DNA of 64,000 nt, taken from Massilia sp. Leaf139. Its GTDB lineage: Bacteria; Pseudomonadota; Gammaproteobacteria; Burkholderiales; Burkholderiaceae_D. The stretch spans positions 791 to 64,790 of the forward strand of contig NZ_LMOJ01000003.1 of NCBI RefSeq assembly GCF_001424165.1, given 5' to 3'. The notes under the pieces were generated by a model that worked only from the letters and a program-made list of their open reading frames with translations, ran no database searches and was not told the DNA's origin. Positions 1-64,000 of this stretch are shown here, piece by piece (position 1 is the first letter of the stretch; each line of letters opens with the position of its first letter). Position numbers and translations under genes: made by a program.

Positions 1-3000
1 TGAGCGAGGAATTCGTTCCGGGCGCGTACCAGACCTGCACGCCGGTTAGCGGCTTGGCATGTTCCACGGTTCGGATCAGATTGCCCGACGCATCGTAGAC
101 GCGTTCGCTGACGGCGCCTGTGCCGTCGATCGTGAAGGCGAGACGGCCGGCCTGGTCGTAGGTAAACCGGGTGACCTGATCGGCCGCATCCGGGCGCAGC
201 AGCGTCGCCACCGATGCGCCGGTCGGATCGATCGCCTTTGCGTAACGGATCTGCTCGACCACGTGGTCGCCCGTATCGTAGCGGTTCTCGGTGACCGAGC
301 CGAGCGCGTCGACCGTGTACACCAGGCGGCTGTCGCCGTCGTAGACGTACCGCGTCACGTTCGCAGTTCCTGACGGCGCTGGCAGCGTGCCAGGCGATGT
401 CCTCAGGTTCAGCAACGCGGCCGGGCCTAGCACGGTGGTGTAATCGCTGCGCCGGATCATGTTTCCGTTGGCGTCATACGCGAACTCCACGGCGGAGCCG
501 CCCGCATCGACGCTCCAGATCAGGCGGCCGCCGGCATCGTAGCGCCGGATATTGTGCGCGTCGCGCGTCGCGTTCTCGACCAGCTGGGCGCGGACGGCTT
601 CGGGCGTGACACCACCGCCAGTTAGATCGATCGCGGTGGCATAGCGGATCGTGTGAACGACATTGCCCCATGCGTCGTAACGGGTTTCGCTGACGATCCC
701 CACCGAATCAATGCCGAATACCTGCCGGTCGTTTTCGTCGTACACGAAATGGTGACGATGGGCCGGTCCGCCCTCCGCGGGTAGACGGGCCGGGTCGGCG
801 GACAACGCCGCCATCGCCGCAGGGTCGAGTGCGGCGGTGTAGGCGATCCGTTCCACCAGATTGCCGGCCGCATCATAACGCAACTGGACGGCCGCGCCGG
901 CCGGATCCACAGTCCAGATCAGACGGCCCTCAAGGTCATGGCGCTGGAAGCCGTGCACGTCGCGGGCGGCGTCAGGTGCTAGTGCGGCAAGCACCTGGGC
1001 GAGACTGTTGCCTTGGGCCGGATCGATCCGGTTCGCGTACTGCACGGTTTCGATTACCCGGCCGTTGCGGTCGTAGCGGCTTTCACTGACCGTGCCCAGG
1101 GCATCGATGCTGAACACGAGACGGTTCAGTGCGTCGTACACGAGTCGCGTGACGCTCGCAGCTTCGGCAGGTGCCGGAACCGCGCCCGGATCCGCGGCGA
1201 GCGCGGCGAGCGCCTGCGGCGTCAGGGCTTGTGCGTAGAGTGCGCGGCTGGTGAGGTTGCCAAGGGCATCGTAAGCAAGGCGCGTCGCGGTGCCGGCAGC
1301 GTCTACGCTCCAGGTCAGGCGGCCGGCATTGTCGTAGCGCCGGATCTGGTGCATGTCGCGGGTGCTGTCGGGGAGCAGCAGGCTGCTGCGCACCGTCGCC
1401 GGGGTCAACGCCGCGCCAGTAAGCGAGGGCAGCGTGGCAGCACCGCGCGCGTACAGCACCGTGTCGATGAGCTGATCCTTGCCGTCGTAACGCGCTTCGG
1501 TGATGGCGCCCGCCGGATCGACGGTGAATACCAGGCGGTTGTCGGCGTCATGCACGTAGAACGTGGCGCTGTAGGCGGCGTTGGCGGCGACGGCCGGCGC
1601 CAGGCGCACGTCAGCCGCCAGCGCGGCCAGCGCGGCGGCATCGAGCGGTGCGGCGTAGACAGCGCGGCTGTTGACGTTGCCGTTGGCATCGTAGCCGACG
1701 CGCGTAGCGATGCCGTTGCCGTCCACCGTCCAGGTGAGACGCCCGTCCTTGTCGTGGCGTTGGAATGCGTGGACGTCACGTGCGGCATCAGCCTTTAGCA
1801 TCTCGCGTACGGCCGACACCGTCAAAGCGCCGATGTCACTGCCGGTGCCGGGGGCTGCCGCGATCGCGTTAGCGTAACGAATGGTCTCGCTGACCTGAGG
1901 GGCGCCGTCATAGCGCGTTTCGACAACGCCGCCCAATGCGTCGACGGTGAAGACCAAACGGTTCTCGCTGTCGTAGGCGTAGCGCGTGGTGCTGAAGCTG
2001 GCGTCTGCGGCGACCTGCGGCGGCGCAAGCGGATCGCCGTCCAGCAGCGCCAGCGCGGCAGCGCCGAGCGGCTCGTTATAGACGATCCGGAAAGTCACGT
2101 TCCCGTTCAGGTCGTAGCGCAGACGGGTCACCGCGCCCAGCGCGTCGACGCTCCAGACGAGACGTCCCCGGTTGTCGTAACGTTCGTACGTGCGGGCGTC
2201 GCGGACGCCGCCTGCGGGCAGCAAGGCGCGCACCGATGCCACGCTCAGTTTGTTGGCCGCGGCGTCGTTGGCGAGCCCGGCGAGTTGCACCAGCGGCATA
2301 GCGTACTGGATCGACTCGACAATATTGCCATTCGCGTCATACACGTTTTCGTCGACCGTACCCAGGGCGTCAATGGTGAAGACGAGACGGTCGGCGGCGT
2401 CGTAGACGTAGCTGACGACGGTATGCGCGGTGCCGGGCGCCGGCAGCGCGGCCTGGTCGCTGGCCAGGGCCGCCAGCGCAGTCGTACTCAAGGCTGCCGA
2501 ATAGGCCACGCGGGCGGTGAGGTTGCCGCGCGCGTCGTAGCTCAGCTGTGTGGCTTTCCCCACGCTGTCCACATCCCAGACCAGGCGGCCGAGCTGGTCG
2601 TAGCGCTTGTACGCGTGGCTGTCGGCCGCGCCTGGCTGGAGCGAGGCGCGTACCGTGGCGGCGCTGCTGCCTGCAGCAACCGCAACGGTTCCAGCATAGG
2701 CCACCGTTTCGACCACGTTCCCGGCCGTGTCGTAGCGCGTTTCGGTCACGCCGCCCTGCGGGTCGATGCTGAATACCAGCCTGCCCCTGGTGTCATACAC
2801 ATAGTGGGTGACGCTGCCTGCCGAGCCGGCGGGCGCCGGCTGCAATGCCGGATCAGCAGCGAGCGCGGCCATGGCCTCGTCGGTGAGCCGGCTAGCATGG
2901 ACGTTGCGACTGAGCAAGTTACCAAGGGCGTCATAGCGCAACTCGGTGACCACGCCTGTGCCGCTGACGCTCCAGGTCAGCCTGCCGTCACCGTTGTAGC

Positions 3001-3900
3001 GCAGGATCCCGGTCGTGTCGTAAGCCGCCGCGCCCAGCCTGGCGCGGACGTCGGCTGCGCTCAGCAGGGCAGTGGGCGCAGTCGGGGTAACCAACGTGGC
3101 GTAACGCACGCTCAGGATAGGGTTGCCATTGGCGTCGTAGCGCGTTTCGTTGACGATTCCCAGCGAATCGATGACGAAGATCAGCCGGTTGTTAGCGTCG
3201 TAGATGCGCTGATCTGTGGCTCCGTTGGGATCGGTAGCGGTGATCTGGTTCCCTTCGAAATCATAGGTATACCGGACGATCGATGCCGGCTGTCCGGCAA
3301 GCGCCACCCCCACCTGCTGCTCTGTCAGAAGGTTGTACTTGTCATAGACATACTTCGTGACGACCCCGCCGCGCGTGGCACTCGCCAGCTGGGCGTTCGA
3401 GTCGTAGGTATAGGTTGTCGTGTTGCCGGCACCGTCGGTCTCTGAAAGGAGCAGGCCATGCCCGCCGTAGCTCACGGTCTCGACAATGTCGGCGCTGCTG
3501 GTGACGACCGCTTGCTGCGACCAGTTTTCGCCTGCCTGCAGCTGGGCCGCGGCAGGCAATGCATAACGCACCGTTGCGACCTGGCGCCCGCGGCCATCGT
3601 AACGCTGCTCGCTCAGATAGCCCTGGCCGTCCAGAGTAAAACGCAACTGCCCGCTCTTGTCATAGGCGTAGCGGGTGACGCTGTCACGCGGGCTCGCCGG
3701 TGGACTCGCGTTGGCGAAGACGGGATCGGTCGCGAAAGCCGCTATATTGACCGGGGAGGCACGACGTACGAGCTGAGTAAGGCGCGATGCGCCGTCGTAG
3801 ACATGATCGGTCACGCCCCCCTGCGAATCGACCGTCTTCGATAGACGGTTAGCGCTGTCGTAAAGGCGCCATTCGCGGCGGTCGCTTTCCGCGGCTGCGG
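1..3900 (-). repeat. Higher-order repeats inside the RHS gene, period about 400-420 nt
   Basis: The same landmark (codons reading R-D-x-H or a close variant) recurs at about 551, 952, 1350, 1769, 2190, 2613 and 3013, giving spacings of 401, 398, 419, 421, 423 and 400 nt. Each module is about 135-140 residues. It alternates a linker rich in Ala, Leu and Pro with YD motifs of two kinds (V-F-T-V-D-A and L-T-W-S-V-D-A). This is an order of repetition above the single YD motif. Confidence 0.75.
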
Positions 3901-6025
3901 GACGCAAGCCGGCCTGCTCGAGCGTCAGCGCCAGGGGCTTCCCGTCGGATCCCAGCAGCGCAGCCGTCGACACCTTAGTGGCATAGGCAACGGTATGCAC
4001 CAGCTGGTCGTTCTGATCGTAGCGGTACTCTATTAGGCTGCCAGCGGCGCTGATGTCCGCGGTCTTGCGGCCCGCCTCGTCGTACAGGATGAAGCTGCGT
4101 CCGCCATTCGGATCGGTTCGCATGCGCAGCTGCCCGGCGCCGTCGTATTCGTAGCTGGTCTGGCCGGCGGCTACCCCGCCCTTGTCCGCGCGAATTACGG
4201 CCGTTAGCTGACCGGCCTTGTCGAATAGAGACGTGCTGGTGACGCCATTCCCGTCCGTGATCGTGATCCGGTTACCGGCATAATCATAGCTGTACTGCTC
4301 CAGGTATCGTTGGTCGTCCTCGACGTACCGGAGCTGCCCCAGACCGTCATAGGCATAATAGGTCTCGTTGTTACCGTCGTAACTTTGAGTCACCTGGCCA
4401 TTGATGTTGTAGATGTAGCGTAGCGAGGTATAGGGATCGAAGGTCGACGCCGCTGTCGTACTGACTACGTATGCCTTCTCAAAGGTCACTTTTTGGCTCA
4501 CCAAGCCACGCGGATCGTAGAAATACTCGATCCGGTGCGACAAGCTCGATGCGACTTCGGCGCTGGCCGACCAGCTCGACAGTGCGCTGAATGTATAAGT
4601 GCTATCCGCGGCGCCATCAGGCTTGCGCGCGTCGAGATAGGAGAGTTGCGCACTGACCTGGCCGTTCGTGTTGTAACGCCGCTCCTCGACACGGCCTTCT
4701 GGGTCGATCGTGAAACGAAGGCGGTTGTTGGCATCATAGGCGTAGCGGGTGATCAGCCTGTTGGACGGCTCGCCAGCGCCCGAGCCGTCCGGATCCACAT
4801 CCACGAAGCGGGCTTCGCTCATCAACAGGTTGGCCGTCGAATAGGTGCGCTTGATTGTGTTGCCGGCCGCATCGCGTTCTAGGATGCGGTTGCCATTGTT
4901 GTCATAGCCAAACTCGGTGACCAAGCCACGCGCATCGATCATCTGCGTGATGTTACCTGCGGAATCGTATTGGAACTGGCTGATCTGACTGACCCCGCCG
5001 ACACTCGGCGCAACTATGCTTAACAGCTGGCCATGCGCGTCATACGCGTAAGCAGTGCGCGACCCTAAATGGTCGGTCACCGTTGTCTTGCCGGAAACCG
5101 AATAGTCAAAACTCGTTTTACGCCCGAGCGCGTCGGTGATGCTGGTCACGCGATCCAAGCCGCCGCTTGATTCATAGGCCAGGATCACCCGCGTACCGTC
5201 GGATTGACTGATCGACTCGACTAGGTTGCTGCTCCCCACATAGGTGTAGGTCGTAACGTAAGTCTTAGCGTCATTTTTGACTAGGTGGGTCAGGTCGACC
5301 GTGGCGGTCACGAGCCGGTTCTGGCTGTCCCATGTATAGCTGATCCGCGACTCCTCGATCGAGGAGCCGCTGCGCTTAACGCGTACTTTCGACACGTTCG
5401 CCCCGGCATAGTCAAAAAACATGTCGTCGCCGGTAGCATCACGGATAGCACTTACCTGCTTGTTCGCATTGTAGGTGTACGTCAACCGCACGCCGCCCGC
5501 GTCGCCGGCAAACCGGATCAGGCCGGTGGCAAGATCGTAGCGCTCGTATTGACCATCCAAGTCGTAATGGTTCGAGCGCCATGTCCATTCGTTGCTGGTA
5601 CTGCTGAAGGTGAGCGTCTGGTAGGCACCGCCGCCATCGGTGCTAACGTAGGCGCTACGGGTGGAGTCATAGCTGAAGCGAGAGACACTGCCGTCACCGT
5701 CGATGCGTGTCACGGTGCTGCCCGCCGCGTTGACCGTGCCCGTCAGTCCGGCGATTTGCTTCCGTACGCCCAGCTGCCAGTTTGCTCCATTTCCGCCCAC
5801 GAGCGCACCGCGCGAGTTGTAAGTACGTGTCAGAGACAGGTCAGTACCCTTCGACGCCACATAGTCGTCCAGTCTCTGAAGAGACAGGTTCCCCGTCGCA
5901 ACATTGACGTAGACGCCTTCCTTAGTAGCGCCGGCAGCAGCTGTACCGACGATTCCATCCTGCCCTAGAGTTCCTGCCGACGTGTTTGCAAGACCAACCC
6001 CACTACCGCTAACGACCGCAACCAT
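1..6025 (-). CDS. RHS/YD-repeat protein, N-terminal part (runs off left edge)
   Basis: Open reading frame from ATG at 6025 to the left edge, 2,008 codons with no stop. An in-frame stop lies just upstream of the ATG. The protein is built of YD repeats of the type Y-D-x-x-G-R-L and R-Y-D-x-x-G-N, the signature of RHS/wall-associated proteins, which form a large beta-cocoon shell around a C-terminal toxin or effector. That C-terminal end lies outside the window. The N-terminus (MVAVVSGSGVGLANTS) has no obvious signal peptide. About residues 30-180 hold the non-repeat entry domain (V-N-V-A-T-G-N-L, R-T-Y-N-S-R-G). From about codon 700 onward the YD repeats fall into larger modules of about 400-420 nt. 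The family usually acts in contact-dependent competition or secretion; whether this one does cannot be told without the C-terminus. A weak GGGA precedes the start. Confidence 0.93.
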   Translation of the reverse strand, partial: MVAVVSGSGVGLANTSAGTLGQDGIVGTAAAGATKEGVYVNVATGNLSLQRLDDYVASKGTDLSLTRTYNSRGALVGGNGANWQLGVRKQIAGLTGTVNAAGSTVTRIDGDGSVSRFSYDSTRSAYVSTDGGGAYQTLTFSSTSNEWTWRSNHYDLDGQYERYDLATGLIRFAGDAGGVRLTYTYNANKQVSAIRDATGDDMFFDYAGANVSKVRVKRSGSSIEESRISYTWDSQNRLVTATVDLTHLVKNDAKTYVTTYTYVGSSNLVESISQSDGTRVILAYESSGGLDRVTSITDALGRKTSFDYSVSGKTTVTDHLGSRTAYAYDAHGQLLSIVAPSVGGVSQISQFQYDSAGNITQMIDARGLVTEFGYDNNGNRILERDAAGNTIKRTYSTANLLMSEARFVDVDPDGSGAGEPSNRLITRYAYDANNRLRFTIDPEGRVEERRYNTNGQVSAQLSYLDARKPDGAADSTYTFSALSSWSASAEVASSLSHRIEYFYDPRGLVSQKVTFEKAYVVSTTAASTFDPYTSLRYIYNINGQVTQSYDGNNETYYAYDGLGQLRYVEDDQRYLEQYSYDYAGNRITITDGNGVTSTSLFDKAGQLTAVIRADKGGVAAGQTSYEYDGAGQLRMRTDPNGGRSFILYDEAGRKTADISAAGSLIEYRYDQNDQLVHTVAYATKVSTAALLGSDGKPLALTLEQAGLRPAAAESDRREWRLYDSANRLSKTVDSQGGVTDHVYDGASRLTQLVRRASPVNIAAFATDPVFANASPPASPRDSVTRYAYDKSGQLRFTLDGQGYLSEQRYDGRGRQVATVRYALPAAAQLQAGENWSQQAVVTSSADIVETVSYGGHGLLLSETDGAGNTTTYTYDSNAQLASATRGGVVTKYVYDKYNLLTEQQVGVALAGQPASIVRYTYDFEGNQITATDPNGATDQRIYDANNRLIFVIDSLGIVNETRYDANGNPILSVRYATLVTPTAPTALLSAADVRARLGAAAYDTTGILRYNGDGRLTWSVSGTGVVTELRYDALGNLLSRNVHASRLTDEAMAALAADPALQPAPAGSAGSVTHYVYDTRGRLVFSIDPQGGVTETRYDTAGNVVETVAYAGTVAVAAGSSAATVRASLQPGAADSHAYKRYDQLGRLVWDVDSVGKATQLSYDARGNLTARVAYSAALSTTALAALASDQAALPAPGTAHTVVSYVYDAADRLVFTIDALGTVDENVYDANGNIVESIQYAMPLVQLAGLANDAAANKLSVASVRALLPAGGVRDARTYERYDNRGRLVWSVDALGAVTRLRYDLNGNVTFRIVYNEPLGAAALALLDGDPLAPPQVAADASFSTTRYAYDSENRLVFTVDALGGVVETRYDGAPQVSETIRYANAIAAAPGTGSDIGALTVSAVREMLKADAARDVHAFQRHDKDGRLTWTVDGNGIATRVGYDANGNVNSRAVYAAPLDAAALAALAADVRLAPAVAANAAYSATFYVHDADNRLVFTVDPAGAITEARYDGKDQLIDTVLYARGAATLPSLTGAALTPATVRSSLLLPDSTRDMHQIRRYDNAGRLTWSVDAAGTATRLAYDALGNLTSRALYAQALTPQALAALAADPGAVPAPAEAASVTRLVYDALNRLVFSIDALGTVSESRYDRNGRVIETVQYANRIDPAQGNSLAQVLAALAPDAARDVHGFQRHDLEGRLIWTVDPAGAAVQLRYDAAGNLVERIAYTAALDPAAMAALSADPARLPAEGGPAHRHHFVYDENDRQVFGIDSVGIVSETRYDAWGNVVHTIRYATAIDLTGGGVTPEAVRAQLVENATRDAHNIRRYDAGGRLIWSVDAGGSAVEFAYDANGNMIRRSDYTTVLGPAALLNLRTSPGTLPAPSGTANVTRYVYDGDSRLVYTVDALGSVTENRYDTGDHVVEQIRYAKAIDPTGASVATLLRPDAADQVTRFTYDQAGRLAFTIDGTGAVSERVYDASGNLIRTVEHAKPLTGVQVWYAPGTNSSL

Positions 6026-6319
6026 TTCAATCCCGTATCATGGAGCCGGAGAGGCCGGCATTAATCAGCATGCACAATCGCGGCCAGGCCTACGCCGGCT
6101 TTAATCATGCTTCTAGAATATATCCATCGATTTGGGGAAATGTTTAGCGGGAGAAAAAATTTATTGATTACCGCTTGGGCGAGAATAGGAGGCAGTCTGT
6201 GCATAGTTGATCGCTGCAGGCCAGCTAGCCGGCGTCGACAAGTTAGGCCACTGCCGCAGCCGAGTTGATGCGGCAAATATTCGCATGGTATCCGGGTTTT
6301 GAACGCAACCAAGATGCCA

Positions 6320-7150
6320 GTTAGGATCGCGCTCTTAGGGGACGTGGTCGGAAAGCTTCAGGGCCGGACGCAGCGCCTCGGATTCCGCCGATGACCAACC
6401 GGCCTGGCAGGCAGGCGAAATAGCGCGTTTCCCGCTCAGTTCCGGCATTGACGTCAGTGCGCCACTCCACCGAACGTGCCGACGCGGCTAATGCGCAGCG
6501 GATGGCGCAGGCGCTCGACATGCTCCTTTAGCGCGCGCAGGTCAAAGCCGATCACGCTCCAGCCGATGATGGCGTCCGGATCACGGCGCGTCATCCACGC
6601 TTCCAGCTTCTCCAGCAAGGCCAAGCGCGTGTTGCAATATTTAAGCGCAAAGTCGAGGCCCTTTGGATCGCCGTTCGGCGGCCCCAGCATGTACACCTGG
6701 CGCTGGCCGCAGCCTTCCAAGCCGATCGAGCGCAGTTCGCAATGCATCGTGATTTCAATGTCGAGCGAGACAGCACGCAGCCTTGGGCGGTAGCCCGGCG
6801 TCGGTTTCAGGTCTGCGGCCAGCTGCAGCGCGGGTTCGGCAGGGATCCGGCATACCCGTTAACGCCACCGGCGCCGTGATGAAGCGCTCCATCAGGTAGC
6901 GCTCGGGCGAACGGATGTCCGTCTTGTAGACGTCGATCCCGTGTGCGCGCAGGCGCTTCTCCAGCCGCAGCAGAGGGCGGTAGTGGCAGTACGGCCCGAG
7001 CGCGGGACGTGCGCGAATGTCGCACAAGGGCAATAGCCGCAGTTCGGCATCGCGTTCCCACTGCAGCAGGCTCTGCGCCGCCGCCTCTTGATCGCCGGGG
7101 CTAAAGCGACCGCTTCCGTCTCCGACAGGCGCAGGCGGCATAGATCATCG
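6320..7150 (-). pseudogene. polB: DNA polymerase II (polB) relic, internal fragment with frameshifts
   Basis: Three minus-strand frames in succession match family-B DNA polymerase II. At 6755-7141 is the N-terminal domain stretch with ERYLMERFITAPVAL. At 6454-6747 comes IGLEGCGQR, VYMLGP and the 3'-5' exonuclease stretch DAIIGW-(SV)-IGFDLRAL. At about 6330-6440 are YFACLPGRLVIGGI and ALRPALKLSDHVP. Compared with E. coli Pol II these cover roughly residues 30-270 of about 780. The polymerase palm, the start and the end are missing, and at least two frameshifts separate the pieces. It cannot encode a working polymerase. The sequence similarity is from my memory of the family; a protein search would confirm it. 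Confidence 0.8.
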
Positions 7151-7179
7151 CCAGTAGCGAGTCACACCTCGATGCCGCC

Positions 7180-7730
7180 GCCGCTTGGATCACGCTTCTC
7201 CCTATGATCCTCATGGTCATCGTGCCTGTCATGGTAATTGCAGTTTCACTTGTGAACCCGGCGACCGGCGTCTGCGTATTGTTTAGCGCAGGCCAATTTG
7301 ACTTCGCCAGCATATTTCAGCGTGAAATAGTAGGCCTGTCGGCTTTGGCCACATCCTTGCTCGGGCGCTACGAAACGAGCATCTTCACTGCCTACCAGGA
7401 AAAATCGTGTTGTGGGTCGGTGCCTCCCACGCAATTGGCTGCACGCTATGTGGTGGACATGGGCGCGATACGCTCGACTTCTTCGTCAGTTTGGCGGTAA
7501 TCTCATATCTGCTGCTCCTTTTTTTCGTGATGGCCGCACGATTGCGGCGCGTGTCATGTGCGGTATCCATCAATTCGCGCTACAAGCGTCCGCTTGTTGA
7601 CAAGTTCGCTCCCCCTATCCGGGCTACCGTGAAGGGCAATGTCCAGGTCGCGGTAGCGCAGGGCGCCTTGGGTAGTCTGGACTTTCTGGTTTACTACTCA
7701 GTCTCGACTGATAACGGGGTATGAAAGAAC
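7180..7730 (+). pseudogene. AI-2E/PerM-family transporter relic, frameshifted
   Basis: Plus-strand frames at 7204-7500, 7412-7600 and 7407-7724 together read like the middle of a PerM/AI-2E family permease. There is a hydrophobic segment (MILMVIVPVMVIAVSLVN) followed by SGQFDFASIFQ-like residues, then FFRDGRTIAARV, then KFAPPIRATVKGNVQVAVAQ-GALG. The last block is the family's most conserved stretch (usually T-V-K-G-x-x-x-V-A-x-x-Q-G-A-L-G-G). The pieces lie in different frames and the N- and C-terminal membrane helices are absent, so this is a decayed fragment. It points away from the neighbouring polB relic. Confidence 0.65.
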
Positions 7731-8261
7731 CGCTGAGTGCCCGCCGCTAGACTATACTTTCGTATATCAAGGATCGCTTAGCGTAGCTGTTCAGCCGTTC
7801 CGACTCCTGCTTCTAGGGTATGACGCCGAATTCGACGCAGGTCGTAGTCAGTTGCATCACGAAAGACGTAACTCATCTAAGATTCCGGTGTCTATCTTGC
7901 TCCCGTGTTGGTAGCGAATGCAGGACTACGTTGGGCTAAGGCCGCGAAAATTTATAAGCTGCTTATAGTGTCAACCCAACGGTTCGATTGGTGGGTGTAA
8001 CTTCAAGTAGAGTTCGGTACCTTTTTTTGCTGCCAAGGCGTTATCGATTATATGCAGCTTTCATCTGCCGAATCACTTCACGGCTATGGTTCGTCGTTTC
8101 TTTGCATGGGAAATTTGGCAGATTTTTGTAATTTATAAGCTGCTTATAAGCTTGGCGTTAGGCAAATTGCCAGCGAGTCACACCTTGAGCTTTGCAAGAG
8201 GAAAACTTTGTCAACGATACCTTGTGAGTGTAAAAGTCGAGGAACTGCGCTGTAGCGATCC
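7731..8261. other. Intergenic DNA without a recognisable gene
   Basis: No open frame here looks like a protein. The stretch is more AT-rich than its surroundings. It contains two of the three TTATAAGC-type palindromes, annotated separately. It lies between the transporter relic and the EF-Tu relic. Confidence 0.5.
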
Positions 8262-8638
8262 TACTTAAGGCTAGCCAGGAGCGAAATAGGCGAAGAGTGC
8301 ATCACCAGCCTCGCTGATTCTCTGGACAGCTACATCCCGACTCCAGCGCACTGTTGATGGCGCCTTCTTGATGCCAGTCGAAGACGTGTTCTCGATCTCA
8401 GGTTATGGCACCGTCGTTACCGATCGTGGCTCTACGGCAGAGAGGAAGAATGCGGTCGCCCAATATCATCGATAGCGTGATTTGCTTGGATTTCTGACAA
8501 TGGACTTTCTCCAGATCTTCCGGGTTTGGTCTAAGCTCGACTGCTAGAACTCGACGGATTGGAAATTCGGCGACGTCAAGCTGGTTTCAAGCGGGCTCTT
8601 GTACGTCCTGAACGCGGGTAATTATAAGCAGCTTATAA
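7953..8638. repeat. Three copies of palindrome TTATAAGC-W-GCTTATAA (parS or operator candidate)
   Basis: Near-identical palindromes centred on a single T or A occur at 7953-7967 (15 bp core), 8133-8149 (17 bp, perfect) and 8622-8638 (17 bp, perfect). The centre base is T, T and A. They lie 1.4-2.1 kb downstream of parB. Several plasmid partition sites sit downstream of parB, so these are candidate binding sites for the ParB encoded at 10014-11072. They could also be operators for another regulator. Confidence 0.55.
8262..8440 (+). pseudogene. tuf: Elongation factor Tu (tuf) relic
   Basis: Plus-strand codons read [13 protein letters not shown], then after a small deletion [16 protein letters not shown] and GYGTVVT. 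This is the junction between the GTPase domain and domain 2 of EF-Tu (normally [22 protein letters not shown]...). About 55 of roughly 396 residues survive. A frameshift falls at the P-E-R position and the match stops abruptly at both ends. A housekeeping gene fragment on a plasmid is best explained as captured chromosomal debris. Confidence 0.8.
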
Positions 8639-8841
8639 AGCGTCCACATGAGTACGAGCATGCTCTGTTAAACGTGAGCCAAAGCACCTCAGATATTCTG
8701 GACATGGTTACGACCGTCGACAGAAGCACCTAAACCTGGCCGGCCGTGGCATTGACATTCATGAAACTTCCTTTGGAACAGAACACGTCTACAAAGTGCT
8801 GAGCGCTAATCAGCTAACCGTTTGCTGGATCCCATAGCTAG

Positions 8842-9659
8842 TCCGTGCCAATACTCACCTGATAAGTCAAACCATGGTCTGCGCCTGGACGACCAACTTC
8901 TACCTCATGCCTGCCCACGATAATTGTGGCGCTTTAGAATGTTTTCTATGTGCATCACGAATGTAATGTATCTCGACAGCATGATCGAGCAGGATCTTTG
9001 AACCACCCATCGGTTGTCGACAAGGAGTTTCCGTTCCAAGATTAGCTTCGGTATGTTAGGTTGAGACCACACGGTGTGGATCTCGCGCTTCGCAGGACAC
9101 TCTGGTTCCTGTAGATCCTCACCTTACGTCGCTGTTCCGTACCAGCGCGATATCCAATGGCCTTACTCCATCGCGACAAGCATCCGTAATAGTGCTCGTG
9201 CCGACTCTAGTGTGCACGTCTATACAGAACGTGTTGTCGAGCAAAAAACCGTTGAGAACGCTGATCAAGCAGGGAGTGACTTGAAGCGGTCATTGGTGAT
9301 CAGTGGTTTCCTTGACCGTTCGCCTCGTTTCTCGCCAAGATTTGAGTTCCTGCTCCCGGCAAGGTTCACCCATGTGTGTCGAAATGTACACCGGGATGTT
9401 GGTTACGGAAAATTGACGCTTGAACCCGGATGGGAACATACGAAAAAGGCGCCCACACGATTACCCAGCATCACCTGGATCAACTCCATGTAGAGGCTCA
9501 CCTTCTCGAGCGTTGCCTCAGATACTAAGAGCGTATGAAGAGCGAGGGATGGGAAGAATACCGTCTCCTTTGGCGCAAGGGCGCCATGGGGCTTCCGTTG
9601 CCTCTAGTGAACCAAATCACGTTGACATGTCTGACGTGGGCTCCCTGTAAAGTCTCACC
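8842..9659 (-). repeat. Four reverse-oriented iteron copies downstream of parB
   Basis: Reverse complements of the iteron pattern GGTGAG-N6-CAGGGA occur at 8842-8859 (half-match on the right arm), 9106-9123, 9484-9502 (one mismatch) and 9641-9659 (full match). The spacing is irregular. The same motif forms the main array at 12.4-14.5 kb on the other side of parAB. Extra iterons away from the origin usually titrate the initiator and set copy number or incompatibility. Confidence 0.6.
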
Positions 9660-9932
9660 TCGCGTCGGTTAAAGAAGCTGAGTAGAAGGCCTACCAGGTG
9701 GAAACGAATACATTTCAGGCCCATACTTACGGGCTCTATTAGGCAACCACTGTTCGCGAGCAGGAGCTGAGCAACGAGCTCGGGAAAGGGTGTTGAGGTG
9801 CGAAACCATTTATGTACGGCTCGTCATTTCGGATGGCGGGCGTCGGCTACGCACTAACAGGAGAAAGGCCTGAAAGAAAGAAATGAAGGGATGTGACTAC
9901 CGTGATAGGTCGTATTGCCGCCCAAACGAAAA

Positions 9933-9951
9933 GGGCGCCACGAGGGCGCCC
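9933..9951 (-). terminator. Rho-independent terminator after parB
   Basis: On the minus strand GGGCGCC, a 5-nt loop and GGCGCCC form a perfect 7-bp GC stem followed by TTTTCGTTT. It lies about 60 nt after the parB stop and would end the parA-parB transcript. Confidence 0.75.
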
Positions 9952-10013
9952 GTGAGGCGGTTATACCCGTCGTCGTACACATCAGATCGTGCCGACGAGA
10001 GATCAATGCCGAA

Positions 10014-11072
10014 CTAGTCGCCCGTTTTAGCGGCTTTCACTTTTTTCGGCAGCTCGAGCGTACCGGCAAGCTCGCGTAACGCGGTCAGCGCGCTTTGCAG
10101 AGCCAACTCGACATCGACGCCATCCTCGACCTGAATCACGATATCACGTGACTTCAGTTGGACACGGAACGCCGACTCGCCATTCTTATCGCTGATCGTC
10201 CGCGGCAAAGGCATCTTCATACGTACACGCTTCGCTTCGAACGGCTTGAGCAGCACGGCGCGCAACTCCGACTGATCCATGGTTGGCTTGTCGATCAAGG
10301 CTTCGACGGCGCGGATGATCGTGTCCTCGCCGGCAGGATGCTTGCCCAACACCTCCTTGATGACGCGCGCTTTGCGGTAGGTGATTAGCTCCGGATACTT
10401 CGCCATCAAGTCCAGCAGAGGCTGGGGCAGGTCGAACAAACTCAGACACTGAGAAACGCGGGCTTGCGTGCAACCGAAAACGGTGGCGACCTCCGACTGT
10501 GTCGATGCGTAGCCTTCGCTCAACGCCGTCTTGTAGGCCAAGCCGCGTTCATAATCGGACAGTTTGACATTGCTTTCGTTGTGCACCAACGTGGCGAGGC
10601 ATGCCTCGCGATCCGACAGCCTGACGACGCGCGCATCGAGCTCCGACCAGCCGATCAATCGCGCAGCCCTCACGCGACGGTGGCCGGCGATCAGTTCGAA
10701 CTTCCCACTGTCGAGCAAACGTACCGTGATCGGTTCGTCCTGTCCGCGTCCCTTCAGGGTTTCGCCGAGCAACTGCAGCTCGGACTCGTCGTACTTCTTC
10801 CGGGGTTGGTAAGGCGAGTCAACGATCAGGTGCAAGGGGATATGTCGCGTCGCCATCCCATCGCTTTCAGCGTGACCAGATACGCTGGGGAGTTCGTTGC
10901 GCGACGGCTGGTCGCCTCGTCCCTGATTATCGTTCAACAGATCCGTGAGCGATTTCGAGGGGCCGCTCGGCAGGTCGTTCATGTGCATCGGCGCGGTGGC
11001 GCGCGGCGTGGCGCGCAGGCGCTCGGCCAGGGAGGCATTGAAATCCGCCTCTGATTGCTGATGTTTTGTCAC
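10014..11072 (-). CDS. parB: ParB-family partition protein (system 1)
   Basis: 352 aa. It is the DNA-binding, CTP-dependent clamp partner of ParA and loads at a centromere site on the plasmid. Residues about 80-190 carry the ParB N-domain: PYQPRKKYDE, a G-R-G-Q-x-E-P-I segment and FELIAGHRRVRAARLIG, which includes the GHRR CTP-binding box. Next comes a helix-turn-helix with TQSEVATVFGCTQARVSQCL at about residues 205-225. The C-terminus is a short dimerisation region rich in Leu and Lys. The start lies 30 nt after the parA stop, so the two genes form a parA-parB operon. A terminator follows. Downstream palindromes (7953-8638) are possible binding sites. Family identification is strong; the binding site is inferred. 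Confidence 0.95.
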   Translation of the reverse strand: MTKHQQSEADFNASLAERLRATPRATAPMHMNDLPSGPSKSLTDLLNDNQGRGDQPSRNELPSVSGHAESDGMATRHIPLHLIVDSPYQPRKKYDESELQLLGETLKGRGQDEPITVRLLDSGKFELIAGHRRVRAARLIGWSELDARVVRLSDREACLATLVHNESNVKLSDYERGLAYKTALSEGYASTQSEVATVFGCTQARVSQCLSLFDLPQPLLDLMAKYPELITYRKARVIKEVLGKHPAGEDTIIRAVEALIDKPTMDQSELRAVLLKPFEAKRVRMKMPLPRTISDKNGESAFRVQLKSRDIVIQVEDGVDVELALQSALTALRELAGTLELPKKVKAAKTGD

Positions 11073-11102
11073 AAATTCTCCATTTCATCGACAGGCGGAC
11101 GC

Positions 11103-12245
11103 TCAGGCGGCGCGCGATCCATCTTTCTGAGCGCTAGCGCTCAACATACCCATTCTCTCGACGAGCTCGCGGGTCGCTGCACGTAGCTCGTCGGCCGGCG
11201 TACTCGCTGGACGCGCCAGGGTCAACGGCAAACCGTCGTCCTCGTCGAGCACTTTTTTGAATTCCTCGCTCGTGCTGATCTGATTGTCCATCCATGCCTC
11301 TGGATACTTACTGGTGAGCGCAATGACCTGGGCCGCAACGCGAACGCGCTTCGCGTCGAAGAAATTGCCGAGTACGGACAGCTGGGGGAACTTGCTGTGC
11401 GTATTCTTCATTTCACCAATGACGTCAGCCAGGTAGGACACCGACTTCGTACTGTAGCGTTCCATAGAGACCGGGGCCACGGCGAAGTCACTCGCCAGCA
11501 AGGCGCCGCGGGTCGTCTGATTCTTCGCCGGCGGTGCGTCGAACATCACGACGTCGTATTGGGAAAGATCCAGGTCAGGATTCCGGCCCGACAAACCCTC
11601 ATCCAGCCAGCGTGCGATCGCCAGTTCCGGCTTCTTTCCCATGATCGCGTCAACGGTGAACAGCGCTTCCAGCCTGTCGAGGGTCACTTCAGATGGAACC
11701 AGGTGCGGACCGTTCTCGCCGAACGGCTTTTTGATCACCTTCGAAAGCGGTTGCACAGCGCCGTTTTGCTGCCACTGCGGTAGCAGGTGCCCAAGGTGAT
11801 ATTCGACACATGTCGATTGGGGTAGTCCAGCCGCGGTGGCCTCGTCTGGCGTCAGTTCCGGATCGTAGCCGAACGAGATCGTCAGATTCGCCTGGAAGTC
11901 GAGATCAACCACGAGCACCCTTAAGCCCATCAACGCCAGGATGCAGGCGATGTTCGAACTGATCGTGGTCTTGCCGACGCCTCCCTTGGGCGCGTAGACC
12001 GTCAGGATCCGTTTTAGTTTTGGTGCCAGTCCGTACTTGCGCGCCCGGTGCGCGGCAAGATCGAACACGTTCTCGACCGTGAAAATTCGCGTCTTCGGTC
12101 CGCTGCCGCCCTGACGTTCGATCTGCAGGCCCGCCTCGTCAGCGTCACGTCGTACAGAGTCGACGCTGATGCCCAATAGCTTAGCCACGCCCTGTACCTT
12201 GAATGTCTTACGTCCCAAGTCCGTCTCCCTCGGATTAATTTCCAT
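11103..12245 (-). CDS. parA: ParA-family partition ATPase with N-terminal HTH (system 1)
   Basis: 380 aa. It is a deviant-Walker ATPase that positions plasmid copies and, with its N-terminal DNA-binding domain, usually represses its own operon (P1/P7-like type Ia ParA). Residues about 14-70 form a MerR-like HTH (VQGVAKLLGISVDSVRRDAD). The Walker A box is YAPKGGVGKTTISSNIA at about residue 89, and the A' motif is VLVVDLDFQANLT. A Walker B-like YDVVMFDAPPA follows. The ATG at 12245 is the first gene-like start. The region upstream (12246-12430) opens into the iteron field. The large size and HTH distinguish it from the second ParA at 47566. Confidence 0.95.
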   Translation of the reverse strand: MEINPRETDLGRKTFKVQGVAKLLGISVDSVRRDADEAGLQIERQGGSGPKTRIFTVENVFDLAAHRARKYGLAPKLKRILTVYAPKGGVGKTTISSNIACILALMGLRVLVVDLDFQANLTISFGYDPELTPDEATAAGLPQSTCVEYHLGHLLPQWQQNGAVQPLSKVIKKPFGENGPHLVPSEVTLDRLEALFTVDAIMGKKPELAIARWLDEGLSGRNPDLDLSQYDVVMFDAPPAKNQTTRGALLASDFAVAPVSMERYSTKSVSYLADVIGEMKNTHSKFPQLSVLGNFFDAKRVRVAAQVIALTSKYPEAWMDNQISTSEEFKKVLDEDDGLPLTLARPASTPADELRAATRELVERMGMLSASAQKDGSRAA

Positions 12246-12824
12246 GATTGTGCTTCAGCTAGCTCTGCCATGCAAGGAAAAAATCTCGATATCAATGGGA
12301 ATCCTTGCAGCGTCTTGTTTTAGCGAGACCGAAGACTTTCCCTAGCGTTCGTATTCCCTCAACGGTTGAGTCGCTTGAACTTTGGGTGAGCTTCTACAGG
12401 GAGTGGTCATAACCCCTGGAGCTTTTTCAGGGAAGCACGATGAAGGCGACGCTCACCGACGCGCCACCCACTACTAAGCAAGAACGACGTGCCGCGGGAG
12501 CGCAACCTATTCTTCGTGCTTCTGGTGGCGATCATTGGAAGTATGAAGGAAGGTGGGGCTTCTTCGAGAGAACCGGGGCCTTCTCATCGGTGAAACAGGT
12601 GCCCCGGCCGGAAGGTGAGCCTCCACAGGTACCTGATCATACGGAGACCGCTCAGATCCCAAACTTTCCGATCAGCAAAGGAAGACTAACCACGTCAGCA
12701 AGCACTCATCGACTATGAGCTAGGTACCCTTCTCAGCGAACGGTGCCGGTTTTCGCACGTCAGCCTTCCGGAGACACGCGAGTGCTGGCCAAGTCATCAC
12801 ACTCTCTGATTTTCCGCGAAATAT

Positions 12825-13130
12825 TGAGAGGTCTTAGTTAAAAAACCAAAGTTAAACCCCGTTTACCTGTTTACCGCGTCTGAAAGCCAGCACCCATGCG
12901 GGTTACAGGAGATTGAGGTGAGACCGTCCGGTGACTTGGGTGAGTTCATACAGGGACTTGAGTGAGTCCCGTCGGGGAGCTGATGACTCAACAGTGAGGC
13001 GCCTCAGGGAGCTTAAGTGTGTGCACACAGGGACTGCACGGGTCAACGTGAGATCGCACGGGGACGGCATTCAAGCAAAGGTGAGACCTGGCAGGGAGCG
13101 GGAGTCCATTAGTGAGGGCCTACAGGGACA
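12825..13130 (+). repeat. Origin module copy 1: AT-rich element plus phased iterons
   Basis: It begins TGAGAG, then an A-rich stretch with CAAAGTTAA and GTTTACCTGTTTAC (12861-12874), a ...CATGCGGGTT block, and then iterons at +0, 22, 44, 76, 99, 130, 163 and 194 from 12917. Copy 2 lies 751 bp further on with almost the same phasing. The AT-rich part is a candidate DNA unwinding element. Confidence 0.75.
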
Positions 13131-13576
13131 TATGACCTGTCGCTTCGCCGTTGGACGAGGTTTGCCCGGATGGCTGTACGCGTCCCGGATTCGAACCCAG
13201 ACGCTACTACTCTGATCCCCCATTGGATGCAGAAAGGTGAGCCTGGACAGGGATCGTACGACCAGGGACAGGGCGATCGACGTGCATCATTGCTTCGCTC
13301 CTCGGACGTGTCGTGATCCCATATCTCGTCTACCACCACCTGGGGTGTTTCGATGAAATCACAGGGTCAGGATTGATGAGGATCATTCATTTGTACTACG
13401 AACAAGCGTAATGCGAGCACACTCGCCAGCGTCGATGTGGCGGTCGATCGATGGTTAGCGTAGGCATGTCCGCATCCTGAGCGCCGGACGCGTGGGCCTG
13501 TCGGTCTAAAAGGTTGAGGAGGCGGAAGCATCATGTCTCCAATGTGACCTCTGCTTCAGTGCTTTACTCGAAGTTT

Positions 13577-13885
13577 TGAGAGGTTTTATTAGAAAAACAA
13601 AGTTAACCCATGTTTACCTGTTTACGTTGCGCGAAAGTCAGAGCGCATGCGGGTTTCGACCGTTTCAGGTGAGACTGCCCAGTCACCTCGGTGAGATCCA
13701 TCGGGGACATGGGTGAGACTGTCCGGGGATTGTCGACCTGCTGAGTGAGTAAGCGCAGGGATCCATGGTGAGCGGATTCAGGGAGCGAAATAGCCAAAGG
13801 TGAGGGTTTGCAGGGACGAGGGCCTAGCTAATGGTGAGACGTCACAGGCACCCCTGTCGCCAAGGTGAGACTTGACAGGGAGCGG
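13577..13885 (+). repeat. Origin module copy 2: AT-rich element plus phased iterons
   Basis: It has the same order of elements as copy 1: TGAGAG, A-rich stretch, CAAAGTTAA, GTTTACCTGTTTAC, GCATGCGGGTT, then iterons at +0, 22, 44, 76, 99, 131, 165 and 196 from 13668. The variable bases have diverged while arms and spacing have been kept, which points to selection on the module. Confidence 0.75.
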
Positions 13886-14457
13886 GCACGTATCCCTGTT
13901 CCTTGAACCGGTTACAAGGCTGCCGGAGGCCAGACATGACAGGGTGCCGTTACCCTCATCACAATTCCAGGTGAGACTCCTCAGGGACAAGAGCGCTTTC
14001 AGCATCAAAGGTGAGCTTCCACAGGCAGTCCTCAGGGAACGCGCAGCATTCTCACGTGGCGACATCGACCTACCTTGCTACGCGATATGCTGAGTGCGAA
14101 GCCGGGTTGACAGCTGCTCTTGCTGGTACGGCAATGGTCTTTGGGATTCCGAGTGGCCGTGCTCGCGTAATCGTAGACCAACCGCGACTACAGTTGGCTC
14201 ATAGGTGATACCGCACAGGGATCATTAAGCCTTCTGGCCGCTTGGGTGAGGCTTTACAGGGACATCGATGGCCGCTGTATGACGTAACGACCATGTGTCT
14301 GGCTTTTACAAACCGGAAGACATACCCCTGCCGACGGTAAACGATCTCGGGTGAACTCCCACAGGGACAGACGCAAGCGGCCGCGCCAAAGGTGAGTTTA
14401 TACAGGGAGAGCACGATTGGTGAAATGTTGTGCTCACCGTTCCAAAGGTGAATATAC

Positions 14458-14488
14458 TTGACTCACGTATAGCCCATCATGCCATAAT
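14458..14488 (+). promoter_or_regulatory. Putative rep promoter
   Basis: TTGACT at 14458-14463 and CATAAT at 14483-14488 are spaced 19 bp, slightly long for sigma70. The pair sits directly after the last iterons and 50 bp before the chosen rep start. Confidence 0.4.
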
Positions 14489-14537
14489 GTATATGGGAAA
14501 TAATGTTGATCGAGTGTGGTTTGAACGGAGAGCGTGG

Positions 14538-15905
14538 ATGGCGGAAGGCGCCAAGGAGATGACGACCAGTGCGGTGGACGTGGTCGATACGTCCGTCAAG
14601 CAGGCCGCGCCACGTTCGGAACTCGAGATCCGTAAGTCGAACGAGGCGATCGGGCTGCGTGTCGTATCGGGACGCTTGACGCTTCTGAATCGCAAGGTGT
14701 TCAATGTCCTCATGTACCATGCTCAGCGGATACGCAAGCTGGGACAGGACGCACCGATCGACACCCCTGCCGCTCAAAAATACTTTTGGGTGCCGCTGTC
14801 GGTTCTGGCTCGCAACGCGAGCTACGATAGCCGGGACATGCAGTTTTTACGCGAGCAGATCGCGGAGATGCAGGACATCAAACTTCTGCTCGAGACGGAT
14901 CGTCAGTGGACCAGTGAGCGCTTGATTGCTTCGGTCACGTTCGTGAATCCGAAGGGCCTGAACAGTCGCACTGGCCAGGTGTGGGTTGGCTTTGCGTTCC
15001 CGCCGGAAGTCCATGAAAGCGTCATGCAGCCGGAAACCTATACACGGCTGAGTATTCAATATCAAGGACTCTTAAAATCCGGCACGGCTCTGGCTCTGTA
15101 CGAATTGTGCCGGCGCTATGCCACCAATCCATCGAAGTTGACGTCGACCTATTCCGTTGAGCATTGGTATGGACTCCTGACGGGGAATCCCATGCCTGAC
15201 AAGCCGGAGGATCTGCCAGAGTACAAGTACTTCAAACGGGATGTGCTGAAGAACGCGATCGCCGAGGTCAACCGGGTCACTGACATCGAGGTCGAGCTGA
15301 TCGAGCATAAGCTTGGGCGCCGAGTGCAGCAACTGCAGTTCCGGGTCGAGTTCAAGCCTGATCCGCAGCAGGAAACGCGTGCGCCGTTCACCATCGATCT
15401 GAGCTTGCTCGAAAAGCTGATGGCATTGGGAATGTCGCAGCAAGAGGCCAGCAACGTCATCGGCGAGTACGCCGACGACAAAATTAGCCAAGCCCTTGCC
15501 GTGGTAGAGGCCCGGGTGAATTCCGCCAATGGAGGGCCGGTTAATTCGAAAGTCGCGTATCTGCGTTGGGCCTTGAAAAATGAGGCCAAACTACCCGAGA
15601 AGAAAACGGAGACCAGGCTCAAACGGGGTACCGCGGCCGAGGGGCCAACACTGCTAGAACGTTTCCTGACCGCGCGCGCAAAGGTCGCGCTCGACGTGTT
15701 CAACGAGATGGACGCACAGCAGCGTAGCGTGACCTACGAGCAGTTCAAAGCGCAGGCAAGCGGAAAAGTGCCTGCGTTGGATAAGGTGTTGGAGAAGGGT
15801 GTGACGCGGACGGCCCTCAGCCTGTGGTACGCCCAGGCCCTGTGGGGTGAACCAACGGTCGAGAAGCTGTCTTATTTCGCGGACAAGAACCAGGTCTCGA
15901 TCTGA
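14538..15905 (+). CDS. Rep_3-type plasmid replication initiator
   Basis: 455 aa from ATG at 14538. It binds the upstream iterons and opens the origin. The N-terminal half has the double winged-helix pattern of RepA/RepE/TrfA-like Rep_3 initiators: LTLLNRKVFNVLMYHAQ, then VPLSVLARNASYDSRD, and later LKSGTALALYELCRRYAT and VEHWYGLLTGN, as in the second winged helix. The C-terminal 130 residues are charged and of unknown function. The frame is open upstream to 14430, but that part lies in iterons and the promoter. GGAGAG at 14527-14532 sets the ATG at 14538. Regulation by iteron occupancy of the promoter is likely. Confidence 0.9.
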   Translation: MAEGAKEMTTSAVDVVDTSVKQAAPRSELEIRKSNEAIGLRVVSGRLTLLNRKVFNVLMYHAQRIRKLGQDAPIDTPAAQKYFWVPLSVLARNASYDSRDMQFLREQIAEMQDIKLLLETDRQWTSERLIASVTFVNPKGLNSRTGQVWVGFAFPPEVHESVMQPETYTRLSIQYQGLLKSGTALALYELCRRYATNPSKLTSTYSVEHWYGLLTGNPMPDKPEDLPEYKYFKRDVLKNAIAEVNRVTDIEVELIEHKLGRRVQQLQFRVEFKPDPQQETRAPFTIDLSLLEKLMALGMSQQEASNVIGEYADDKISQALAVVEARVNSANGGPVNSKVAYLRWALKNEAKLPEKKTETRLKRGTAAEGPTLLERFLTARAKVALDVFNEMDAQQRSVTYEQFKAQASGKVPALDKVLEKGVTRTALSLWYAQALWGEPTVEKLSYFADKNQVSI

Positions 15906-15952
15906 CGGGTACCCAGTGCCAGCTTCCATGCGCCGCACGACGTATGGACTCA

Positions 15953-16819
15953 TCAGGGGCTGCGGACTAGGTGCGCCATCGTCGCCATACGGTCAACCAT
16001 GGTTCGCACGTCATCGATGCGCAGATGCGGTTCATTGGCAAGAAACTGCTTGTACAGCAGCGAGACGATCTGGAGCGAGTCCACCGCACGCACTTGAACT
16101 GCCACAGCGGCCTTGCCGCGCTGGATAAGTCGGAAAAAGTAATGCGAGTCCTGGAACTCAATCTGGAGGGACTTGTCGTGCTCGCGGCCATGGCCGTCAA
16201 AGCGCACGGATCGGATCTTGTTCTCTAACAGAGCAAGCACCTGGTAGGCTTCCTGCACCGTTAACTGCACCACGATCTTGTTGGGCCAGTCGAACGTCTT
16301 GCGAACGCCACCGCCGGCAAGCGCCACGGCGCCCTCGATATTGATCGTATGCTTGCGCTCAGCCCGAGTCGTGGCCTCCGAGATGCACAGTGCCGCAGCT
16401 GCGCCAAAAATTTTGAAGCTGTAATACGGCGGATCTCCCGCCGGCGCGCTGTCCGCGATCGCAGCGGCTGCGCCCAGCTCCGCAAGATAGCTCCGCGCGG
16501 CCGCGGCGCGGGGCGTGCGCATCGCGATCGCGTCGATTGCGTCGAAGAAGCGGCGCTGCTCTTTGCATGCGAGCGTGATGAGCTGGTCGACCGGCAGCTG
16601 GCCACCAATGCGCTGCAGGGTCGACCGGGTCTTCGCGTCGAACACGCGGACGGTCACTTCGAGCTCGGGGCGTCGCTGGCGATCTCCAGCGCCGAAAGCG
16701 ATGAGCGCCGCTTGGAAGCGTTTACCGCCGCCTGAGCCAGCGAGCTCGAGAAGCTGGTCGCGCGACAGTGCCGGCAACCCGGCCGCAGCCAGGATGCTTG
16801 TGATTTCAGAGAGCCTCAT
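15953..16819 (-). CDS. Conserved-looking plasmid protein of unknown function
   Basis: 288 aa, not recognised. The N-terminal 35 residues (ITSILAAAGLPALSRDQLLE) look helical. The middle has Ala-rich helices. The C-terminal 120 residues alternate beta-like segments (NKIVVQLTVQEAYQVLALL, KSLQIEFQDSHYFFRLIQRG), as expected of a compact alpha/beta domain. There is no signal peptide or membrane segment. Its ATG overlaps the end of the upstream recombinase gene by 14 bp, so the two are probably translated together and may work together, for example in resolving plasmid multimers. It converges on the rep gene, 47 bp apart. Confidence 0.75.
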   Translation of the reverse strand: MRLSEITSILAAAGLPALSRDQLLELAGSGGGKRFQAALIAFGAGDRQRRPELEVTVRVFDAKTRSTLQRIGGQLPVDQLITLACKEQRRFFDAIDAIAMRTPRAAAARSYLAELGAAAAIADSAPAGDPPYYSFKIFGAAAALCISEATTRAERKHTINIEGAVALAGGGVRKTFDWPNKIVVQLTVQEAYQVLALLENKIRSVRFDGHGREHDKSLQIEFQDSHYFFRLIQRGKAAVAVQVRAVDSLQIVSLLYKQFLANEPHLRIDDVRTMVDRMATMAHLVRSP

Positions 16820-17828
16820 CGCACTTTTTCTTCCTTGGCTTGGCGGTTTCGTAAATGTCGGCTGATCGTTCCAGCGCCAGGCCGAGATAACCCTTGATGT
16901 CGTTTTTCGTGCGGCCGTGCTCTTTCAATTGTTGCGCGGCGAAGGTGTTTCGCAAAGTGCGGCCACCGCTTCGGTTGACGTCAATGCCGGCACGGGCGAA
17001 CGTCGCCTTTACTTGGCGCCAGAGCGTCACCTTCGACATCGGTCTGCCCCCGGCATCGCCGGGGAAGACCAGGTCGCCCTTGATCAAGCGTTCGCCATTG
17101 CCATCAACAGCCAGCCGTTCGATGAGCCAGTAGCGTAGCGCATCCGCGCCGTAGCCGTGGACGATGGTTTCATGTTCATAGCTCGTCGCGTGCTTGTCTG
17201 CTGGATTGATCTTCAGCCGGATCGGCAGTAGGTCGAACGAATCCTCGACCTCGTCCAGGTGCAGCCCAATTGCTTCGGCCACCTTCAAGCCTCCGAAAAG
17301 CATCGCCGCCTGGACGGCATGGTCGCGCCGGCGCTTCCACGCTTTTGGCAGCCGCCCGGGCCGGTTCGGGCCTGGCGGTTCGCGGGAGGGGAGGGCAGCG
17401 ACGAAAGCGTCCACCTGTTCAGGAGCCAGTGCTTCGGTGCCGACGTCCTGCGCAAGGTAGTGGTTGTCGGTTGCGAGCTTGGTCGCCGACGTCGCCGGAT
17501 TCGGAGCAATCTGCAGATGGCTGTAGCAGCGTTCCAGCAGGCGCAGATATCGTTCAGTGATCCCGCTGTTTTGCTCGCCACGTCGGCGCAGCTGGCTGAT
17601 GAAGCGCACCAGGTCGCGTTCTTCGACTTGCGAGAAACGCCGGTTCTGGCCAGCGAGCCATGCCGTGAATTTTCGGAACATGAAGATATAGATCTCGGCC
17701 GACTTTGTGGAGATCGCCCCGGGTTCCGCCTCGCCAAGCCGCCGGCTGGTGCTGGCAAAAGCCGGCGTCGTGACAAACGCCATGAAGGCGGCAAGGGGAT
17801 CGTCGTCCCACGTTTTCGGATAAGGCAT
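16806..17828 (-). CDS. Tyrosine recombinase/integrase family protein with altered active site
   Basis: 340 aa from ATG at 17828, which has GAGGTAG six bases upstream; the frame stays open to a TTG at 17918. The N-terminal part (about 20-140) is a SAM-like core-binding domain (FRKFTAWLAGQNRRFSQVEE). The C-terminal part has the fold landmarks AMLFGGLKVAEAIGL, RTLRNTFAAQQL and YLGLALERSADIY. Compared with XerC/D the catalytic set is R-I to K182, HxxR to R290-x-x-R293, the third-box His to Leu (about 317) and the nucleophile Tyr326 kept. This is either a divergent subfamily or a non-catalytic DNA-binding protein. Dimer resolution near a plasmid origin is a reasonable guess. Confidence 0.85.
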   Translation of the reverse strand: MPYPKTWDDDPLAAFMAFVTTPAFASTSRRLGEAEPGAISTKSAEIYIFMFRKFTAWLAGQNRRFSQVEERDLVRFISQLRRRGEQNSGITERYLRLLERCYSHLQIAPNPATSATKLATDNHYLAQDVGTEALAPEQVDAFVAALPSREPPGPNRPGRLPKAWKRRRDHAVQAAMLFGGLKVAEAIGLHLDEVEDSFDLLPIRLKINPADKHATSYEHETIVHGYGADALRYWLIERLAVDGNGERLIKGDLVFPGDAGGRPMSKVTLWRQVKATFARAGIDVNRSGGRTLRNTFAAQQLKEHGRTKNDIKGYLGLALERSADIYETAKPRKKKCDEAL

Positions 17829-18870
17829 AGCTACCTCGTTGTCTGCGTTTGCCGCAGCCGTTCTGCGGCTGGCACCAATGGGTCTAAAGGTCATCAGCGT
17901 TGATATGGACTCCGCCAAGAATACCAGAATTGAAACTAACAGACAGTCGAAGATTGACTCCTATCGGTGCGCGAACCCTGGTGGCTCCGGACAAAGGCCG
18001 AGGGGATTCTTTGGATTCTCTTTGTTCTTTTTGTTTTCTTCACTCCTTTAGCACCGTATGGGAAGCGGTCAGGCGAAGGCTGAGTTTGAGTGGCCCGAGG
18101 CGTGTCTGGTGGGATGTTTGGTTTGGTTGTTGTGTTTGTTAGTTTCAAATATGGTTTGCTTTAGTGCTAAAAATGGCCGGGCCGGGAAGGGGTGGAAAGC
18201 TCAAACATCATCCTTCAACCCGGCGTGATCCTGCTTACCGAAAGCGCCTCTTTTTCGGTGAAGGACTTCAACGGACAAGCTCCAGCGGTGAGGGTGCTGG
18301 CAAATGCATGAAAATGCGGTCGGTGTTGGTACCGGGAGAAGCGGATGGGAAGGTAGGGTACTAGGCCACGCCGACGCCACCAGCATGACCTTTTCAAATA
18401 AAGAAGATGCCATTCACGATCCGGCGCCTGATGAGTGGAAAAGATGACGAATACCCGACGAATCGGTAGGCTCAAATATCCTTTGAACGCTCGCGTGAAA
18501 TCATAAGCGGACGCTACAACGGTTTGCTGTGCGCCGCCACATGTGGCGTCACTGGGCGCGCGCAGTGGGTAAGTACCGCGAGGCTATCGATGCGATGTCC
18601 GCCTCTTTTACCTCTGGAGCGCTTAAGCGGCGCATCCAGGCCACACTGCCTGGTTGGAATTTACTGGTCGCAGGCCGCCTGGTGCGCACAAAAGCGAGAC
18701 GGATCACCGCTTGCCGAACCATAACCTCAACAGTAATACCGATAGTGAACAAAGCCTCGCAGTCCTGTTATTCCATCCGCGCACCAGTTTATGTATCCTG
18801 GCATCTGCATAGGTGACAGTGCCTGCGCTGACGCAACTACCGACACCTGGACTGGGTCTATCATCAGGCA
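17829..18870. other. Intergenic stretch without a clear gene
   Basis: It begins with T-rich DNA upstream of the recombinase (18010-18050, 18100-18160) and a palindrome TTTAGTGCTAAA at 18160-18171 that resembles, with a shorter centre, KorB-type operators of IncP plasmids. A frame at 18529-18816 (RALKRRIQATLPGWNLL-like residues) may be a decayed gene but matches nothing I know. Confidence 0.4.
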
Positions 18871-19080
18871 TTGGTCGAACGCAAAGACATACTCACTGCG
18901 AGCCGAATTGAACTGGTTTTGATTCTTCTTCCTATCATTAACAACATGGAGGCCGCATGGGCTCTAGCAGCTAGCGGCGTACCATTCGAAGTAGCGGCAC
19001 GCGTGCTAGCAACCCCGGCGGAGCGGCGAGTCATGTTGCAGCATCGGTGCATCTGGTCTAGCGCTGATGATGAAGACTAG
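18871..19080 (+). CDS. Small hypothetical protein
   Basis: 69 aa from GTG at 18871, or 44 aa from ATG at 18946 (MEAAWALAASGVPFEVAARV). The second half has a regular amphipathic pattern (VPFEVAARVLATPAERRVML) that looks protein-like. I recognise no family. No strong ribosome binding site is visible. It may be the tail of a decayed gene. Confidence 0.35.
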   Translation: MVERKDILTASRIELVLILLPIINNMEAAWALAASGVPFEVAARVLATPAERRVMLQHRCIWSSADDED

Positions 19081-19358
19081 CTCTCCATAGCTTCGGATAA
19101 CTGCCGACATTCCCCCCGCGGTCCAGGTATGACCGCCTCGCGCCCAAGGAGACAATTGGCGATCTGTGGAATGTCTGGTATGTACCAGGGAACATCCTCC
19201 GGGGATTGAACAGCGGCTGAGAGGTGTGTTGCAAGTTCAGACGCTGCCTGACATGGGGCTCAAGTGGAATGGCCGCAAGCGGCGCAGCTCTCATCTAATC
19301 CCGCGTTGGCCGGCGGCTTCGCTCTACGTTAGGCCGCGCCAAACTCCACGGAGGGCCC

Positions 19359-19760
19359 GTGAAGATCACAGCAATTGTCACAAATTCAGTCGCTGGTCAT
19401 GAAGTCATCGTTCGAACCGGCAACTCCGCCCAGGCCTTGAATGTGCCGCCAAAGAGCTCGAATAAAGGCTCTGCCATCAACGGTGGCGAGTTTCTTATCC
19501 TTGCGTTGGCAACCTGCTACTGCAATGATCTGTATCGCGAAGCCGAGCGTCTTGCGGTACTGATCGAAGGCGTCGAAGTGGAGGCAAGCGCTGAGTTTCC
19601 GGGCATCGGTCTCGCCGCCACCAATATCACCTACCGGGCAACCGTGTCCTCGTCTGCTCCGAGTTCCGCAATAGCGCAGCTGTTGCGTGAAACCGACGCA
19701 GTAGCCGAAATACACAACACAGTTAGGGCTGGCGTGCCAGTCGAGTTGGTGCAGAGGTAG
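19359..19760 (+). CDS. OsmC-family protein lacking the second catalytic cysteine
   Basis: 133 aa from GTG at 19359, preceded by GGAGGG at 19349-19354. OsmC/Ohr proteins are thiol peroxidases that reduce organic hydroperoxides in the cytoplasm with a pair of cysteines. The fold landmarks are present: INGGEFLILALATCYCNDLY with the first active cysteine in helix alpha2, the following R-E-A-x-R-L-A-V, and a beta-rich C-terminal half. The second cysteine, normally in a C-P-(I/V)-x-x-T-L segment, is replaced by AEIHNTVRAGVPVE. The peroxidase cycle is therefore uncertain; many plain OsmC-like proteins share this loss. A strong hairpin follows the gene. Confidence 0.85.
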   Translation: MKITAIVTNSVAGHEVIVRTGNSAQALNVPPKSSNKGSAINGGEFLILALATCYCNDLYREAERLAVLIEGVEVEASAEFPGIGLAATNITYRATVSSSAPSSAIAQLLRETDAVAEIHNTVRAGVPVELVQR

Positions 19761-19813
19761 GTCGGGCGTTTAGCTGGGTTGGGAATGGAATTCGCCCGTT
19801 TCTACACAGCCTC

Positions 19814-19851
19814 GGCCGATTGCAGACGTGTTGTAACGTCCGCAATCGGCC
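19814..19851 (+). terminator. Hairpin after the OsmC-like gene (also member of GTCCGC repeat family)
   Basis: GGCCGATTGCAGACG at 19814-19828 and CGTCCGCAATCGGCC at 19837-19851 form a 15-bp stem with one mismatch and an 8-nt loop. No T-run follows, so it may be a repeat-type hairpin rather than a strict terminator. The right arm matches the dispersed GTCCGC-AATCGGCC element. Confidence 0.5.
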
Positions 19852-20182
19852 CAAGGCGGATCTATCAAGTGTCATGTGATTACGGCCGGTAGCTAACATA
19901 TTTTATGCTCTCTGCCTGCGACCTATTGTGAACGCCTGCATATCCAAGCGCTCGTCCATTCCGTTCCTGCTTATAACTGCTAAAAATCCATTTCAAAGTT
20001 ACCCCTATGGCGCAGGTGAAGAACAGGAACGCAGGGTTAGTCGATCCACCTGTTGCCTACCTTAATACGACACTCTATTGCAGCTGCCCTATGGGATGAA
20101 TGCTTGCTTCATTGATGCATGGTGCTACGCCACCAATCCCGATGAGCACCGTGAACTAACGCACACCTCGCCGCGGCCTGAG
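19852..20182. other. Intergenic stretch between OsmC-like and YihY-like genes
   Basis: No gene or clear signal is visible here. The two flanking genes converge on it. Confidence 0.4.
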
Positions 20183-21469
20183 CTACCTGTTCTGTACTTT
20201 GCTGTTTGCGTACACCCATGTGTATTCAGCGCCGAACAGGAAAATCTGCGCAGAATAGTAGAACCATGCGACGAGGATCACAAAAGAGCCGGCTGCGCCA
20301 AAGCCCGAGGCCACGTCTGATTTCGCAAGATACAACCCGATCAATGACTTACCTATGTTGAAGAGCAAGGCTGTGACCGCGGCCCCCATCCAGACATCGT
20401 GCCAGGATATCTTCGCGGTTGGCATGATCTTGTAGATCATCGCAAACAGCACCGTAAAGAGGGCGAACGACACGGTGAAATTCAATGCACTTGCCAAAAC
20501 ACTTGCCGTTGCGCCGCCCCCGCCCAACCATTCGCTCGTCGCTGCGAGTGCAGCGCTTACGACGAGTGAAACCATCAGCATGAACGCGAGGCCAAGAACC
20601 AGTCCGAAGGACAATACACGGCTGCGCAGCCAACCCCACAGGCCCGACGGTTTCGCTTTCGCCGGAACCTCCCAAATGCGATCCAGATCGGTTTGCAGCT
20701 CGGCGAAAATCGCAGTTGCGCCCAGCAGCAAAAGAACACCGCCGACGATACTCGCGACAATGCCGGTGGACGGTTCACGCGCAGCTTTCAGCAAGCCCTG
20801 CACAGCCGTCGCCCCTTCCTGACCCATGATTCCTTGAAGCTGCGCGACAATTGCTCCTTCTGCGGCGTCCTGTCCAAATACCATCCCGGCAATCGCGATG
20901 ACGAGGACTAATAGCGGCGCCAACGAAAACAGCGTGTAATACGAAAGGGCTGCGCCCATGCTTGGCGCGTAGTCGTCGACCCATGCATTTGCCGCCGCCA
21001 GGAATATTTGCCACTGCCTGCCAAGCCAGCTCGCCGAGGTGTGCTCGAACCTTGCGCGCGGGGGCGTGCTTGCGGCTGGTTCCGTGTTCTTCGCTTCGGG
21101 TGTGCGATCGTGTACACGCGCTGGCGCATCGTCTGTGTCACTCTGGATCGGGGCGGACGCGTCGACGCTGGCATTGTTCCTGAGCGAGGCCAGAGAAGCT
21201 GCCAAAGAGACAAGAAAGCTACCCGCCTTTAGAAGATCCCCGCTGTCGGCCGTGCGTTCCATCGCAATCTTGAATACAGGCGTTTTTTTGCGCCTGACGA
21301 GCGCATAGCCCGCCGCGGCGATTCCCAGTACCGCAGCGCCACGGACATACGGCGAGGAGAGCACGTCTGAAGCCTTCGATTTGAACAGGTGGAATTGCTG
21401 ATTCGTTCTCAACTCTGCCTCAGCCAGATGCGTTTCGGGCTCCTGCATTTCGTGAGGGGTAGTGGTCAT
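20183..21469 (-). CDS. YihY/BrkB-family inner membrane protein with long N-terminal extension
   Basis: 428 aa. The C-terminal 270 residues are a YihY/BrkB domain with six predicted membrane helices: SMGAALSYYTLFSLAPLLVL, then IVGGVLLLLGATAIFAELQ with the family Q-x-x-L-x-x-I-W (TDLDRIWEV), then two helices around VLGLAFMLMVSLVVSAAL, FALFTVLFAMIYKIMP and a last helix LVAWFYYSAQIFLFGAEYTW. The role of the family is unsettled; it was once mistaken for RNase BN. The N-terminal 150 residues are unusual, with one more membrane segment (GAAVLGIAAAGYALV, about 45-60), a basic R-R-K-K patch and a charged linker. AGGACA precedes the ATG. Confidence 0.88.
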   Translation of the reverse strand: MTTTPHEMQEPETHLAEAELRTNQQFHLFKSKASDVLSSPYVRGAAVLGIAAAGYALVRRKKTPVFKIAMERTADSGDLLKAGSFLVSLAASLASLRNNASVDASAPIQSDTDDAPARVHDRTPEAKNTEPAASTPPRARFEHTSASWLGRQWQIFLAAANAWVDDYAPSMGAALSYYTLFSLAPLLVLVIAIAGMVFGQDAAEGAIVAQLQGIMGQEGATAVQGLLKAAREPSTGIVASIVGGVLLLLGATAIFAELQTDLDRIWEVPAKAKPSGLWGWLRSRVLSFGLVLGLAFMLMVSLVVSAALAATSEWLGGGGATASVLASALNFTVSFALFTVLFAMIYKIMPTAKISWHDVWMGAAVTALLFNIGKSLIGLYLAKSDVASGFGAAGSFVILVAWFYYSAQIFLFGAEYTWVYANSKVQNR

Positions 21470-21943
21470 ATTGTCCTCATGTGATCTACTTTCTGCCGGG
21501 CCGTCCTGCTGTGACGGGAAGATGGGGCGTCTTCTTCGGTTTCTTCGTCTGATTCAGCGGCTTAATTGTTCGTTGGCCTGCTCAATGCCAGTTTTCGTAC
21601 GTCAGCAGTCATGACGCCGATGTCCTTGACTACACGTTCGATTTCCTCACATGTAACGTTTAGATCTTCGGTTCAGTAGCAAACCTCTTGTTTTCATGCA
21701 CGTTAATATGAAGCCGACCTTACTTAGCACGGCTCTTAAGTCATCAGGCGCGCCACCTCCTTGAAAGCTTCACCGTAAGCCTTCCATAAGTAAGCGTCAG
21801 TACGGTGACTCACCATCTGCAAAGCAAGAGAAGATCATTGCAATCGAAATTCCACTTTCGTACTGCGACCACTGTTGAAGAACCGCAACCTACAGAACCG
21901 GTTGGCCCAACGCGATACGGCCGCGCCCGAAAATGGCGAGACC
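21470..21943. other. Intergenic stretch
   Basis: No gene is visible. It must hold the divergent promoters of the YihY-like gene and the GIY-YIG gene, but I cannot place them with confidence. Confidence 0.4.
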
Positions 21944-23209
21944 ATGGCGACGAATGCGGCGCGACATGCCGAGGATATGATCAAGGCAGCACGAGACCGT
22001 GCCGAGCAGATCGCCGGCGACGCATACAAGGCCATGAACGATGCCGAGTCTCTAAAGCAGGTTGCAAAGGCAATGCAGAATGTGGTCGCTGGCTATGGGG
22101 ACAAGTACCTGAAGCCTACGATTAGCCTGATCGATGACCTAGCAGACGAATATGGCTTCGAAGAGGCCGGGCAGCAGCTCAAAATCGCGCGCGATCGCAG
22201 TAAGCGAATGATCGATGGGAATCAGGCTGCAGCATGTGACTATGTGGAAGTGTCGCGCCGCGACACTGCAATTCGCTTCGTTATCGATGCGTTTAATGGC
22301 CGCGTCGACTCGGTGCTATCAAGGGCAAAGTCCGACAATGTTGGTACGCTGGAGCAGCAGATTCGCGATGCCTACGCCCTCGTAAACCAGAATGGATCGG
22401 CGTTCCGTAACGCGCGGATCACCGAGCAGTTCATGCAGGCCCGTTTAGATGAACTCAAATATGCCTGCATGGTTCATGCGCTGCGCGAACGCGACAAAGA
22501 GCAACAGCGCCGTATTCGTGAGCAAATCCGCGAGGAAGAAAAGGCACGCAGAGAGATCGAACGCGCGCTGAAGGACGCCGCCAAAGAAGAGGATGCCTTG
22601 CAAAAGGCGATGGCTAAGGTGCAGGCCCAGGTAGCGAAGGCTAACGACGAACAGCGGGCGGCATTCGAAGCGCAGCTTCGGGAACTGCAGACGAAGCTTA
22701 GTGAAGCAGAGTCCAGGAACCAGCGTGCGCTGTCGATGGCCCAGCAGACCAAGGCCGGGCACGTGTACGTCATCTCGAACATCGGCAGCTTTGGTGAACA
22801 TGTCTACAAGGTTGGCATGACCCGGCGCCTTGAGCCCCTCGATCGAATCAAGGAGCTTGGTGACGCTAGCGTGCCGTTTAGCTTCGACGTACACGCCATG
22901 ATTTGGTCTGACGACGCGCCACGGTTGGAATCCCAACTCCACAAGGTATTCGTACGCTCCCAGGTGAACAAGGTAAATCCCCGCAAGGAGTTCTTCCGAG
23001 TGCCGCTTGGCGAGATTCGTGGATATCTGGAGCAGCAGGGTATCAATGCTAGCTGGACGGTTACCGCCGCCGCGGCAGAATACCGCGAAACGCTTGAGCT
23101 GGAACGTCAGCTCGCCGAGAACCCAGCAGCCGCAACTGAATGGTTGAGCCACCAGCTTGCTGCTGCAGACGAGCAGCAAGTGCAACTTGCTGAAGCAGGC
23201 GACGAATAA
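21944..23209 (+). CDS. Coiled-coil protein with C-terminal GIY-YIG (T5orf172/DUF4041-like) domain
   Basis: 421 aa from ATG at 21944 (GGCGAG upstream); a TTG at 21875 would add 23 residues. The N-terminal 170 residues are helical. About 180-280 is a long charged coiled coil (REQIREEEKARREIERALKD). The end of it leads into GHVYVISNIGS and HVYKVGMTRRLEPLDRIKEL, the GIY-YIG core, followed by ESQLHKVFVRSQVNKVNPRK-EFF. This arrangement is that of DUF4041/T5orf172 proteins found in phages, plasmids and chromosomes, which are thought to be DNA-binding or nicking nucleases. The canonical G-I-Y is H-V-Y and Y-I-G is Y-K-V-G, with the catalytic Arg (M-T-R-R) and Glu (E of E-S-Q-L-H) present. The natural substrate is unknown. 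Confidence 0.85.
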   Translation: MATNAARHAEDMIKAARDRAEQIAGDAYKAMNDAESLKQVAKAMQNVVAGYGDKYLKPTISLIDDLADEYGFEEAGQQLKIARDRSKRMIDGNQAAACDYVEVSRRDTAIRFVIDAFNGRVDSVLSRAKSDNVGTLEQQIRDAYALVNQNGSAFRNARITEQFMQARLDELKYACMVHALRERDKEQQRRIREQIREEEKARREIERALKDAAKEEDALQKAMAKVQAQVAKANDEQRAAFEAQLRELQTKLSEAESRNQRALSMAQQTKAGHVYVISNIGSFGEHVYKVGMTRRLEPLDRIKELGDASVPFSFDVHAMIWSDDAPRLESQLHKVFVRSQVNKVNPRKEFFRVPLGEIRGYLEQQGINASWTVTAAAAEYRETLELERQLAENPAAATEWLSHQLAAADEQQVQLAEAGDE

Positions 23210-23270
23210 GGCAGCGGTAGCAGACTCTTAAACTGCAGATGACGTTCTCGGTGGCTTAAGCGCGCTACTT

Positions 23271-23300
23271 AAATCGACCGTAATCGGCCAAAAGTGGATA
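23271..23300. repeat. Dispersed GTCCGC/AATCGGCC-type element, copy
   Basis: GACCGTAATCGGCCAAAAGT at about 23277-23296 matches the element at 26428-26450 and the hairpin arms at 19814-19851. A fourth, weaker copy is at 29100-29128. They are all intergenic. Confidence 0.5.
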
Positions 23301-23424
23301 CTGGAGTGTTGTAATAATCTCAACCTCAATGAGATGAGCTAAACGCGGCGCGAGCATTCAGCTGTAGCGCCCAGCGCAAGGTAATACTGACCTCTTAACT
23401 AAACCTTTCAGTTCTGGAATATAG

Positions 23425-24351
23425 ATGTTTCGCCTACTTGCAGCCCTATTGATACTCATCCTCGGCCACATCTCCGTTTCGGTAGCGGGTCCAAAAGGCA
23501 GTAGTGGCGCGGTTGCTGTACGTGGCTACTACAAGAGCAATGGCACCTACGTAGCGCCGCACTACCGGTCGCCCCCCGACGGCAATTCGTACAACAACTG
23601 GAGCACCGTAGGTAACATAAATCCGTACACGGGCGCTCCGGGCACAAAGCAGCCCTATTCGGGTATCGGGCGGACAAGCAGCCATGATGCAAACCAGAGG
23701 CCTGCCTATGCAGAAGATCTTAGCCAGCTATCGGAGCCCGCGTTCGAAAGAGCACCTACTAGCCCATCCAGATCGTCGGTAGCCTTACCCGCGCCGACTG
23801 GACGACAATTAGATTCTCCTCCCCTCAGCCATCATGACAACGAATTGATCGAACGTGCGTGCAGTCTGACCGAGTATGACGGGCCTGCCGCGTACAACGC
23901 CTGCCGGAATTTACAGCTGAAGAAGCTAGCCCGTGGACCGAAAGCCCCTGATCTTGCTCACCTTAGTGGACAGGAAAAAGATCTGATCGACCGCGCATGC
24001 AGCTTGGTCAAGTATGATGGGCCTTCCGCCTACAACGCCTGCACGACGTCGCAAGTAGAGCGGCTGGCGCGCGGACCGAAAGCGCCCAGCCTAAGCCGGC
24101 TCAGCGCGCAAGAGAGAGACCTCATCGAGCGCGCATGCAGCCTGGTCAAGTATGACGGGCCTGCCGCGCATAATGCGTGCACGGCGTCGCAAGTGAAGCA
24201 ACTGGCGCGCGGGCCCAAGCTGCCCGACCTAGGGCTCCTCAGTGGGGAAGAAAGAGAGCTGATTGGCCGTGCGTGCAGCCTGGCCAAGTATGACGGACCG
24301 GCAGCACATAACAGGTGCGTTGCCTCTCAAGTCGCCCAATTAGTTAAGTAG
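23425..24351 (+). CDS. Secreted protein with four 46-aa cysteine-containing repeats
   Basis: 308 aa. A signal peptide (MFRLLAALLILILGHISVSVAG) sends it to the envelope. Residues about 33-75 hold a motif seen in many small bacterial proteins: YYKSNGTYVAPHYR, NNWSTVGNINPYTG and the G-T-K end. After a Ser/Pro-rich linker (95-132) come three full 46-residue repeats and one 37-residue partial repeat. Each has L-S-x-x-E-x-x-L-I-x-R-A-C-S-L-x-K-Y-D-G-P-A-A-x-N-x-C followed by Q-x-x-x-L-A-R-G-P-K. Two cysteines per repeat, 14 residues apart, could form one disulfide each in the periplasm. I do not recognise the repeat as a named domain. A second small secreted gene follows 75 nt downstream. Confidence 0.85.
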   Translation: MFRLLAALLILILGHISVSVAGPKGSSGAVAVRGYYKSNGTYVAPHYRSPPDGNSYNNWSTVGNINPYTGAPGTKQPYSGIGRTSSHDANQRPAYAEDLSQLSEPAFERAPTSPSRSSVALPAPTGRQLDSPPLSHHDNELIERACSLTEYDGPAAYNACRNLQLKKLARGPKAPDLAHLSGQEKDLIDRACSLVKYDGPSAYNACTTSQVERLARGPKAPSLSRLSAQERDLIERACSLVKYDGPAAHNACTASQVKQLARGPKLPDLGLLSGEERELIGRACSLAKYDGPAAHNRCVASQVAQLVK

Positions 24352-24426
24352 CTAAAGGCCGTTAGCGATACCGAGCAGGTGACGCTCAACTGCATGCGAT
24401 CGTCTTTTGTCCAATAAGGAAATTAG

Positions 24427-24798
24427 GTGAAAAATCTGTTAATTGGTGCCGCCGTCGTAGCCAGTGTGATTTTTTTTGTGAACGACAAAAAGACCTTGAC
24501 CTCTACCAACTCTCCTCATTCGGCACTCTACTCGCCGAGCTCTACAGTACAGGAGGTTGATGTTCAAAAAGAGCTGCCTGACAGCGAGACGGTTTCGCCA
24601 GGCCTGTACTACGCTGGTGATCCGTGTACGAGTGATTGCTCTGGACATGAAGCTGGGGCTACATGGGCGGAGGAAAACCAGATTGAAGATCCTGAACATT
24701 GTGGGGGCAATTCTGATTCGTTCATTGAAGGTTGCCGTACGTTTGTAGAAAAAAAACTGGAGGAAGAGGAACCGCTTGATGGCAGCGAAGATTTGTAG
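24427..24798 (+). CDS. Small membrane-anchored or secreted cysteine-rich protein
   Basis: 123 aa from GTG at 24427 with AAGGAAAT upstream. The N-terminus is a hydrophobic signal or anchor (MKNLLIGAAVVASVIFFV) followed by a Ser-rich spacer. The C-terminal half has DPCTSDCSGHEAGATWAEEN, then DPEHCGGNSDSFIEGC and an acidic tail. The motif C-T-x-D-C-x-G-H-x-A-G-x-x-W-A with a later F-x-x-G-C recurs in many small uncharacterised proteins; its function is not known to me. It probably shares a transcript with the repeat protein upstream, whose repeats also carry cysteines. Confidence 0.75.
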   Translation: MKNLLIGAAVVASVIFFVNDKKTLTSTNSPHSALYSPSSTVQEVDVQKELPDSETVSPGLYYAGDPCTSDCSGHEAGATWAEENQIEDPEHCGGNSDSFIEGCRTFVEKKLEEEEPLDGSEDL

Positions 24799-25256
24799 CA
24801 CGCGGCCGACTCGCTCGTATACGCTTTCGTGACCTTATCAATGCTGATCGATGCACACAGTGGTGCGCACCATCTGCCTCGGCCTCATCTTGCAGCCGTT
24901 CTTCCCGTTTCGGCAGCCCTTAAAGCGGCTCTGGTGCAAATTGTAGTTTAGGGACGTTGGACCAGCCAACCCAGGAAGCCGCTGGAGAGACGGCACTTCG
25001 AGTTTTCGATCTGTGCACCCGATCGATTAGGAGGTCCGCAATGGGTCGAAACCGGCCAATGGCCGATGACCAGGCTCTACCTAACGGACGATTTCCGAGT
25101 TCTGTGCGCCCCAAGGAGGTGCTGTAGGGCGCTTGGCCAGGCGCGCATCTCTGATCGCCAGATCGACACCCCACCTGCCTGGCGATAGGAGAACTGGCCT
25201 ACTCGATGATTCAGAGACCGAACACCGCTCAGCAATCGCCCACTACCGGCAAGCTC
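24799..25256. other. Intergenic stretch
   Basis: No gene is visible. GGTCCGCAATGGGTCG at about 25034-25049 is a distant relative of the dispersed GTCCGC element. Confidence 0.4.
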
Positions 25257-26114
25257 TCACCAGCTATTGGCTGATGGTTGGGTGTCCATCACCAGCACTT
25301 CAGCCAACATCCCGTTCATTCTCCGTCTCAGAATTGCGACTTTATCGCACAGAGCGGTATTTGCCTCTTCCAATTTTTCGGAATTGGCGCGCTTCTTCTT
25401 TTGCTGAACAGATGCAACCGAGCGTGCGTTATCGACAGTGCTCAGGATGTCTTTTATAGACGCGGTCGGATCGTCAAACTTCCGAGTAATCATTGGTGAA
25501 CGTTGGATCGCTGACATGATCCATCTTAGTTCGCGCATATAAGTAGGGTCAGGATCGGCAGATTTGAGCGCCTCCAGGCGTGCTGTCGCCACAATGAAGC
25601 GATGTGCCTGCTTTTGTAGCATTGATGACTCAGCAATATTACAGATGCGCTGCAAATCCCTCGATACCGCATGTGTTTCCGGAATATACAGCGTCATCGT
25701 TTCATGCGGATCGGTACGCCAGCCCGGCTCATCTACATCTAGGGAATATTCGATATAACGTTGCAACCATAGATAATAAATTGGACTGCTATCGCGTGGG
25801 CCGTCCTTGACGCTGGTGTAAGCCACAATAAAAGGATGAACGAATTCCTCGGCATACAGAGCGGTCCGGCGTGGGAACCCACTCAGGTGAATACCTTTCT
25901 TGCCGACTTTAATTGCATCCTGAGTGCCCTTGACTTGGAACACCAGGAACTGGCCTGCGCCGTTGCTGTTGTAGCGCTCGACAAGCGCATCGACGCCATA
26001 ATCGCGCTCGTCGATCGAGCGTAGCAGCAGATCCTGGCCGAGCTCCAGGCTTACCTTCTTCATGGCGAGCGTATCGGTACGGTGCTGCGCTGTGCGTTCT
26101 GGCAGAGTGATCAA
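25257..26114 (-). CDS. DUF4365-like protein (PD-(D/E)xK nuclease-like N-domain)
   Basis: 285 aa from TTG at 26114, which has AAGGA eight bases upstream; the frame extends to an ATG at 26189 but those residues do not look like the family. It opens LPERTAQHRTD, a typical DUF4365 start, followed by DERDYGVDALVERY and GQFLVFQVKGT. The spaced D...E...Q-x-K is the PD-(D/E)xK core, so a nuclease-related role is possible. The C-terminal 130 residues are helical and charged (QQKKKRANSEKLEEAN). Stand-alone DUF4365 genes occur in defence regions and mobile elements. No partner gene is evident here. Confidence 0.7.
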   Translation of the reverse strand: MITLPERTAQHRTDTLAMKKVSLELGQDLLLRSIDERDYGVDALVERYNSNGAGQFLVFQVKGTQDAIKVGKKGIHLSGFPRRTALYAEEFVHPFIVAYTSVKDGPRDSSPIYYLWLQRYIEYSLDVDEPGWRTDPHETMTLYIPETHAVSRDLQRICNIAESSMLQKQAHRFIVATARLEALKSADPDPTYMRELRWIMSAIQRSPMITRKFDDPTASIKDILSTVDNARSVASVQQKKKRANSEKLEEANTALCDKVAILRRRMNGMLAEVLVMDTQPSANSW

Positions 26115-26427
26115 TGCATGTCCTTGGTTGAAGCGGCCGAGCGACCGGCGTTGAAGCCTTAGTATGTCGCAATGTTGTTCGTGGTGCAACGAGTTGCTGT
26201 TGCTCGCTGCGCAAACATACCGATGGCGCGACTACCGTTCTTGCTTTGTCTCTCATCGCCAGATTGCCGGCGCTACTGCCAGCCCTGGCCGGCGAATTCG
26301 AAGCGATGATGCTCTCGTAATGCGCAACTGAAGGCAATCTATGCATGTCCGGCTTAGGTCGGATGCTACCTGTCGCGTCCACTCTATGGCGTTTTCTCTT
26401 CGGCAACATGCTATGCTTGCTCGACCG

Positions 26428-26450
26428 TCCGCAATCGGCCAAAAGCAGAC
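26428..26450. repeat. Dispersed GTCCGC-AATCGGCCAAAAGC element
   Basis: The sequence CGTCCGCAATCGGCCAAAAG continues into GCAGAC; its ends GTCCGC and GC(A/G)GAC are inverted. It matches copies at 19837-19851, 23277-23296 and 29100-29128. Confidence 0.5.
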
Positions 26451-26467
26451 ATACAGATATTCAAATG

Positions 26468-26489
26468 AAATGCCCCAAAAGGGGCATTT
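26468..26489 (-). terminator. Rho-independent terminator of the cheW-chemoreceptor operon
   Basis: AAATGCCCC, a 4-nt loop and GGGGCATTT form a perfect 9-bp stem with A/T flanks. It lies 24 nt after the receptor stop codon. Confidence 0.75.
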
Positions 26490-26513
26490 TGGACATCTCG
26501 GGTTAGTTCACTA

Positions 26514-28226
26514 TTAGAAGGCTTCCCAGTCGCCCGCGCCAGCTGTCGCTACCTCGCGCGGGGAGGCGACTGGGGCTTTGAGAACTGCTCGCGCAGCCTT
26601 GACGCCAGGCTTGGCCGGCTTAGCGACTGTATGTTGGGTGCTAACCGTAGCTGCTGCATGTTTCTCGGCGCCGAGCTTGAATACGCTGACCACTTCGGCC
26701 AAGTGTGCAGCCTGCTCCTGCATAGCTTCTGACGCCGCTGCCGCCTCTTCGACCAAGGCTGCGTTTTGCTGGGTGACCTGATCCATTTGGGCTACTGCCT
26801 GATTGATCTGTTCGATGCCAGTGGTTTGCTCTTGGCTTGCAGAAGAAATCTCAGCCATGATATTGGTCACGTGCTGGACGCTTTAGACGATTTCGTGCAT
26901 GGTCGCCCCAGCATTGGCAACTAACTTGCTACCGGTTTCGACCTTCTCGACCGAGTTACCGATGAGCTGCTTGATCTCCTTCGCGGCGCTGGCCGAGCGT
27001 TGCGCTAGCGTACGTACCTCGGATGCCACTACTGCAAAGCCACGGCCCTGCTCGCCGGCCCGCGCTGCCTCAACCGCAGCGTTCAGTGCCAAGATATTGG
27101 TTTGGAAGGCGATGCCATCGATGACCGTAATAATGTCTACGATCTTCTTCGCGGAATCATTAATCTGTTCCATGGTGCCGACTACTTCGTGGATCACGGC
27201 GCCGCCTTTTACGGCAACTTCCGACGCTTTGGCGGCCAGTGTGTTGGCTTGGCGTGCGTTTTCAGCATTTTCCTTGACAGTCGAGGTCAACTCTTCCATC
27301 GAGGAAGCGGTTTCCTCAAGAGAGCTAGCCTGCTGCTCAGTACGCGACGACAGGTCCATGCTGCCTGCAGCGACTTGCGCCGACGCCGTAGCAATTGCAT
27401 CTGTGCCGGTACGGACTTGACCAACGATCATTGCGAGACTGTCGCGCATCTTCTTCATGGCGAACATCATGCTTGACTGGTCGTCCGGTTTGGTCGTGAT
27501 CGTGACATTCAGATCACCGCTGGCAATCTTGGCTGCGATGCTGGAGGCCTCGCTTGGTTCACCGCCGAGCTGGCCAGTCAGGTTTCGCGTAATGAGGACA
27601 CCCAGTCCCAGGCCGGCAAGAGCGCTGCCGATGGTGAGCATAATCATCAACGACTGACTTGATTCAAAAAGCTGAGTTGTCTCCACGGAGGCGGCCTTCG
27701 CACGTGCTTCCTTTTGCTTGGCCAGTTCGGTTAGCAGGTCGTCCAGGGTATTGGCATTCTTGCGGGCTGCAACCAGCGCGGCATTCAGTTCCTCGCTGCG
27801 TTGTGCCAGTGGCTCCGTGCCTGCCAACAAGAGCGTCCGGTCAAGATCTTGCTGATACAGTGCTGAAACGGTTTCGAACTCGGCAAAAATACGTTTGGCC
27901 TCGTCACTGACGAACAGGGGTTTTGCGATGTCGAGGTGCTGCTTGATCGCCGTAGTGTACTTTTGTATGTTGCTGCGGTTCGTGTTGCGTTCCTGCTCCG
28001 TCGTGGATAGTAGGAAATTACCGCGTGCCCGTCCCGCGTAGATGAGGTTGATGTTGGCCTCCTTAATATGCGACAGGCCAAGAAGCTCCCGTTCATACAT
28101 TGCGTCGGCCAGATCATTAATGCGGCCCATGTTGATGATGCCGATAACTGCCACAACAGCGCCGACAAGTGCTAGTGTCAAAAATCCAGCGATCAGCTTC
28201 GTGCCAACTTTCATATTCGCAAACAT
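26514..28226 (-). pseudogene. Methyl-accepting chemotaxis protein interrupted by an in-frame stop
   Basis: The full frame would give 570 aa, but codon 448 (26883-26885) is TAA. The pieces 26883-28226 and 26514-26870 are in the same frame, so this is a nonsense change, not a frameshift; homologues have a sense codon in M-x-E-I-V-x-S-V. Domains are TM1 ([20 protein letters not shown], about 11-31), a periplasmic four-helix bundle with Tar-like residues, TM2 (about 192-212), HAMP, and the signalling tip [20 protein letters not shown]. The last residues DWEAF resemble the NWETF tether for CheR/CheB, but they lie beyond the stop. A product ending at 447 would lack the last part of the signalling helix. 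A sequencing error is possible. It follows cheW in one operon. Confidence 0.85.
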
Positions 28227-28252
28227 TTTGTATCCAATCAGGAAAGAACAGC

Positions 28253-28729
28253 TTACGCTGCGGTTTCCTCGGTGTACCCGAGAAACTCAACAGACGACAT
28301 TAGGCGTACGATATCCACAAGGATGAGCATGCGCTCATCAAGCGTGCCTAGACCTGTCAGATAATCGGCACTCAAGCCGCCTCCCATCTCAGGCGCTGGG
28401 CGAATTTGCTCGGCATTTAAGTTGGTAACGTCTGAAACGCTATCAACAACTATACCGACAGTCCTCTTCCCAAGATTGAGTACGATGACTACTGTTGTGC
28501 TGTCATAACTTGGGTTGACCAAGTTAAATTTGATACGCATATCCACGATCGGAACAATCACACCACGGAGGTTAACGACCCCCTTAATGAAGTCGGGTGC
28601 GTTGGCGATATGCGTTACTGGCTCGTATCCGCGAATTTCTTGTACCGAGAGAATATCGATGCCGTATTCTTCTTGTCCCAGCTTGAATGCCAGAACCTCT
28701 TTGCTGGCGTCTTCGTGATTTGGATTCAT
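28253..28729 (-). CDS. cheW: CheW chemotaxis coupling protein
   Basis: 158 aa. It couples receptors to the CheA kinase in the cytoplasmic chemotaxis array. Landmarks are [20 protein letters not shown], then [20 protein letters not shown], and [13 protein letters not shown], all classic for CheW. Length is normal. It lies 26 nt upstream of the receptor gene and is first in the operon. No cheA is in the window, so it must use a chromosomal kinase. Confidence 0.96.
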
Positions 28730-29150
28730 GGTTGGATCGTGCTTAGCTCGGTATCAGTTTGAGGGTTAATGTGGCTGAAGCATAGATGCGCTTCCCAAGA
28801 CAATATTACCCCAACGTAAGACAAGTCCTACATTTCTTTAACAACCCAATAACACAATTTAACGCTTTAGTTGCCCTTGCGCAACATTTGATGAATTTGA
28901 CGATTCCCTTTCACCCTAGTCAAAACAGCTATCTTTAGTATCCGCCACAGACACCATCTGAGCCTGATGAGGTTGAAGTGTGTAAGTTAAACTTAACTGG
29001 ATAGTCCGCTTAGGGTCGTAAGCGGACGTCGAGTTCGTCTAGGCGAGCTGTCTGAACTTTCCGATCTGGCAACAACTACGGTAGACTGATCGCTTCATTA
29101 TCGTCTGCTATCGGCCAGGAGCGGACAGCCATTTAGCTTTGGAATACACG
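28730..29150. other. Intergenic stretch with hairpin
   Basis: It is AT-rich upstream of cheW (28790-28900), so the cheW promoter is probably here. A perfect hairpin, GTCCGCTTA (29004-29012), 6-nt loop, TAAGCGGAC (29019-29027), and a copy of the dispersed GTCCGC element (29100-29128) follow. Confidence 0.45.
29004..29027. repeat. Perfect 9-bp inverted repeat GTCCGCTTA/TAAGCGGAC
   Basis: Stem of 9 bp with a 6-nt loop. The arms share GTCCGC/GCGGAC with the dispersed element, suggesting that all belong to one hairpin family. Confidence 0.5.
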
Positions 29151-29405
29151 ATGCGTATCGTTGGCTGGCCTGAAGAACCTGATGCAGATGGCGGCATACT
29201 TCCTGTGACAATTGTTGACGTAGATTTTCAGGGAACGCCGGAAGAGCTGCGTGCGATTGGGGAGTTTTTTTTGAAAGCAGCGGCAGAAATGAACCTTGCT
29301 AAGGCCGAGAACTCGGCGTTGTACTTAAGCGTTGATCTAGGAAATTCAAACCCTGTCGCCGAAGTTGGCCTCTCGGTTAACGTCGTGCGGCATGCCGAAG
29401 CATAG
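29151..29405 (+). CDS. Small hypothetical protein
   Basis: 84 aa from ATG at 29151 (a TTG at 29139 would add four). It reads as a compact alpha/beta protein: strands MRIVGW, GGILPVTIVDVDFQG, a helix PEELRAIGEFFLKAAAEM, and strands SALYLSVDLG and VGLSVNVVRH. No signal peptide. I recognise no family. Flanked by intergenic DNA on both sides, so it appears monocistronic. Confidence 0.6.
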   Translation: MRIVGWPEEPDADGGILPVTIVDVDFQGTPEELRAIGEFFLKAAAEMNLAKAENSALYLSVDLGNSNPVAEVGLSVNVVRHAEA

Positions 29406-29701
29406 GGGCTGCAATGGGTCAGTAGCGACCGTACAGTGACGTATAGACCACCTGAAAGTTAGTAGCAATTTAAGCCACGCTGTGGCGAAGGCCGGCGGCC
29501 GCCTCCTCAGGCCGTGCTAAGTCGTGTGCAGGCGCGCACCAGCGCGCCCCGGCATGCCGCTTGGTACCTCGAGTCCCTTCCGTGTCGACACTTGGGCACT
29601 AATTTCGCGCATCGGATCCGTTCCCGATAGGGCCAAGCCTGTCGCGCACGACTTCCGGTTCGGCGACTCACCATTGGCAGTTGCGCGCCAGTTGTGTCGC
29701 C
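29406..29701. other. Intergenic stretch upstream of the beta-helix promoter
   Basis: The frame of the beta-helix gene is open back to 29524, but this part is out of character and lies upstream of the promoter block, so I treat it as non-coding. Confidence 0.4.
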
Positions 29702-29754
29702 AGTTTGATGCTCCGCAAACGGTCAGTGTTGACTTAACGCGAATCTCTATAGTG
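29702..29754 (+). promoter_or_regulatory. Promoter/operator block shared with the korA-like gene, copy A
   Basis: It contains GTTTG (29703-29707), 8 nt, CAAAC (29716-29720), then TGTTGACTTAACG (29727-29739) and CTCTATA (29745-29751). The same elements, in the same order and spacing, lie at 47177-47227 before the korA-like gene. The inverted repeat GTTTG-N8-CAAAC is a candidate operator. TTGACT and TATAGT are promoter-like but only 13 bp apart, so the exact -35 is uncertain. Confidence 0.6.
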
Positions 29755-29958
29755 TGGGCTCACAGACGCCTGTTGTCCCGATCCAGTCCGGTTGCGGCGC
29801 CGCCAGTCGAATGGCCTGCGGCACCTGCACGCGCAGCACGCCCCGACGGCGTACTCGACCCGCTGAGACGAGCAGGCGTTCAACGAGTCGTCCTGTTCTC
29901 CCTCAGCGCGCGCCAGTATGCGCTCCCAAGGAAGTGTTACTTTCCCAAGGAGACGAAG

Positions 29959-31698
29959 ATGAATGACAAAGCTGTAATTCGCGGTAACGAAATGCTCGAC
30001 GCTTGCTTGCAGCTTAGCCGCACTTCGATGCGATCGATCCCGTACGCAACCTCCGGACTGCTCGGCTGGACGGCCGTGCTACGCGGCGCAGGCAAGAGCA
30101 ACGCCCCTCTCGTCATTAACGAGCGGCTGTCGATCCAAGAGTGGACCCGCAATTTCATCGATCTTGGAGGAGGCCCAGAAGGACGAGAAGAAATCGCTGA
30201 GAGGGATGCCAGCCTTAGAATCACGTCTACTCCCACGAAGTTACCAGTTGGTTTGATGCAAAACCTGACTTCTTTCGTTCCGAGTGTTTGCGTCACCCTG
30301 CTGCTGGGTGCCAGCGTTGTCATCCTGGCGACTTCGCCTGCGCGGGCCGAGGGTGCCGGTAATTCGTATGCGGGCACCACCAGCTCTAATTTGAACCGGG
30401 GCATTAAAGCGAAACTGCCGAGTTCGCCTAGCGGTGACCTGTGCGTGGCCACCGGCGGCGCTGGTGTGCGCCCGAGTCACCTGTGTGTGGCCACCACTGG
30501 CACTGTATCAAGCCCGAAGGCGCTGGCGAAGCTAGCGACTTCGCCTATGAAGGCGGGCACCACTGGCAACATGGCGACCGCCGGCTCTGTTTCGACTCCG
30601 GCAACGCGGGCGAAGCTGGCTACCTCACCAGCCGGGGCAGTCGGAGTTGGTCATGTGCATGTAGCGACTACCTGCCGTGATCCAAGCCATGGTTCGCAGC
30701 CTACGATGGCGACTCTATCGGCGGGCGGCGCTGTCACGCACGACCTGTATGTCTCACCCGCTGGTACTGGCCCGGATTCGGAAACGCAGGCTTACCTGCC
30801 GCCTTCCGCTGTGCTGGTCCCCGCGACCGGTCACTTGTATGTTGCCGCTGACGGCTCCGACTCGAACCCCGGAACGCAGAAGGAGCCGCTCAAGACAATC
30901 GCCCGCGCAGATGCCCTTGCACGTCCGGGCTATGTCGTCCACGTCGCTCCTGGTACGTACAATGTGTCGGCTCCGTCGGCCAACAGCAACGGTATCAAGA
31001 CCACCAAAAGCGGCACCGCCGAGAACCGTATCAGGTTTGTCTCGGACGTGCCGAACGGCGCCAAGATCGTTGTGTCGGGCACCGGCACAGCGTGGAACTC
31101 CATGGGCAATTATGTCGACATCGAAGGTTTTGACATTTCGGGTACCGGTCGTATCGGCCTGGCTTCCGGCGGCGCCCACATGTCCTTCAAGAACAACCTC
31201 GTCCATGACCTGACGATCAGCGGCGGTTGCACTGGTGGGGGCGGTGCAGGCATCCTGACCAACGGTAAACTCGGCAACGTCGTCATCGATAGCAACGTGG
31301 TTCGCAACATTGGGGCTCAGATGAGCGGCTCATGCAATAAGGTACAAGGCATCTATATCTCCAACGCGAACAACATCGTCTCCAACAATCTGGTCTCGGG
31401 CGTCGCTGCCGTCGGCATCCACCAATGGCACGGCGCGACCGCGTCGACGATCGTTAACAACAAGGTCTTCGGTAACATGGCCGGCATCCTGCTCGGCCAG
31501 GGCGATGCCGGCGCCACCTCGGCGGGTTCGGCCAACAATTACGTCGCCAACAATACGGTGTACGACAACACTACTTATGGCATCTATGAGTTTGGGAAAG
31601 TGGGGGGTAACAACCGTTACGTCGATAATCTCGTGAGCAGCAGTAAGAAGAACTATCGCGTGAAAGGCAGCGTCACCGACTCTGGCGCTGGCAAGTAA
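29959..31698 (+). CDS. Secreted right-handed parallel beta-helix protein
   Basis: 579 aa from ATG at 29959, set by AAGGAG at 29947-29952; the upstream part of the frame is not used. After a 100-residue leader comes a hydrophobic export segment (VCVTLLLGASVVILA) ending in S-P-A-R-A-E. Residues about 130-290 are degenerate Ala/Thr/Ser/Pro repeats of about 35 residues (KLATSP...GH-x-x-V-A-T). From about residue 295 starts LYVAADGSDSNPGTQKEPLK, the DUF1565-type start of a beta-helix, with VHVAPGTYNV and then coils of the pattern N-N-x-V/I (IDSNVVRNIG, VSNNLVSGV, ANNTVYDNT). Such folds bind or cut polysaccharides or act as adhesins; no catalytic set is obvious. The promoter suggests control by the plasmid repressor. 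Confidence 0.85.
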   Translation: MNDKAVIRGNEMLDACLQLSRTSMRSIPYATSGLLGWTAVLRGAGKSNAPLVINERLSIQEWTRNFIDLGGGPEGREEIAERDASLRITSTPTKLPVGLMQNLTSFVPSVCVTLLLGASVVILATSPARAEGAGNSYAGTTSSNLNRGIKAKLPSSPSGDLCVATGGAGVRPSHLCVATTGTVSSPKALAKLATSPMKAGTTGNMATAGSVSTPATRAKLATSPAGAVGVGHVHVATTCRDPSHGSQPTMATLSAGGAVTHDLYVSPAGTGPDSETQAYLPPSAVLVPATGHLYVAADGSDSNPGTQKEPLKTIARADALARPGYVVHVAPGTYNVSAPSANSNGIKTTKSGTAENRIRFVSDVPNGAKIVVSGTGTAWNSMGNYVDIEGFDISGTGRIGLASGGAHMSFKNNLVHDLTISGGCTGGGGAGILTNGKLGNVVIDSNVVRNIGAQMSGSCNKVQGIYISNANNIVSNNLVSGVAAVGIHQWHGATASTIVNNKVFGNMAGILLGQGDAGATSAGSANNYVANNTVYDNTTYGIYEFGKVGGNNRYVDNLVSSSKKNYRVKGSVTDSGAGK

Positions 31699-31936
31699 CC
31701 GTCGAGGATTGGCAGGTAGTGATCCGGCAGTTTTCTGCAAGGCCGTTGCCGGGAAGACCGCCCTGCGCGACGGCGGATCTTTCGATGCCGGGGTACCTGA
31801 ACGGTGCCCGTAATGCCCTGAGATCCAATTGGTATTTGCTTCGTAGAACGCACGGGCGGAGAAAAGGCAATCCTTGCCTAAACCGCAGCAGGGCGGCCTG
31901 TCCCATTTCAGGAAAGCAGCGAAAGCTAGCGAGTAT

Positions 31937-34165
31937 CTATCGCTCCCTTGCAACCACTTTTTCCCGTGGAGGCTTTCCTTGATCGCTCTCCTCGTGGTTT
32001 TTGCCCTTGTCGACGTCCTTCTCCATACCGGCGCCCTTGCGCTGAAGCGCGTCCTCGTAGGCCATCAGGTTTTTGATTGGCTGGCCGGTGGTGATCTGCT
32101 GGTGTATATGGCGCCGCGCAAGCGCAACGAACTCCTCGCGCGCATCTTGCGGTAACATCTCTGCCGCGAACTTCTTCGCGGCGTCGAGCAGCGCATAGGC
32201 CGGCGCCAGGTCAGGATGCTTTTTCACTACGAAGCTTGGCTTCTTGTCCTCGAACTCCCTGGCCTTCTTTACCAGTTCCGGATCCGGCGCCTTGGCTGGC
32301 ACGTCGTCCCCCTTGGCATCGCCCTTACCCGTTGATGCGGCGGGCTGCCCTACAGATACCGCGCTACGTTCCCTGACCGCGCCTTTCTCCACCGTGTTAT
32401 TGGCCGGCTCCGCATGCAGCTCGGCCAGGTCAAGGGCGGTCGGCTTATACCCCTCAACCTGCAGGCCCGCCTGCACGGCCTGCATCCATGCGCTGCGCCG
32501 GAAGTGTTCCGTGCCCTTGACCATGATGGCGTCCCAGCCGCGCGCCTTCGCAATCTCGATAAGGGAGCGTATAACCTCGGGATGGGCGCCGCGTGTCGCC
32601 AGCCTGGTGCCGCGATCGCTGAATGCCGGTGTCCGGTCTGGAAAGTAATAGTCGTCCTTGTCCCGCAGGAAGCGACGTGCGACTGCGTCAGGAACGATGG
32701 TGGACTTGTCGATGGCAGCCGCTGCAGGCTTGTCGAGCGATACCGGTTTGGCCGATCCTGCCGGTGCAGTGGCGTCAGCCGCTGCGCGCGGCGCCGTCCC
32801 CGAGCCGAGCCAGGTGCTGACGGTGCGGGCGGCTCCGAGGATGCGGTCAAGGAGACTCTGGCCGCGGCTGGCGCCGTGCTGCGCGGCCTGGGCGGCCTGC
32901 GCGGGCTGATTCCACTGTACTTGCGCCTCGGTGGGTTCGAAACTGTTCTCGGCTTCGTCACGGCTACCCTGGCGGGCTGCGTGCCTGGCTTCCTGCCCTG
33001 CGTCGAATGCACGCCCCAGATCGGGATCTTGTTTGTCGAGTTCCGCCTTGTAGTGAGGTTGCGCCTTGCTGCTTTCCCGGATCGCGTTCAAAGCACGGTT
33101 CCGGTTGAAGCCGTCCATGATGGCGCGCAGCTCCTGGAGATCGCCGGCGACCAGGTCTGCCGCAAGTGCGGGTGCCAACTCCACGTACGGTGTCTTCGTT
33201 AGGAGATGCGCCGTTGCGACCACGTTGTACGCATGCCTGGTATCTCGCGCCGGGTCGGTCGGATCGATCGCGGGGATGCCCGGCTTTTCTGCGGCAATGT
33301 CGAGCCCACCCAAACGAGCATGGACGGGCGATTGCGAGGACGTAGGCAACGGGCGAGGCGCGTACGAGACAGCTGGTGCCGTCGCCAATTCCTGTCGCGG
33401 TGCCGGTGCCTGCTGCGGTGCCGTTGCCGCTTGAGGCGCTGGCGCGGGTCGCTGTACCTTGAACCCGTTTTGCTTCATGGCGACGGCAAGCGCATGCGCG
33501 TTCACTTCTGCTTGCGGACTGACCGGCGGCCGCGTTGCCATTAAGCGCTGGTACATTGCCTCGGAGCTTGCTGCCGACATCGCCTGGTTGGTGATGTGGT
33601 ACTCGACGAATGCCCGGCTGGCAGGATCGAGCTTGATGAAGTCAGCCGGGCTTGCATCCGGGTTGCCCAGGAAGCTGATCGCCCCATGGGTGATCGGGGG
33701 GATGCCGTCGTCGCGCGTGGCGCCGGCAACGCCATCCTGGCGCTGCCCAGCCATAGGCCCTGGTTCCGCCACGGTGGCGGCCTTGCGTGGCTTGCGGGGC
33801 GCCTTCGGCACTGGAGCCTTTCCCGCGTCCTCCGCCAGGCTACCCTCCTTGTCTGCCTTCGGCTTGCGGGTGCGCCGTGCCGGCTTCTCAGGCGGCGCGC
33901 CCTTGGCCTGGGCCGCAGCGGCGGCCGGCTCGCGCCCGTCAGGGTGGTGCGCGGGCGGGTCTTTCTTGCTCGTGTGCGGTTCAGCGTCGATGGCGAGCGC
34001 CTTGGCCTTGGCAGAGCCTGCGACAGCGCTGTCGGTGGACGCCTGGCGGCCCGGTTCGTCGGGCCGGCCGCCGTTCCCGTCGATCGCCTGCCCTGGGTTT
34101 GCCAGACGGTCGGCCGCAATGCCTGGCAGCTGGGGCGTAGGCCCCGCGGTATCGTCGCTACTCAT
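31937..34165 (-). CDS. LPD7-domain protein at the end of the transfer operon
   Basis: 742 aa. The N-terminal 150 residues are a disordered, Lys/Ala/Pro-rich tail (KPARRTRKPKADKEG). The middle (about 300-420) is helical. Around residues 500-600 lies an LPD7-like domain: DDYYFPDR, FSDRGTRLATRGAHPEVIRS, ARGWDAIMVKGTEHFRRSAW and VEGYKPTALDL. LPD7 occurs in large polyvalent proteins of conjugative elements, often fused to relaxases or Zeta toxins; here there is no relaxase or kinase motif. The gene follows virD4 by 18 nt and is the last of the operon. A role in processing or protecting transferred DNA is inferred from context only. Confidence 0.75.
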   Translation of the reverse strand: MSSDDTAGPTPQLPGIAADRLANPGQAIDGNGGRPDEPGRQASTDSAVAGSAKAKALAIDAEPHTSKKDPPAHHPDGREPAAAAAQAKGAPPEKPARRTRKPKADKEGSLAEDAGKAPVPKAPRKPRKAATVAEPGPMAGQRQDGVAGATRDDGIPPITHGAISFLGNPDASPADFIKLDPASRAFVEYHITNQAMSAASSEAMYQRLMATRPPVSPQAEVNAHALAVAMKQNGFKVQRPAPAPQAATAPQQAPAPRQELATAPAVSYAPRPLPTSSQSPVHARLGGLDIAAEKPGIPAIDPTDPARDTRHAYNVVATAHLLTKTPYVELAPALAADLVAGDLQELRAIMDGFNRNRALNAIRESSKAQPHYKAELDKQDPDLGRAFDAGQEARHAARQGSRDEAENSFEPTEAQVQWNQPAQAAQAAQHGASRGQSLLDRILGAARTVSTWLGSGTAPRAAADATAPAGSAKPVSLDKPAAAAIDKSTIVPDAVARRFLRDKDDYYFPDRTPAFSDRGTRLATRGAHPEVIRSLIEIAKARGWDAIMVKGTEHFRRSAWMQAVQAGLQVEGYKPTALDLAELHAEPANNTVEKGAVRERSAVSVGQPAASTGKGDAKGDDVPAKAPDPELVKKAREFEDKKPSFVVKKHPDLAPAYALLDAAKKFAAEMLPQDAREEFVALARRHIHQQITTGQPIKNLMAYEDALQRKGAGMEKDVDKGKNHEESDQGKPPREKVVARER

Positions 34166-34183
34166 GGCCAGCTCCTTTGCTTA

Positions 34184-36094
34184 TCAAGTTGGTATCGCGC
34201 TCATGAACATGTCGAAGGTTTCCTCGACTTCCTTCTTGGTCAGCTTTTCTCCTTTCGGTATTGGCACGTCCTTGAAGTTCGCGGCATAGTCGGTCAGTTT
34301 GACTTTGTCCAGCTTTGATATGTCCTCGGCCGTGATTGCGCGCGCCGAGCGCGCCTTGCCGCTCGTTTCATCAGCCGCGGCAAGCACCGGCGCCGGCGCC
34401 ATGGTGATGGGAACGGCGGGGACGTCGGGCACCCGGCGCTTGGCGCGGACGTTGAAGAAGGGGCTGAGCCAGTACCAGATCTTCCGGCAGAAGATGGGCC
34501 GGATGTGCTCCATGAACACGATCTGGTTGTTGGGGCCCATCAGCTTGACCTCCTGCGGATCCAGCAGTGCGCGCGCGGCCTTGGAGGCGGTAACACTCAC
34601 CGCCTGCAAGCCATGGGCCGGGCGTGAGGTGGACTTGTTCTCGACCGTGAAAGTGCCCAGCTCGCGCGAAATGTCGACCGCGAATGCACTGTCGTTTGGC
34701 GCGTAGACGATGCGCGCGCCTGAGCACGCAATGATGTTGCTGGTGTGCTCCGGGCCGTAAATCGCCCGCAGCTGCGGCAGCGAGTGCGCAATCAGCAGCA
34801 GCCGGATTCCATAGCCGCCCATCAGCTGGATCGAGCTTTCGATGATCGGCATGCGTCCCATGGCGGCGAACTCGTCGGCAATGACCAGCAGTTCGTGCTT
34901 GATGCTGTCATCTTCTTCGGGCATCTTGTCCATGTTCGCGTCGATCAGCATGGTGAAAAACAGGTTCATCAGGAGCGACAGGCGACCAAGGTCGCCGGGC
35001 TGGACGCCAAGGTAGATCGTGATGCGCTTGCGGCGCAGATCGCGCAGGTCGAACGAATCGCCGCTGGTAGCGGCGTCGATCAACGGGTTGGTCCACAGCT
35101 GCAGCTTGGCGGTGAACGTCTTGCGTACCGACGATTGTGTTTGTGGACTCAGGTTGATGAAGTCGTACAGCATGCGCTTGCACGTGCCCGACAGTGGCTT
35201 GCCTACCCGGTCGCGCTCGGAAATGACTCGCTTCCAGTGCGCACTCACCGAGTCATCGGCGCCGTGCATGACCTGGCGCACCATCTCGCCCATGGTGCGC
35301 GGAAAGCCGGGCGTAATCTCAGCTGTCTCGATCACGTACAGGCCGATACCCAAAAACAGGTCGCGGCAGGATGCCGGCCAGAACACGTCGCCGGCGGCCG
35401 GGTCGGGTGACAGCTGGTTTGCCAGCTTCTGCAGCCGGTCGACGCGCAGGGCCTCGCCGTCCGGAATGTAGAGACGCGAAATCGGGTTGCACTGAGCGGT
35501 ATTGCCAGTGGGTGACAGTGGATCGATCAGGTGGACTTCCGAGAACAGCCGGCGCCATCCGGCAGTGATGCGGTGGCATTCCTTGCGCGCGTCGTTCACG
35601 ACCAGGCTCCCCAGCCAGGACAAGGCGTTGGGCTGAACCAGCCCCGCGCCTTTACCCGACCTGGGCGGTGCGATCACGATGGCGCTCAACTGCTTGCCGA
35701 GCACCAGGATGCGCCATCCCCAGCGGCCGAGGACGATGCCTGACTGGATGAACAGTCCCGCGCGCTTGACCTCCGCCAGCGTGGCAAAGCGGGCGTCGCC
35801 ATGGAGTGAACGTCCGACTGGACGCGCCAGGTAGAAGATGCCGACGATGGTCGGCAGCGCACCGGCCGCGAGGCAGGTTTTCAGCCAGAAGACGGTGTAC
35901 GGGTCGGTGCCGTATTGCTGCCAGTAGCGCACGATCGTCAGCGGCGTCGCGGCGAGCGGCGGGAGCGCAGGGTGGTTCAGCTTCATCAGGAGGAAGTAGC
36001 TTGCGAGGTAGAGGGCTACAAGCACGGCGGCGATGAACATGCCACCGAAGGCCAGCGTTTTGTAGCGCGGACTGTCGATCGGCGTAATCAGCAT
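34184..36094 (-). CDS. virD4: VirD4 type IV coupling protein
   Basis: 636 aa inner-membrane ATPase that brings the relaxosome to the transfer channel. Two N-terminal membrane segments (about 12-37 and 70-90) are followed by FLIQSGIVLGRWGWRILVLG-type residues. Walker A is APPRSGKGAG (about 142-151), the conserved V-V-N-D-A-R-K-E follows, and Walker B is LLVIADEFAAMGRMPIIES. The C-terminus is acidic and charged. It starts 8 nt after the virB11 stop, so it belongs to the same transcript. Confidence 0.95.
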   Translation of the reverse strand: MLITPIDSPRYKTLAFGGMFIAAVLVALYLASYFLLMKLNHPALPPLAATPLTIVRYWQQYGTDPYTVFWLKTCLAAGALPTIVGIFYLARPVGRSLHGDARFATLAEVKRAGLFIQSGIVLGRWGWRILVLGKQLSAIVIAPPRSGKGAGLVQPNALSWLGSLVVNDARKECHRITAGWRRLFSEVHLIDPLSPTGNTAQCNPISRLYIPDGEALRVDRLQKLANQLSPDPAAGDVFWPASCRDLFLGIGLYVIETAEITPGFPRTMGEMVRQVMHGADDSVSAHWKRVISERDRVGKPLSGTCKRMLYDFINLSPQTQSSVRKTFTAKLQLWTNPLIDAATSGDSFDLRDLRRKRITIYLGVQPGDLGRLSLLMNLFFTMLIDANMDKMPEEDDSIKHELLVIADEFAAMGRMPIIESSIQLMGGYGIRLLLIAHSLPQLRAIYGPEHTSNIIACSGARIVYAPNDSAFAVDISRELGTFTVENKSTSRPAHGLQAVSVTASKAARALLDPQEVKLMGPNNQIVFMEHIRPIFCRKIWYWLSPFFNVRAKRRVPDVPAVPITMAPAPVLAAADETSGKARSARAITAEDISKLDKVKLTDYAANFKDVPIPKGEKLTKKEVEETFDMFMSAIPT

Positions 36095-36102
36095 GATTTC
36101 TC

Positions 36103-37164
36103 CTACCCGAAGTGATGGGCTGCAAAGGCGGGGTCGTAGTACACCTCGCTGACGACACGGCGCCCGTCGGGCAGGCGCTCCATCTGGATCACAATGTCGA
36201 CGAGGGCGAACAGGTTTTCCATGATGTCGGCCATGGCCAGGCCCGCACCCTCGGGGCTGGCCTTGACCAGCAGGGCCAGGCGCCGGAAGGCCGCTTTCGC
36301 GCCCGAGCTGTGGACGGTCGTGATGGTGCCGGGATGGCCCGAGTTCAGAACGTTTTGCAGGAAAAAGAACGTTTCCGTACCGCGCAGCTCGGCCAGCAGC
36401 ACCCGGTCGGGCCGCATGCGCAGACTGGCCTCCAGCAAGTCGCGCGCCTGCAGCCTGGACAGTCCACCTTCACCCTTTTTGTACTCGAGGTTGACTTGGT
36501 TTGGATGCGGCAACCGCATTTCACGGGTGTCCTCGATCGTGATAATGCGTTCTTCCGGCGGGATCAGCGCGGCTAACGCGTTGCCGAGCGTAGTTTTTCC
36601 CGACCCGGTTGCGCCCGACGACACGATGTTCTTGCGTGTCACCACCGCGGCGTTGAAGAACGCCGCCCAGTCCCTACGGCGGAAGTGCCGCAGCATCTCG
36701 CGTCCACGCGCGGGCAGCTTCGATTCGAGGCTGTCGCGCACGGCGCTATCGAGCACTAGGGACTGCTCGCAGATGGTGTCGGCGAACGCGCCGCCCTCGA
36801 TGATCTGGGCCAGCGTGAAAGGTTCGTCGCTTGGACGCCGGATGGTGATCGAAATCGTTCCCGCCCTGACGGCCGGCGGCGCGACAACCTGCACGCGCAG
36901 GTTGCCGGGCAGCTGGCCGCCAAGTAGCGGCCACTCTTCGGTGAGGGCCTGGCTTTCGCAGTTGCCGATCAAGCTGACCAGGCTTGCGCACCATGTATAG
37001 TCGAGTTCCGGAACCGCCAGCGCTTCAAACCCTTTGCCGCGCTCGATGAGCACTTCACCCGGTTTGTTGATGATGATTTCCGTGATGGCCGCGTCGGCCA
37101 GGTTCACGTGCGTGGTGAGCTGCTGCAGGTGCAGGTCGATGGTCGAGGTTTCTTGTGGCATCAC
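36103..37164 (-). CDS. virB11: VirB11 traffic ATPase
   Basis: 353 aa hexameric ATPase at the cytoplasmic base of the type IV secretion channel. Landmarks are INKPGEVLIERG in the N-domain, Walker A SGATGSGKTTLGNAL (about 189-203), the Asp box ERIITIEDTREMRLPHPNQV, Walker B-like RPDRVLLAELRGTE and the His box NSGHPGTITTVHSSGAKAAF. The order and residues are those of VirB11/TraG-type ATPases. The gene lies about 95 nt after the small ORF at 37261. Confidence 0.96.
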   Translation of the reverse strand: MMPQETSTIDLHLQQLTTHVNLADAAITEIIINKPGEVLIERGKGFEALAVPELDYTWCASLVSLIGNCESQALTEEWPLLGGQLPGNLRVQVVAPPAVRAGTISITIRRPSDEPFTLAQIIEGGAFADTICEQSLVLDSAVRDSLESKLPARGREMLRHFRRRDWAAFFNAAVVTRKNIVSSGATGSGKTTLGNALAALIPPEERIITIEDTREMRLPHPNQVNLEYKKGEGGLSRLQARDLLEASLRMRPDRVLLAELRGTETFFFLQNVLNSGHPGTITTVHSSGAKAAFRRLALLVKASPEGAGLAMADIMENLFALVDIVIQMERLPDGRRVVSEVYYDPAFAAHHFG

Positions 37165-37260
37165 GCTCTCCTGATCTGGGTGAAGAATTCATCCACCTGC
37201 CGCTCCTTCCTGCCCGTTGTACAGCCTGCGACGTAGCATCTCGTCCGCCGCGCATGCGGG

Positions 37261-37500
37261 TTAGCCCCGCAGAAAGTCGGGGTGGAACAGCATGGCCTCG
37301 CCCTTCATTCCGGAAAAGCCTCTACGTTCCTCGTTGTGGCCGCGGCCGGTCGCCTCGGCCTTGCAGCACTCGCGGATATCGGACAGTTCATTGGCAGTCA
37401 GGAAGAGTGCGGGCTTGCCGCCCCAGGGCGCCGCGCCGCCGGCGCACGCGGCGTAGTGCGGCGCGGCGCCGGCAGTGCCGTAGGGGATGAAGATGCCCAT
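37261..37500 (-). CDS. Small ORF between virB10 and virB11
   Basis: 79 aa starting 2 nt after the virB10 stop codon. It has several cysteines (YAACAGG, RECCKAEATGRG) and ends in MLFHPDFLRG. I recognise no family. Position in the operon and codon use make it plausible, but it is small and has no strong ribosome binding site. Confidence 0.5.
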   Translation of the reverse strand: MGIFIPYGTAGAAPHYAACAGGAAPWGGKPALFLTANELSDIRECCKAEATGRGHNEERRGFSGMKGEAMLFHPDFLRG

Positions 37501-37502
37501 GG

Positions 37503-38663
37503 CTATCTCGCCCGTTTCAGTTCGTAGACATCCCGGAAGTCGAGATCCTGGTTCAGGTAAATCAGCACCTGCGCGCCCTGCGGCACGGTGATCGTCGGCG
37601 GAATGTTGATCGTGCTTCTCAGAACTTCCGTCATGACTTCCTGCGGCCCCGCGAGGTTGGGGAAGGCGATCGTCGTGTTGTTATTGCCGCCACCCTGGCG
37701 CGTGGCCACAAGGTAGGGGCCGACGTCGCTGATCAGGCTCAGGGCGATCGCGGCGCCGAAGCGATCCCAGAAATGGTTGTTCACCTGGCCCGGGATGCCG
37801 ATGCGGCCGAGGGAGTCGGCAGCCGGGGAATCCAGGTCAATCATGACGTGTCCAGGGGCGGGCCCGCGGCAGCGCGACCAGATCATGCCGACGCGCTTCT
37901 GGCCGCGCGCGATGCCGCCACCCTGCTCGCCGGTGCAGATGGTGCCGGCATCGAGCAGCGGCACCTTCTGGTCGGCGCCGCGCACGTCCTCGGCCACGAT
38001 GCAGTCGACGATGCCGGGCAGAGTGGTGTCGATTGCCGGTCTGACGATGCAGGGAATCACGGTACCTTTCGGCATGATCATGCTCGGGTCGGGCAGCAGG
38101 TAGGCACGCGACGCCTTGAAGGCCCCCGGTTGTGCAGGGGTACCGATCGCGGCTGCCGCATCGCTGACGGTGCCAGCGGAGGCCAGCTGAAGCGAGTCGG
38201 CGGGCCCGCCACCGCCTCGCCCAGCGTCCGGCGTGAAGCGCAAACCAGGTTTCAGGCGGCGCTCCATCAGGAGCTGCGCCTGCGTCTTCACCGGCGGCTG
38301 GCCGCCTGCTACCGCCGGCGCCCCCTGGCTGGCGGGCGGCGTCATCGGTGGCATGCTCGGCGCCGGGGCGGCGGGCGGCACCGGTTCCGGCGGGGGCACG
38401 ACAAGGGGCGGGAGCTTGACCGACACCGTACGCGACTGGTCGACCGGTGGCGCTGCTTTCTCGTCGTACTTCTGGTACATGCCGGCGTAATACTTGTACA
38501 GGCCGAGTCCGGCGAACAGGCAGCAGCTGCCGATGATCGCCCAGTTGGTGAGACTGTTTTGCAGACGCACGCCCTTGTTGACGGGGGTAATGTCGCGCTC
38601 GCCGTTGACGCTGCTTTCGTCATCCAGATCCGGCTCGGGTTGCTGGCGAGTGAACAGGTTCAT
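37503..38663 (-). CDS. virB10: VirB10 type IV secretion scaffold protein
   Basis: 386 aa. It spans the envelope and links the inner-membrane ATPases with the outer-membrane core. One N-terminal membrane segment (WAIIGSCCLFAGLGLYKYY, about 42-60) is followed by a Pro-rich periplasmic stretch (VVPPPEPVPPAAPAP). The TrbI/VirB10 domain contains YLLPDPSMIMPKGTVIPC, VDCIVAEDVRGADQKVPLLD and the C-terminal QVLIYLNQDLDFRDVY. Start and virB9 stop overlap by 4 nt. Confidence 0.96.
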   Translation of the reverse strand: MNLFTRQQPEPDLDDESSVNGERDITPVNKGVRLQNSLTNWAIIGSCCLFAGLGLYKYYAGMYQKYDEKAAPPVDQSRTVSVKLPPLVVPPPEPVPPAAPAPSMPPMTPPASQGAPAVAGGQPPVKTQAQLLMERRLKPGLRFTPDAGRGGGGPADSLQLASAGTVSDAAAAIGTPAQPGAFKASRAYLLPDPSMIMPKGTVIPCIVRPAIDTTLPGIVDCIVAEDVRGADQKVPLLDAGTICTGEQGGGIARGQKRVGMIWSRCRGPAPGHVMIDLDSPAADSLGRIGIPGQVNNHFWDRFGAAIALSLISDVGPYLVATRQGGGNNNTTIAFPNLAGPQEVMTEVLRSTINIPPTITVPQGAQVLIYLNQDLDFRDVYELKRAR

Positions 38664-39508
38664 CTTCCGACACCTTTGACAGTACGCTTGACGTAGGGTG
38701 AGGCGGTATTCGTGGAGGCGCGTGGCGCGTTGCGGTCGTACGCCTCGTTGTAGACGCAGGTGACCATGCGTCCGAGCCGCAGGACTAACTTGGTTTTTAC
38801 GCCTGGCACCTGGACGACACCGTCGTTGACGACCAGGTTCTTGATTTCGTCCAGCGTGTCGTTGCCATCACTGCGGGGGCCGTAGATGGCGGGAATTGTG
38901 CCGCGCGCACGGAAGCGCATGAAGGTGGTGCGGCCGTCGTCCCACACTTCGATCGGCTCGAGTTCGCTCGATCCATCGGCCGAATAGCGCCGGTTGCCTA
39001 CCGGAGTATTGGCGTCGAGCAGGGCGCGTACCTGGTCGCTCTCACGCTGCGCCGTGGCCGCTGGAGACTCGGATGCGGGATAGCGGAAATGCACGCGCAT
39101 GAACGCCACTTGCCCGCTGCCGGGACGTGCCTTGCCCTGCGCTGCCTTCGCCGGCCTGACCAGCTTCAAGTCGAAGCTGTATTTACGCTTGCTGGTAATG
39201 ACTTGCAGATCGGAGTCCGCGTCCGTGGTGGTGGGCTTGAGGAACAGGCCGTTTTCCGCCCTGGTTGATGCCAGGCCCCAGGCCTCGACGTCGCCGCCCA
39301 CCATGTCCATGATTTTCTCGTCGGGCTCGAACAGGATGGTGGTGCTCTTGCCGATGGCCGTGTAGATGGTGACGACATCATAAGGGTCGTAGATGGCGAA
39401 GCGGATCCGCTTGTCCTTCTTGCCTGGCGCAGGCACCTGGGCAGCGTGAGCGGTGGCTGCCAGCGCCAGCGCGACCAGCAGGGACAGGAGACGGCGGCTC
39501 ATGGCCAC
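38660..39508 (-). CDS. virB9: VirB9 outer-membrane core protein
   Basis: 282 aa. A signal peptide (LLSLLVALALAATAHAAQ) exports it to the periplasm, where it joins VirB7 and VirB10 in the outer-membrane ring. Landmarks are the N-domain KRIRFAIYDPYDVVTIYT and IGKSTTILFEPDEKI, and the C-domain PIEVWDDGRTTFMRF, NDGVVQVPGV and LRLGRMVTCVYN. Length fits the family. It overlaps virB8 by 10 nt. Confidence 0.96.
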   Translation of the reverse strand: MAMSRRLLSLLVALALAATAHAAQVPAPGKKDKRIRFAIYDPYDVVTIYTAIGKSTTILFEPDEKIMDMVGGDVEAWGLASTRAENGLFLKPTTTDADSDLQVITSKRKYSFDLKLVRPAKAAQGKARPGSGQVAFMRVHFRYPASESPAATAQRESDQVRALLDANTPVGNRRYSADGSSELEPIEVWDDGRTTFMRFRARGTIPAIYGPRSDGNDTLDEIKNLVVNDGVVQVPGVKTKLVLRLGRMVTCVYNEAYDRNAPRASTNTASPYVKRTVKGVGR

Positions 39509-40359
39509 ACCCGTTGGCCGTTAGTTGGCGCCACCACCGCCACCGGCGAGGTCTGGGTCTGCGCGGCATGCGCCGGCGCCGCTGGCGGCTGCTGTTGCGC
39601 CGGGCCTCCGACGTCGCGGTCGACGACATAGTCGGTGATTTCCATGCCGAGGTCATTGATCCTGCGCGTCTGTTCGTCAGTCGGCTGGTTGACCCAATGA
39701 AACGGGATCGTCGCAATATAGTTGGCCGGAGCGCCGGTCTGCTGGCCGTTGACGACTTCGACCTTCGTGAAACCGACGCGTGCGCTGATGAAGGCGCCGG
39801 CCGGGTTGCGCAGCAGCGTGATCGAGCCAACGGTCGGCTTTACCTTGCCGTGCTGCTTGTACCTGGCCAGCGGCGAATCCGTGGGGTGCTGCCAGTATTC
39901 GATCCACTGTGTTTTGAGCTGGGGACTCATGAAGGCGGCGGCCGTGGTGTAGTCGGCGTCGACGTTCTCGTAGATATAGCGCTCGCGTGCCGCAACGAAC
40001 GTGGCGATGTTGCGCCGGATAGTGGCCTCGGCCGGCTCCATCTGGAACGCCTTCAGCGAAATCGCCGGTTCTACTCTGCCGCTGGCGCGTTCTACGACCA
40101 GCACTTCGGGTGGCGGAGCCGGCTGCATCGAGGTCATGACCGCACCGCCTGCGACCGCCATCGCCAGCACGGCGATGCTGCCAAAAGCGGCGCTGACTCG
40201 CCAGGCGCATCTCACCGAGGCCTCCTTCTCCATGGCGCGGCGGTCGGCCTCATCGGCGGCCAGGTCGAGCATTTCCTGGACGCCCGGGTAGGCCTGAACC
40301 AGTTTGTGCAGCTCGCTCAGCTGCTGCTCCACCGGGATAGGCTGGTTGCGCATGTCCAT
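39499..40359 (-). CDS. virB8: VirB8 inner-membrane assembly protein
   Basis: 286 aa from ATG at 40359, with GAGGAG upstream; the frame is open to 40410 but that part overlaps virB7. The short cytoplasmic N-terminus is followed by one membrane segment (about 59-80, FGSIAVLAMAVAGGAVM) and the periplasmic NTF2-like VirB8 domain (RNIATFVAARERYIYENVDA, LKTQWIEYWQ, ARVGFTKVEV). The tail is Pro/Gln/Ala-rich. It nucleates assembly of the channel with VirB6, VirB9 and VirB10. Confidence 0.94.
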   Translation of the reverse strand: MDMRNQPIPVEQQLSELHKLVQAYPGVQEMLDLAADEADRRAMEKEASVRCAWRVSAAFGSIAVLAMAVAGGAVMTSMQPAPPPEVLVVERASGRVEPAISLKAFQMEPAEATIRRNIATFVAARERYIYENVDADYTTAAAFMSPQLKTQWIEYWQHPTDSPLARYKQHGKVKPTVGSITLLRNPAGAFISARVGFTKVEVVNGQQTGAPANYIATIPFHWVNQPTDEQTRRINDLGMEITDYVVDRDVGGPAQQQPPAAPAHAAQTQTSPVAVVAPTNGQRVWP

Positions 40360-40369
40360 CGTCAACTCC

Positions 40370-40519
40370 TCAGGCGGCCATACCGCAGCTTGGGTGGAAT
40401 ACCTCGGCACGATCCGGGGCGTTGATAGGGCGGCGGTTCTTGCCGTCGCAGGTGGGCAGGGTGCTTGCGCAGCCTGCTACGCTGGCTGCGATCGCCAGCA
40501 ACGTGAAGATTTTGCGCAT
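40370..40519 (-). CDS. virB7: VirB7-like lipoprotein
   Basis: 49 aa: a signal sequence MRKIFTLLAIAASVAGCAS with lipobox V-A-G-C at Cys17, then a short mature part with two more cysteines (LPTCDGK, HPSCGM). VirB7 anchors VirB9 in the outer membrane. Position between virB6 and virB8, length and lipobox all fit. GAGGAACCT precedes the ATG and the stop lies 10 nt before the virB8 start. Confidence 0.88.
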   Translation of the reverse strand: MRKIFTLLAIAASVAGCASTLPTCDGKNRRPINAPDRAEVFHPSCGMAA

Positions 40520-40533
40520 AGGTTCCTCGTGGG

Positions 40534-41580
40534 TCATATGGGGAGACGGGGACGCGCATGCTCCCGCGCAGCGGTGACAGATCGCGGTGCAGGCGTCGGG
40601 GTACGTGAGACACTGTTGCGCTGACGGTTCTGGTAGGCATGCCAGCCCGCGCGTACCGCCTTCTTCCCGGCCCACGCGACCGGTCGCGCCGCTGTTCCGA
40701 TCACTTTGCTGGCCCCGTGTTTGAGCAGGCCGCCCGTGAAGCGCCCCATGCCGAATGAGGACAGCGCCACGCCGCCGGCCAAGCCCGCCGCCACGCTCAG
40801 CACCGAAGCCAGCGCCAGCAGGCAAATCAGGCCCATTGCGAGAAACGGGAATGCCTGAGAAACCTCAGTTGCCTGCGTGACGGCAAGCGCACTGGTTGCG
40901 GAGCGTGAAAACAGCGTCATGAGCAGGAGGTTGACCATGATGACCAGCACCGGCACCAGGAAGTAGTTCGTCATCTGCCGGATCCATGAATTGAAGAAGC
41001 CGGCAGTGGCCTCGAACAGCAGGCCGATGAAGACCAGCGGGCCTAAGCCGACCAGGATGGTGACCATGACCTTGGACACGGCAATGAGGAAGAAGCCGTA
41101 GGCCGTAACGACAATGGTCAGGATCATGACGACGGCGGCGATAACGTACATGCCGAAGTCGCCGTGGAGGATTCCGGCCTTGGCCCAGTAGCGGCCGGTC
41201 AGCTCCACGCCTTGCGCGAACATGGCGTCGAGCCCACTGACAACGCCGTTGGTACCGGTCGACTGCGCGAGGCTTGCAATCAATTCGTCCGGTCCGCGCA
41301 GGAAGGTATCGGTAATCAAGGTGTTATAGACGGCCAGGTTGTAGCCGACGGTAAGCACTGCGGTCAGGGTAAGGACGCGCTTGATGAAGTCATCGAAGGG
41401 TTCACGGATCGCGCCGCGCATGGTGGCCATGCTCCACAAGAGGACGTAGATTCCAAGCATGGAGGCCACGAACGGCGCAACGAGGCGCGCAATGGCTGCG
41501 ACATTCTGGCCGACGTAGGCATCGCAGACGCCGTTGATGAAGGTCAGGATGTCAGTATAGAAGGTGGAGTTGAAGGGCAT
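40534..41580 (-). CDS. virB6: VirB6/TrbL-like polytopic inner-membrane protein
   Basis: 348 aa with about six to seven membrane helices. Examples are APFVASMLGIYVLLWSM, YVIAAVVMILTIVVTAYGF, VMVTILVGLGPLVFIGLLF and NYFLVPVLVIMVNLLLM. The conserved VirB6 stretch S-K-V-M-V-T-I-L-V-G-L-G-P-L-V-F-I-G is clear. The C-terminal 70 residues are basic and Arg-rich. It forms part of the inner-membrane pore. It begins 9 nt after the EexN-like gene. Confidence 0.95.
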   Translation of the reverse strand: MPFNSTFYTDILTFINGVCDAYVGQNVAAIARLVAPFVASMLGIYVLLWSMATMRGAIREPFDDFIKRVLTLTAVLTVGYNLAVYNTLITDTFLRGPDELIASLAQSTGTNGVVSGLDAMFAQGVELTGRYWAKAGILHGDFGMYVIAAVVMILTIVVTAYGFFLIAVSKVMVTILVGLGPLVFIGLLFEATAGFFNSWIRQMTNYFLVPVLVIMVNLLLMTLFSRSATSALAVTQATEVSQAFPFLAMGLICLLALASVLSVAAGLAGGVALSSFGMGRFTGGLLKHGASKVIGTAARPVAWAGKKAVRAGWHAYQNRQRNSVSRTPTPAPRSVTAAREHARPRLPI

Positions 41581-41589
41581 GGCATCCTC

Positions 41590-41853
41590 CTAAGGCACTA
41601 TTCTCGGCATGCGGGCGATGCTGCCGAACGACGCGATACGGTCAGCACGTTGTACGTTGATGCAGTTGGCGTCGTGGCCGGTGCGCCCGGGGTCGTTGCT
41701 GCATACAGCGCTGACTTTCTTGCGCAGATCCGGTTGCGCGAGGAATTCGTCGACGGTATAGACCCGCTTCGCCTCGGGTACGGCCTTGGTCACTTCGTCG
41801 CTCGTGCAGGCCGCGAGCGACAGAGCCAGGGCAATGAAAAGCATACGAGCCAT
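41590..41853 (-). CDS. eex: EexN-like entry-exclusion lipoprotein, copy 1
   Basis: 87 aa. Lipoprotein signal MARMLFIALALSLAACTSDE with lipobox L-A-A-C. The mature part has YTVDEFLAQPDLRKKV and VCSNDPGRTGHDANCINVQR, the small Cys-containing EexN core. EexN lipoproteins sit in the envelope of the plasmid host and block entry of a second, similar plasmid. The position between virB5 and virB6 is usual. A second copy lies at 54092-54355 on the other strand. Confidence 0.88.
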   Translation of the reverse strand: MARMLFIALALSLAACTSDEVTKAVPEAKRVYTVDEFLAQPDLRKKVSAVCSNDPGRTGHDANCINVQRADRIASFGSIARMPRIVP

Positions 41854-41895
41854 TGTGATTCTCCTGAATGTTGAGAACGAAGCTGAAGGAACTGA

Positions 41896-42354
41896 CTACG
41901 CGTCTGGATCGGTATCGGTAGTTGGGCCACTGTGCGCCAGCCGCCAATACCCACCAAGGAAGACGGACAGTGAACACGCCACCGTTCCGATGGCATAAAG
42001 AATTGCGATGCATGCGTAGCACCAGAGAACCGCCCCGAGATACGCAGCGAGGAATGTGTTTGTTAGACGAAGGGCGAACGCTGCAGTCAACAAGGCTTTA
42101 CTGACTTCAAATGCCTGTACAAGAAGCCCGCCAAAGTGCCAGCGCCCGCTAACCGTAGTAAGGACGACCAGCTGCTCGACCGAAAGCCTGAGGCGCGCGA
42201 CGAGCTGGGCCTTGGTCGACGCATCCGGCCCAAAGGAGCCGAACCGATTATCGAAATCTTGACTGATTGCGCGCACGAGTATGGCTAGCCCAGCCATTGG
42301 GGCACGCGCCATCAAGGGAGTGGTCAGGTCGGCAGCAATTTCAGCAGTGTGCAT
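41896..42354 (-). CDS. Predicted membrane protein in the transfer operon
   Basis: 152 aa from ATG at 42354, with GGAGAG upstream. It has three hydrophobic segments: VLTTVSGRWHFGGLLV (weak), LTNTFLAAYLGAVLWCYACI and AILYAIGTVACSLSVFLGGY. No known family. Lying between virB5 and the EexN-like gene, it may assist channel assembly or exclusion, but this is only context. Confidence 0.65.
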   Translation of the reverse strand: MHTAEIAADLTTPLMARAPMAGLAILVRAISQDFDNRFGSFGPDASTKAQLVARLRLSVEQLVVLTTVSGRWHFGGLLVQAFEVSKALLTAAFALRLTNTFLAAYLGAVLWCYACIAILYAIGTVACSLSVFLGGYWRLAHSGPTTDTDPDA

Positions 42355-42386
42355 GTGACTCTCCGTCAAGTTCTTGAGGCACCGCT

Positions 42387-43058
42387 TCAGGGGAGCGCCG
42401 TGTCGATCCTCGGCATGGCGGTGCCAAAGGCTGCGGCGCGCATCTGCGTTATCCTCAGCTTCTGGTCGCGCTCTTCGACAGCGGCGGCATTGGCGGCCGC
42501 GATCAGCTGGTTCTGATCCTGCATGAGCGCCGCGTGCTCGATGGCGATTCGGTTGGCCAGATCGTAGGCGGCTTTCGGATCCTGAGTAGAAGCTAGTGCG
42601 TCGGTGAAGCCTTGCAAGCGCGAGTGCCGGGCGGCGGCAGATCTGTACGCAATTTCAGCCATCGCCTTGTTTGCCGCCGACACGTCCTGCATCTGCGCCA
42701 GAAGCGTTTGCACGTCGGGTGAGAGAAAAGTCGCTTGCTCGGGCGTCAGCACAGCGCCCGCGTCCTTGATCTGCCGGGCAAGCGCAGACAGTTGGGACAT
42801 CGCGTGTGCCCAGTCGGGCGGAAGTTCAGACGCGACATGTGGGAGCAGCGTCGCCATGCCGCGGTTGCCCGTCATGGCCTTTAACTGCGCATTCATGGTG
42901 TCGATCTGGGTGCGCATTTGCTGGTACTGCTCACCCCAGGCTCTCACCTGCTTGCCCGCTTGCGCGAGCACCGCGGGATCGATCACCTTCAACTGCGCGT
43001 GGACGTTAACTGAAGCGCAGGCCAGGCCAATTACGAGAACGAGGGTACGGAGTTTCAT
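42387..43058 (-). CDS. virB5: VirB5-like pilus-tip protein
   Basis: 223 aa. Signal peptide (LVLVIGLACASVNVHAQ) followed by a long helical protein with V-I-D-P-A-V-L-A-Q and Q-Y-Q-Q-M-R-T-Q-I-D near the start and an Ala/Gln-rich C-terminal helix (AYDLANRIAIEHAALMQDQN), the usual layout of VirB5/TraC minor pilins. It starts 9 nt after virB4. Confidence 0.88.
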   Translation of the reverse strand: MKLRTLVLVIGLACASVNVHAQLKVIDPAVLAQAGKQVRAWGEQYQQMRTQIDTMNAQLKAMTGNRGMATLLPHVASELPPDWAHAMSQLSALARQIKDAGAVLTPEQATFLSPDVQTLLAQMQDVSAANKAMAEIAYRSAAARHSRLQGFTDALASTQDPKAAYDLANRIAIEHAALMQDQNQLIAAANAAAVEERDQKLRITQMRAAAFGTAMPRIDTALP

Positions 43059-43067
43059 GATTGCTCC

Positions 43068-45605
43068 TTATGTAGCGGATCGAATGGAGGTCGAGTCGGC
43101 CGGGACGATGCCGAGATCACTAGCGCGCGGGTTGGAAGCATGCTTGACCCTTTCGCGGTTGAAGTGAGGAACCCATGCGTCCGGATCTTCGCCGTACTGC
43201 GCGATGAGCCGATCCATTAGCGCCAGGTTGGTGGAGCGGGCCGACAGCACGGCCATGTCGTCTTCCATCCCATCGAGCGGCAGTCGGCATACGATGGAAT
43301 GCTTGCCTTGCTTGAGGAGGAAATAGCCTTGTCCCTCGGGCATATCCTTTTTCACCAAGTCGTATTCGCGCTCGGAGCAGCCGATGTATTCCACGTATTC
43401 GCGCTTGTCGGCCTTGTCGTTCGGGAATAGGATGAGCGTAGGGCACTGCTCGATCAAGGTGCGTGCGATCGGCAGGGTCACTGCATCGCTCGGGGACTGC
43501 GTATCGAGCACCACGAGCCCATCCAGCTTGCGGACGGTCTTGAGCGCTTTCTTGAAGTACGCCGCATAGTGGCGGTCTCCTAGGGGCTTCCAAAATTCGG
43601 AAACGAACAGGGCAAAGCGGCGCCCATCCACAAGGCGCGTGGTCAGGTGCAGCAGGTGCATGTTGATCGGCGTGCGCAGTTCGGGATCGTCCAGGTAGGC
43701 TGTGGTGTCGAATGCGGTAGTCGCGGCCGATCCGAGCTCGTCGGCGATTGAGCCGGCCAGGTTGTCGAACACCCAGGCGAGCGGGCCATCTTCGCGCCCA
43801 AGCTCGCGCGCATAGCACCAGCGCGCAAGACGTTCGTACAGATCGCCTTTCGGCAGGAAGTCGAGCACACGCCCGAGGCGACGGGACTCGCGCGGGATAC
43901 GAAGCACCGAATCGATCGCGCCATCGAGCCGCTTTTCATCCTGGACGGTGAGAGGCTTCGTGTCGACCTCGGCGCCAGTATCCGTGACCACTGGCCGGGC
44001 TAGTAGCCTGCGCACCAACGTACGGAGGTGGCGCACGTTCACCGCCTCGGCCGGGTCGAGCGCAAATGGCGCGAGCCCGGTCGGCTCGTTCAGGCACAGG
44101 CGGTACACTTTGCCGCGCAAACGGCGCACCGCGATCTCAGTGTCGCGGTCAGTCGAAAAGAGGACGGAGGTAACGCCAAACTTCTGCAGCATCATGAGCG
44201 TGAAAGCGACCTTCGCGGTCTTCCCTGCTCCAGTCGGCCCGATTAGCATTGCGTTGCCGACGTCCTTCTTGTTGCCACCGTTCGCTGCCCTCGGATCTGA
44301 TCCGTGCAGATTGAAGTAGAAGGGCGTGCCGCCGTTGGTCAGCAGCATGGAGAGGGCATCGCCCCAGTGATTGCCCTTGCGCCGCCCGATCGGAAAGTTG
44401 TGCAGCGGGATGAACCCGCACAGATTGCGACTGTTGATCGGCGACAGTCGCGGCCGAAACATGAAGTTCCCCGGCATCTGTGCCCAGTACGCGCTCTCGC
44501 TCGCCAGGTCTTCGCGCGCAGGCTTGATGCCGGCATCCGTAAGCACGGCGTCGATATCGGCGATGTTATCGCGCAGTTCGTCCAGCGTCGGCGCCTTGAC
44601 AAGTACGCTGTAGTGGTGCGCACCCGCGACGGAGCGCCGCGAGGCCACGTCGTCCTTAGCTTCCGCTATCTCATCGATCTGTGAGGTTGCAGCATCGCCG
44701 GCGCTCTCCATGCGGTTGCGGGCCAGGGTCATACCGCGCATTGCCGCGTCCCTGGTCTTGAATTCGAACGACTGCGTAACGACCAGCTCGAAGGGCAGGG
44801 ACAGCAGCTCTTCCAGGAACATCGGCGTGGTTACCTGCGGGTAGCTGTGAATACCCAGAATGGCGCAGAAGTGCGTACCGCCTGGATTCCGCACTTCGAC
44901 AATTTCATTGCCGAAGATCGGCCGCACGCCGCCGATGAGATAGCGCAGGGGAACCGGGGCGAGCGGTACTGGTGTCCATCGGCCGGTGACGAGAAACTGC
45001 AGAAACGAGGCGGCTTCGGAAAACAGCACCCCATCGCGCTCGTGCACTTGCAGCGGTGCCGCGTCATAGTAGCCGAGCGAGGCCACCAGCTTGCGCACGA
45101 TGTCCTCCAGCTCGGCCACGTGCTGCTCACGCACCTTGGCGTGGAATTCCCGACTATGGCCAGCGACGAGCTTGGCAAAAAGGCCTTCCGCCCGGGTACG
45201 ATATGGGCGCAGTACGACCGTGAGATAGAGGTAGTTCGCCATCAGGCGCAGGCCCCCGATCTTAGCCCTGTACCGATCATTCAGCTCGCGCGCGTAGCCG
45301 GGCGGGAAGTGGCCGTCCGGGTACTGGCTTTCCTCCGTCTTGACGATATGCTGCCAGGTCGTGATGCGTGGATTTGCCAGGCTCATGACGGCCCGGTTCA
45401 GGCGCTCATGGCGATTGTTGATCACGCTGTCGTCGGCGCACTCCATCGATGCGCCGCCGACGCGCAGCACGCACAGAAGGTCGCCACCGGTGGTATCGAT
45501 GATGCTGCGCGTGAGGTGCCCTGCGTAGGGAAGGTTCTCTGCCACAGGCGTCTCGCGCCGGATGGCTAACTCTCGCCTTGCTCTTGCTTTCACGGCGACC
45601 GTCAT
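43068..45605 (-). CDS. virB4: VirB4 secretion ATPase
   Basis: 845 aa from ATG at 45605, which overlaps the virB3 stop as ATGA and has CAGGAGACC upstream. It is the largest of the channel ATPases and drives pilus assembly and substrate transfer. The N-terminal CagE_TrbE domain includes LMANYLYLTVVLRPYRTRAE. Walker A is MLIGPTGAGKTAKVAF. Walker B lies in RKLDGLVVLDTQSPSDAVTL, and a final domain runs through YDLVKKDMPEGQGYFLLKQG. Length is normal. The frame extends upstream to 45755 within virB3 but has no start signal there. Confidence 0.96.
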   Translation of the reverse strand: MTVAVKARARRELAIRRETPVAENLPYAGHLTRSIIDTTGGDLLCVLRVGGASMECADDSVINNRHERLNRAVMSLANPRITTWQHIVKTEESQYPDGHFPPGYARELNDRYRAKIGGLRLMANYLYLTVVLRPYRTRAEGLFAKLVAGHSREFHAKVREQHVAELEDIVRKLVASLGYYDAAPLQVHERDGVLFSEAASFLQFLVTGRWTPVPLAPVPLRYLIGGVRPIFGNEIVEVRNPGGTHFCAILGIHSYPQVTTPMFLEELLSLPFELVVTQSFEFKTRDAAMRGMTLARNRMESAGDAATSQIDEIAEAKDDVASRRSVAGAHHYSVLVKAPTLDELRDNIADIDAVLTDAGIKPAREDLASESAYWAQMPGNFMFRPRLSPINSRNLCGFIPLHNFPIGRRKGNHWGDALSMLLTNGGTPFYFNLHGSDPRAANGGNKKDVGNAMLIGPTGAGKTAKVAFTLMMLQKFGVTSVLFSTDRDTEIAVRRLRGKVYRLCLNEPTGLAPFALDPAEAVNVRHLRTLVRRLLARPVVTDTGAEVDTKPLTVQDEKRLDGAIDSVLRIPRESRRLGRVLDFLPKGDLYERLARWCYARELGREDGPLAWVFDNLAGSIADELGSAATTAFDTTAYLDDPELRTPINMHLLHLTTRLVDGRRFALFVSEFWKPLGDRHYAAYFKKALKTVRKLDGLVVLDTQSPSDAVTLPIARTLIEQCPTLILFPNDKADKREYVEYIGCSEREYDLVKKDMPEGQGYFLLKQGKHSIVCRLPLDGMEDDMAVLSARSTNLALMDRLIAQYGEDPDAWVPHFNRERVKHASNPRASDLGIVPADSTSIRSAT

Positions 45606-45976
45606 GATTCGGTCTCCTGTTTCATGCGGCGCTCGAAACGCCACCGCTTGAACAAGCCTGGCCGCTCGCGAAAAACCAGGGGGCTGTACGACGAAGCCGA
45701 CCAGTACCAGTGGGTTGCAACCAGGTTGGCAAAGGTCGTCTTCAGCCATAGCCACAGCAGCTCGAACGCACGCGGATCGTTGAGCGTGATAAGGAAGCAG
45801 ACCGCGTGTAGCGGGATGAATAATCCGAGCCAGGCGACGTTGCGCGTCCAGATCATGGCTTCAAGTGCAATGAATCCGTTCAGGATGCAGGCCACGTACG
45901 GCACGCCGGCCACCGTCGAGGGCCGCGTCGGACCCACGGCGAGATTGTCGACATCGATGCCTTTTTCGTTTTCCAC
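45602..45976 (-). CDS. virB3: VirB3 inner-membrane protein
   Basis: 124 aa from GTG at 45976, preceded by GGGGAGGAG. Family landmarks are LAVGPTRPSTVAGVPYVACI followed by the paired membrane helices NGFIALEAMIWTRN and WLGLFIPLHAVCFLITLNDP, then R-A-F-E-L-L-W-L-W-L-K-T. VirB3 works with VirB4 in pilus assembly. Its start lies at the virB2 stop and its end overlaps virB4. Confidence 0.93.
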   Translation of the reverse strand: MENEKGIDVDNLAVGPTRPSTVAGVPYVACILNGFIALEAMIWTRNVAWLGLFIPLHAVCFLITLNDPRAFELLWLWLKTTFANLVATHWYWSASSYSPLVFRERPGLFKRWRFERRMKQETES

Positions 45977-45977
45977 G

Positions 45978-46265
45978 TTACGCTCCTCCCCAGGATCGAA
46001 CCATCGAAATAACCTGCTCGTGGCCGAAGAAGCCGATGATGCCGACGACTGCCAGCGCGAACAGGCCCCAGTGCGCCTTACCGGCCAGGCAGGCGAAGAA
46101 CAGGAAGATGACGACGATCCCAACGATTGGGGTCAGCAGATCGACAAGCCAGGTCTTCGCCTGGGCCCCGGTTTGCGTGAACTGCGCGAATGCAGGCTCC
46201 GCAGACAAAAGAAACACGGCAAACAGGAGCAGTGCCGTGGCAATGCGAGTGCAGGTAATGCTCAT
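45978..46265 (-). CDS. virB2: VirB2 major pilin
   Basis: 95 aa. Long pilin signal (IATALLLFAVFLLSAEPAFA) cut before Q-F-T-Q, then two hydrophobic helices, WLVDLLTPIVGIVVIFLFFA and HWGLFALAVVGIIGFFGH, joined by a short basic loop (GKA). This matches TrbC/VirB2 pilins that build the conjugative pilus. GGAGGG lies upstream of the ATG. Confidence 0.94.
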   Translation of the reverse strand: MSITCTRIATALLLFAVFLLSAEPAFAQFTQTGAQAKTWLVDLLTPIVGIVVIFLFFACLAGKAHWGLFALAVVGIIGFFGHEQVISMVRSWGGA

Positions 46266-46267
46266 AG

Positions 46268-46663
46268 TCAGTCCCTCCGGGAGACGTTTGAAAATGTGGT
46301 GGTGTTACTGCTGTCGCTGTTTGGGATGCAGATGCGGACAGGGCTGTTGGCCTTCGGTGCACTGGAAGCGCTGACGGTGTCGCGTGGGACGTCGCTGGCG
46401 CGAACCATCGAAGGCGCTATTTCCTCATGACAAAATTGGGAAGAGCGCCGGTCGGCTGCTTTCTCCTGACGGCGGGTGCTCGGACGACTCGACGGTCTCG
46501 GTGCACCGGTGGAAGGTGGCGGCATTGAACCAGTATGCGTTCTGGCTGGCAGCACGCGTCTGGCTCGCAGCTCGGCCTCGCGGGCCGGAGCACTGTCGTC
46601 GTCGTCTGTTCCTTGCGGCGCCGTGTGCGCAATCGGATAGGCGCCGCGCGTTTGCACGGGCAT
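46268..46663 (-). CDS. Hypothetical protein at the start of the transfer operon
   Basis: 131 aa, stop 2 nt before virB2. Low-complexity, Arg/Ser/Pro/Thr-rich with no membrane segment. Its C-terminal 40 residues (SSQFCHEEIAPSMVRA...) resemble the end of the next gene upstream (SEFRHDETAPLVVRA), so the two share a duplicated segment. That shared segment carries the TTTCGTCATGACGAAA-type palindrome, here with two mismatches. An alternative frame from ATG at 46682 (85 aa) overlaps the previous stop as ATGA, so which frame is used is unsettled. Confidence 0.4.
   Translation of the reverse strand: MPVQTRGAYPIAHTAPQGTDDDDSAPAREAELRARRVLPARTHTGSMPPPSTGAPRPSSRPSTRRQEKAADRRSSQFCHEEIAPSMVRASDVPRDTVSASSAPKANSPVRICIPNSDSSNTTTFSNVSRRD
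46420..46435. promoter_or_regulatory. Degenerate copy of palindrome TTTCGTCATGACGAAA
   Basis: TTTCCTCATGACAAAA, two mismatches to the perfect copies at 46834-46849 and 49308-49323. Lies inside coding sequence just upstream of virB2. Confidence 0.5.
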
Positions 46664-46678
46664 CGATGTGGTGAGCGC

Positions 46679-47125
46679 TCATGGGGATTCCCTTCGCGAA
46701 TCGGTGGAACCATCGCTGCTGATGCTGCGTGTATAAGGATCCCAGAAGCGGGCGGGGCGCTCGGCCTTGGGCACGCTCGGGGCAGGTACGCTGGCAGCCG
46801 GTGGGCGGACGGCGCGCACCACCAAAGGCGCTGTTTCGTCATGACGAAATTCGGATGCGGGTGCCGGCGCGACGCCTGTACCCGCCAGCTCGCGTCCGAG
46901 CGCCTTGATGTTCTCCGTGTGCCGGTGGACTGCAAGCGCGTCAAAACCGGCCTTTGCCTTCGCCAACGCCGCACGTTCGGCATGCAACTCGGTTTCGAGG
47001 ATCATGCTGCGGTCGCCGTCTCGTGCTTTCTGCAACGATTTGTCGACGGTCGGATAGCCAGACTGCGCTTGCGCGCACGCCGATACGACGGAAAGCAGGG
47101 CGAGGGTTGCAAAGCGGGGGGACAT
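46679..47125 (-). CDS. Putative periplasmic protein, first gene of the transfer operon
   Basis: 148 aa. Signal peptide (FATLALLSVVSACAQAQ), then a helical segment SLQKARDGDRSMILETELHA and a Pro/Ala-rich C-terminal half. No family known to me. It lies first in the transfer operon, 138 bp from the divergent korA-like gene, in the place where some VirB systems have virB1, but it has no lysozyme-like motif. The coding sequence contains a perfect TTTCGTCATGACGAAA palindrome, translated as F-R-H-D-E. Confidence 0.65.
   Translation of the reverse strand: MSPRFATLALLSVVSACAQAQSGYPTVDKSLQKARDGDRSMILETELHAERAALAKAKAGFDALAVHRHTENIKALGRELAGTGVAPAPASEFRHDETAPLVVRAVRPPAASVPAPSVPKAERPARFWDPYTRSISSDGSTDSRRESP
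46834..46849. promoter_or_regulatory. Perfect palindrome TTTCGTCATGACGAAA (KorB/ParB site candidate)
   Basis: A 16-bp perfect palindrome inside the first gene of the transfer operon. An identical core lies in the korB-like gene (49306-49325, 20 bp) and a degenerate one at 46420. KorB-type proteins bind palindromes both near and far from promoters, which makes these natural candidates. Confidence 0.6.
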
Positions 47126-47176
47126 GGTCGCCTCGTAAAAGTTATGCAGTCAAGGTAGCCAGCCAATTACGTGCGC

Positions 47177-47229
47177 CGTTTGATTTTTCACAAACGGTGC
47201 ATGTTGACTTAACGTGAACCTCTATAAAA
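47177..47229 (+). promoter_or_regulatory. Promoter/operator block of the korA-korB operon, copy B
   Basis: CGTTTG (47177-47182), 8 nt, CAAACG (47191-47196): a perfect 6-bp inverted repeat. Then TGTTGACTTAACG (47203-47215) and CTCTATAAAA. About 36 bp before the korA-like ATG. The same block, about three-quarters identical, lies before the beta-helix gene at 29702-29754. The likely binding protein is the KorA-like repressor itself. Confidence 0.65.
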
Positions 47230-47263
47230 CTTGCTCATCGATGTTGCTAAGCCAGAGGAAGTC

Positions 47264-47569
47264 ATGTCCATCAAGCGGCTTCAAGAGGAAGAATTCGACG
47301 CGCTCCGGCGGCACCTGGGACAGTTCAAGCAGGAAAACGTGGAGGCGATTCGCCGCGTTCTGGTTGACGGCGTACAGCAGAAGGACATCGCAATCGAACT
47401 GCAGGTAACCAAGGAAGCGGTAAGCGCGATGGTGGGTCGAGCCTGGCGACTGCACCTGGAACACAGTGACCGGCCTGAGGGATGGGAGACGGTAAGTGTA
47501 TTACTGCCGCGTGACTTTGCGCGGCTCGTGAAGTACTTGGCGGCGATCGTTCGAAAGGCACAAAAATGA
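47264..47569 (+). CDS. korA: KorA/TrfB-family transcriptional repressor
   Basis: 101 aa from ATG at 47264 with GAGGAA upstream; a TTG at 47231 would lie in the promoter. KorA (TrfB) is the global repressor of IncP-type plasmid backbones. The match is clear across the whole length: EAIRRVLVDGVQQKDIAIEL and TKEAVSAMVGRAWRL form the HTH (RK2 KorA has V-L-V-D-G-x-P-Q-A-x-F-A), followed by PEGWETVSVLLPRDFARLVK. Its stop overlaps the start of the IncC-like ParA gene. It probably controls this operon and perhaps the transfer operon and the beta-helix gene. Confidence 0.9.
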   Translation: MSIKRLQEEEFDALRRHLGQFKQENVEAIRRVLVDGVQQKDIAIELQVTKEAVSAMVGRAWRLHLEHSDRPEGWETVSVLLPRDFARLVKYLAAIVRKAQK

Positions 47570-48381
47570 GGACGTTTATTCCGGTGAACCAGAAGGGCGG
47601 CGTCGGCAAGACCACGACAGGCTACAACTTCGCCCACTACGCGGCCGATGAAGGCTACCGCTCCGGACTGGTCGACGGCGACGAGCAGAGCAACGCCACC
47701 AAGGCAATGAATCCCTACGCGATTACCGAGTTCACATCGGCGGATCTGTTCGACAGCCGGCCACTGCCCCTGCCGGCAAAGTTCGCCAAACTGGTGTTGA
47801 TTCCAAGTGATCGGGCGCGCCTGATTGCCCTCGAGCGCTCTCCGCTCGAGGACGATGAACTGCTGGCAAACCTGAAGGCACGCTTGCTGGAGCTCGCCGC
47901 GCACTTCGACTACCTGACGTTCGACACGCCGGGAGCGAACAGCCGCATCGCCAACGCCTTCCTCGCTGTCAGCGATTTCACTGTCATCCCCTGCAAGATC
48001 GACTCGTTCAGCGTCGACGTCTCAGCCGAGGTGCTCATGCGGATCATGTTCATCCAGAAGCACTTCAATCCCCGCTTGGTGAACTTCGGGATCATGGCGA
48101 GCGAGTACGACCCCAGGCAACCGACGCAGGTGCGGGACTTCAAGCAGCTGCTTGCCGACTATAGCCAGTTCATGTTCCCGCGGGTTGTCACCGACCGCCA
48201 GGCATACCGCGAGGCAGCAGGCGCGCAGGTGCCCGTGTGGCAGCTCAAGGAGCGCGGTGAGGACGGCAAGATGCGCGTGAAGACGGCCGCGCGTGACGCC
48301 GCAAGGGAAATGCGGGACGTTTTCAATCTGATGATGGAGCGGATGAAGAATACAAGGGATGCGGGGAGGGCTGAGGCATGA
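47566..48381 (+). CDS. incC: IncC-like ParA ATPase (system 2)
   Basis: 271 aa. Small ParA ATPase that works with the KorB-like protein in partition and, in IncP plasmids, boosts repression by KorB. Walker A is PVNQKGGVGKTTTGYNFA at the very N-terminus, A' is SGLVDGDEQSNATKAM and the Walker B-like motif is FDYLTFDTPGANSRIA. It lacks the N-terminal HTH of ParA 1. It overlaps korA by 4 nt and korB by 4 nt, giving one operon. Confidence 0.92.
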   Translation: MRTFIPVNQKGGVGKTTTGYNFAHYAADEGYRSGLVDGDEQSNATKAMNPYAITEFTSADLFDSRPLPLPAKFAKLVLIPSDRARLIALERSPLEDDELLANLKARLLELAAHFDYLTFDTPGANSRIANAFLAVSDFTVIPCKIDSFSVDVSAEVLMRIMFIQKHFNPRLVNFGIMASEYDPRQPTQVRDFKQLLADYSQFMFPRVVTDRQAYREAAGAQVPVWQLKERGEDGKMRVKTAARDAAREMRDVFNLMMERMKNTRDAGRAEA

Positions 48382-49520
48382 ATGGAATGCTGAAGTTGAC
48401 AGGGCTTGCTGACGCGGCGCGGGCCCAGGCGCAGGCAGCGGACGCTGGCCTGCCGCCCAGGATGGCGCTGGCCGACATCCTTTCGGATCCGGACAACCCG
48501 CGTAAGCCGTTCGAGGAGCGATCGCCCGAGAAGCAGAAGAAGCAACGTGAACTGAATGCGAACATCGCCGCGCGTGGTGTAAAGAATCCGATCTCGCTGC
48601 GCCCGCACCCGACGATTCCAAATAAGTGGATCATCAACGCCGGTCACTGCCGGTTCGAAGGCGCCACAGTTGCCGGGCACGCGGACATTCCGTATTTCAT
48701 CGACCGCGACTTCAACAGTTTCGACCAGGTGAACGAAAACGAACAACGCAGCGATCTGACCCCGTGGGAGTTGGCCACGTTCATCCAGAGGAAAATCACG
48801 GAAGGAATGAGCAAGGGCGACATTGCGGCAGGCCTGCACAAGTCGGGACAGGCTTTCGTGACGGAGCACCTAGCCCTGATCGACCCGCCCGCCTGCCTAG
48901 TAGGGGCATACAGCGCGGGGGTGCAGTCGCCGCGTACCCTGTACGAGCTGCGCAAGGCGCGCGATGAGTTTCCGGAGCAGGTTGATTCCTGGTGTGCCGG
49001 CGGCGCTGCGATTACCCGGGACACCATTAGGGCCTTGGTGACCATGTTGCGCGACCCGCGACCGGCGCCGGACATCTCCCAATTAGCTTCGCTCGAGGCT
49101 GCGCCACCCACGGATGTGGCCGGCATGCCGGAATCTCGTCCAGGCGAAGATACACGCGTTGCAGCCGACGACAATCCGGAAGACGAGGCTGCCATTGCCG
49201 CGGAGACCTCGCAAGCCATCAGAGCAGGGCAGGAGCGCGTCGCTGACTGCGCGGCCGCAGGAGCAGCGCCGACGGCGTTGGTGCCGCCAGCCGACAAATA
49301 TTACGCGTTTCGTCATGACGAAACGGCGCCGGCGGCCCGATCCCGGGATACGGTTGGCGCATCGCCGGTCAAAGTAAGGGACGGCCACCGTGGCATCGCC
49401 GTGCAATACAAGGGCAGGGCGGCAACCCTTGAAAGCGATACGGTCGTTAAAGTCACCGTCGATGGGCACGACGCGCCGCTCGAAGTGAAGGTGTCGGATC
49501 TGGTATTCAAGAAAAGGTAG
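48378..49520 (+). CDS. korB: KorB-like ParB protein (system 2)
   Basis: 380 aa. ParB/KorB proteins bind palindromic operators, repress plasmid promoters and act in partition. The N-domain has ADILSDPDNPRKPFEE and WIINAGHCRFEGATVAGHAD, the CTP box being G-H-C-R instead of G-H-R-R. The KorB-type HTH follows: RSDLTPWELATFIQRKITEG, MSKGDIAAGLHKSGQAFVTE. A linker of about 110 residues leads to an SH3-like dimerisation end (RGIAVQYKGRAATLESDTVV). The gene carries its own 20-bp palindrome (49306-49325), a possible binding site of its product. Confidence 0.92.
   Translation: MNGMLKLTGLADAARAQAQAADAGLPPRMALADILSDPDNPRKPFEERSPEKQKKQRELNANIAARGVKNPISLRPHPTIPNKWIINAGHCRFEGATVAGHADIPYFIDRDFNSFDQVNENEQRSDLTPWELATFIQRKITEGMSKGDIAAGLHKSGQAFVTEHLALIDPPACLVGAYSAGVQSPRTLYELRKARDEFPEQVDSWCAGGAAITRDTIRALVTMLRDPRPAPDISQLASLEAAPPTDVAGMPESRPGEDTRVAADDNPEDEAAIAAETSQAIRAGQERVADCAAAGAAPTALVPPADKYYAFRHDETAPAARSRDTVGASPVKVRDGHRGIAVQYKGRAATLESDTVVKVTVDGHDAPLEVKVSDLVFKKR
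49306..49325. promoter_or_regulatory. 20-bp perfect palindrome CGTTTCGTCATGACGAAACG
   Basis: It sits inside the linker of the korB-like gene. The 16-bp core is identical to 46834-46849. Reading through it gives F-R-H-D-E-T-A-P in korB and F-R-H-D-E-T-A-P in the first transfer gene on the opposite strand, so the protein similarity is a by-product of the DNA site. Confidence 0.65.
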
Positions 49521-49623
49521 CGGCAACGCGGCCCGTGTGCGTATGGGCCTGGCCATTAGCCGCATGGAGGACGACATGAATCCCGATTTGAAAGCAATCG
49601 CATGATCCATTACCAAGGCAGCG

Positions 49624-49875
49624 TTGAGGACACTGCGCTTTATCTTGTTTGTGCTCCTGTCGCTGGCCGGGCGGGTGGTCTGCCCACTTGCACGCGGGGT
49701 AAGTGCATGCGGCCTGTTCGTGTTTCTATTCCTCGCACTCTTTAGGCGGGATCTGGCCGACATCATGTGGGTCGCCGGCGGCATCACGCTCACCGCCGGC
49801 CTGGTGTCGGCCGGCTACGACGCGCTGATCCGGCTCGTGGCGCCGGAGGGTGTCGTGGTAGTGAGTGACATTTGA
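49624..49875 (+). CDS. Small membrane protein
   Basis: 83 aa from TTG at 49624; no ATG is in frame. Two hydrophobic segments (RFILFVLLSLAGRVVCPL and GLFVFLFLALF) and a third weaker one (MWVAGGITLTAGLVSAGYDA). It resembles in layout the small Kle/Klc membrane proteins that follow korB in IncP-like plasmids, but I cannot assign it to one. Confidence 0.5.
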   Translation: MRTLRFILFVLLSLAGRVVCPLARGVSACGLFVFLFLALFRRDLADIMWVAGGITLTAGLVSAGYDALIRLVAPEGVVVVSDI

Positions 49876-50244
49876 ACGGATCTGCATCGGTACCCGGTCA
49901 TGAAACGCAAACCGTATTTACTGCCCGCTGTCCTGGACGGTGGACGATTGCCGGCGCAGCCTGCAAACTGCGCGAGCGATCGCGCGATGTCTTTAAGGGG
50001 TGCGTTGGCTGTAGCGCTTGCCGCCGCTCGCCCGTTTGCGCGGTCGAAGTCGGGGTGCGAAGTGCGCCCGCAGTCCCGAAGGGACGAGGACTAAAGTTTA
50101 AGAGCCAACGGCGCTTAAACTTTTAAGACGACAGTCTATCCAGCCTCAATAAAAACCAGTCTGCAAGCGTGAACCGTTGGATGCGGATGGCCCGGCCAAC
50201 GGAGAGAAATCGAATCGCAACCGCCGTTTTCGCCTGGAGCCGAC
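49876..50244. other. Probable origin of transfer (oriT) region
   Basis: No convincing gene, although a frame of 64 codons is open at 49900-50094. Upstream of the mobC- and relaxase-like genes, it contains a hairpin GTCCC-GAA-GGGAC at about 50072-50084, the inverted repeat AAAGTTTAAG (50093-50102)/CTTAAACTTT (50114-50123) and then CTATCCAGCC (50136-50145), which partly resembles the nick region of P-type oriTs (TATCCTGC). The nick site is a guess; the location is typical. Confidence 0.55.
50093..50123. repeat. 10-bp inverted repeat of the oriT candidate
   Basis: AAAGTTTAAG and CTTAAACTTT, 11 nt apart, perfect. Such repeats lie next to nick sites and are bound by accessory proteins such as the MobC-like protein encoded 120 nt further on. 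Confidence 0.6.
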
Positions 50245-50817
50245 ATGGCCACGATCGGAGCAGCAGTCAGCGCGCAGATGAAGAACCAGTTCTACGAGGA
50301 GGCGCGGGCGCGCTCCTGGACGCCTTCGAGCCTGGCCGGGCACGTGCTCGCAGAATTCCTCGCGGGGAGGCTGCGGATCGACGAGCCGCCGGCGAAGGCC
50401 CCGAGGTCGAGCCTGATCCTGGCGCCTCCGCCTCCGCTCGAAACACGCACCGAGCAGGTGATCATCCGTCTCCAGCCATACCACTACGGGGAATTGTCCC
50501 GGCTGGCAGAGGAGCGCCGGTGGTTCCCTGGCACCTACCTCGCGAGTCTGACGGCCGCCCACATTGAAGCGCGTCCCGTAATGTGTGCGGCCGAGATAAA
50601 TGCACTACGCCAGGTTGCGCGCCAGCTCGCGGACTTGGGTCGCAACTTTAACCAGATCGCCCGCTCGCTCAACAGCTCACCCAAGGAGGCGCACAAGGCC
50701 ATGGGCATGGAGATCGACCTGGTGCGAATGCTGGTCGATCTTGAAACCAATGCGGTGAAGGAGCTGATTGGTGCAAACGTCCGCGGATGGGGAATCGCGG
50801 TGGACTCAAGCGATTGA
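50245..50817 (+). CDS. mobC: MobC-like relaxosome accessory protein
   Basis: 190 aa. The N-terminal part is ribbon-helix-helix-like, and around residues 115-150 lies the MobC signature EINALRQVARQLADLGRNFN-QIARSLN. Such proteins bind oriT, open the DNA at nic and help the relaxase. It is followed after 36 nt by the relaxase gene. Confidence 0.82.
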   Translation: MATIGAAVSAQMKNQFYEEARARSWTPSSLAGHVLAEFLAGRLRIDEPPAKAPRSSLILAPPPPLETRTEQVIIRLQPYHYGELSRLAEERRWFPGTYLASLTAAHIEARPVMCAAEINALRQVARQLADLGRNFNQIARSLNSSPKEAHKAMGMEIDLVRMLVDLETNAVKELIGANVRGWGIAVDSSD

Positions 50818-50853
50818 CAACCAGAAGACGCGGCCCTAAGGGAGGATGCCGGC

Positions 50854-51954
50854 ATGGACAACGATGAAATACTGGAACACGACCAGCCCGGCCGGAAGTC
50901 GGGAATCCGGCGCCTGGTGTACCGGCCGCCCCCGGACGTACCGGATGGACGCAAGCGCCGCCAGGGCGGCAAAGCGCGCTGGCGGGACGATCGTAGCTGG
51001 CCGGAGATCAAGAAACAGCTTCAGCGAACCCTGCGCCGTGCGCCTGAGGTCGTCATCATCGTCAGCGGCAGCCGCCGCGGCCACGCTGACGACCGGGCCG
51101 CGATCAAGGGCGTGTTGCGCTACATGCTCTACATATCCCGCAACGGCCGCCTGCTGACGGTGGACGAGCACGGCGCTCCCATCGATGGCCGTGATGCGAT
51201 CCGGGAGACTCACGCGCGCTGGGATCTCGACATGCAGCGGCTATGTAGCGCCCGCGGCGAACCCTTGCACCCTTCGTTCAACATCCTCTTTTCGATGCCG
51301 GCTAAAACTGCGCCGGACAAAGTGTTCGACGCGGTGCAGGCATTCGCGCGCGAGCACTTCCAGAAGCATGAGTATGTGATGGCCTTGCACACCCCGGAGA
51401 CGGATCCAGGCAACAAAGTGCCTGAACACCCGCACGTTCACGTCATCGTTCGGGCTGAGGACAAGGACGGCAAGCGCCTGTATATCCGCAAGAGCACGCT
51501 GCGCGCCTGGCGCGAACGGTTCGCCGCGGAACTGCGTGCGCGCGGGATCGACGCCAACGCGACGCCGCGCGCCGAACGCGGCATCTCGCTAAAAGCACAC
51601 GGCGCCGCGGAGTGGCGCATCGACAAGCGCAGCGAGGACGAGCAGCGCTCCGGCAAGGAGGGCAGGGCGATCAGCAGGGCCAAGCTCGCGCGCTTCATGG
51701 AGGCGGCTAAGGAGCTTCATGAAGGTTCCCCCGGGCCCAAGCCGTGGGAGCTGGCCATGGCGGCGCGTCGCCGCGATGAGCTGCGCAAGCTCGCGCAAAG
51801 CGCCGCCGCGTTGCGGCGGGAAGGCGACGCCGAGCTGGCCGAACAGGTTGAGCGCTTTATGCAGGACATGCCGCCACTGGATACCGAACGGCGCCAGATG
51901 CAGCGCGCACTCGCCGAGCGAGTAAGAAACCGCATGCAGGAACGAGGCCTGTGA
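50854..51954 (+). CDS. VirD2-like (MOBP) relaxase
   Basis: 366 aa. It nicks oriT, stays bound to the 5' end through a tyrosine and pilots the strand through the VirB channel. The order of motifs follows VirD2: LRYMLYISRNG (VirD2 L-E-Y-L-S-R-K-G) with probable nucleophile Tyr93, NILFSMPAKTAP, then VMALHTPETDP and EHPHVHVIVRAED with the metal-binding His192, His194 and His196, and finally ATPRAERGISLK, which mirrors the VirD2 A-T-S-R-A-E-R-G-I. The C-terminal 100 residues are a charged helical tail that may be the secretion signal region. Confidence 0.93.
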   Translation: MDNDEILEHDQPGRKSGIRRLVYRPPPDVPDGRKRRQGGKARWRDDRSWPEIKKQLQRTLRRAPEVVIIVSGSRRGHADDRAAIKGVLRYMLYISRNGRLLTVDEHGAPIDGRDAIRETHARWDLDMQRLCSARGEPLHPSFNILFSMPAKTAPDKVFDAVQAFAREHFQKHEYVMALHTPETDPGNKVPEHPHVHVIVRAEDKDGKRLYIRKSTLRAWRERFAAELRARGIDANATPRAERGISLKAHGAAEWRIDKRSEDEQRSGKEGRAISRAKLARFMEAAKELHEGSPGPKPWELAMAARRRDELRKLAQSAAALRREGDAELAEQVERFMQDMPPLDTERRQMQRALAERVRNRMQERGL

Positions 51955-52045
51955 CCTCGGAAAAATCCGCTATAAAGGTTCCCCATAATAGGTCGATCTG
52001 TCCTGACCCAGCGCAATCCGGGTAGGACATTTCAGCCTGGCCGAA

Positions 52046-52062
52046 TAGGACGGGCTGTCCTA
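52046..52062. repeat. Hairpin TAGGAC-GGGCT-GTCCTA
   Basis: Perfect 6-bp stem with a 5-nt loop in the 160-nt gap after the relaxase gene. A related TGTCCT and AGGACA lie just upstream (about 51999 and 52024). It may be an operator or weak terminator. Confidence 0.4.
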
Positions 52063-52117
52063 GACTGTAAGAGCACCCGGCCGCCTTGACGAGGTGTTTA
52101 CACGAGTGGGAGACGCA

Positions 52118-53191
52118 ATGGACACGATGGATTTCTACCCGGTTCAATTGAGCACGGCACCGCTGGTTCCGCAGCGCCTGGAACTCGCCCCCGAAGGTTG
52201 GAGGGAATTTGTCCAATATGCCGCGCATGGCGACACGTTCATGCGGGATGGCGCTGTGTACTGTAAGGACTGCGAACGCGAGCTGCACCAAGGCCGCGGA
52301 CACGATGTCATGTGCCTGACGATCCGTGCGCGCCTCATGCTCGATGAAGAGTCTCGCTTGCATGCGAGCCGGACGCAGGAAGCGCTAGCTCACATGCTCT
52401 TCCTTCAGGAAGCCGACATCGACAAGGTGCATGCAAACCGGCCGCCGGTCGACGTAATGCAGCTCAGTCATCCAGTGGCACGCAATCCGGCACCGCCGCC
52501 GGCACGCCAACGCTCCTCCGACGAGGGCCTGAAGCGTCCGTGGCAGACGGCAGGTCACGGGCACTACGAGTACATCCAGACAGTCTGCGATGCGTATGAG
52601 TCAGGCATGGGCGACGCCCTCGCCAGCAAGTCGCCCCAGAATCCCTACCGCTATTCCGACGATCCCGACCGGCGCGCGGCATACAAGGCAGGCTTCGCCG
52701 CAGGGGCCCAATTGGCCACGGACTTTGCAGATGCCGCGGACTCGACTTTCCCGGCCGAGGAAGCCGACCCTCGGCGCGAGTATCTGGCCGCCCGCACCAC
52801 CGTCGTTAAGCTGATGCACAGTAAAGGCATGAGCGACAAGGCGATTGCCGACGTACTGGCCACGACTGTCGATCAGGTGCGTCTCATTCGCACGAGCCAT
52901 TTAGATGATCCGGCCCTTGCACCGGAAGTCGCCGCACAGGCAGACGCCGTCGCCCAATCACAAGACGACTCACGGGACGCCCGGTGGTATCGCCTCCTGC
53001 GCGATGCCAAGAAGCTGCCGGCCGAAGTGTGGGCCGCGCTGGAATTCGGCGAAGGGCTCGACCAGGCGATGGATCGCTTCGACATGCTGCGCAAGCCGAT
53101 CCCTCTCTGCCCGTCGTGCAAGGCAGGGCGCTATGCCGAGTGCGAATGCGCCATTCCCTGCGCACTGCCGGCCGACGACGCGGACGTTTAG
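52118..53191 (+). CDS. Plasmid protein of unknown function with cysteine clusters
   Basis: 357 aa from ATG at 52118 with GGGAGA upstream. Not recognised. An N-terminal YCKDCERELHQGRG and C-terminal LCPSCKAGRYAECECAIPC suggest metal binding. About residues 160-215 hold a repeat-like helical segment (YESGMGDALASKSPQNPYRY, YKAGFAAGAQLA). Around 235-265 is an HTH-like stretch (MHSKGMSDKAIADVLATTVD-QVRLI). It follows the relaxase gene in the same direction, and the HTH suggests a DNA-binding role, which is inference. Confidence 0.75.
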   Translation: MDTMDFYPVQLSTAPLVPQRLELAPEGWREFVQYAAHGDTFMRDGAVYCKDCERELHQGRGHDVMCLTIRARLMLDEESRLHASRTQEALAHMLFLQEADIDKVHANRPPVDVMQLSHPVARNPAPPPARQRSSDEGLKRPWQTAGHGHYEYIQTVCDAYESGMGDALASKSPQNPYRYSDDPDRRAAYKAGFAAGAQLATDFADAADSTFPAEEADPRREYLAARTTVVKLMHSKGMSDKAIADVLATTVDQVRLIRTSHLDDPALAPEVAAQADAVAQSQDDSRDARWYRLLRDAKKLPAEVWAALEFGEGLDQAMDRFDMLRKPIPLCPSCKAGRYAECECAIPCALPADDADV

Positions 53192-54091
53192 CTCGCCCTG
53201 AAAGAGGCCACAAAATGATGCGCCTGCTCGCAAAGGTGCTGGCGCGACCAGCCTTTGCCGGCTGGGTTATCCGCCGCGCATAGCGTGGGCCTTGCGGATC
53301 CATCGTGGACGGTAACTGCGGCGTCCTTTTAGCGCAAAGCTGGCTGGTCAACCCGCAGCTGGCCACTTGCCCGGGACGATGCTGCGCTCGATCCGCAACC
53401 ATCATTCGATGCGCGCCAACCCGAAGTCGCATCCGTCTAACCTTCCCCGGAATGCACGTATCTTTCTCCTGCGCGGCTGGAGCGAAAGGAAGCGCCAAGA
53501 TCCATTCTTCGGATCCGTCTAGCTGCTCTTACCTGCTGGCTCCGCAGAGTGCACGGTCTCTGACTAGCGGCATTGGCGCTCTTGAACACCGTGATGGAGA
53601 ATGGTCGTGTCGATCTTCAGGCAATCTGGAATGCCGCGAACCTGTTGAGCATCAGGCCGCAATGCCCGGGCTGTGACATCCTGAACCCACTGGATCGAAT
53701 GACTTTACGCAGATGCCGCCATAGCTGATTGAGGCCATCGCTGGCCTGGTTATCCGTTGCTTAAATGGGGCGCTAGCGTATCGTTTCACGACCGGGGATG
53801 CAGCTGCGGGAGACACGCCGGCAGAAGGGACACTGGGCGTCCCAGGCCGGTTTCGACTGGCCTAGTCATGCCCCGCCTTGATCCGGTGTTCACAAACGGG
53901 GGATTTACGATGACACGGAATGCCGTGGCCTCTGCGCTGGCAGCGCGAACCGCTCTGTGCGCATACTGTCGAATATCTGTGCTGGCGGCGGAAAGCGCTT
54001 GCTCTAGTGCGCTTGAAGGCGTCCAATAGGATTCCCCGTGTAACCTTCTCTGTGAGTCCCGTGCCAGGTTCCCCTGGACAGGAGCGTCATC
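53192..54091. other. Intergenic stretch of 0.9 kb
   Basis: It holds a possible 22-codon ORF (listed) and a possible 43-codon frame from about 53599 (containing QCPGCDIL), neither convincing. No IS or RNA gene is seen. It lies just before the second EexN copy, whose promoter should be near 53880-54060. Confidence 0.4.
53215..53283 (+). CDS. Possible 22-aa amphipathic peptide
   Basis: MMRLLAKVLARPAFAGWVIR plus two residues. AAAGAGG lies 9-15 nt upstream. Basic and amphipathic. Could be a small membrane peptide or simply chance; nothing else supports it. Confidence 0.2.
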   Translation: MMRLLAKVLARPAFAGWVIRRA

Positions 54092-54355
54092 ATGAACCGT
54101 ATGGTTGTCATCGTCCGCCCCCTGTGGCTGGGGGCTTGCACCGGCGACGAAGTAGTCACGGCAGTACCCGACGCGACGCGCGTGTATACCGTCGACGAAT
54201 TCCTTGCGCAACCGGATCTGCGCAAAAAGGTCAGCGCCGTGTGCAGCAATGACCCGGGGCGCACTGGCCTCGACGCCAACTGCCTTAACGTGCGCCGTGC
54301 AGATCGCGTCGCCTCGTTCGGCAACGTAGCTAACATGCCGCGCATCGTACCGTAG
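54092..54355 (+). CDS. eex: EexN-like entry-exclusion lipoprotein, copy 2
   Basis: 87 aa, the same length as copy 1 at 41590-41853 and almost identical over the mature part (RVYTVDEFLAQPDLRKKVSA, SNDPGRTGLDANC). The leader differs: MNRMVVIVRPLWLGACTGDE, with an Arg-Pro inside the hydrophobic core and lipobox L-G-A-C. Export may be weaker. GGAG precedes the ATG. It lies outside the transfer operon, on the opposite strand, with its own upstream region. Confidence 0.82.
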   Translation: MNRMVVIVRPLWLGACTGDEVVTAVPDATRVYTVDEFLAQPDLRKKVSAVCSNDPGRTGLDANCLNVRRADRVASFGNVANMPRIVP

Positions 54356-54411
54356 GAGGGCGTCATGCCCTGTTCCGTTACCGCCCATGTCGACAGCCAG
54401 GACACGGAAAA

Positions 54412-54672
54412 GTGACACTCAATAAGGACGACCGAATTCTTGAGCGCGTGCAATGCACCGGCATGCTTAAGCCTTTCGACTTCGTTTTTCACAATGCGGG
54501 CCCTCTCCGAGCGGCGCGGTCGAACTATCGCGTAGCCAAACAGAATCTGTCTGAGCTATACGACCGTTTCGAGGCAGTGAAGCGAGAGGAAAAGCGCCTG
54601 TGCGGCCGCAACGCTAGGTTGAAGGCGCAACGAGGTATTGGCCTTAATGTACCGGGGAACGATAGCCCATGA
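54412..54672 (+). CDS. Small hypothetical protein
   Basis: 86 aa from GTG at 54412 or 69 aa from ATG at 54463. Helical, basic and charged (SNYRVAKQNLSELYDRFEAV, KREEKRLCGRNARLKAQRG). Family unknown. Its stop overlaps the next start by 4 nt (ATGA), so the two are co-translated. Confidence 0.55.
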   Translation: MTLNKDDRILERVQCTGMLKPFDFVFHNAGPLRAARSNYRVAKQNLSELYDRFEAVKREEKRLCGRNARLKAQRGIGLNVPGNDSP

Positions 54673-54962
54673 GCCGGCCATCCGAGGAAACCCTGCACCC
54701 TTTTACCAGTACGTTGTACCGGCCGCCGACCCGGGATGATCTCATCGCCGTAATTGAACTGCTCGGCAAGCCAACGGAGAAAGAAATTGCAGACCTAGTC
54801 GGGGTCGCGGAACGCACGATCCGCCGCTGGATCGCTGCGCCGACAGCGAAGACCCGTACCCAGATCGACTATGCAGCCTGGCGGCTGTTGCTGCTCGAAG
54901 CGGGGCTGGTGCGTATCCATACGCGCCGATCGCGTTCCCGCAATAAGGAGAAGGCACGTTAA
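54669..54962 (+). CDS. Small helix-turn-helix protein
   Basis: 97 aa. HTH at about 36-56: PTEKEIADLVGVAERTIRRW, followed by a basic A-x-T-K-T-R-T-Q-I segment and a helix YAAWRLLLLEAGLV; the C-terminus is Arg/Ser/Lys-rich. It may be a repressor or a DNA-binding accessory factor of the backbone. It is coupled to the gene before it. Confidence 0.7.
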   Translation: MSRPSEETLHPFTSTLYRPPTRDDLIAVIELLGKPTEKEIADLVGVAERTIRRWIAAPTAKTRTQIDYAAWRLLLLEAGLVRIHTRRSRSRNKEKAR

Positions 54963-55489
54963 AAAAGGCAGAGCTGTCCAATGGCGCTAGCTCGAACGTT
55001 TGGACGACCCTATGGCGCGTTCAGGTCAAGCCACTCACTCGTGATGGAATCGGAAGCCTTCCTACGGAAAGGCAGCATATGACACTCATGCATTGTAAGC
55101 TGTGTGAATTCGCCGTAAGGTGGCTAAAGCACCTGCAAGCTGATTAGAACCAGGGGACTGAGTTACCTTCTCGAAGTCACGGAGACCGGAAAGGTGAGAC
55201 GTCCGACACTATTAGTACCCGTGCCATGGCCCATAATAATTCTGCTCTGGTGTTCGCGGTAAAGGTAAGTTGCACAAATTTCTTTGCCAATTGTAAAAAG
55301 CCATATTCGCATCTGATTATGTCAACAGATACGTAGGGTTGCTTCAGCGCTGGGAATGTATTCGCGGACAACAGGAATTCCACGTTCACTGTTATCGCTC
55401 TAATGACATATGTCCTTGGGAGATCTTCGGTTAATTTATAAATTTAACGATTTGCCCGGCCTGCTTCCAGGTTGCGCTTTTGGCCAAAC
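54963..55489. other. Intergenic stretch
   Basis: No gene is recognisable. A single GGTGAGACGTCC at 55193-55204 looks like half an iteron. AT content rises toward 55430, at the boundary with the island that follows. Confidence 0.4.
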
Positions 55490-56224
55490 CTAATCCGGGC
55501 CGAGAATTCCAAGCTTCCTGTCAGACTCGGCGCGCGCCTGAGCCTCCGCTAACCGCTGCTCCTCGGCTTCCGCTTCGGCGACAATCTCAGCATCGTCTTC
55601 TTCACTGGCCCGCTCCTTGTCGTTTTCCCAGCGACTTCTAGCGGTAAGTAGTTCAATCTTGTCGTGCAGTATTCCCCACGAATCGCCATCGCTATAAGCG
55701 TTCGCAATCACCGCCGCCAACATGTTCTGGACATGACCGAGCTGCGAATCTTTAGGTTCTAAATAGACATCAAGCTCGATGTTCTTTTCGGTAAGGGCAG
55801 CGTCGGTCAAATTACTGCTGCCAATAATTGCCCATTCGAGTTGACAATGTGGTGGTGCGCAGGACCACATGCTGTAAAACTTAGCGTGTAGCTTTGGGAC
55901 GAACACGACTTCCATCCGCTCTTCTAAGTTTCTCGAAAATTTAAGAAGATTCGCTGCTACCTCTGTACAATCCCTAATTTTCCTCGCGCGCTCATCAGCC
56001 TTGTCTGCCGGGTGTCGCTGATCACCTATGAATAGCCGGAAGGAACGCGAATCGCTTACTTTGAGCCAATCATCCACCGCAGCACCGAAACGATCAAACG
56101 TCGTTCCTGAAAGATATTTTGCGAAGCCGACCCCTACGTCGAATCGCTCCCCACAGTTGGTTCCGAGCGCTAGTACGATTTCCTCGAGCAGCGTTGCTCC
56201 ATAGTACGGGTTAATTATCTGCAT
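55490..56224 (-). CDS. Phospholipase D-superfamily protein (single HKD motif)
   Basis: 244 aa. One HKD-type active site: KLHAKFYSMWS followed by WAIIGSSNLTDAALTEKNIE, in the arrangement H-x-K...G-S-x-N of PLD-family nucleases that work as dimers. The N-terminus (LLEEIVLALGTNCGERFDVG) fits the usual start. The C-terminal 50 residues are an acidic helix (EEDDAEIVAEAEAEEQRLAE). Relatives include type II restriction enzymes of the BfiI/NgoFVII sort and nuclease effectors of defence systems. No partner lies next to it. AT content differs from the plasmid core, suggesting it was acquired. Confidence 0.78.
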   Translation of the reverse strand: MQIINPYYGATLLEEIVLALGTNCGERFDVGVGFAKYLSGTTFDRFGAAVDDWLKVSDSRSFRLFIGDQRHPADKADERARKIRDCTEVAANLLKFSRNLEERMEVVFVPKLHAKFYSMWSCAPPHCQLEWAIIGSSNLTDAALTEKNIELDVYLEPKDSQLGHVQNMLAAVIANAYSDGDSWGILHDKIELLTARSRWENDKERASEEDDAEIVAEAEAEEQRLAEAQARAESDRKLGILGPD

Positions 56225-56833
56225 GGTTCTTCCGCGTCCGATTATGGACGGGTATTCGTGTGGATCGGTGGCGCGAATTGCACCTTGCTGATCTGGTGTG
56301 GAATGATGTGTGTGTTCGCAGGAACTTAATGCATTAGCCTGTGTATTAGTACATGCAGATCTTTATCCATGGCAGATCACCGCTGCGAGAGACTTACATC
56401 CGCTCGGTCGCTGCACACGACATCACAAAGGAAGGTAGATTGTTACTCCGAGCGCAAGGCAGGATCGCTGCTGCGGCGTTAGAACCGACGATGTGGCGGA
56501 AGTCAATATACTTAAGCCTTTGAGAGTCGGCAACCAAACTTCTACAAGGCTGTGAAATGACGAAAAGCGGCCCGAAGACAGTTACCTCAGCACGTAGCCT
56601 ACCATGATAATTGTATTATTGTCGAAGGGACTTTGCTGCAAACGCCCATCTGGCTGGTCGCCCAATTAATAGGCAATCCGCACAAAGCCCCACGAGCGCT
56701 GGTTCTTACGAAGTTATGAGTAAGGTTATCCACCAAAAATGTGGATATCCATGCCTTGCACTGAGCAGTACTCGTACGCTCAAGGTGTAGCGCTATGAAT
56801 CGCCACGACTATCATAGACACTCCTGAACTATA
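56225..56833. other. Intergenic stretch upstream of the IS remnant
   Basis: No clear gene. A 57-codon frame starts at ATG 56353 without support. A hairpin TATCCAC (56727-56733)/GTGGATA (56741-56747) with a 7-nt loop contains a DnaA-box-like TTATCCAC. Confidence 0.4.
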
Positions 56834-57520
56834 ATGTCAGGCATAAGGAGAAGATATGAGTGGGAAGCGGTACACAGAGAATTCAAGATTGCAGCGGTAA
56901 AGCAAGTGGCTCAGGGCGGTCACCCAGCGAGCGAAGTTGCGGCTCGGCTCGGGATAAGCATCCATAGCCTGTACGCCTGGACGAAGCGCTATGGCGTGCC
57001 CGAGGCCGAGCGCAAGGCCATCGATGCCCAGTCCGACGAGATGCGGCGCCTGAAGGCCGAACTCAAGCGCGTCACGGAGGAGCGTGACATATTGACGAAG
57101 GCCGCGGTGTACTTTGCCCAGACGTCCGGGTAAGGGTACACCTTAATTGCTCAGTTACAGGATCGATTCCCGGTGCGCCGGCTGTGCAAAGTGTGATGGG
57201 GCATTCCGATTGGGGCAGTCAGTTCAGCAGCTACGACTGGTGCGACTTCCTGAACCAGCACGATCTGCAGCAAAGCATGAGCCGACACGGAAACTGCCAC
57301 GATAATGCCGTGGCCGAGAGCTTCTTCCAGCTCTTAAAAAAGGGAACGTATCCGACTCAAGATTTACGGCACCCGGAACGAAGCAAGGCAGGACGTCTTT
57401 GATTACATCGAGATATTTTACATTCAAAGGGCCGACACAGCTTCAACAATTACCTGTCGCCAGTCGAATATGAAAAGCAATATTTCCAGCGGCTTGCGAG
57501 TGTGGAAAAAACTCGTGGCA
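56834..57520 (+). mobile_element. Decayed IS3-family insertion sequence
   Basis: OrfA is complete in content (AAVKQVAQGGHPASEVAARL, GISIHSLYAWTKRYG, then the leucine-zipper-like KAELKRVTEERDILTKAAV) but has lost one base near codon 8: the ATG at 56855 reads M-S-G-K-R-Y-T-E and then shifts (GAGAATTC for GAGGAATTC). OrfB is mostly deleted; RFPVRRLCKV (about 57160-57190) joins directly to GHSDWGSQFSSYDW and SMSRHGNCHDNAVAESFFQL of the integrase core. After 57340 small shifts break YGTR-NEARQDVFDYIEIFY and the SPVEYEKQYF end. It is not transposition-competent. Confidence 0.88.
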
Positions 57521-57880
57521 ATTCAATATGGCGTGGTCGTTCGTTCAACGGGAGGTCATCGCGAGCACATTGTCCCGCGAATCATTATCCGTAATGGTTG
57601 TCTTGCTATGCTTAATGCAGGGGCTTCAATTAATGACCTACGAGACGCTATCATCGTGCATCTAGGTATCGTAGAGATTACGCGACAAGAAGCCTACTAT
57701 CTTGACTACGAGTTGAATTTGAAAATAAGATTTCCGTGGGTTGGCGTTTTGGAATTGACGATCCATTTGCGCGTATCAGAGCCGCTCAGATCAGGCTATT
57801 GGACGATAACATCCGTTCGTAGCTTCGGGTCCTGGGCTAAAAGCATCAGAGCTAAGAAAAATGCCGCTGCCATGAAATGA
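57521..57880 (+). pseudogene. Truncated gene fused behind the IS remnant
   Basis: The frame 57470-57880 (136 codons) begins with IS-derived codons and then turns into a protein-like sequence: GGHREHIVPRIIIRNGCLAM, SINDLRDAIIVHLGIVEITR, EAYYLDYELNLKIRFPWVGV. The R-E-H-I-V-P-R core recalls an HNH-like start, but the rest is unassigned. It is best read as the C-terminal part of a gene cut by the IS or by a deletion. Confidence 0.45.
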
Positions 57881-58176
57881 TTTGGACGCCTCAATGCGAG
57901 GGCAAATATGACCACAATCAAATGCCCATTGGTCAGATTACAGGATGAAGAATGACAGCTACCGCCGGAGATTTTATACTCGGGACGAGGTGAAGCCCAT
58001 ACGCGGCGTATGCCGTCAGGTCTTCGGCGCCATCGCCAGAGCTGCGCCAGTACTGAGACCTCGACCGGGAGCGAATGGGTATATTTCACGCTGCATTTCG
58101 GCGAGGCGACTTTCGAACAGTACGAGGCTGCAAGCAAGGTGGTGCTTGAGGTAGAGGCGCCGGCCCATGTTTTGGG
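57881..58176. other. Short stretch with a possible gene fragment
   Basis: Plus-strand codons at about 58060-58180 read EWVYFTLHFGEATFEQYEAA and SKVVLEVEAPAHVLGY, which look like true protein, but there is no start and the frame runs into the HNH gene on the other strand. It is probably a relic. Confidence 0.35.
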
Positions 58177-58950
58177 CTACGGCCGCCTGGTACCGGCGAC
58201 GCGGTGCATCGCCACATGCAGTTCATTAATGAAGGCATCAAGCTCCCGAACCTTGCTCGGATCGCGTACGTCGCTGGCGGCCTGGAGACGCGCGAATGCC
58301 TTAGAGACGCGCTTGTTGTTGCTCACCAGGCCGTCGACCTGGGCGATCGTCTTCAAGTGCTCACGGCACAGATGGCGTCCCTGATCCGTCAAGCCGTGGT
58401 AGAGGGCGACGACCGTATCGTTGGTTTCGATCCTGACATAGCGGATGTGGGTGTCGTAGACGTGCAGGCGGGGATGGAAGTAATCGTCGATCACCTTGGG
58501 GTAATGTCTTGCGGTGTGGGGCAAATCGCACCAGTTAGCGTCCGACTTCTTCTGGTTACAGTCCCTGCAACACACGACCAGGTTTCGATACTGCATCGAA
58601 AATTGCGGATAGTCCTTGCGCGACAAGACATGTTCCACCGGACGCGCGTGCGCGACGTTTTGCAGCCAGCGGCGGCAATAGCAACAGCGGCCCTTCTGCA
58701 GCCCCACCAGGTGCAAGCGTAGAGCGGCAATGACTTCCTTGCCGAATTCGCGTGGTTTTTCACCTTTGAAGCTCTTCTTGTAATCGGTCAAGGCGAACCA
58801 ACGATCCAGGCGGCTGGTCTCGGCGCAAGCCTGCTCGGCTAGCCACAATGTCTTCGCTTCGGCCCACAGCCGCTTCGTCTTGTGCGGCTGCGACAGGAAA
58901 CGCTGCTGATCCCCGTCGATCTCGGCCCCGGGCCGGTGCATCAGCTTCAT
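58177..58950 (-). CDS. HNH endonuclease, PtuB-like partner of the fused ATPase
   Basis: 257 aa. The core is a zinc-supported HNH: GRCCYCRRWL with Cys89/Cys92, the catalytic PVEHVLSRKDYP with His107, then MQYRNLVVCCRDCNQKKSD with Asn123 and Cys128/Cys131. The N-terminal 70 residues are helical; the C-terminal 110 residues are unassigned. In Septu defence systems an HNH protein (PtuB) forms a complex with an ATPase (PtuA) and cuts nucleic acid on phage infection. Here the gene overlaps the preceding ATPase gene as ATGA, as expected for a fixed pair. No other gene follows it in this direction. Confidence 0.88.
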   Translation of the reverse strand: MKLMHRPGAEIDGDQQRFLSQPHKTKRLWAEAKTLWLAEQACAETSRLDRWFALTDYKKSFKGEKPREFGKEVIAALRLHLVGLQKGRCCYCRRWLQNVAHARPVEHVLSRKDYPQFSMQYRNLVVCCRDCNQKKSDANWCDLPHTARHYPKVIDDYFHPRLHVYDTHIRYVRIETNDTVVALYHGLTDQGRHLCREHLKTIAQVDGLVSNNKRVSKAFARLQAASDVRDPSKVRELDAFINELHVAMHRVAGTRRP

Positions 58951-61900
58951 TCATCCTCCTCCCCGGAATCTTCCACGGCGAGCGCGGCCATTTCCCTGAC
59001 AGCTGACTTGGCTTGCTCGATCAGGTTTACGTCAAAGCTCATTTCTTCGCGCGCCAAGAAGCGGCGTTGATGATCGATGACTTGTTTCATGTCGTCGAGC
59101 TTGTCCAGGATGGGCTGGGCACTTTGGCGTGGGTCATCGTCGCCATTCGCCTCCTCGATAAATTGCGCTACCAGGGCGGCGCAGCGCTCGTGAACCTCGC
59201 GGTTATTGCTGGTGTAGGTTCGGAATCCTTCGAACAGCGCCGTTTCGACGGAATTCCTGTCCTGGCGTGGGAGCGCGTTGAGTGCCCGGTCGCGGACTGT
59301 GAAACAGTGGTCGCCATCGCCGTCCGCACCGGCAACGAGAACGGGTGAATGCGTCGCCACCAGGACATCGGCCCCGAACTCCCGGGCTACCGTCTCGAAC
59401 AGTTTGGGCACGATGCGCTGCCACCCGACGTGCAAGCTGATTTCCGGCTCGTCGACCAGGAATAGCACATTACGCTTGGCTTCTGAGATCATCTTTGCCG
59501 CTAGCATGATGATCTGGTGTTCGCCCGAACTCAATTCATCGAAAGGCAGGATAGTGTCGCGGTGGTGTGCGCGCCGCAGGCCGAGCTTGTATTTCTTTGC
59601 CAGCAGGGGGGACGCTTGCAGCGTGTCTATTAATTGGCGGTCGCTGGCATCCTGGGATGCAAGCCGCACGATGCCGCTGATCAAGCCACGCTGCTGCCCA
59701 CCATTTGCCTTCAATTCCCGCGGAATCATGAACAATTCGGAGGCGAAGCCGACCAGGTCAAGTACGCGGTGCAAGACCTCCAGCATCTGCGGATCCGCGT
59801 GGATCCGGAGCATCAGCGCGCCAATGTCGACTGCAGCTTGCAGGGTATTGATACCGGTGGTATTGGTGCGTGCGCCCATGTAGCGATAGAACGCTTGCGC
59901 CTCGGGCGCCAGCTTCCGGAGAAAACGGTCGCTGGCATTGAAGGCGATGACCACCGTGGGCCGCCGCCGGGAAGCGCTTTCGACAGCGATATCGCGCAGC
60001 AGTAGGCTTTTGCCTTCGCCGTTGTTGCCAATGATGTAGATCCGCTGTCCGACTCCGTGTGCCGTCTCCAGCAAGGCGTCCAGCTGGCGTCGGTCAATCC
60101 CGCGTTCCCAGAGGTCACCGGCCACGGGCGTCAGATACGGTTTCGCCGCCAGGATGGCGTCCCGCTCGTGTATCGCCTCATAGGACACCGAGCGCGACAG
60201 GCCGGGCGCTTCGTAGGCGGTGTGATCGAATTCGCGCTTAAAAATGTTGGCCAGCAGCGGTTCGGCGTGTTCGAGGCGTTCCAACAACCGATTACGGTGT
60301 CCATCGGCCTGGAAAAGGGGCGCGATTAGGGCGCCCATGAAATCGGCGCTCAGCTGGACATCGCGGGCGGGCGTGAGGCGGCCGAGTGGTTCAGCGTCGA
60401 TGAACAGCACCTTACGCCTGTGAGCAGGCACGACGGCACGCCGCCCCGTGATCAGCCATGCCGAAAATCTTCGCCGTCCCGTCAAGGCGCTAGCGGGCAG
60501 GTCGACAACGGCGGCTACCATCTCGGCGGCCAGGAGTTCCTCACGCACATGCCTTTGCCAATGCGTTGTCGTGCAGGCCAGGTGCGGGACGACGACCAGC
60601 GCCAGGCCAAAGCGATCCCGCAGCCTGGGCAGTTGCTGTGCGAGGCGAATGGCCGACATGGCGAGTTCGGCATTGTTGCCCGGTGGTTGCGCAGGGGTCG
60701 TGCTGCCGCTCGCTGGAGTGGGATCCAGAAGCAGGAAGTCCGCGAAAATCGGCAGCGCGGGGTCATCCGATCCTACTCCCTTCAGGTCGACGTAATGGAA
60801 ATAGATTCCTTGCATGCAAAGGCGCATGGCCGTGAAACGATCGGTCACGGCCTGGGAAATGATGCACTCCGGCCGTGCCATGCCTGCGGCAATAGCCAGC
60901 CGCGGCAAGCAAGCGGTCGGACTGCCGAGATCCGCGACGGTGGCATCCGGCTCGATGGTGCAACTGAGGGCCAAGTATGCGGCGAAGTCCTCGCGGCCGA
61001 CATCGCGCTGGTTGCCGATGCGCTCGCGCTGGCCATGGTCGAAGGCGTCTAGGACGCGCTGCATGCCGTGCTCGCGGGCCCAATTCACAACCAAGTCGAA
61101 TTGTCGTCGTGGCCAGTCGGCTTGCACATTAAATATATGCTGCTGAGGCCCTACGTAGCCGAACGATCGCAACGCGTCCATGACAGCGTCGAAAACGAGA
61201 GCAATCCTCTCCGGGTAGGGCCGATCGGTCGCCCCCTCGAGCCAATGCATTATGTAGGGCTGCCCCATTATTTGTGCGGACAATTGATCAGATGGTTGCC
61301 CGGTGATTGCGACACTGAGCCGATCCGCAGTGCGAGCGTGATGGGCGCCTTGTGCCGACACCAGAAAAAGCAGAAGCAGCCCGTGCTCATACGTCTCGGT
61401 GGGCTGCGCGGACGACGGAGCGACTTTGAACAAGTCTTCCCAGAGCCTCGTGATCACGATGGTGCTCTCGCGATAATCTTCCATGCTGCGTTCGCTCATC
61501 AAAGAATGTTGCTGGATTTTATCATCTGATGAGCGCACGATTTGCTTCATCGGAGTGTCGAAAAGAAAACAGTGCCAGCTGCCGCGATGTCCCCGGAATT
61601 CCTTCGCTAGTTTGCTGCTCAAGGAGGCATCAAACAGTTTTTCCGAAAAGTGATTAAATCTAATTCTGAAAGCTGAAAAGCGGCTTGGATCATTACCTCG
61701 GTGCATTACCATTAAATGATAATTGCTATTATCACTCAAGCGTTTTTGCTTAGTCTCGATCATCAGTCTTCTAAGCTGAGGGTCGCTGGTTCGACCCAGC
61801 TGGGCAGGCCAAAAAGCCCGTTTAAAATCAATGTCTTGGCTATTCCAAAACAGTCGGCATAATTTACTATTTTCTTCAAGTAAGCGATAAGTAATCGAAA

Positions 61901-61970
61901 TTAACGTTTTGCATCCCTGCAGTAAGACGAGTAGCCGTTCTTCGTTTGTTCCACAGCTTTTACCGCTCAC
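58947..61970 (-). CDS. Fusion of degenerate N6-adenine methylase-like domain and PtuA-like ATPase
   Basis: 1,007 aa. Residues 1-300 are unassigned. About 315-535 follow the HsdM/type I methylase fold: a helix leading to TVADLGSPTACLPRLAIAAG where active enzymes have D-P-A-C-G-S-G-G, then FADFLLLDPTPA in place of the N-P-P-F motif, then LALVVVPHLACTTTHW and LLAAEMVAAVVDLPASALTG, the usual I-V-L-P...I-G-L-P-x-x-x-F region. Both catalytic motifs are lost, so methylation is unlikely. Residues 640-880 are an ABC/OLD-type ATPase: Walker A GNNGEGKS (648-655), signature LSSGEHQ (813-819), Walker B VLFLVDEPE (835-843), H-loop THSP (873-876). PtuA has this ATPase but, as far as I know, not the methylase-like domain. 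It may sense DNA or its methylation and trigger the HNH partner. The first 160 codons are AT-rich compared with the rest. Confidence 0.88.
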   Translation of the reverse strand: MSGKSCGTNEERLLVLLQGCKTLISITYRLLEENSKLCRLFWNSQDIDFKRAFWPAQLGRTSDPQLRRLMIETKQKRLSDNSNYHLMVMHRGNDPSRFSAFRIRFNHFSEKLFDASLSSKLAKEFRGHRGSWHCFLFDTPMKQIVRSSDDKIQQHSLMSERSMEDYRESTIVITRLWEDLFKVAPSSAQPTETYEHGLLLLFLVSAQGAHHARTADRLSVAITGQPSDQLSAQIMGQPYIMHWLEGATDRPYPERIALVFDAVMDALRSFGYVGPQQHIFNVQADWPRRQFDLVVNWAREHGMQRVLDAFDHGQRERIGNQRDVGREDFAAYLALSCTIEPDATVADLGSPTACLPRLAIAAGMARPECIISQAVTDRFTAMRLCMQGIYFHYVDLKGVGSDDPALPIFADFLLLDPTPASGSTTPAQPPGNNAELAMSAIRLAQQLPRLRDRFGLALVVVPHLACTTTHWQRHVREELLAAEMVAAVVDLPASALTGRRRFSAWLITGRRAVVPAHRRKVLFIDAEPLGRLTPARDVQLSADFMGALIAPLFQADGHRNRLLERLEHAEPLLANIFKREFDHTAYEAPGLSRSVSYEAIHERDAILAAKPYLTPVAGDLWERGIDRRQLDALLETAHGVGQRIYIIGNNGEGKSLLLRDIAVESASRRRPTVVIAFNASDRFLRKLAPEAQAFYRYMGARTNTTGINTLQAAVDIGALMLRIHADPQMLEVLHRVLDLVGFASELFMIPRELKANGGQQRGLISGIVRLASQDASDRQLIDTLQASPLLAKKYKLGLRRAHHRDTILPFDELSSGEHQIIMLAAKMISEAKRNVLFLVDEPEISLHVGWQRIVPKLFETVAREFGADVLVATHSPVLVAGADGDGDHCFTVRDRALNALPRQDRNSVETALFEGFRTYTSNNREVHERCAALVAQFIEEANGDDDPRQSAQPILDKLDDMKQVIDHQRRFLAREEMSFDVNLIEQAKSAVREMAALAVEDSGEEDE
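61794..61813. repeat. 20-bp direct repeat, copy 1 (second at 63178-63197)
   Basis: ACCCAGCTGGGCAGGCCAAA occurs here, inside the start of the fusion gene, and again identically at 63178-63197, just after the HEPN-like gene. The two frame that gene and the divergent promoter region. Confidence 0.6.
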
Positions 61971-62045
61971 TAATCATGGTCGCTGACTCGGAGTGATTGT
62001 CGGTAAAGTATGTTATGCTCAGAGGAACTTTTGACCGAGGGAACG

Positions 62046-63086
62046 ATGGTTTTGTTTCAACTTCCATATCGAACGATCTTCATTCATGGTCTCGACTCGC
62101 CAAACTTGAGCGGAGCCTCTCGTTTCGATTTCCGATTGATAGTCAAACTCGGGCCTGAAGAGTTTTTTGGCGATGCACCGTTGACCGGACGACTGAGAAT
62201 TTTTCCTCCGCACTCTGCTTTTCAGGTCGCGGGAACCTTCTTTGGCGGCATTGGCCGAACGAAAGCGGTTGAAGGTACGCGCCTGGAGAAATTCAAATAC
62301 GTTCGCAATGTCGGCTGGGCCATCTTATCAGTCGACGGAAGTCTTGCGACTATCGACTTCGCAGTAAGTAAATTGGATCATGCTGGGGGCATCGTTCAGC
62401 GAGTTGTCGAGTTTCTTCCGGCATCGTTTGCTGCTGCGTCAACTTGCGCCGTTACAATCTTGTCAATAGAAGGTATGGTCAACGGAGTGCCTCTCGACGT
62501 GCGGTTCGAGGGCAATGCACCTGGTGGCGAATCTTTTTCGGTGAACGAGATCAATCCGGCAGTCGCAGAGTATTTTGATGCAGTAATGCCACTTCTGACC
62601 AGTCTGCCAAGGAAGATCGTTGCCGCTCACCGATACCTTGCGCAAAGCTTTCTGCTTGAGGCTGGGTCACAGTTTTCGTACGACTACACAGGTGAGCGCG
62701 TGCTGAACCTGTGCAAGGCGCTTGAGGCTCTGGTGCCGGATAGTATTGTGGGCGATATTGACTCGATCCGCGAATTCTTGAAGGGGTGGGGCCTTAGCCA
62801 TCTTGAAACTGAAGTTTTCGCAAGCCTAAAGTATTTGCGAAGCCAGCTCGATAGCGCGCACATTGCCATCTCGCCAATTCCAGATAGTGCGCACCGCGCG
62901 GTTGCTCGATTCATCGGAATCGCTGAGAAAGCAGTGCAAGCATTGCTGCTTACTGCTGTAAAAAAGTACACTTCGGACAATTCGCTCTATCCCGAGAGAC
63001 GCTTGCAAACAAACGAGCCAACTGCCGTTAAGCACTTGGCGAAGTATGACAATCTCATAATTCCGAGGGATTGGGCGAAAACGTGA
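62046..63086 (+). CDS. HEPN-like protein divergent from the ATPase-HNH unit
   Basis: 346 aa from ATG at 62046 with GAGGGAACG upstream; an ATG at 62010 would add 12. The N-terminal 170 residues are beta-rich (LPYRTIFIHGLDSPN, RLRIFPPHSAFQVAG). The C-terminal half is helical and ends in a HEPN-like bundle: ERVLNLCKALEALVPDSIVG, LKYLRSQLDSAHIAI with an R-x6-H motif (Arg265...His272), and VARFIGIAEKAVQALLLTAV. HEPN domains with Rx4-6H are often ribonucleases in toxin and phage-defence systems. The layout, a beta-rich sensor-like front and a HEPN end, is like ApeA-type proteins, but I cannot assign a family. Its start lies about 75 bp from that of the divergent fusion gene. Confidence 0.7.
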   Translation: MVLFQLPYRTIFIHGLDSPNLSGASRFDFRLIVKLGPEEFFGDAPLTGRLRIFPPHSAFQVAGTFFGGIGRTKAVEGTRLEKFKYVRNVGWAILSVDGSLATIDFAVSKLDHAGGIVQRVVEFLPASFAAASTCAVTILSIEGMVNGVPLDVRFEGNAPGGESFSVNEINPAVAEYFDAVMPLLTSLPRKIVAAHRYLAQSFLLEAGSQFSYDYTGERVLNLCKALEALVPDSIVGDIDSIREFLKGWGLSHLETEVFASLKYLRSQLDSAHIAISPIPDSAHRAVARFIGIAEKAVQALLLTAVKKYTSDNSLYPERRLQTNEPTAVKHLAKYDNLIIPRDWAKT

Positions 63087-63671
63087 TGTTTTTTTAAAAA
63101 AAATTTAGCCCAGTGATCACCTGAACTGATCAATACGACTAGGTAGCACCGGACGAAAGTTGCAACTAAGCGGCTTAACCCAGCTGGGCAGGCCAAATAC
63201 CGCGGGCCGAAGTCGCCCACCGCTATAGGATTGCGTATGCCATGCGCGACGTTGTTCGGCGCGAATCGGGATCGATACGCAGGCCGACCTGTGCCTGTCG
63301 TCGATACGGGCCATTCGGCTACTGGTATTTTACGGGCCCCGGAAAGGCTCGCGGAAGAAGAGACGGGCACGCGGATGGTATGGGTCATTCGTGGGCGCCA
63401 GAGCGCCAAGTTGTTGGGAGGCGGCGACGCCGGTGGTCTTCCGGCTCGTGGCAAACTTAGCTCCCGATTGAAGGCCGTAGTGCCCGATCACGTACTGCAC
63501 TACTTTCTCGCTTCAGCGCGGCCGTCCCACCTTCTTACGGCGACATCGTGCGAAATCGTGTTGTCGAGGGCACGATCACCGCCAAGACGCGGGGCGCATC
63601 TGCTCCGCGATATCTTGACAACGATCAGGAGTTGAAAATGAAAGGGATTCAGTCACGAATCGTTTGTGCTT
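63087..63671. other. Intergenic stretch with the second 20-bp repeat
   Basis: Frames at 63231-63635 (plus) and 63117-63454 (minus) are open but do not look like proteins. An A/T-run follows the HEPN-like gene (63087-63106) and could serve as a weak terminator. Copy 2 of the 20-bp repeat is at 63178-63197. Confidence 0.4.
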
Positions 63672-64000
63672 TTACGCGAGCGCATGCGCATCGCAGTATG
63701 AGCTGATCATCTCCGTAGCGAGGCGAGAGTCGTCAATGTCAAGGGTAAGCATTTCGTCTCTCTCAAGCTCGATGCCAAGGGCTCGGCTGACGATATCCCG
63801 GTCACATGTGTACGCGCCGGAAAGAACCATTAATTTTTCCTTCCACAGGACGTCTCGCGCGCCCCCATTGCTTCGAACGCGCCGCAAAGGATCCTTTTGG
63901 TTTGCCACGCTGCAGATCACATGGCGCGGAATGGCTCTTCCTTTGACCTTCCGGAGCAGGTGAAGCACACGGTTCGTACCGCCTGCAATTGTCTTGATCT
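63672..64000 (-). CDS. C-terminal part of a hypothetical protein (cut by right edge)
   Basis: The frame is open from the right edge to the stop at 63672, about 109 codons; a GTG at 63968 is unlikely to be the true start because coding character continues upstream (IKTIAGGTNRVLHLLRK). The visible part includes VKGRAIPRHVICSVANQKDP, DVLWKEKLMVLSGAYTCDRD and LGIELERDEMLTLDIDDSRL. I do not recognise the family. It may belong to the same defence-type island. Confidence 0.55.
   Translation of the reverse strand, partial: IKTIAGGTNRVLHLLRKVKGRAIPRHVICSVANQKDPLRRVRSNGGARDVLWKEKLMVLSGAYTCDRDIVSRALGIELERDEMLTLDIDDSRLATEMISSYCDAHALA

Follow-up and report, generated by a model that had tools for sequence, protein, structure and literature searches.

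The stretch of DNA analysed here (the window, 64,000 nucleotides from Massilia sp. Leaf139) encodes a two-gene unit that is a variant of the Septu kind, and its new part is a whole dead HsdM, the methylase of type I restriction-modification (R-M) systems, fused to the ATPase. Judged from sequence, the unit may be a Septu-type (PtuAB) system with a putative anti-phage role in which the ATPase carries the dead HsdM as a built-in sensor or bait, a reading that we hold tentatively. A sensory role for this pseudo-HsdM is probable, and its ligand is possibly, by analogy with other defence systems, a phage anti-restriction protein that targets type I methylases.

Both open reading frames (ORFs) were found on the minus strand where the original prediction had placed them, and their ATGA overlap was confirmed on re-reading the sequence (Table 1). 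The larger gene had been taken to encode a protein of 1,007 aa, a length that depends on an upstream GTG as start. This length was not upheld. The true start is probably residue 158 of the long ORF, giving a protein of about 850 aa, because GC3 is low at the beginning (0.36-0.52 in codons 1-150 vs 0.58-0.84 in blocks 151-1000), a codon score that was trained on the remaining fusion gene together with its HNH neighbour stays near 0 over codons 1-157, the first codons overlie a 3' fragment of tRNA-Arg(TCT), and most relatives of the fusion protein start near M158. The mechanically called ORFs of three relatives (L065, L070 and L071) extend further upstream than the equivalent of M158. A fold signal in the 476-nt upstream stretch (z -2.0, with 3 of 100 shuffles folding equally well) is taken as the tRNA remnant plus chance. 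A retron-like RNA upstream of the fusion gene was also considered and rejected, as no Rfam match was obtained up to E 1 in the 55-64 kb region of the window.

Table 1 Features of the fusion gene, its HNH partner and the upstream stretch, in window coordinates.
Feature	Coordinates	Strand	Basis
Pseudo-HsdM / PtuA-type ATPase fusion gene	58947..61499	(-)	about 850 aa, start codon ATG at 61499; predicted ORF
Predicted catalytically dead HsdM, residues 1-479 of 850-aa protein	60063..61499	(-)	AlphaFold, HsdM Z 21.2, hhalign
Pseudo-HsdM composition: helical N-domain, Rossmann core, part of C-terminal segment	60063..61499	(-)	
Degenerate SAM motif I, DLGSPTA, residues 190-196	60912..60932	(-)	sequence, alignment
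Degenerate catalytic motif IV, LDPTPA, residues 258-263 (NPPF in HsdM)	60711..60728	(-)	sequence, alignment
Walker A GNNGEGKS, residues 491-498	60006..60029	(-)	motif alignment
ABC signature LSSGE, residues 656-660	59520..59534	(-)	motif alignment
Walker B FLVDEPE, residues 680-686	59442..59462	(-)	motif alignment
ATGA overlap, fusion gene / HNH gene	58947..58950	(-)	sequence
PtuB-type HNH nuclease gene, 257 aa	58177..58950	(-)	PADLOC PtuB1 1.3e-21
Intact HNH/zinc motif (CCYC, EH, NLVVCCRDCN), residues 89-132	58555..58686	(-)	motif alignment
Alternative start of fusion gene, M163 of long ORF	61484	(-)	
Upstream part of 1007-aa ORF, probably not coding	61500..61970	(-)	GC3, codon score, tRNA fragment
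tRNA-Arg(TCT) 3' fragment, within upstream part of 1007-aa ORF	61758-61815	(+)	

By profile comparison and structural modelling, the large protein begins with a complete HsdM fold that is predicted to be catalytically dead. AlphaFold modelled the domain with moderate confidence (pLDDT 71.3, pTM 0.78), and HsdM chains were the top structural matches of the model (Z 21.2 over 373 residues). An hhalign comparison with a profile of five HsdM proteins was collinear (probability 98.5, E 2.5e-15), compared with a probability of 0.1 for the HNH alignment that served as negative control, and the family profile matched the solved HsdM structures 3khk (1.3e-7) and EcoR124II (3.5e-5). The last 40 or so residues of HsdM lie outside the profile alignment. 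In Pfam, N6_Mtase was matched by 8 of 12 family members (best E 3.5e-6), and the window protein itself scored 12.6 bits against a cut-off of 20.4, which taken alone is weak support. The original prediction would have failed without a methyltransferase fold in residues 315-535, and this check came out in its favour. The two motifs read exactly as first described, DLGSPTA and LDPTPA, and together with the fold they bear out the idea of a dead methylase domain: the SAM loop and the NPPF motif are lost in all 12 members and kept in all five HsdM controls. The broader pattern [N/D/S]PP[Y/F/W] occurs at the motif position in 0/12 members, and motif IV (NPPF) is kept in 41 of 42 HsdM-like ORFs, the five controls included. 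The sole match to the pattern in the family is an SPPY at residue 4 of L065, away from the motif IV position. Mean net charge is -5.8 in the pseudo-HsdMs vs -12.2 in HsdM-like ORFs (p 0.009, related sequences not being independent); this lower acidity hints weakly at an acidic ligand and would also fit DNA binding.

The remainder of the unit matches the Septu-like pair and complete ABC ATPase that had been proposed. PADLOC assigned the ATPase to PtuA1 (5.9e-31) and its partner to PtuB1 (1.3e-21); Walker A, signature, Walker B and H-loop are intact in all 11 full-length members, as are the HNH motifs in 11/11 HNH proteins, a set that includes two from unfused systems. The HNH protein falls below the NCBIfam cut-offs for PtuB (49.3 of 150 bits) and TIGR02646 (37.1 of 52.15 bits), models that are named for retron systems and are therefore no yardstick for Septu in general. 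With the ATPase model, the six best PDB matches in Foldseek were PtuA chains, at low TM-scores (0.24-0.33 of the query), from the retron Eco7/Ec78 and Ec83 complexes. In VIA-align, PtuA Z values tie with those of other ABC ATPases, which were ranked first, and in a PDB sequence search AriA ranks above PtuA. A Toprim AriB partner is absent, the partner being an HNH protein. PtuA proteins also exist unfused (for example L031 and L032).

A search for the same domain order, which had been suggested as a check, recovered at least 11 other copies, one of them decayed (scans of genome contigs and PLSDB; the short ATPase matches L073 and L074 are excluded from all counts). The carriers belong to Paraburkholderia, Pseudomonas, Aeromonas, a Zoogloea MAG and one further relative. 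With the window's family counted in, at least five genera have the architecture. The HNH gene lies directly downstream in all nine full-length copies for which the sequence extends far enough, and the fusion ATPases form one branch in the tree (support 93/96, 11 members). The decayed copy of Paraburkholderia caribensis (L033, counted in the 12-member alignments and not among full-length members) consists of a pseudo-HsdM ORF and a short ATPase remnant that runs on into an unrelated reading frame, and the 12 kb of its sequence gave no match to HNH. In PLSDB, tblastn of N-terminal queries returned only this decayed copy, or no match. Single-protein pattern scans of genome contigs and viral contigs (six peptide patterns each) gave no match, and close subgroup alignments (two peptide patterns each, hence weak) found no relative among viral contigs; in phages, the full protein matches nine records, each only within residues 781-933 of the ATPase. 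No other genome with a match spanning both parts was seen in the order sample (399 genomes), nor any further fusion among the loci inspected in the class (369) and phylum (398) samples. The architecture had been thought undescribed, and no description of it was found in the open-licence literature searched. Druantia II and NaeI genes are neighbours in the window's genome, and Old, Olokun or PDC-M26A stand beside copies at three of six loci scanned.

Compared pair by pair, the copies are less alike in the pseudo-HsdM than in the ATPase (55 of 55 pairs) or in the HNH protein (36 of 36). Between A. diversa and A. taiwanensis the pseudo-HsdM shares 82% of amino acids, beside 100% for the ATPase and 99.6% for the HNH protein, with a step in divergence near codon 370 and a dN/dS of about 0.34. 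By these patterns the pseudo-HsdM evolves fast or is exchanged, and the Aeromonas contrast is sensor-like. The step itself is an exchange or divergence of the domain and is silent on what is sensed. Relaxed constraint on a dead domain could also explain fast evolution, against which stands the dN/dS value. The two Aeromonas copies, which would represent one effector with two sensor domains, offer a natural pair for comparison.

At rest, the pseudo-HsdM and the ABC ATPase would keep the HNH subunit inactive. A phage protein, perhaps Ocr or ArdA, both of which mimic DNA, or the peptide Stp, would bind the pseudo-HsdM, upon which the ATPase would change state and free or activate the HNH nuclease, and the latter would cut an essential nucleic acid and stop the infected cell. 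Precedents are given in the available text of PMC12409349, where PrrC-EcoprrI senses Stp, PARIS senses Ocr, and sensing of anti-restriction proteins through its modification subunits is proposed for Ronin. From known PtuAB, we infer that the nuclease target may be tRNA or nicked DNA; PtuAB effectors need not cut DNA, because depletion or cleavage of tRNA-Tyr is what two characterised examples bring about according to the accessible portions of PMC11555353 and PMC13096335. Taken as a whole, and somewhat more speculatively than its parts, the unit might form a self-contained anti-anti-restriction system in which a dead HsdM bait on PtuA sets off the Septu nuclease, the bait being exchanged from strain to strain on a constant effector.

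The original prediction proposed that the domain could still read the sequence or the methylation state of DNA. In such a scheme the pseudo-HsdM would bind DNA, sites that are hemi- or unmethylated, or intermediates of replication, and license the HNH nuclease there, much as in a restriction enzyme whose methylase is dead, and the retained helical N-terminal domain and core of HsdM would agree with this. Blocking of DNA sites has been proposed for the inactive Dam-like domain of DndH, as far as the available text of PMC10853773 goes. HsdM, however, requires HsdS for target recognition. Scanning the ORFs next to the pair gave neither HsdS nor HsdR nor any other part for target recognition besides HsdS, the only HsdS match of the window's genome is on another contig, four of 11 carrier genomes (completeness is stated for two of the 11) have no HsdS match, and the HsdM alignment ends about 40 residues short of the HsdM C-terminus. 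DNA reading is unlikely, and the anatomy fits a bait for anti-restriction proteins no less well. Dependence on HsdS supplied in trans was likewise considered and set aside: HsdS matches occur in seven of 11 carriers and in nine of 14 control genomes, hence there is no sign of association.

Alternatively, the dead HsdM could be a structural addition whose sole part is to shape oligomers or to lock the ATPase, the trigger being the usual Septu one. The conserved parts are indeed the ATPase and HNH protein, and unfused PtuA is known, yet the domain is entire in the 11 full-length members and variable in Aeromonas beside a near-identical remainder, which suits a specificity part and makes a purely structural role quite unlikely. 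A third option, modelled on the guarding of EcoprrI by PrrC (available text of PMC12409349), is that the pseudo-HsdM replaces normal HsdM in host type I M2S or R2M2S complexes and guards them. The full HsdM fold and the carriers with an HsdS match would allow such docking, but the unaligned C-terminal HsdM tail, the four carriers in which HsdS was not found and its presence among controls as well render it very doubtful. That an ordinary Septu was fused to a methylase relic by chance, or frozen without function, would fit the rarity of the fusion in the order, class and phylum samples and is highly improbable, since at least five genera share the architecture, the ATPases form a single branch and one close pair has a dN/dS of about 0.34.

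To our knowledge, little has been established about what triggers Septu systems. A Septu ATPase that bears a dead but recognisable copy of a protein attacked by phages provides a concrete candidate, namely anti-restriction proteins, and the fusion joins two branches of bacterial immunity, Septu and restriction. If the bait reading is true, PrrC, PARIS, Ronin and the window system would be separate answers to one problem, and here the sensor would be a copy of the guarded protein itself. Plant immune receptors carry integrated decoys in a parallel manner.

Like type I Septu (PtuA and PtuB), the window unit has an ABC ATPase matching PtuA1 and then an HNH protein matching PtuB1, but its ATPase has about 480 extra N-terminal residues, the dead HsdM, and its HNH protein reaches 49 bits against a 150-bit cut-off on the NCBI PtuB model. 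Retron I-A (Ec78/Eco7, Septu type II) shares the effector pair of PtuAB type, whereas in the window a scan of the ORFs that flank the pair gave no reverse transcriptase, and 55-64 kb gave no Rfam match up to E 1. OLD-type dyads near BREX also combine an ABC ATPase with an HNH nuclease and are called backup effectors in the available text of PMC12839542, which mentions no dead methylase part. Type I R-M HsdM has the same fold and a collinear profile match, but the window protein has lost motifs I and IV, has an ATPase in place of the HsdM C-terminal tail, and has no adjacent HsdS or HsdR among the ORFs scanned. DndH too contains a dead methylase domain within a defence protein (inactive Dam, in the accessible part of PMC10853773), although its ATPase is of the HerA/FtsK type and its methylase of a different family. 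Finally, PrrC-EcoprrI, PARIS (AriAB) and Ronin are ATPase- or methylase-linked toxic effectors for which an anti-restriction trigger is shown or proposed (PMC12409349, available text) and would apply here by analogy; unlike these, the window unit holds methylase fold and ATPase in one protein, with the methylase dead and a PtuB-type HNH nuclease as effector.

The N-terminal domain of the fusion protein is, judged by its modelled fold, a whole HsdM. In the class sample, most of the ORFs with a sequence match near residues 315-553 of the long ORF were HsdM-like and about 500-630 aa in length. A profile of the 12 family members (11 full-length copies and a decayed one) matched solved HsdM chains (3khk, 1.3e-7; EcoR124II, 3.5e-5) and aligned collinearly with a 5-member HsdM profile from residue 143 to 463 (probability 98.5, E 2.5e-15), while the HNH alignment, as a negative control, reached a probability of 0.1 against that HsdM profile. 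An AlphaFold model of the domain from a 10-sequence alignment (pLDDT 71.3, pTM 0.78) had type I methylase subunits as its top 17 rows in a Foldseek search (best E 5.8e-11), and VIA-align placed it on 3khk over residues 7-457 (Z 21.2, 373 residues aligned at 3.7 A). Ten more type I methylase structures came next, at Z of at least 17. The methylase-like region of the original prediction is borne out as to fold and is larger than proposed, reaching over the helical N-domain as well.

This pseudo-HsdM is, on the evidence of its motifs, catalytically dead. None of the 12 members shows the SAM motif pattern, nor does any carry [NDS]PP[YFWH] in the place of motif IV (the relative L065 has an SPPY at its residue 4, outside the domain core), and all five control HsdMs have both, which upholds the motif loss proposed originally. 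Among 42 HsdM-like ORFs from the searches (the five controls included, the window's copy and locus L050, also scored, excluded, and a few loci lost for want of a profile match), motif IV was kept in 41 and motif I, by pattern, in 36. Remnants persist in the full-length members: T/S-G or T-A at the S/T-G place of HsdM (11/11), N/D with P one or two places on (8/11), and the stretches R-x-x-L-x-L-H-G-I and AVIDLP, with HsdM equivalence taken from the profile alignment.

The effector, consisting of ATPase and HNH protein, is intact as far as motifs can tell. All 11 full-length members keep Walker A, LS[ST]GE, Walker B and ATH[SA]P, and 11/11 HNH proteins, those of the unfused systems L031 and L032 among them, keep CxYC, [ED]H and NL...C..CN. 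For the ATPase part, Pfam gives AAA_21 and AAA_15 and PADLOC gives PtuA1 (5.9e-31), and the HNH protein matches PtuB1 (1.3e-21) and falls below the cut-offs of the curated NCBI PtuB models. Together, the PADLOC matches and conserved motifs agree with the Septu-like pair first proposed. The PtuA label rests more on the PADLOC profiles and the HNH partner than on fold, because the six best Foldseek matches of the ATPase model, all PtuA chains of retron complexes, reach TM-scores of only 0.24-0.33, PtuA comes fifth in VIA-align, behind other ABC ATPases in a tie to within about 1 Z, and AriA ranks above PtuA in a PDB sequence search.

The fusion ORF and the HNH gene are joined by an ATGA overlap. 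The original length of 1,007 aa presumed the GTG start, and several observations favour a shorter protein. In the long ORF, GC3 is 0.36-0.52 in codons 1-150 and 0.58-0.84 in blocks of codons 151-1000, and a tRNA-Arg(TCT) 3' fragment (58 bases, with 93% identity to the tRNA copy in the genome) lies inside the low-GC3 stretch. The codon score rises from about 0 over codons 1-157 to 0.13-0.27 beyond, a test that is not clean: its training set was those later codons together with the HNH gene, and codons 101-157 taken by themselves reach 0.11. Homologues L033, L063, L064, L066-L069 and L072 start within a few residues of the region of M158 (residue 158 of the long ORF), and in L065, L070 and L071 the mechanically called ORFs extend further upstream. 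Based on these sequence features, we take the true gene to be 58947-61499, about 850 aa.

Features in and around the window
Feature	Location	Strand	Remark
Large ORF (fusion)	window 58947-61970	-	ORF as first called, GTG at 61970, 1,007 aa
HNH gene	window 58177-58950	-	overlaps large ORF
358-aa gene	window 62010-63086	+	ORF, divergent, between fusion and NaeI gene
tRNA-Arg(TCT) 3' fragment	window 61758-61815	+	
20-base exact tRNA-Arg(TCT) piece	window 63178-63197		
PLD / NgoFVII-like nuclease	window 55490-56224	-	Pfam below cut-offs; PADLOC ZacB 6.3e-10
Protein with weak MobC/NikA matches and MobA/VirD2-type relaxase	window 50245-51954	+	near pair
NaeI-type endonuclease, Vsr, cytosine methylase, DruK-like nuclease, DruE2, DruG, DruF	window 63675-64000 and L095 (same genome past the window) 1963-16914		defence genes running past window
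Decayed copy, Paraburkholderia caribensis MBA4	L033 4779-6220		

A scan of genome contigs found at least nine relatives of full length (L064-L072), namely four from Pseudomonas, two each from Paraburkholderia and Aeromonas and one from a Zoogloea MAG, leaving out L073 and L074 with short ATPase matches only, and a family-level search added one intact pair in genome G862. Wherever a full-length copy has enough DNA downstream (9/9), the HNH gene comes next, the contigs of L066 and L067 ending sooner. The P. caribensis copy, 61.5% identical to the Zoogloea copy, has decayed, with no HNH match within its 12 kb; its pseudo-HsdM ORF stops ahead of the ATPase, and the ATPase remnant enters an unrelated reading frame. 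The fusion occurs in 2/145 genomes of the family sample. No other genome among the 399 of the order sample, scored at two candidates each, matched across both parts, and none of 12 other loci inspected in the class sample (369 genomes) or 19 in the phylum sample (398 genomes; 26/45 other matching genomes were outside the inspected set) had Walker A in the same frame, the four samples overlapping. A branch of a 30-row ATPase tree (support 93/96) sets the 11 fused members apart, adjoined by the unfused PtuA of Acetobacter vaccinii (L031), whose 13 kb contain no pseudo-HsdM match.

The two parts differ in their conservation, in a way that is sensor-like for the pseudo-HsdM. Pseudo-HsdM identity is lower than ATPase identity in 55/55 pairs of full-length members and lower than HNH identity in 36/36 pairs (means 21, 38 and 40% for pseudo-HsdM, ATPase and HNH; pairs not independent). 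Between A. diversa and A. taiwanensis (L068 and L069), whose loci have only a 3.3-kb cassette in common, the ATPase is 100%, the HNH protein 99.6% and the pseudo-HsdM 82% identical (dN/dS about 0.34); near codon 370, nucleotide identity steps up from 77-92% to 96-100%. This sequence pattern suits a constant effector carrying a specificity part that is swapped or changes fast.

Defence genes lie near several copies. Past one gene, about 2.2 kb beyond the start of the fusion, the window's genome encodes the NaeI-type endonuclease, Vsr and cytosine methylase, then the DruK-like nuclease and Druantia type II genes. An Old gene adjoins the fusion locus in P. bryophila and an Olokun pair that in A. 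diversa, and a PDC-M26A-like gene lies about 2 kb away in P. kirstenboschensis; the neighbour scan covered ten ORFs from six loci and gave a match for four of them, the flanks of L063, L066, L069, L070 and L071 lying outside it. Pfam, PADLOC, NCBIfam and PHROGs gave nothing significant for the 358-aa gene, which is flanked by the two tRNA-Arg(TCT) pieces. The intact tRNA-Arg(TCT) lies near 398 kb of contig C22; a further 3' fragment follows at a distance of 20 kb, with an HsdS match between the two, and the pieces look like att scars. The MobC/NikA-like protein and relaxase near the pair point to a putative mobilisable element.

HsdS seems dispensable for the fusion system, as 4/11 carrier genomes have no HsdS match, and one is present in 7/11 carriers and 9/14 controls. 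In print, the PADLOC paper divides Septu into type I and a retron-linked type II (PMC8565338), a BREX survey mentions dyads of OLD-type ATPase and HNH (PMC12839542), and the PtuAB pairs of Septu EcB88 and retron Eco7 deplete or cleave tRNA-Tyr and abort infection (PMC11555353, PMC13096335). Searches of openly licensed literature on Septu/PtuA, HsdM, inactive methylases and ABC ATPase conflict systems turned up no description of an HsdM-PtuA fusion architecture. Systems triggered, or proposed to be triggered, by anti-restriction proteins offer a parallel (PMC12409349): PrrC is held by the EcoprrI restriction enzyme in a complex and is switched on by phage Stp, Ocr triggers PARIS, and Ronin is proposed to sense anti-restriction proteins via its modification subunits. 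By analogy, a dead HsdM joined to a PtuA ATPase would fit this group, as the pseudo-HsdM keeps the shape that anti-restriction proteins bind and gives up methylation; perhaps, then, such a protein would be its ligand, which is the choice we infer.
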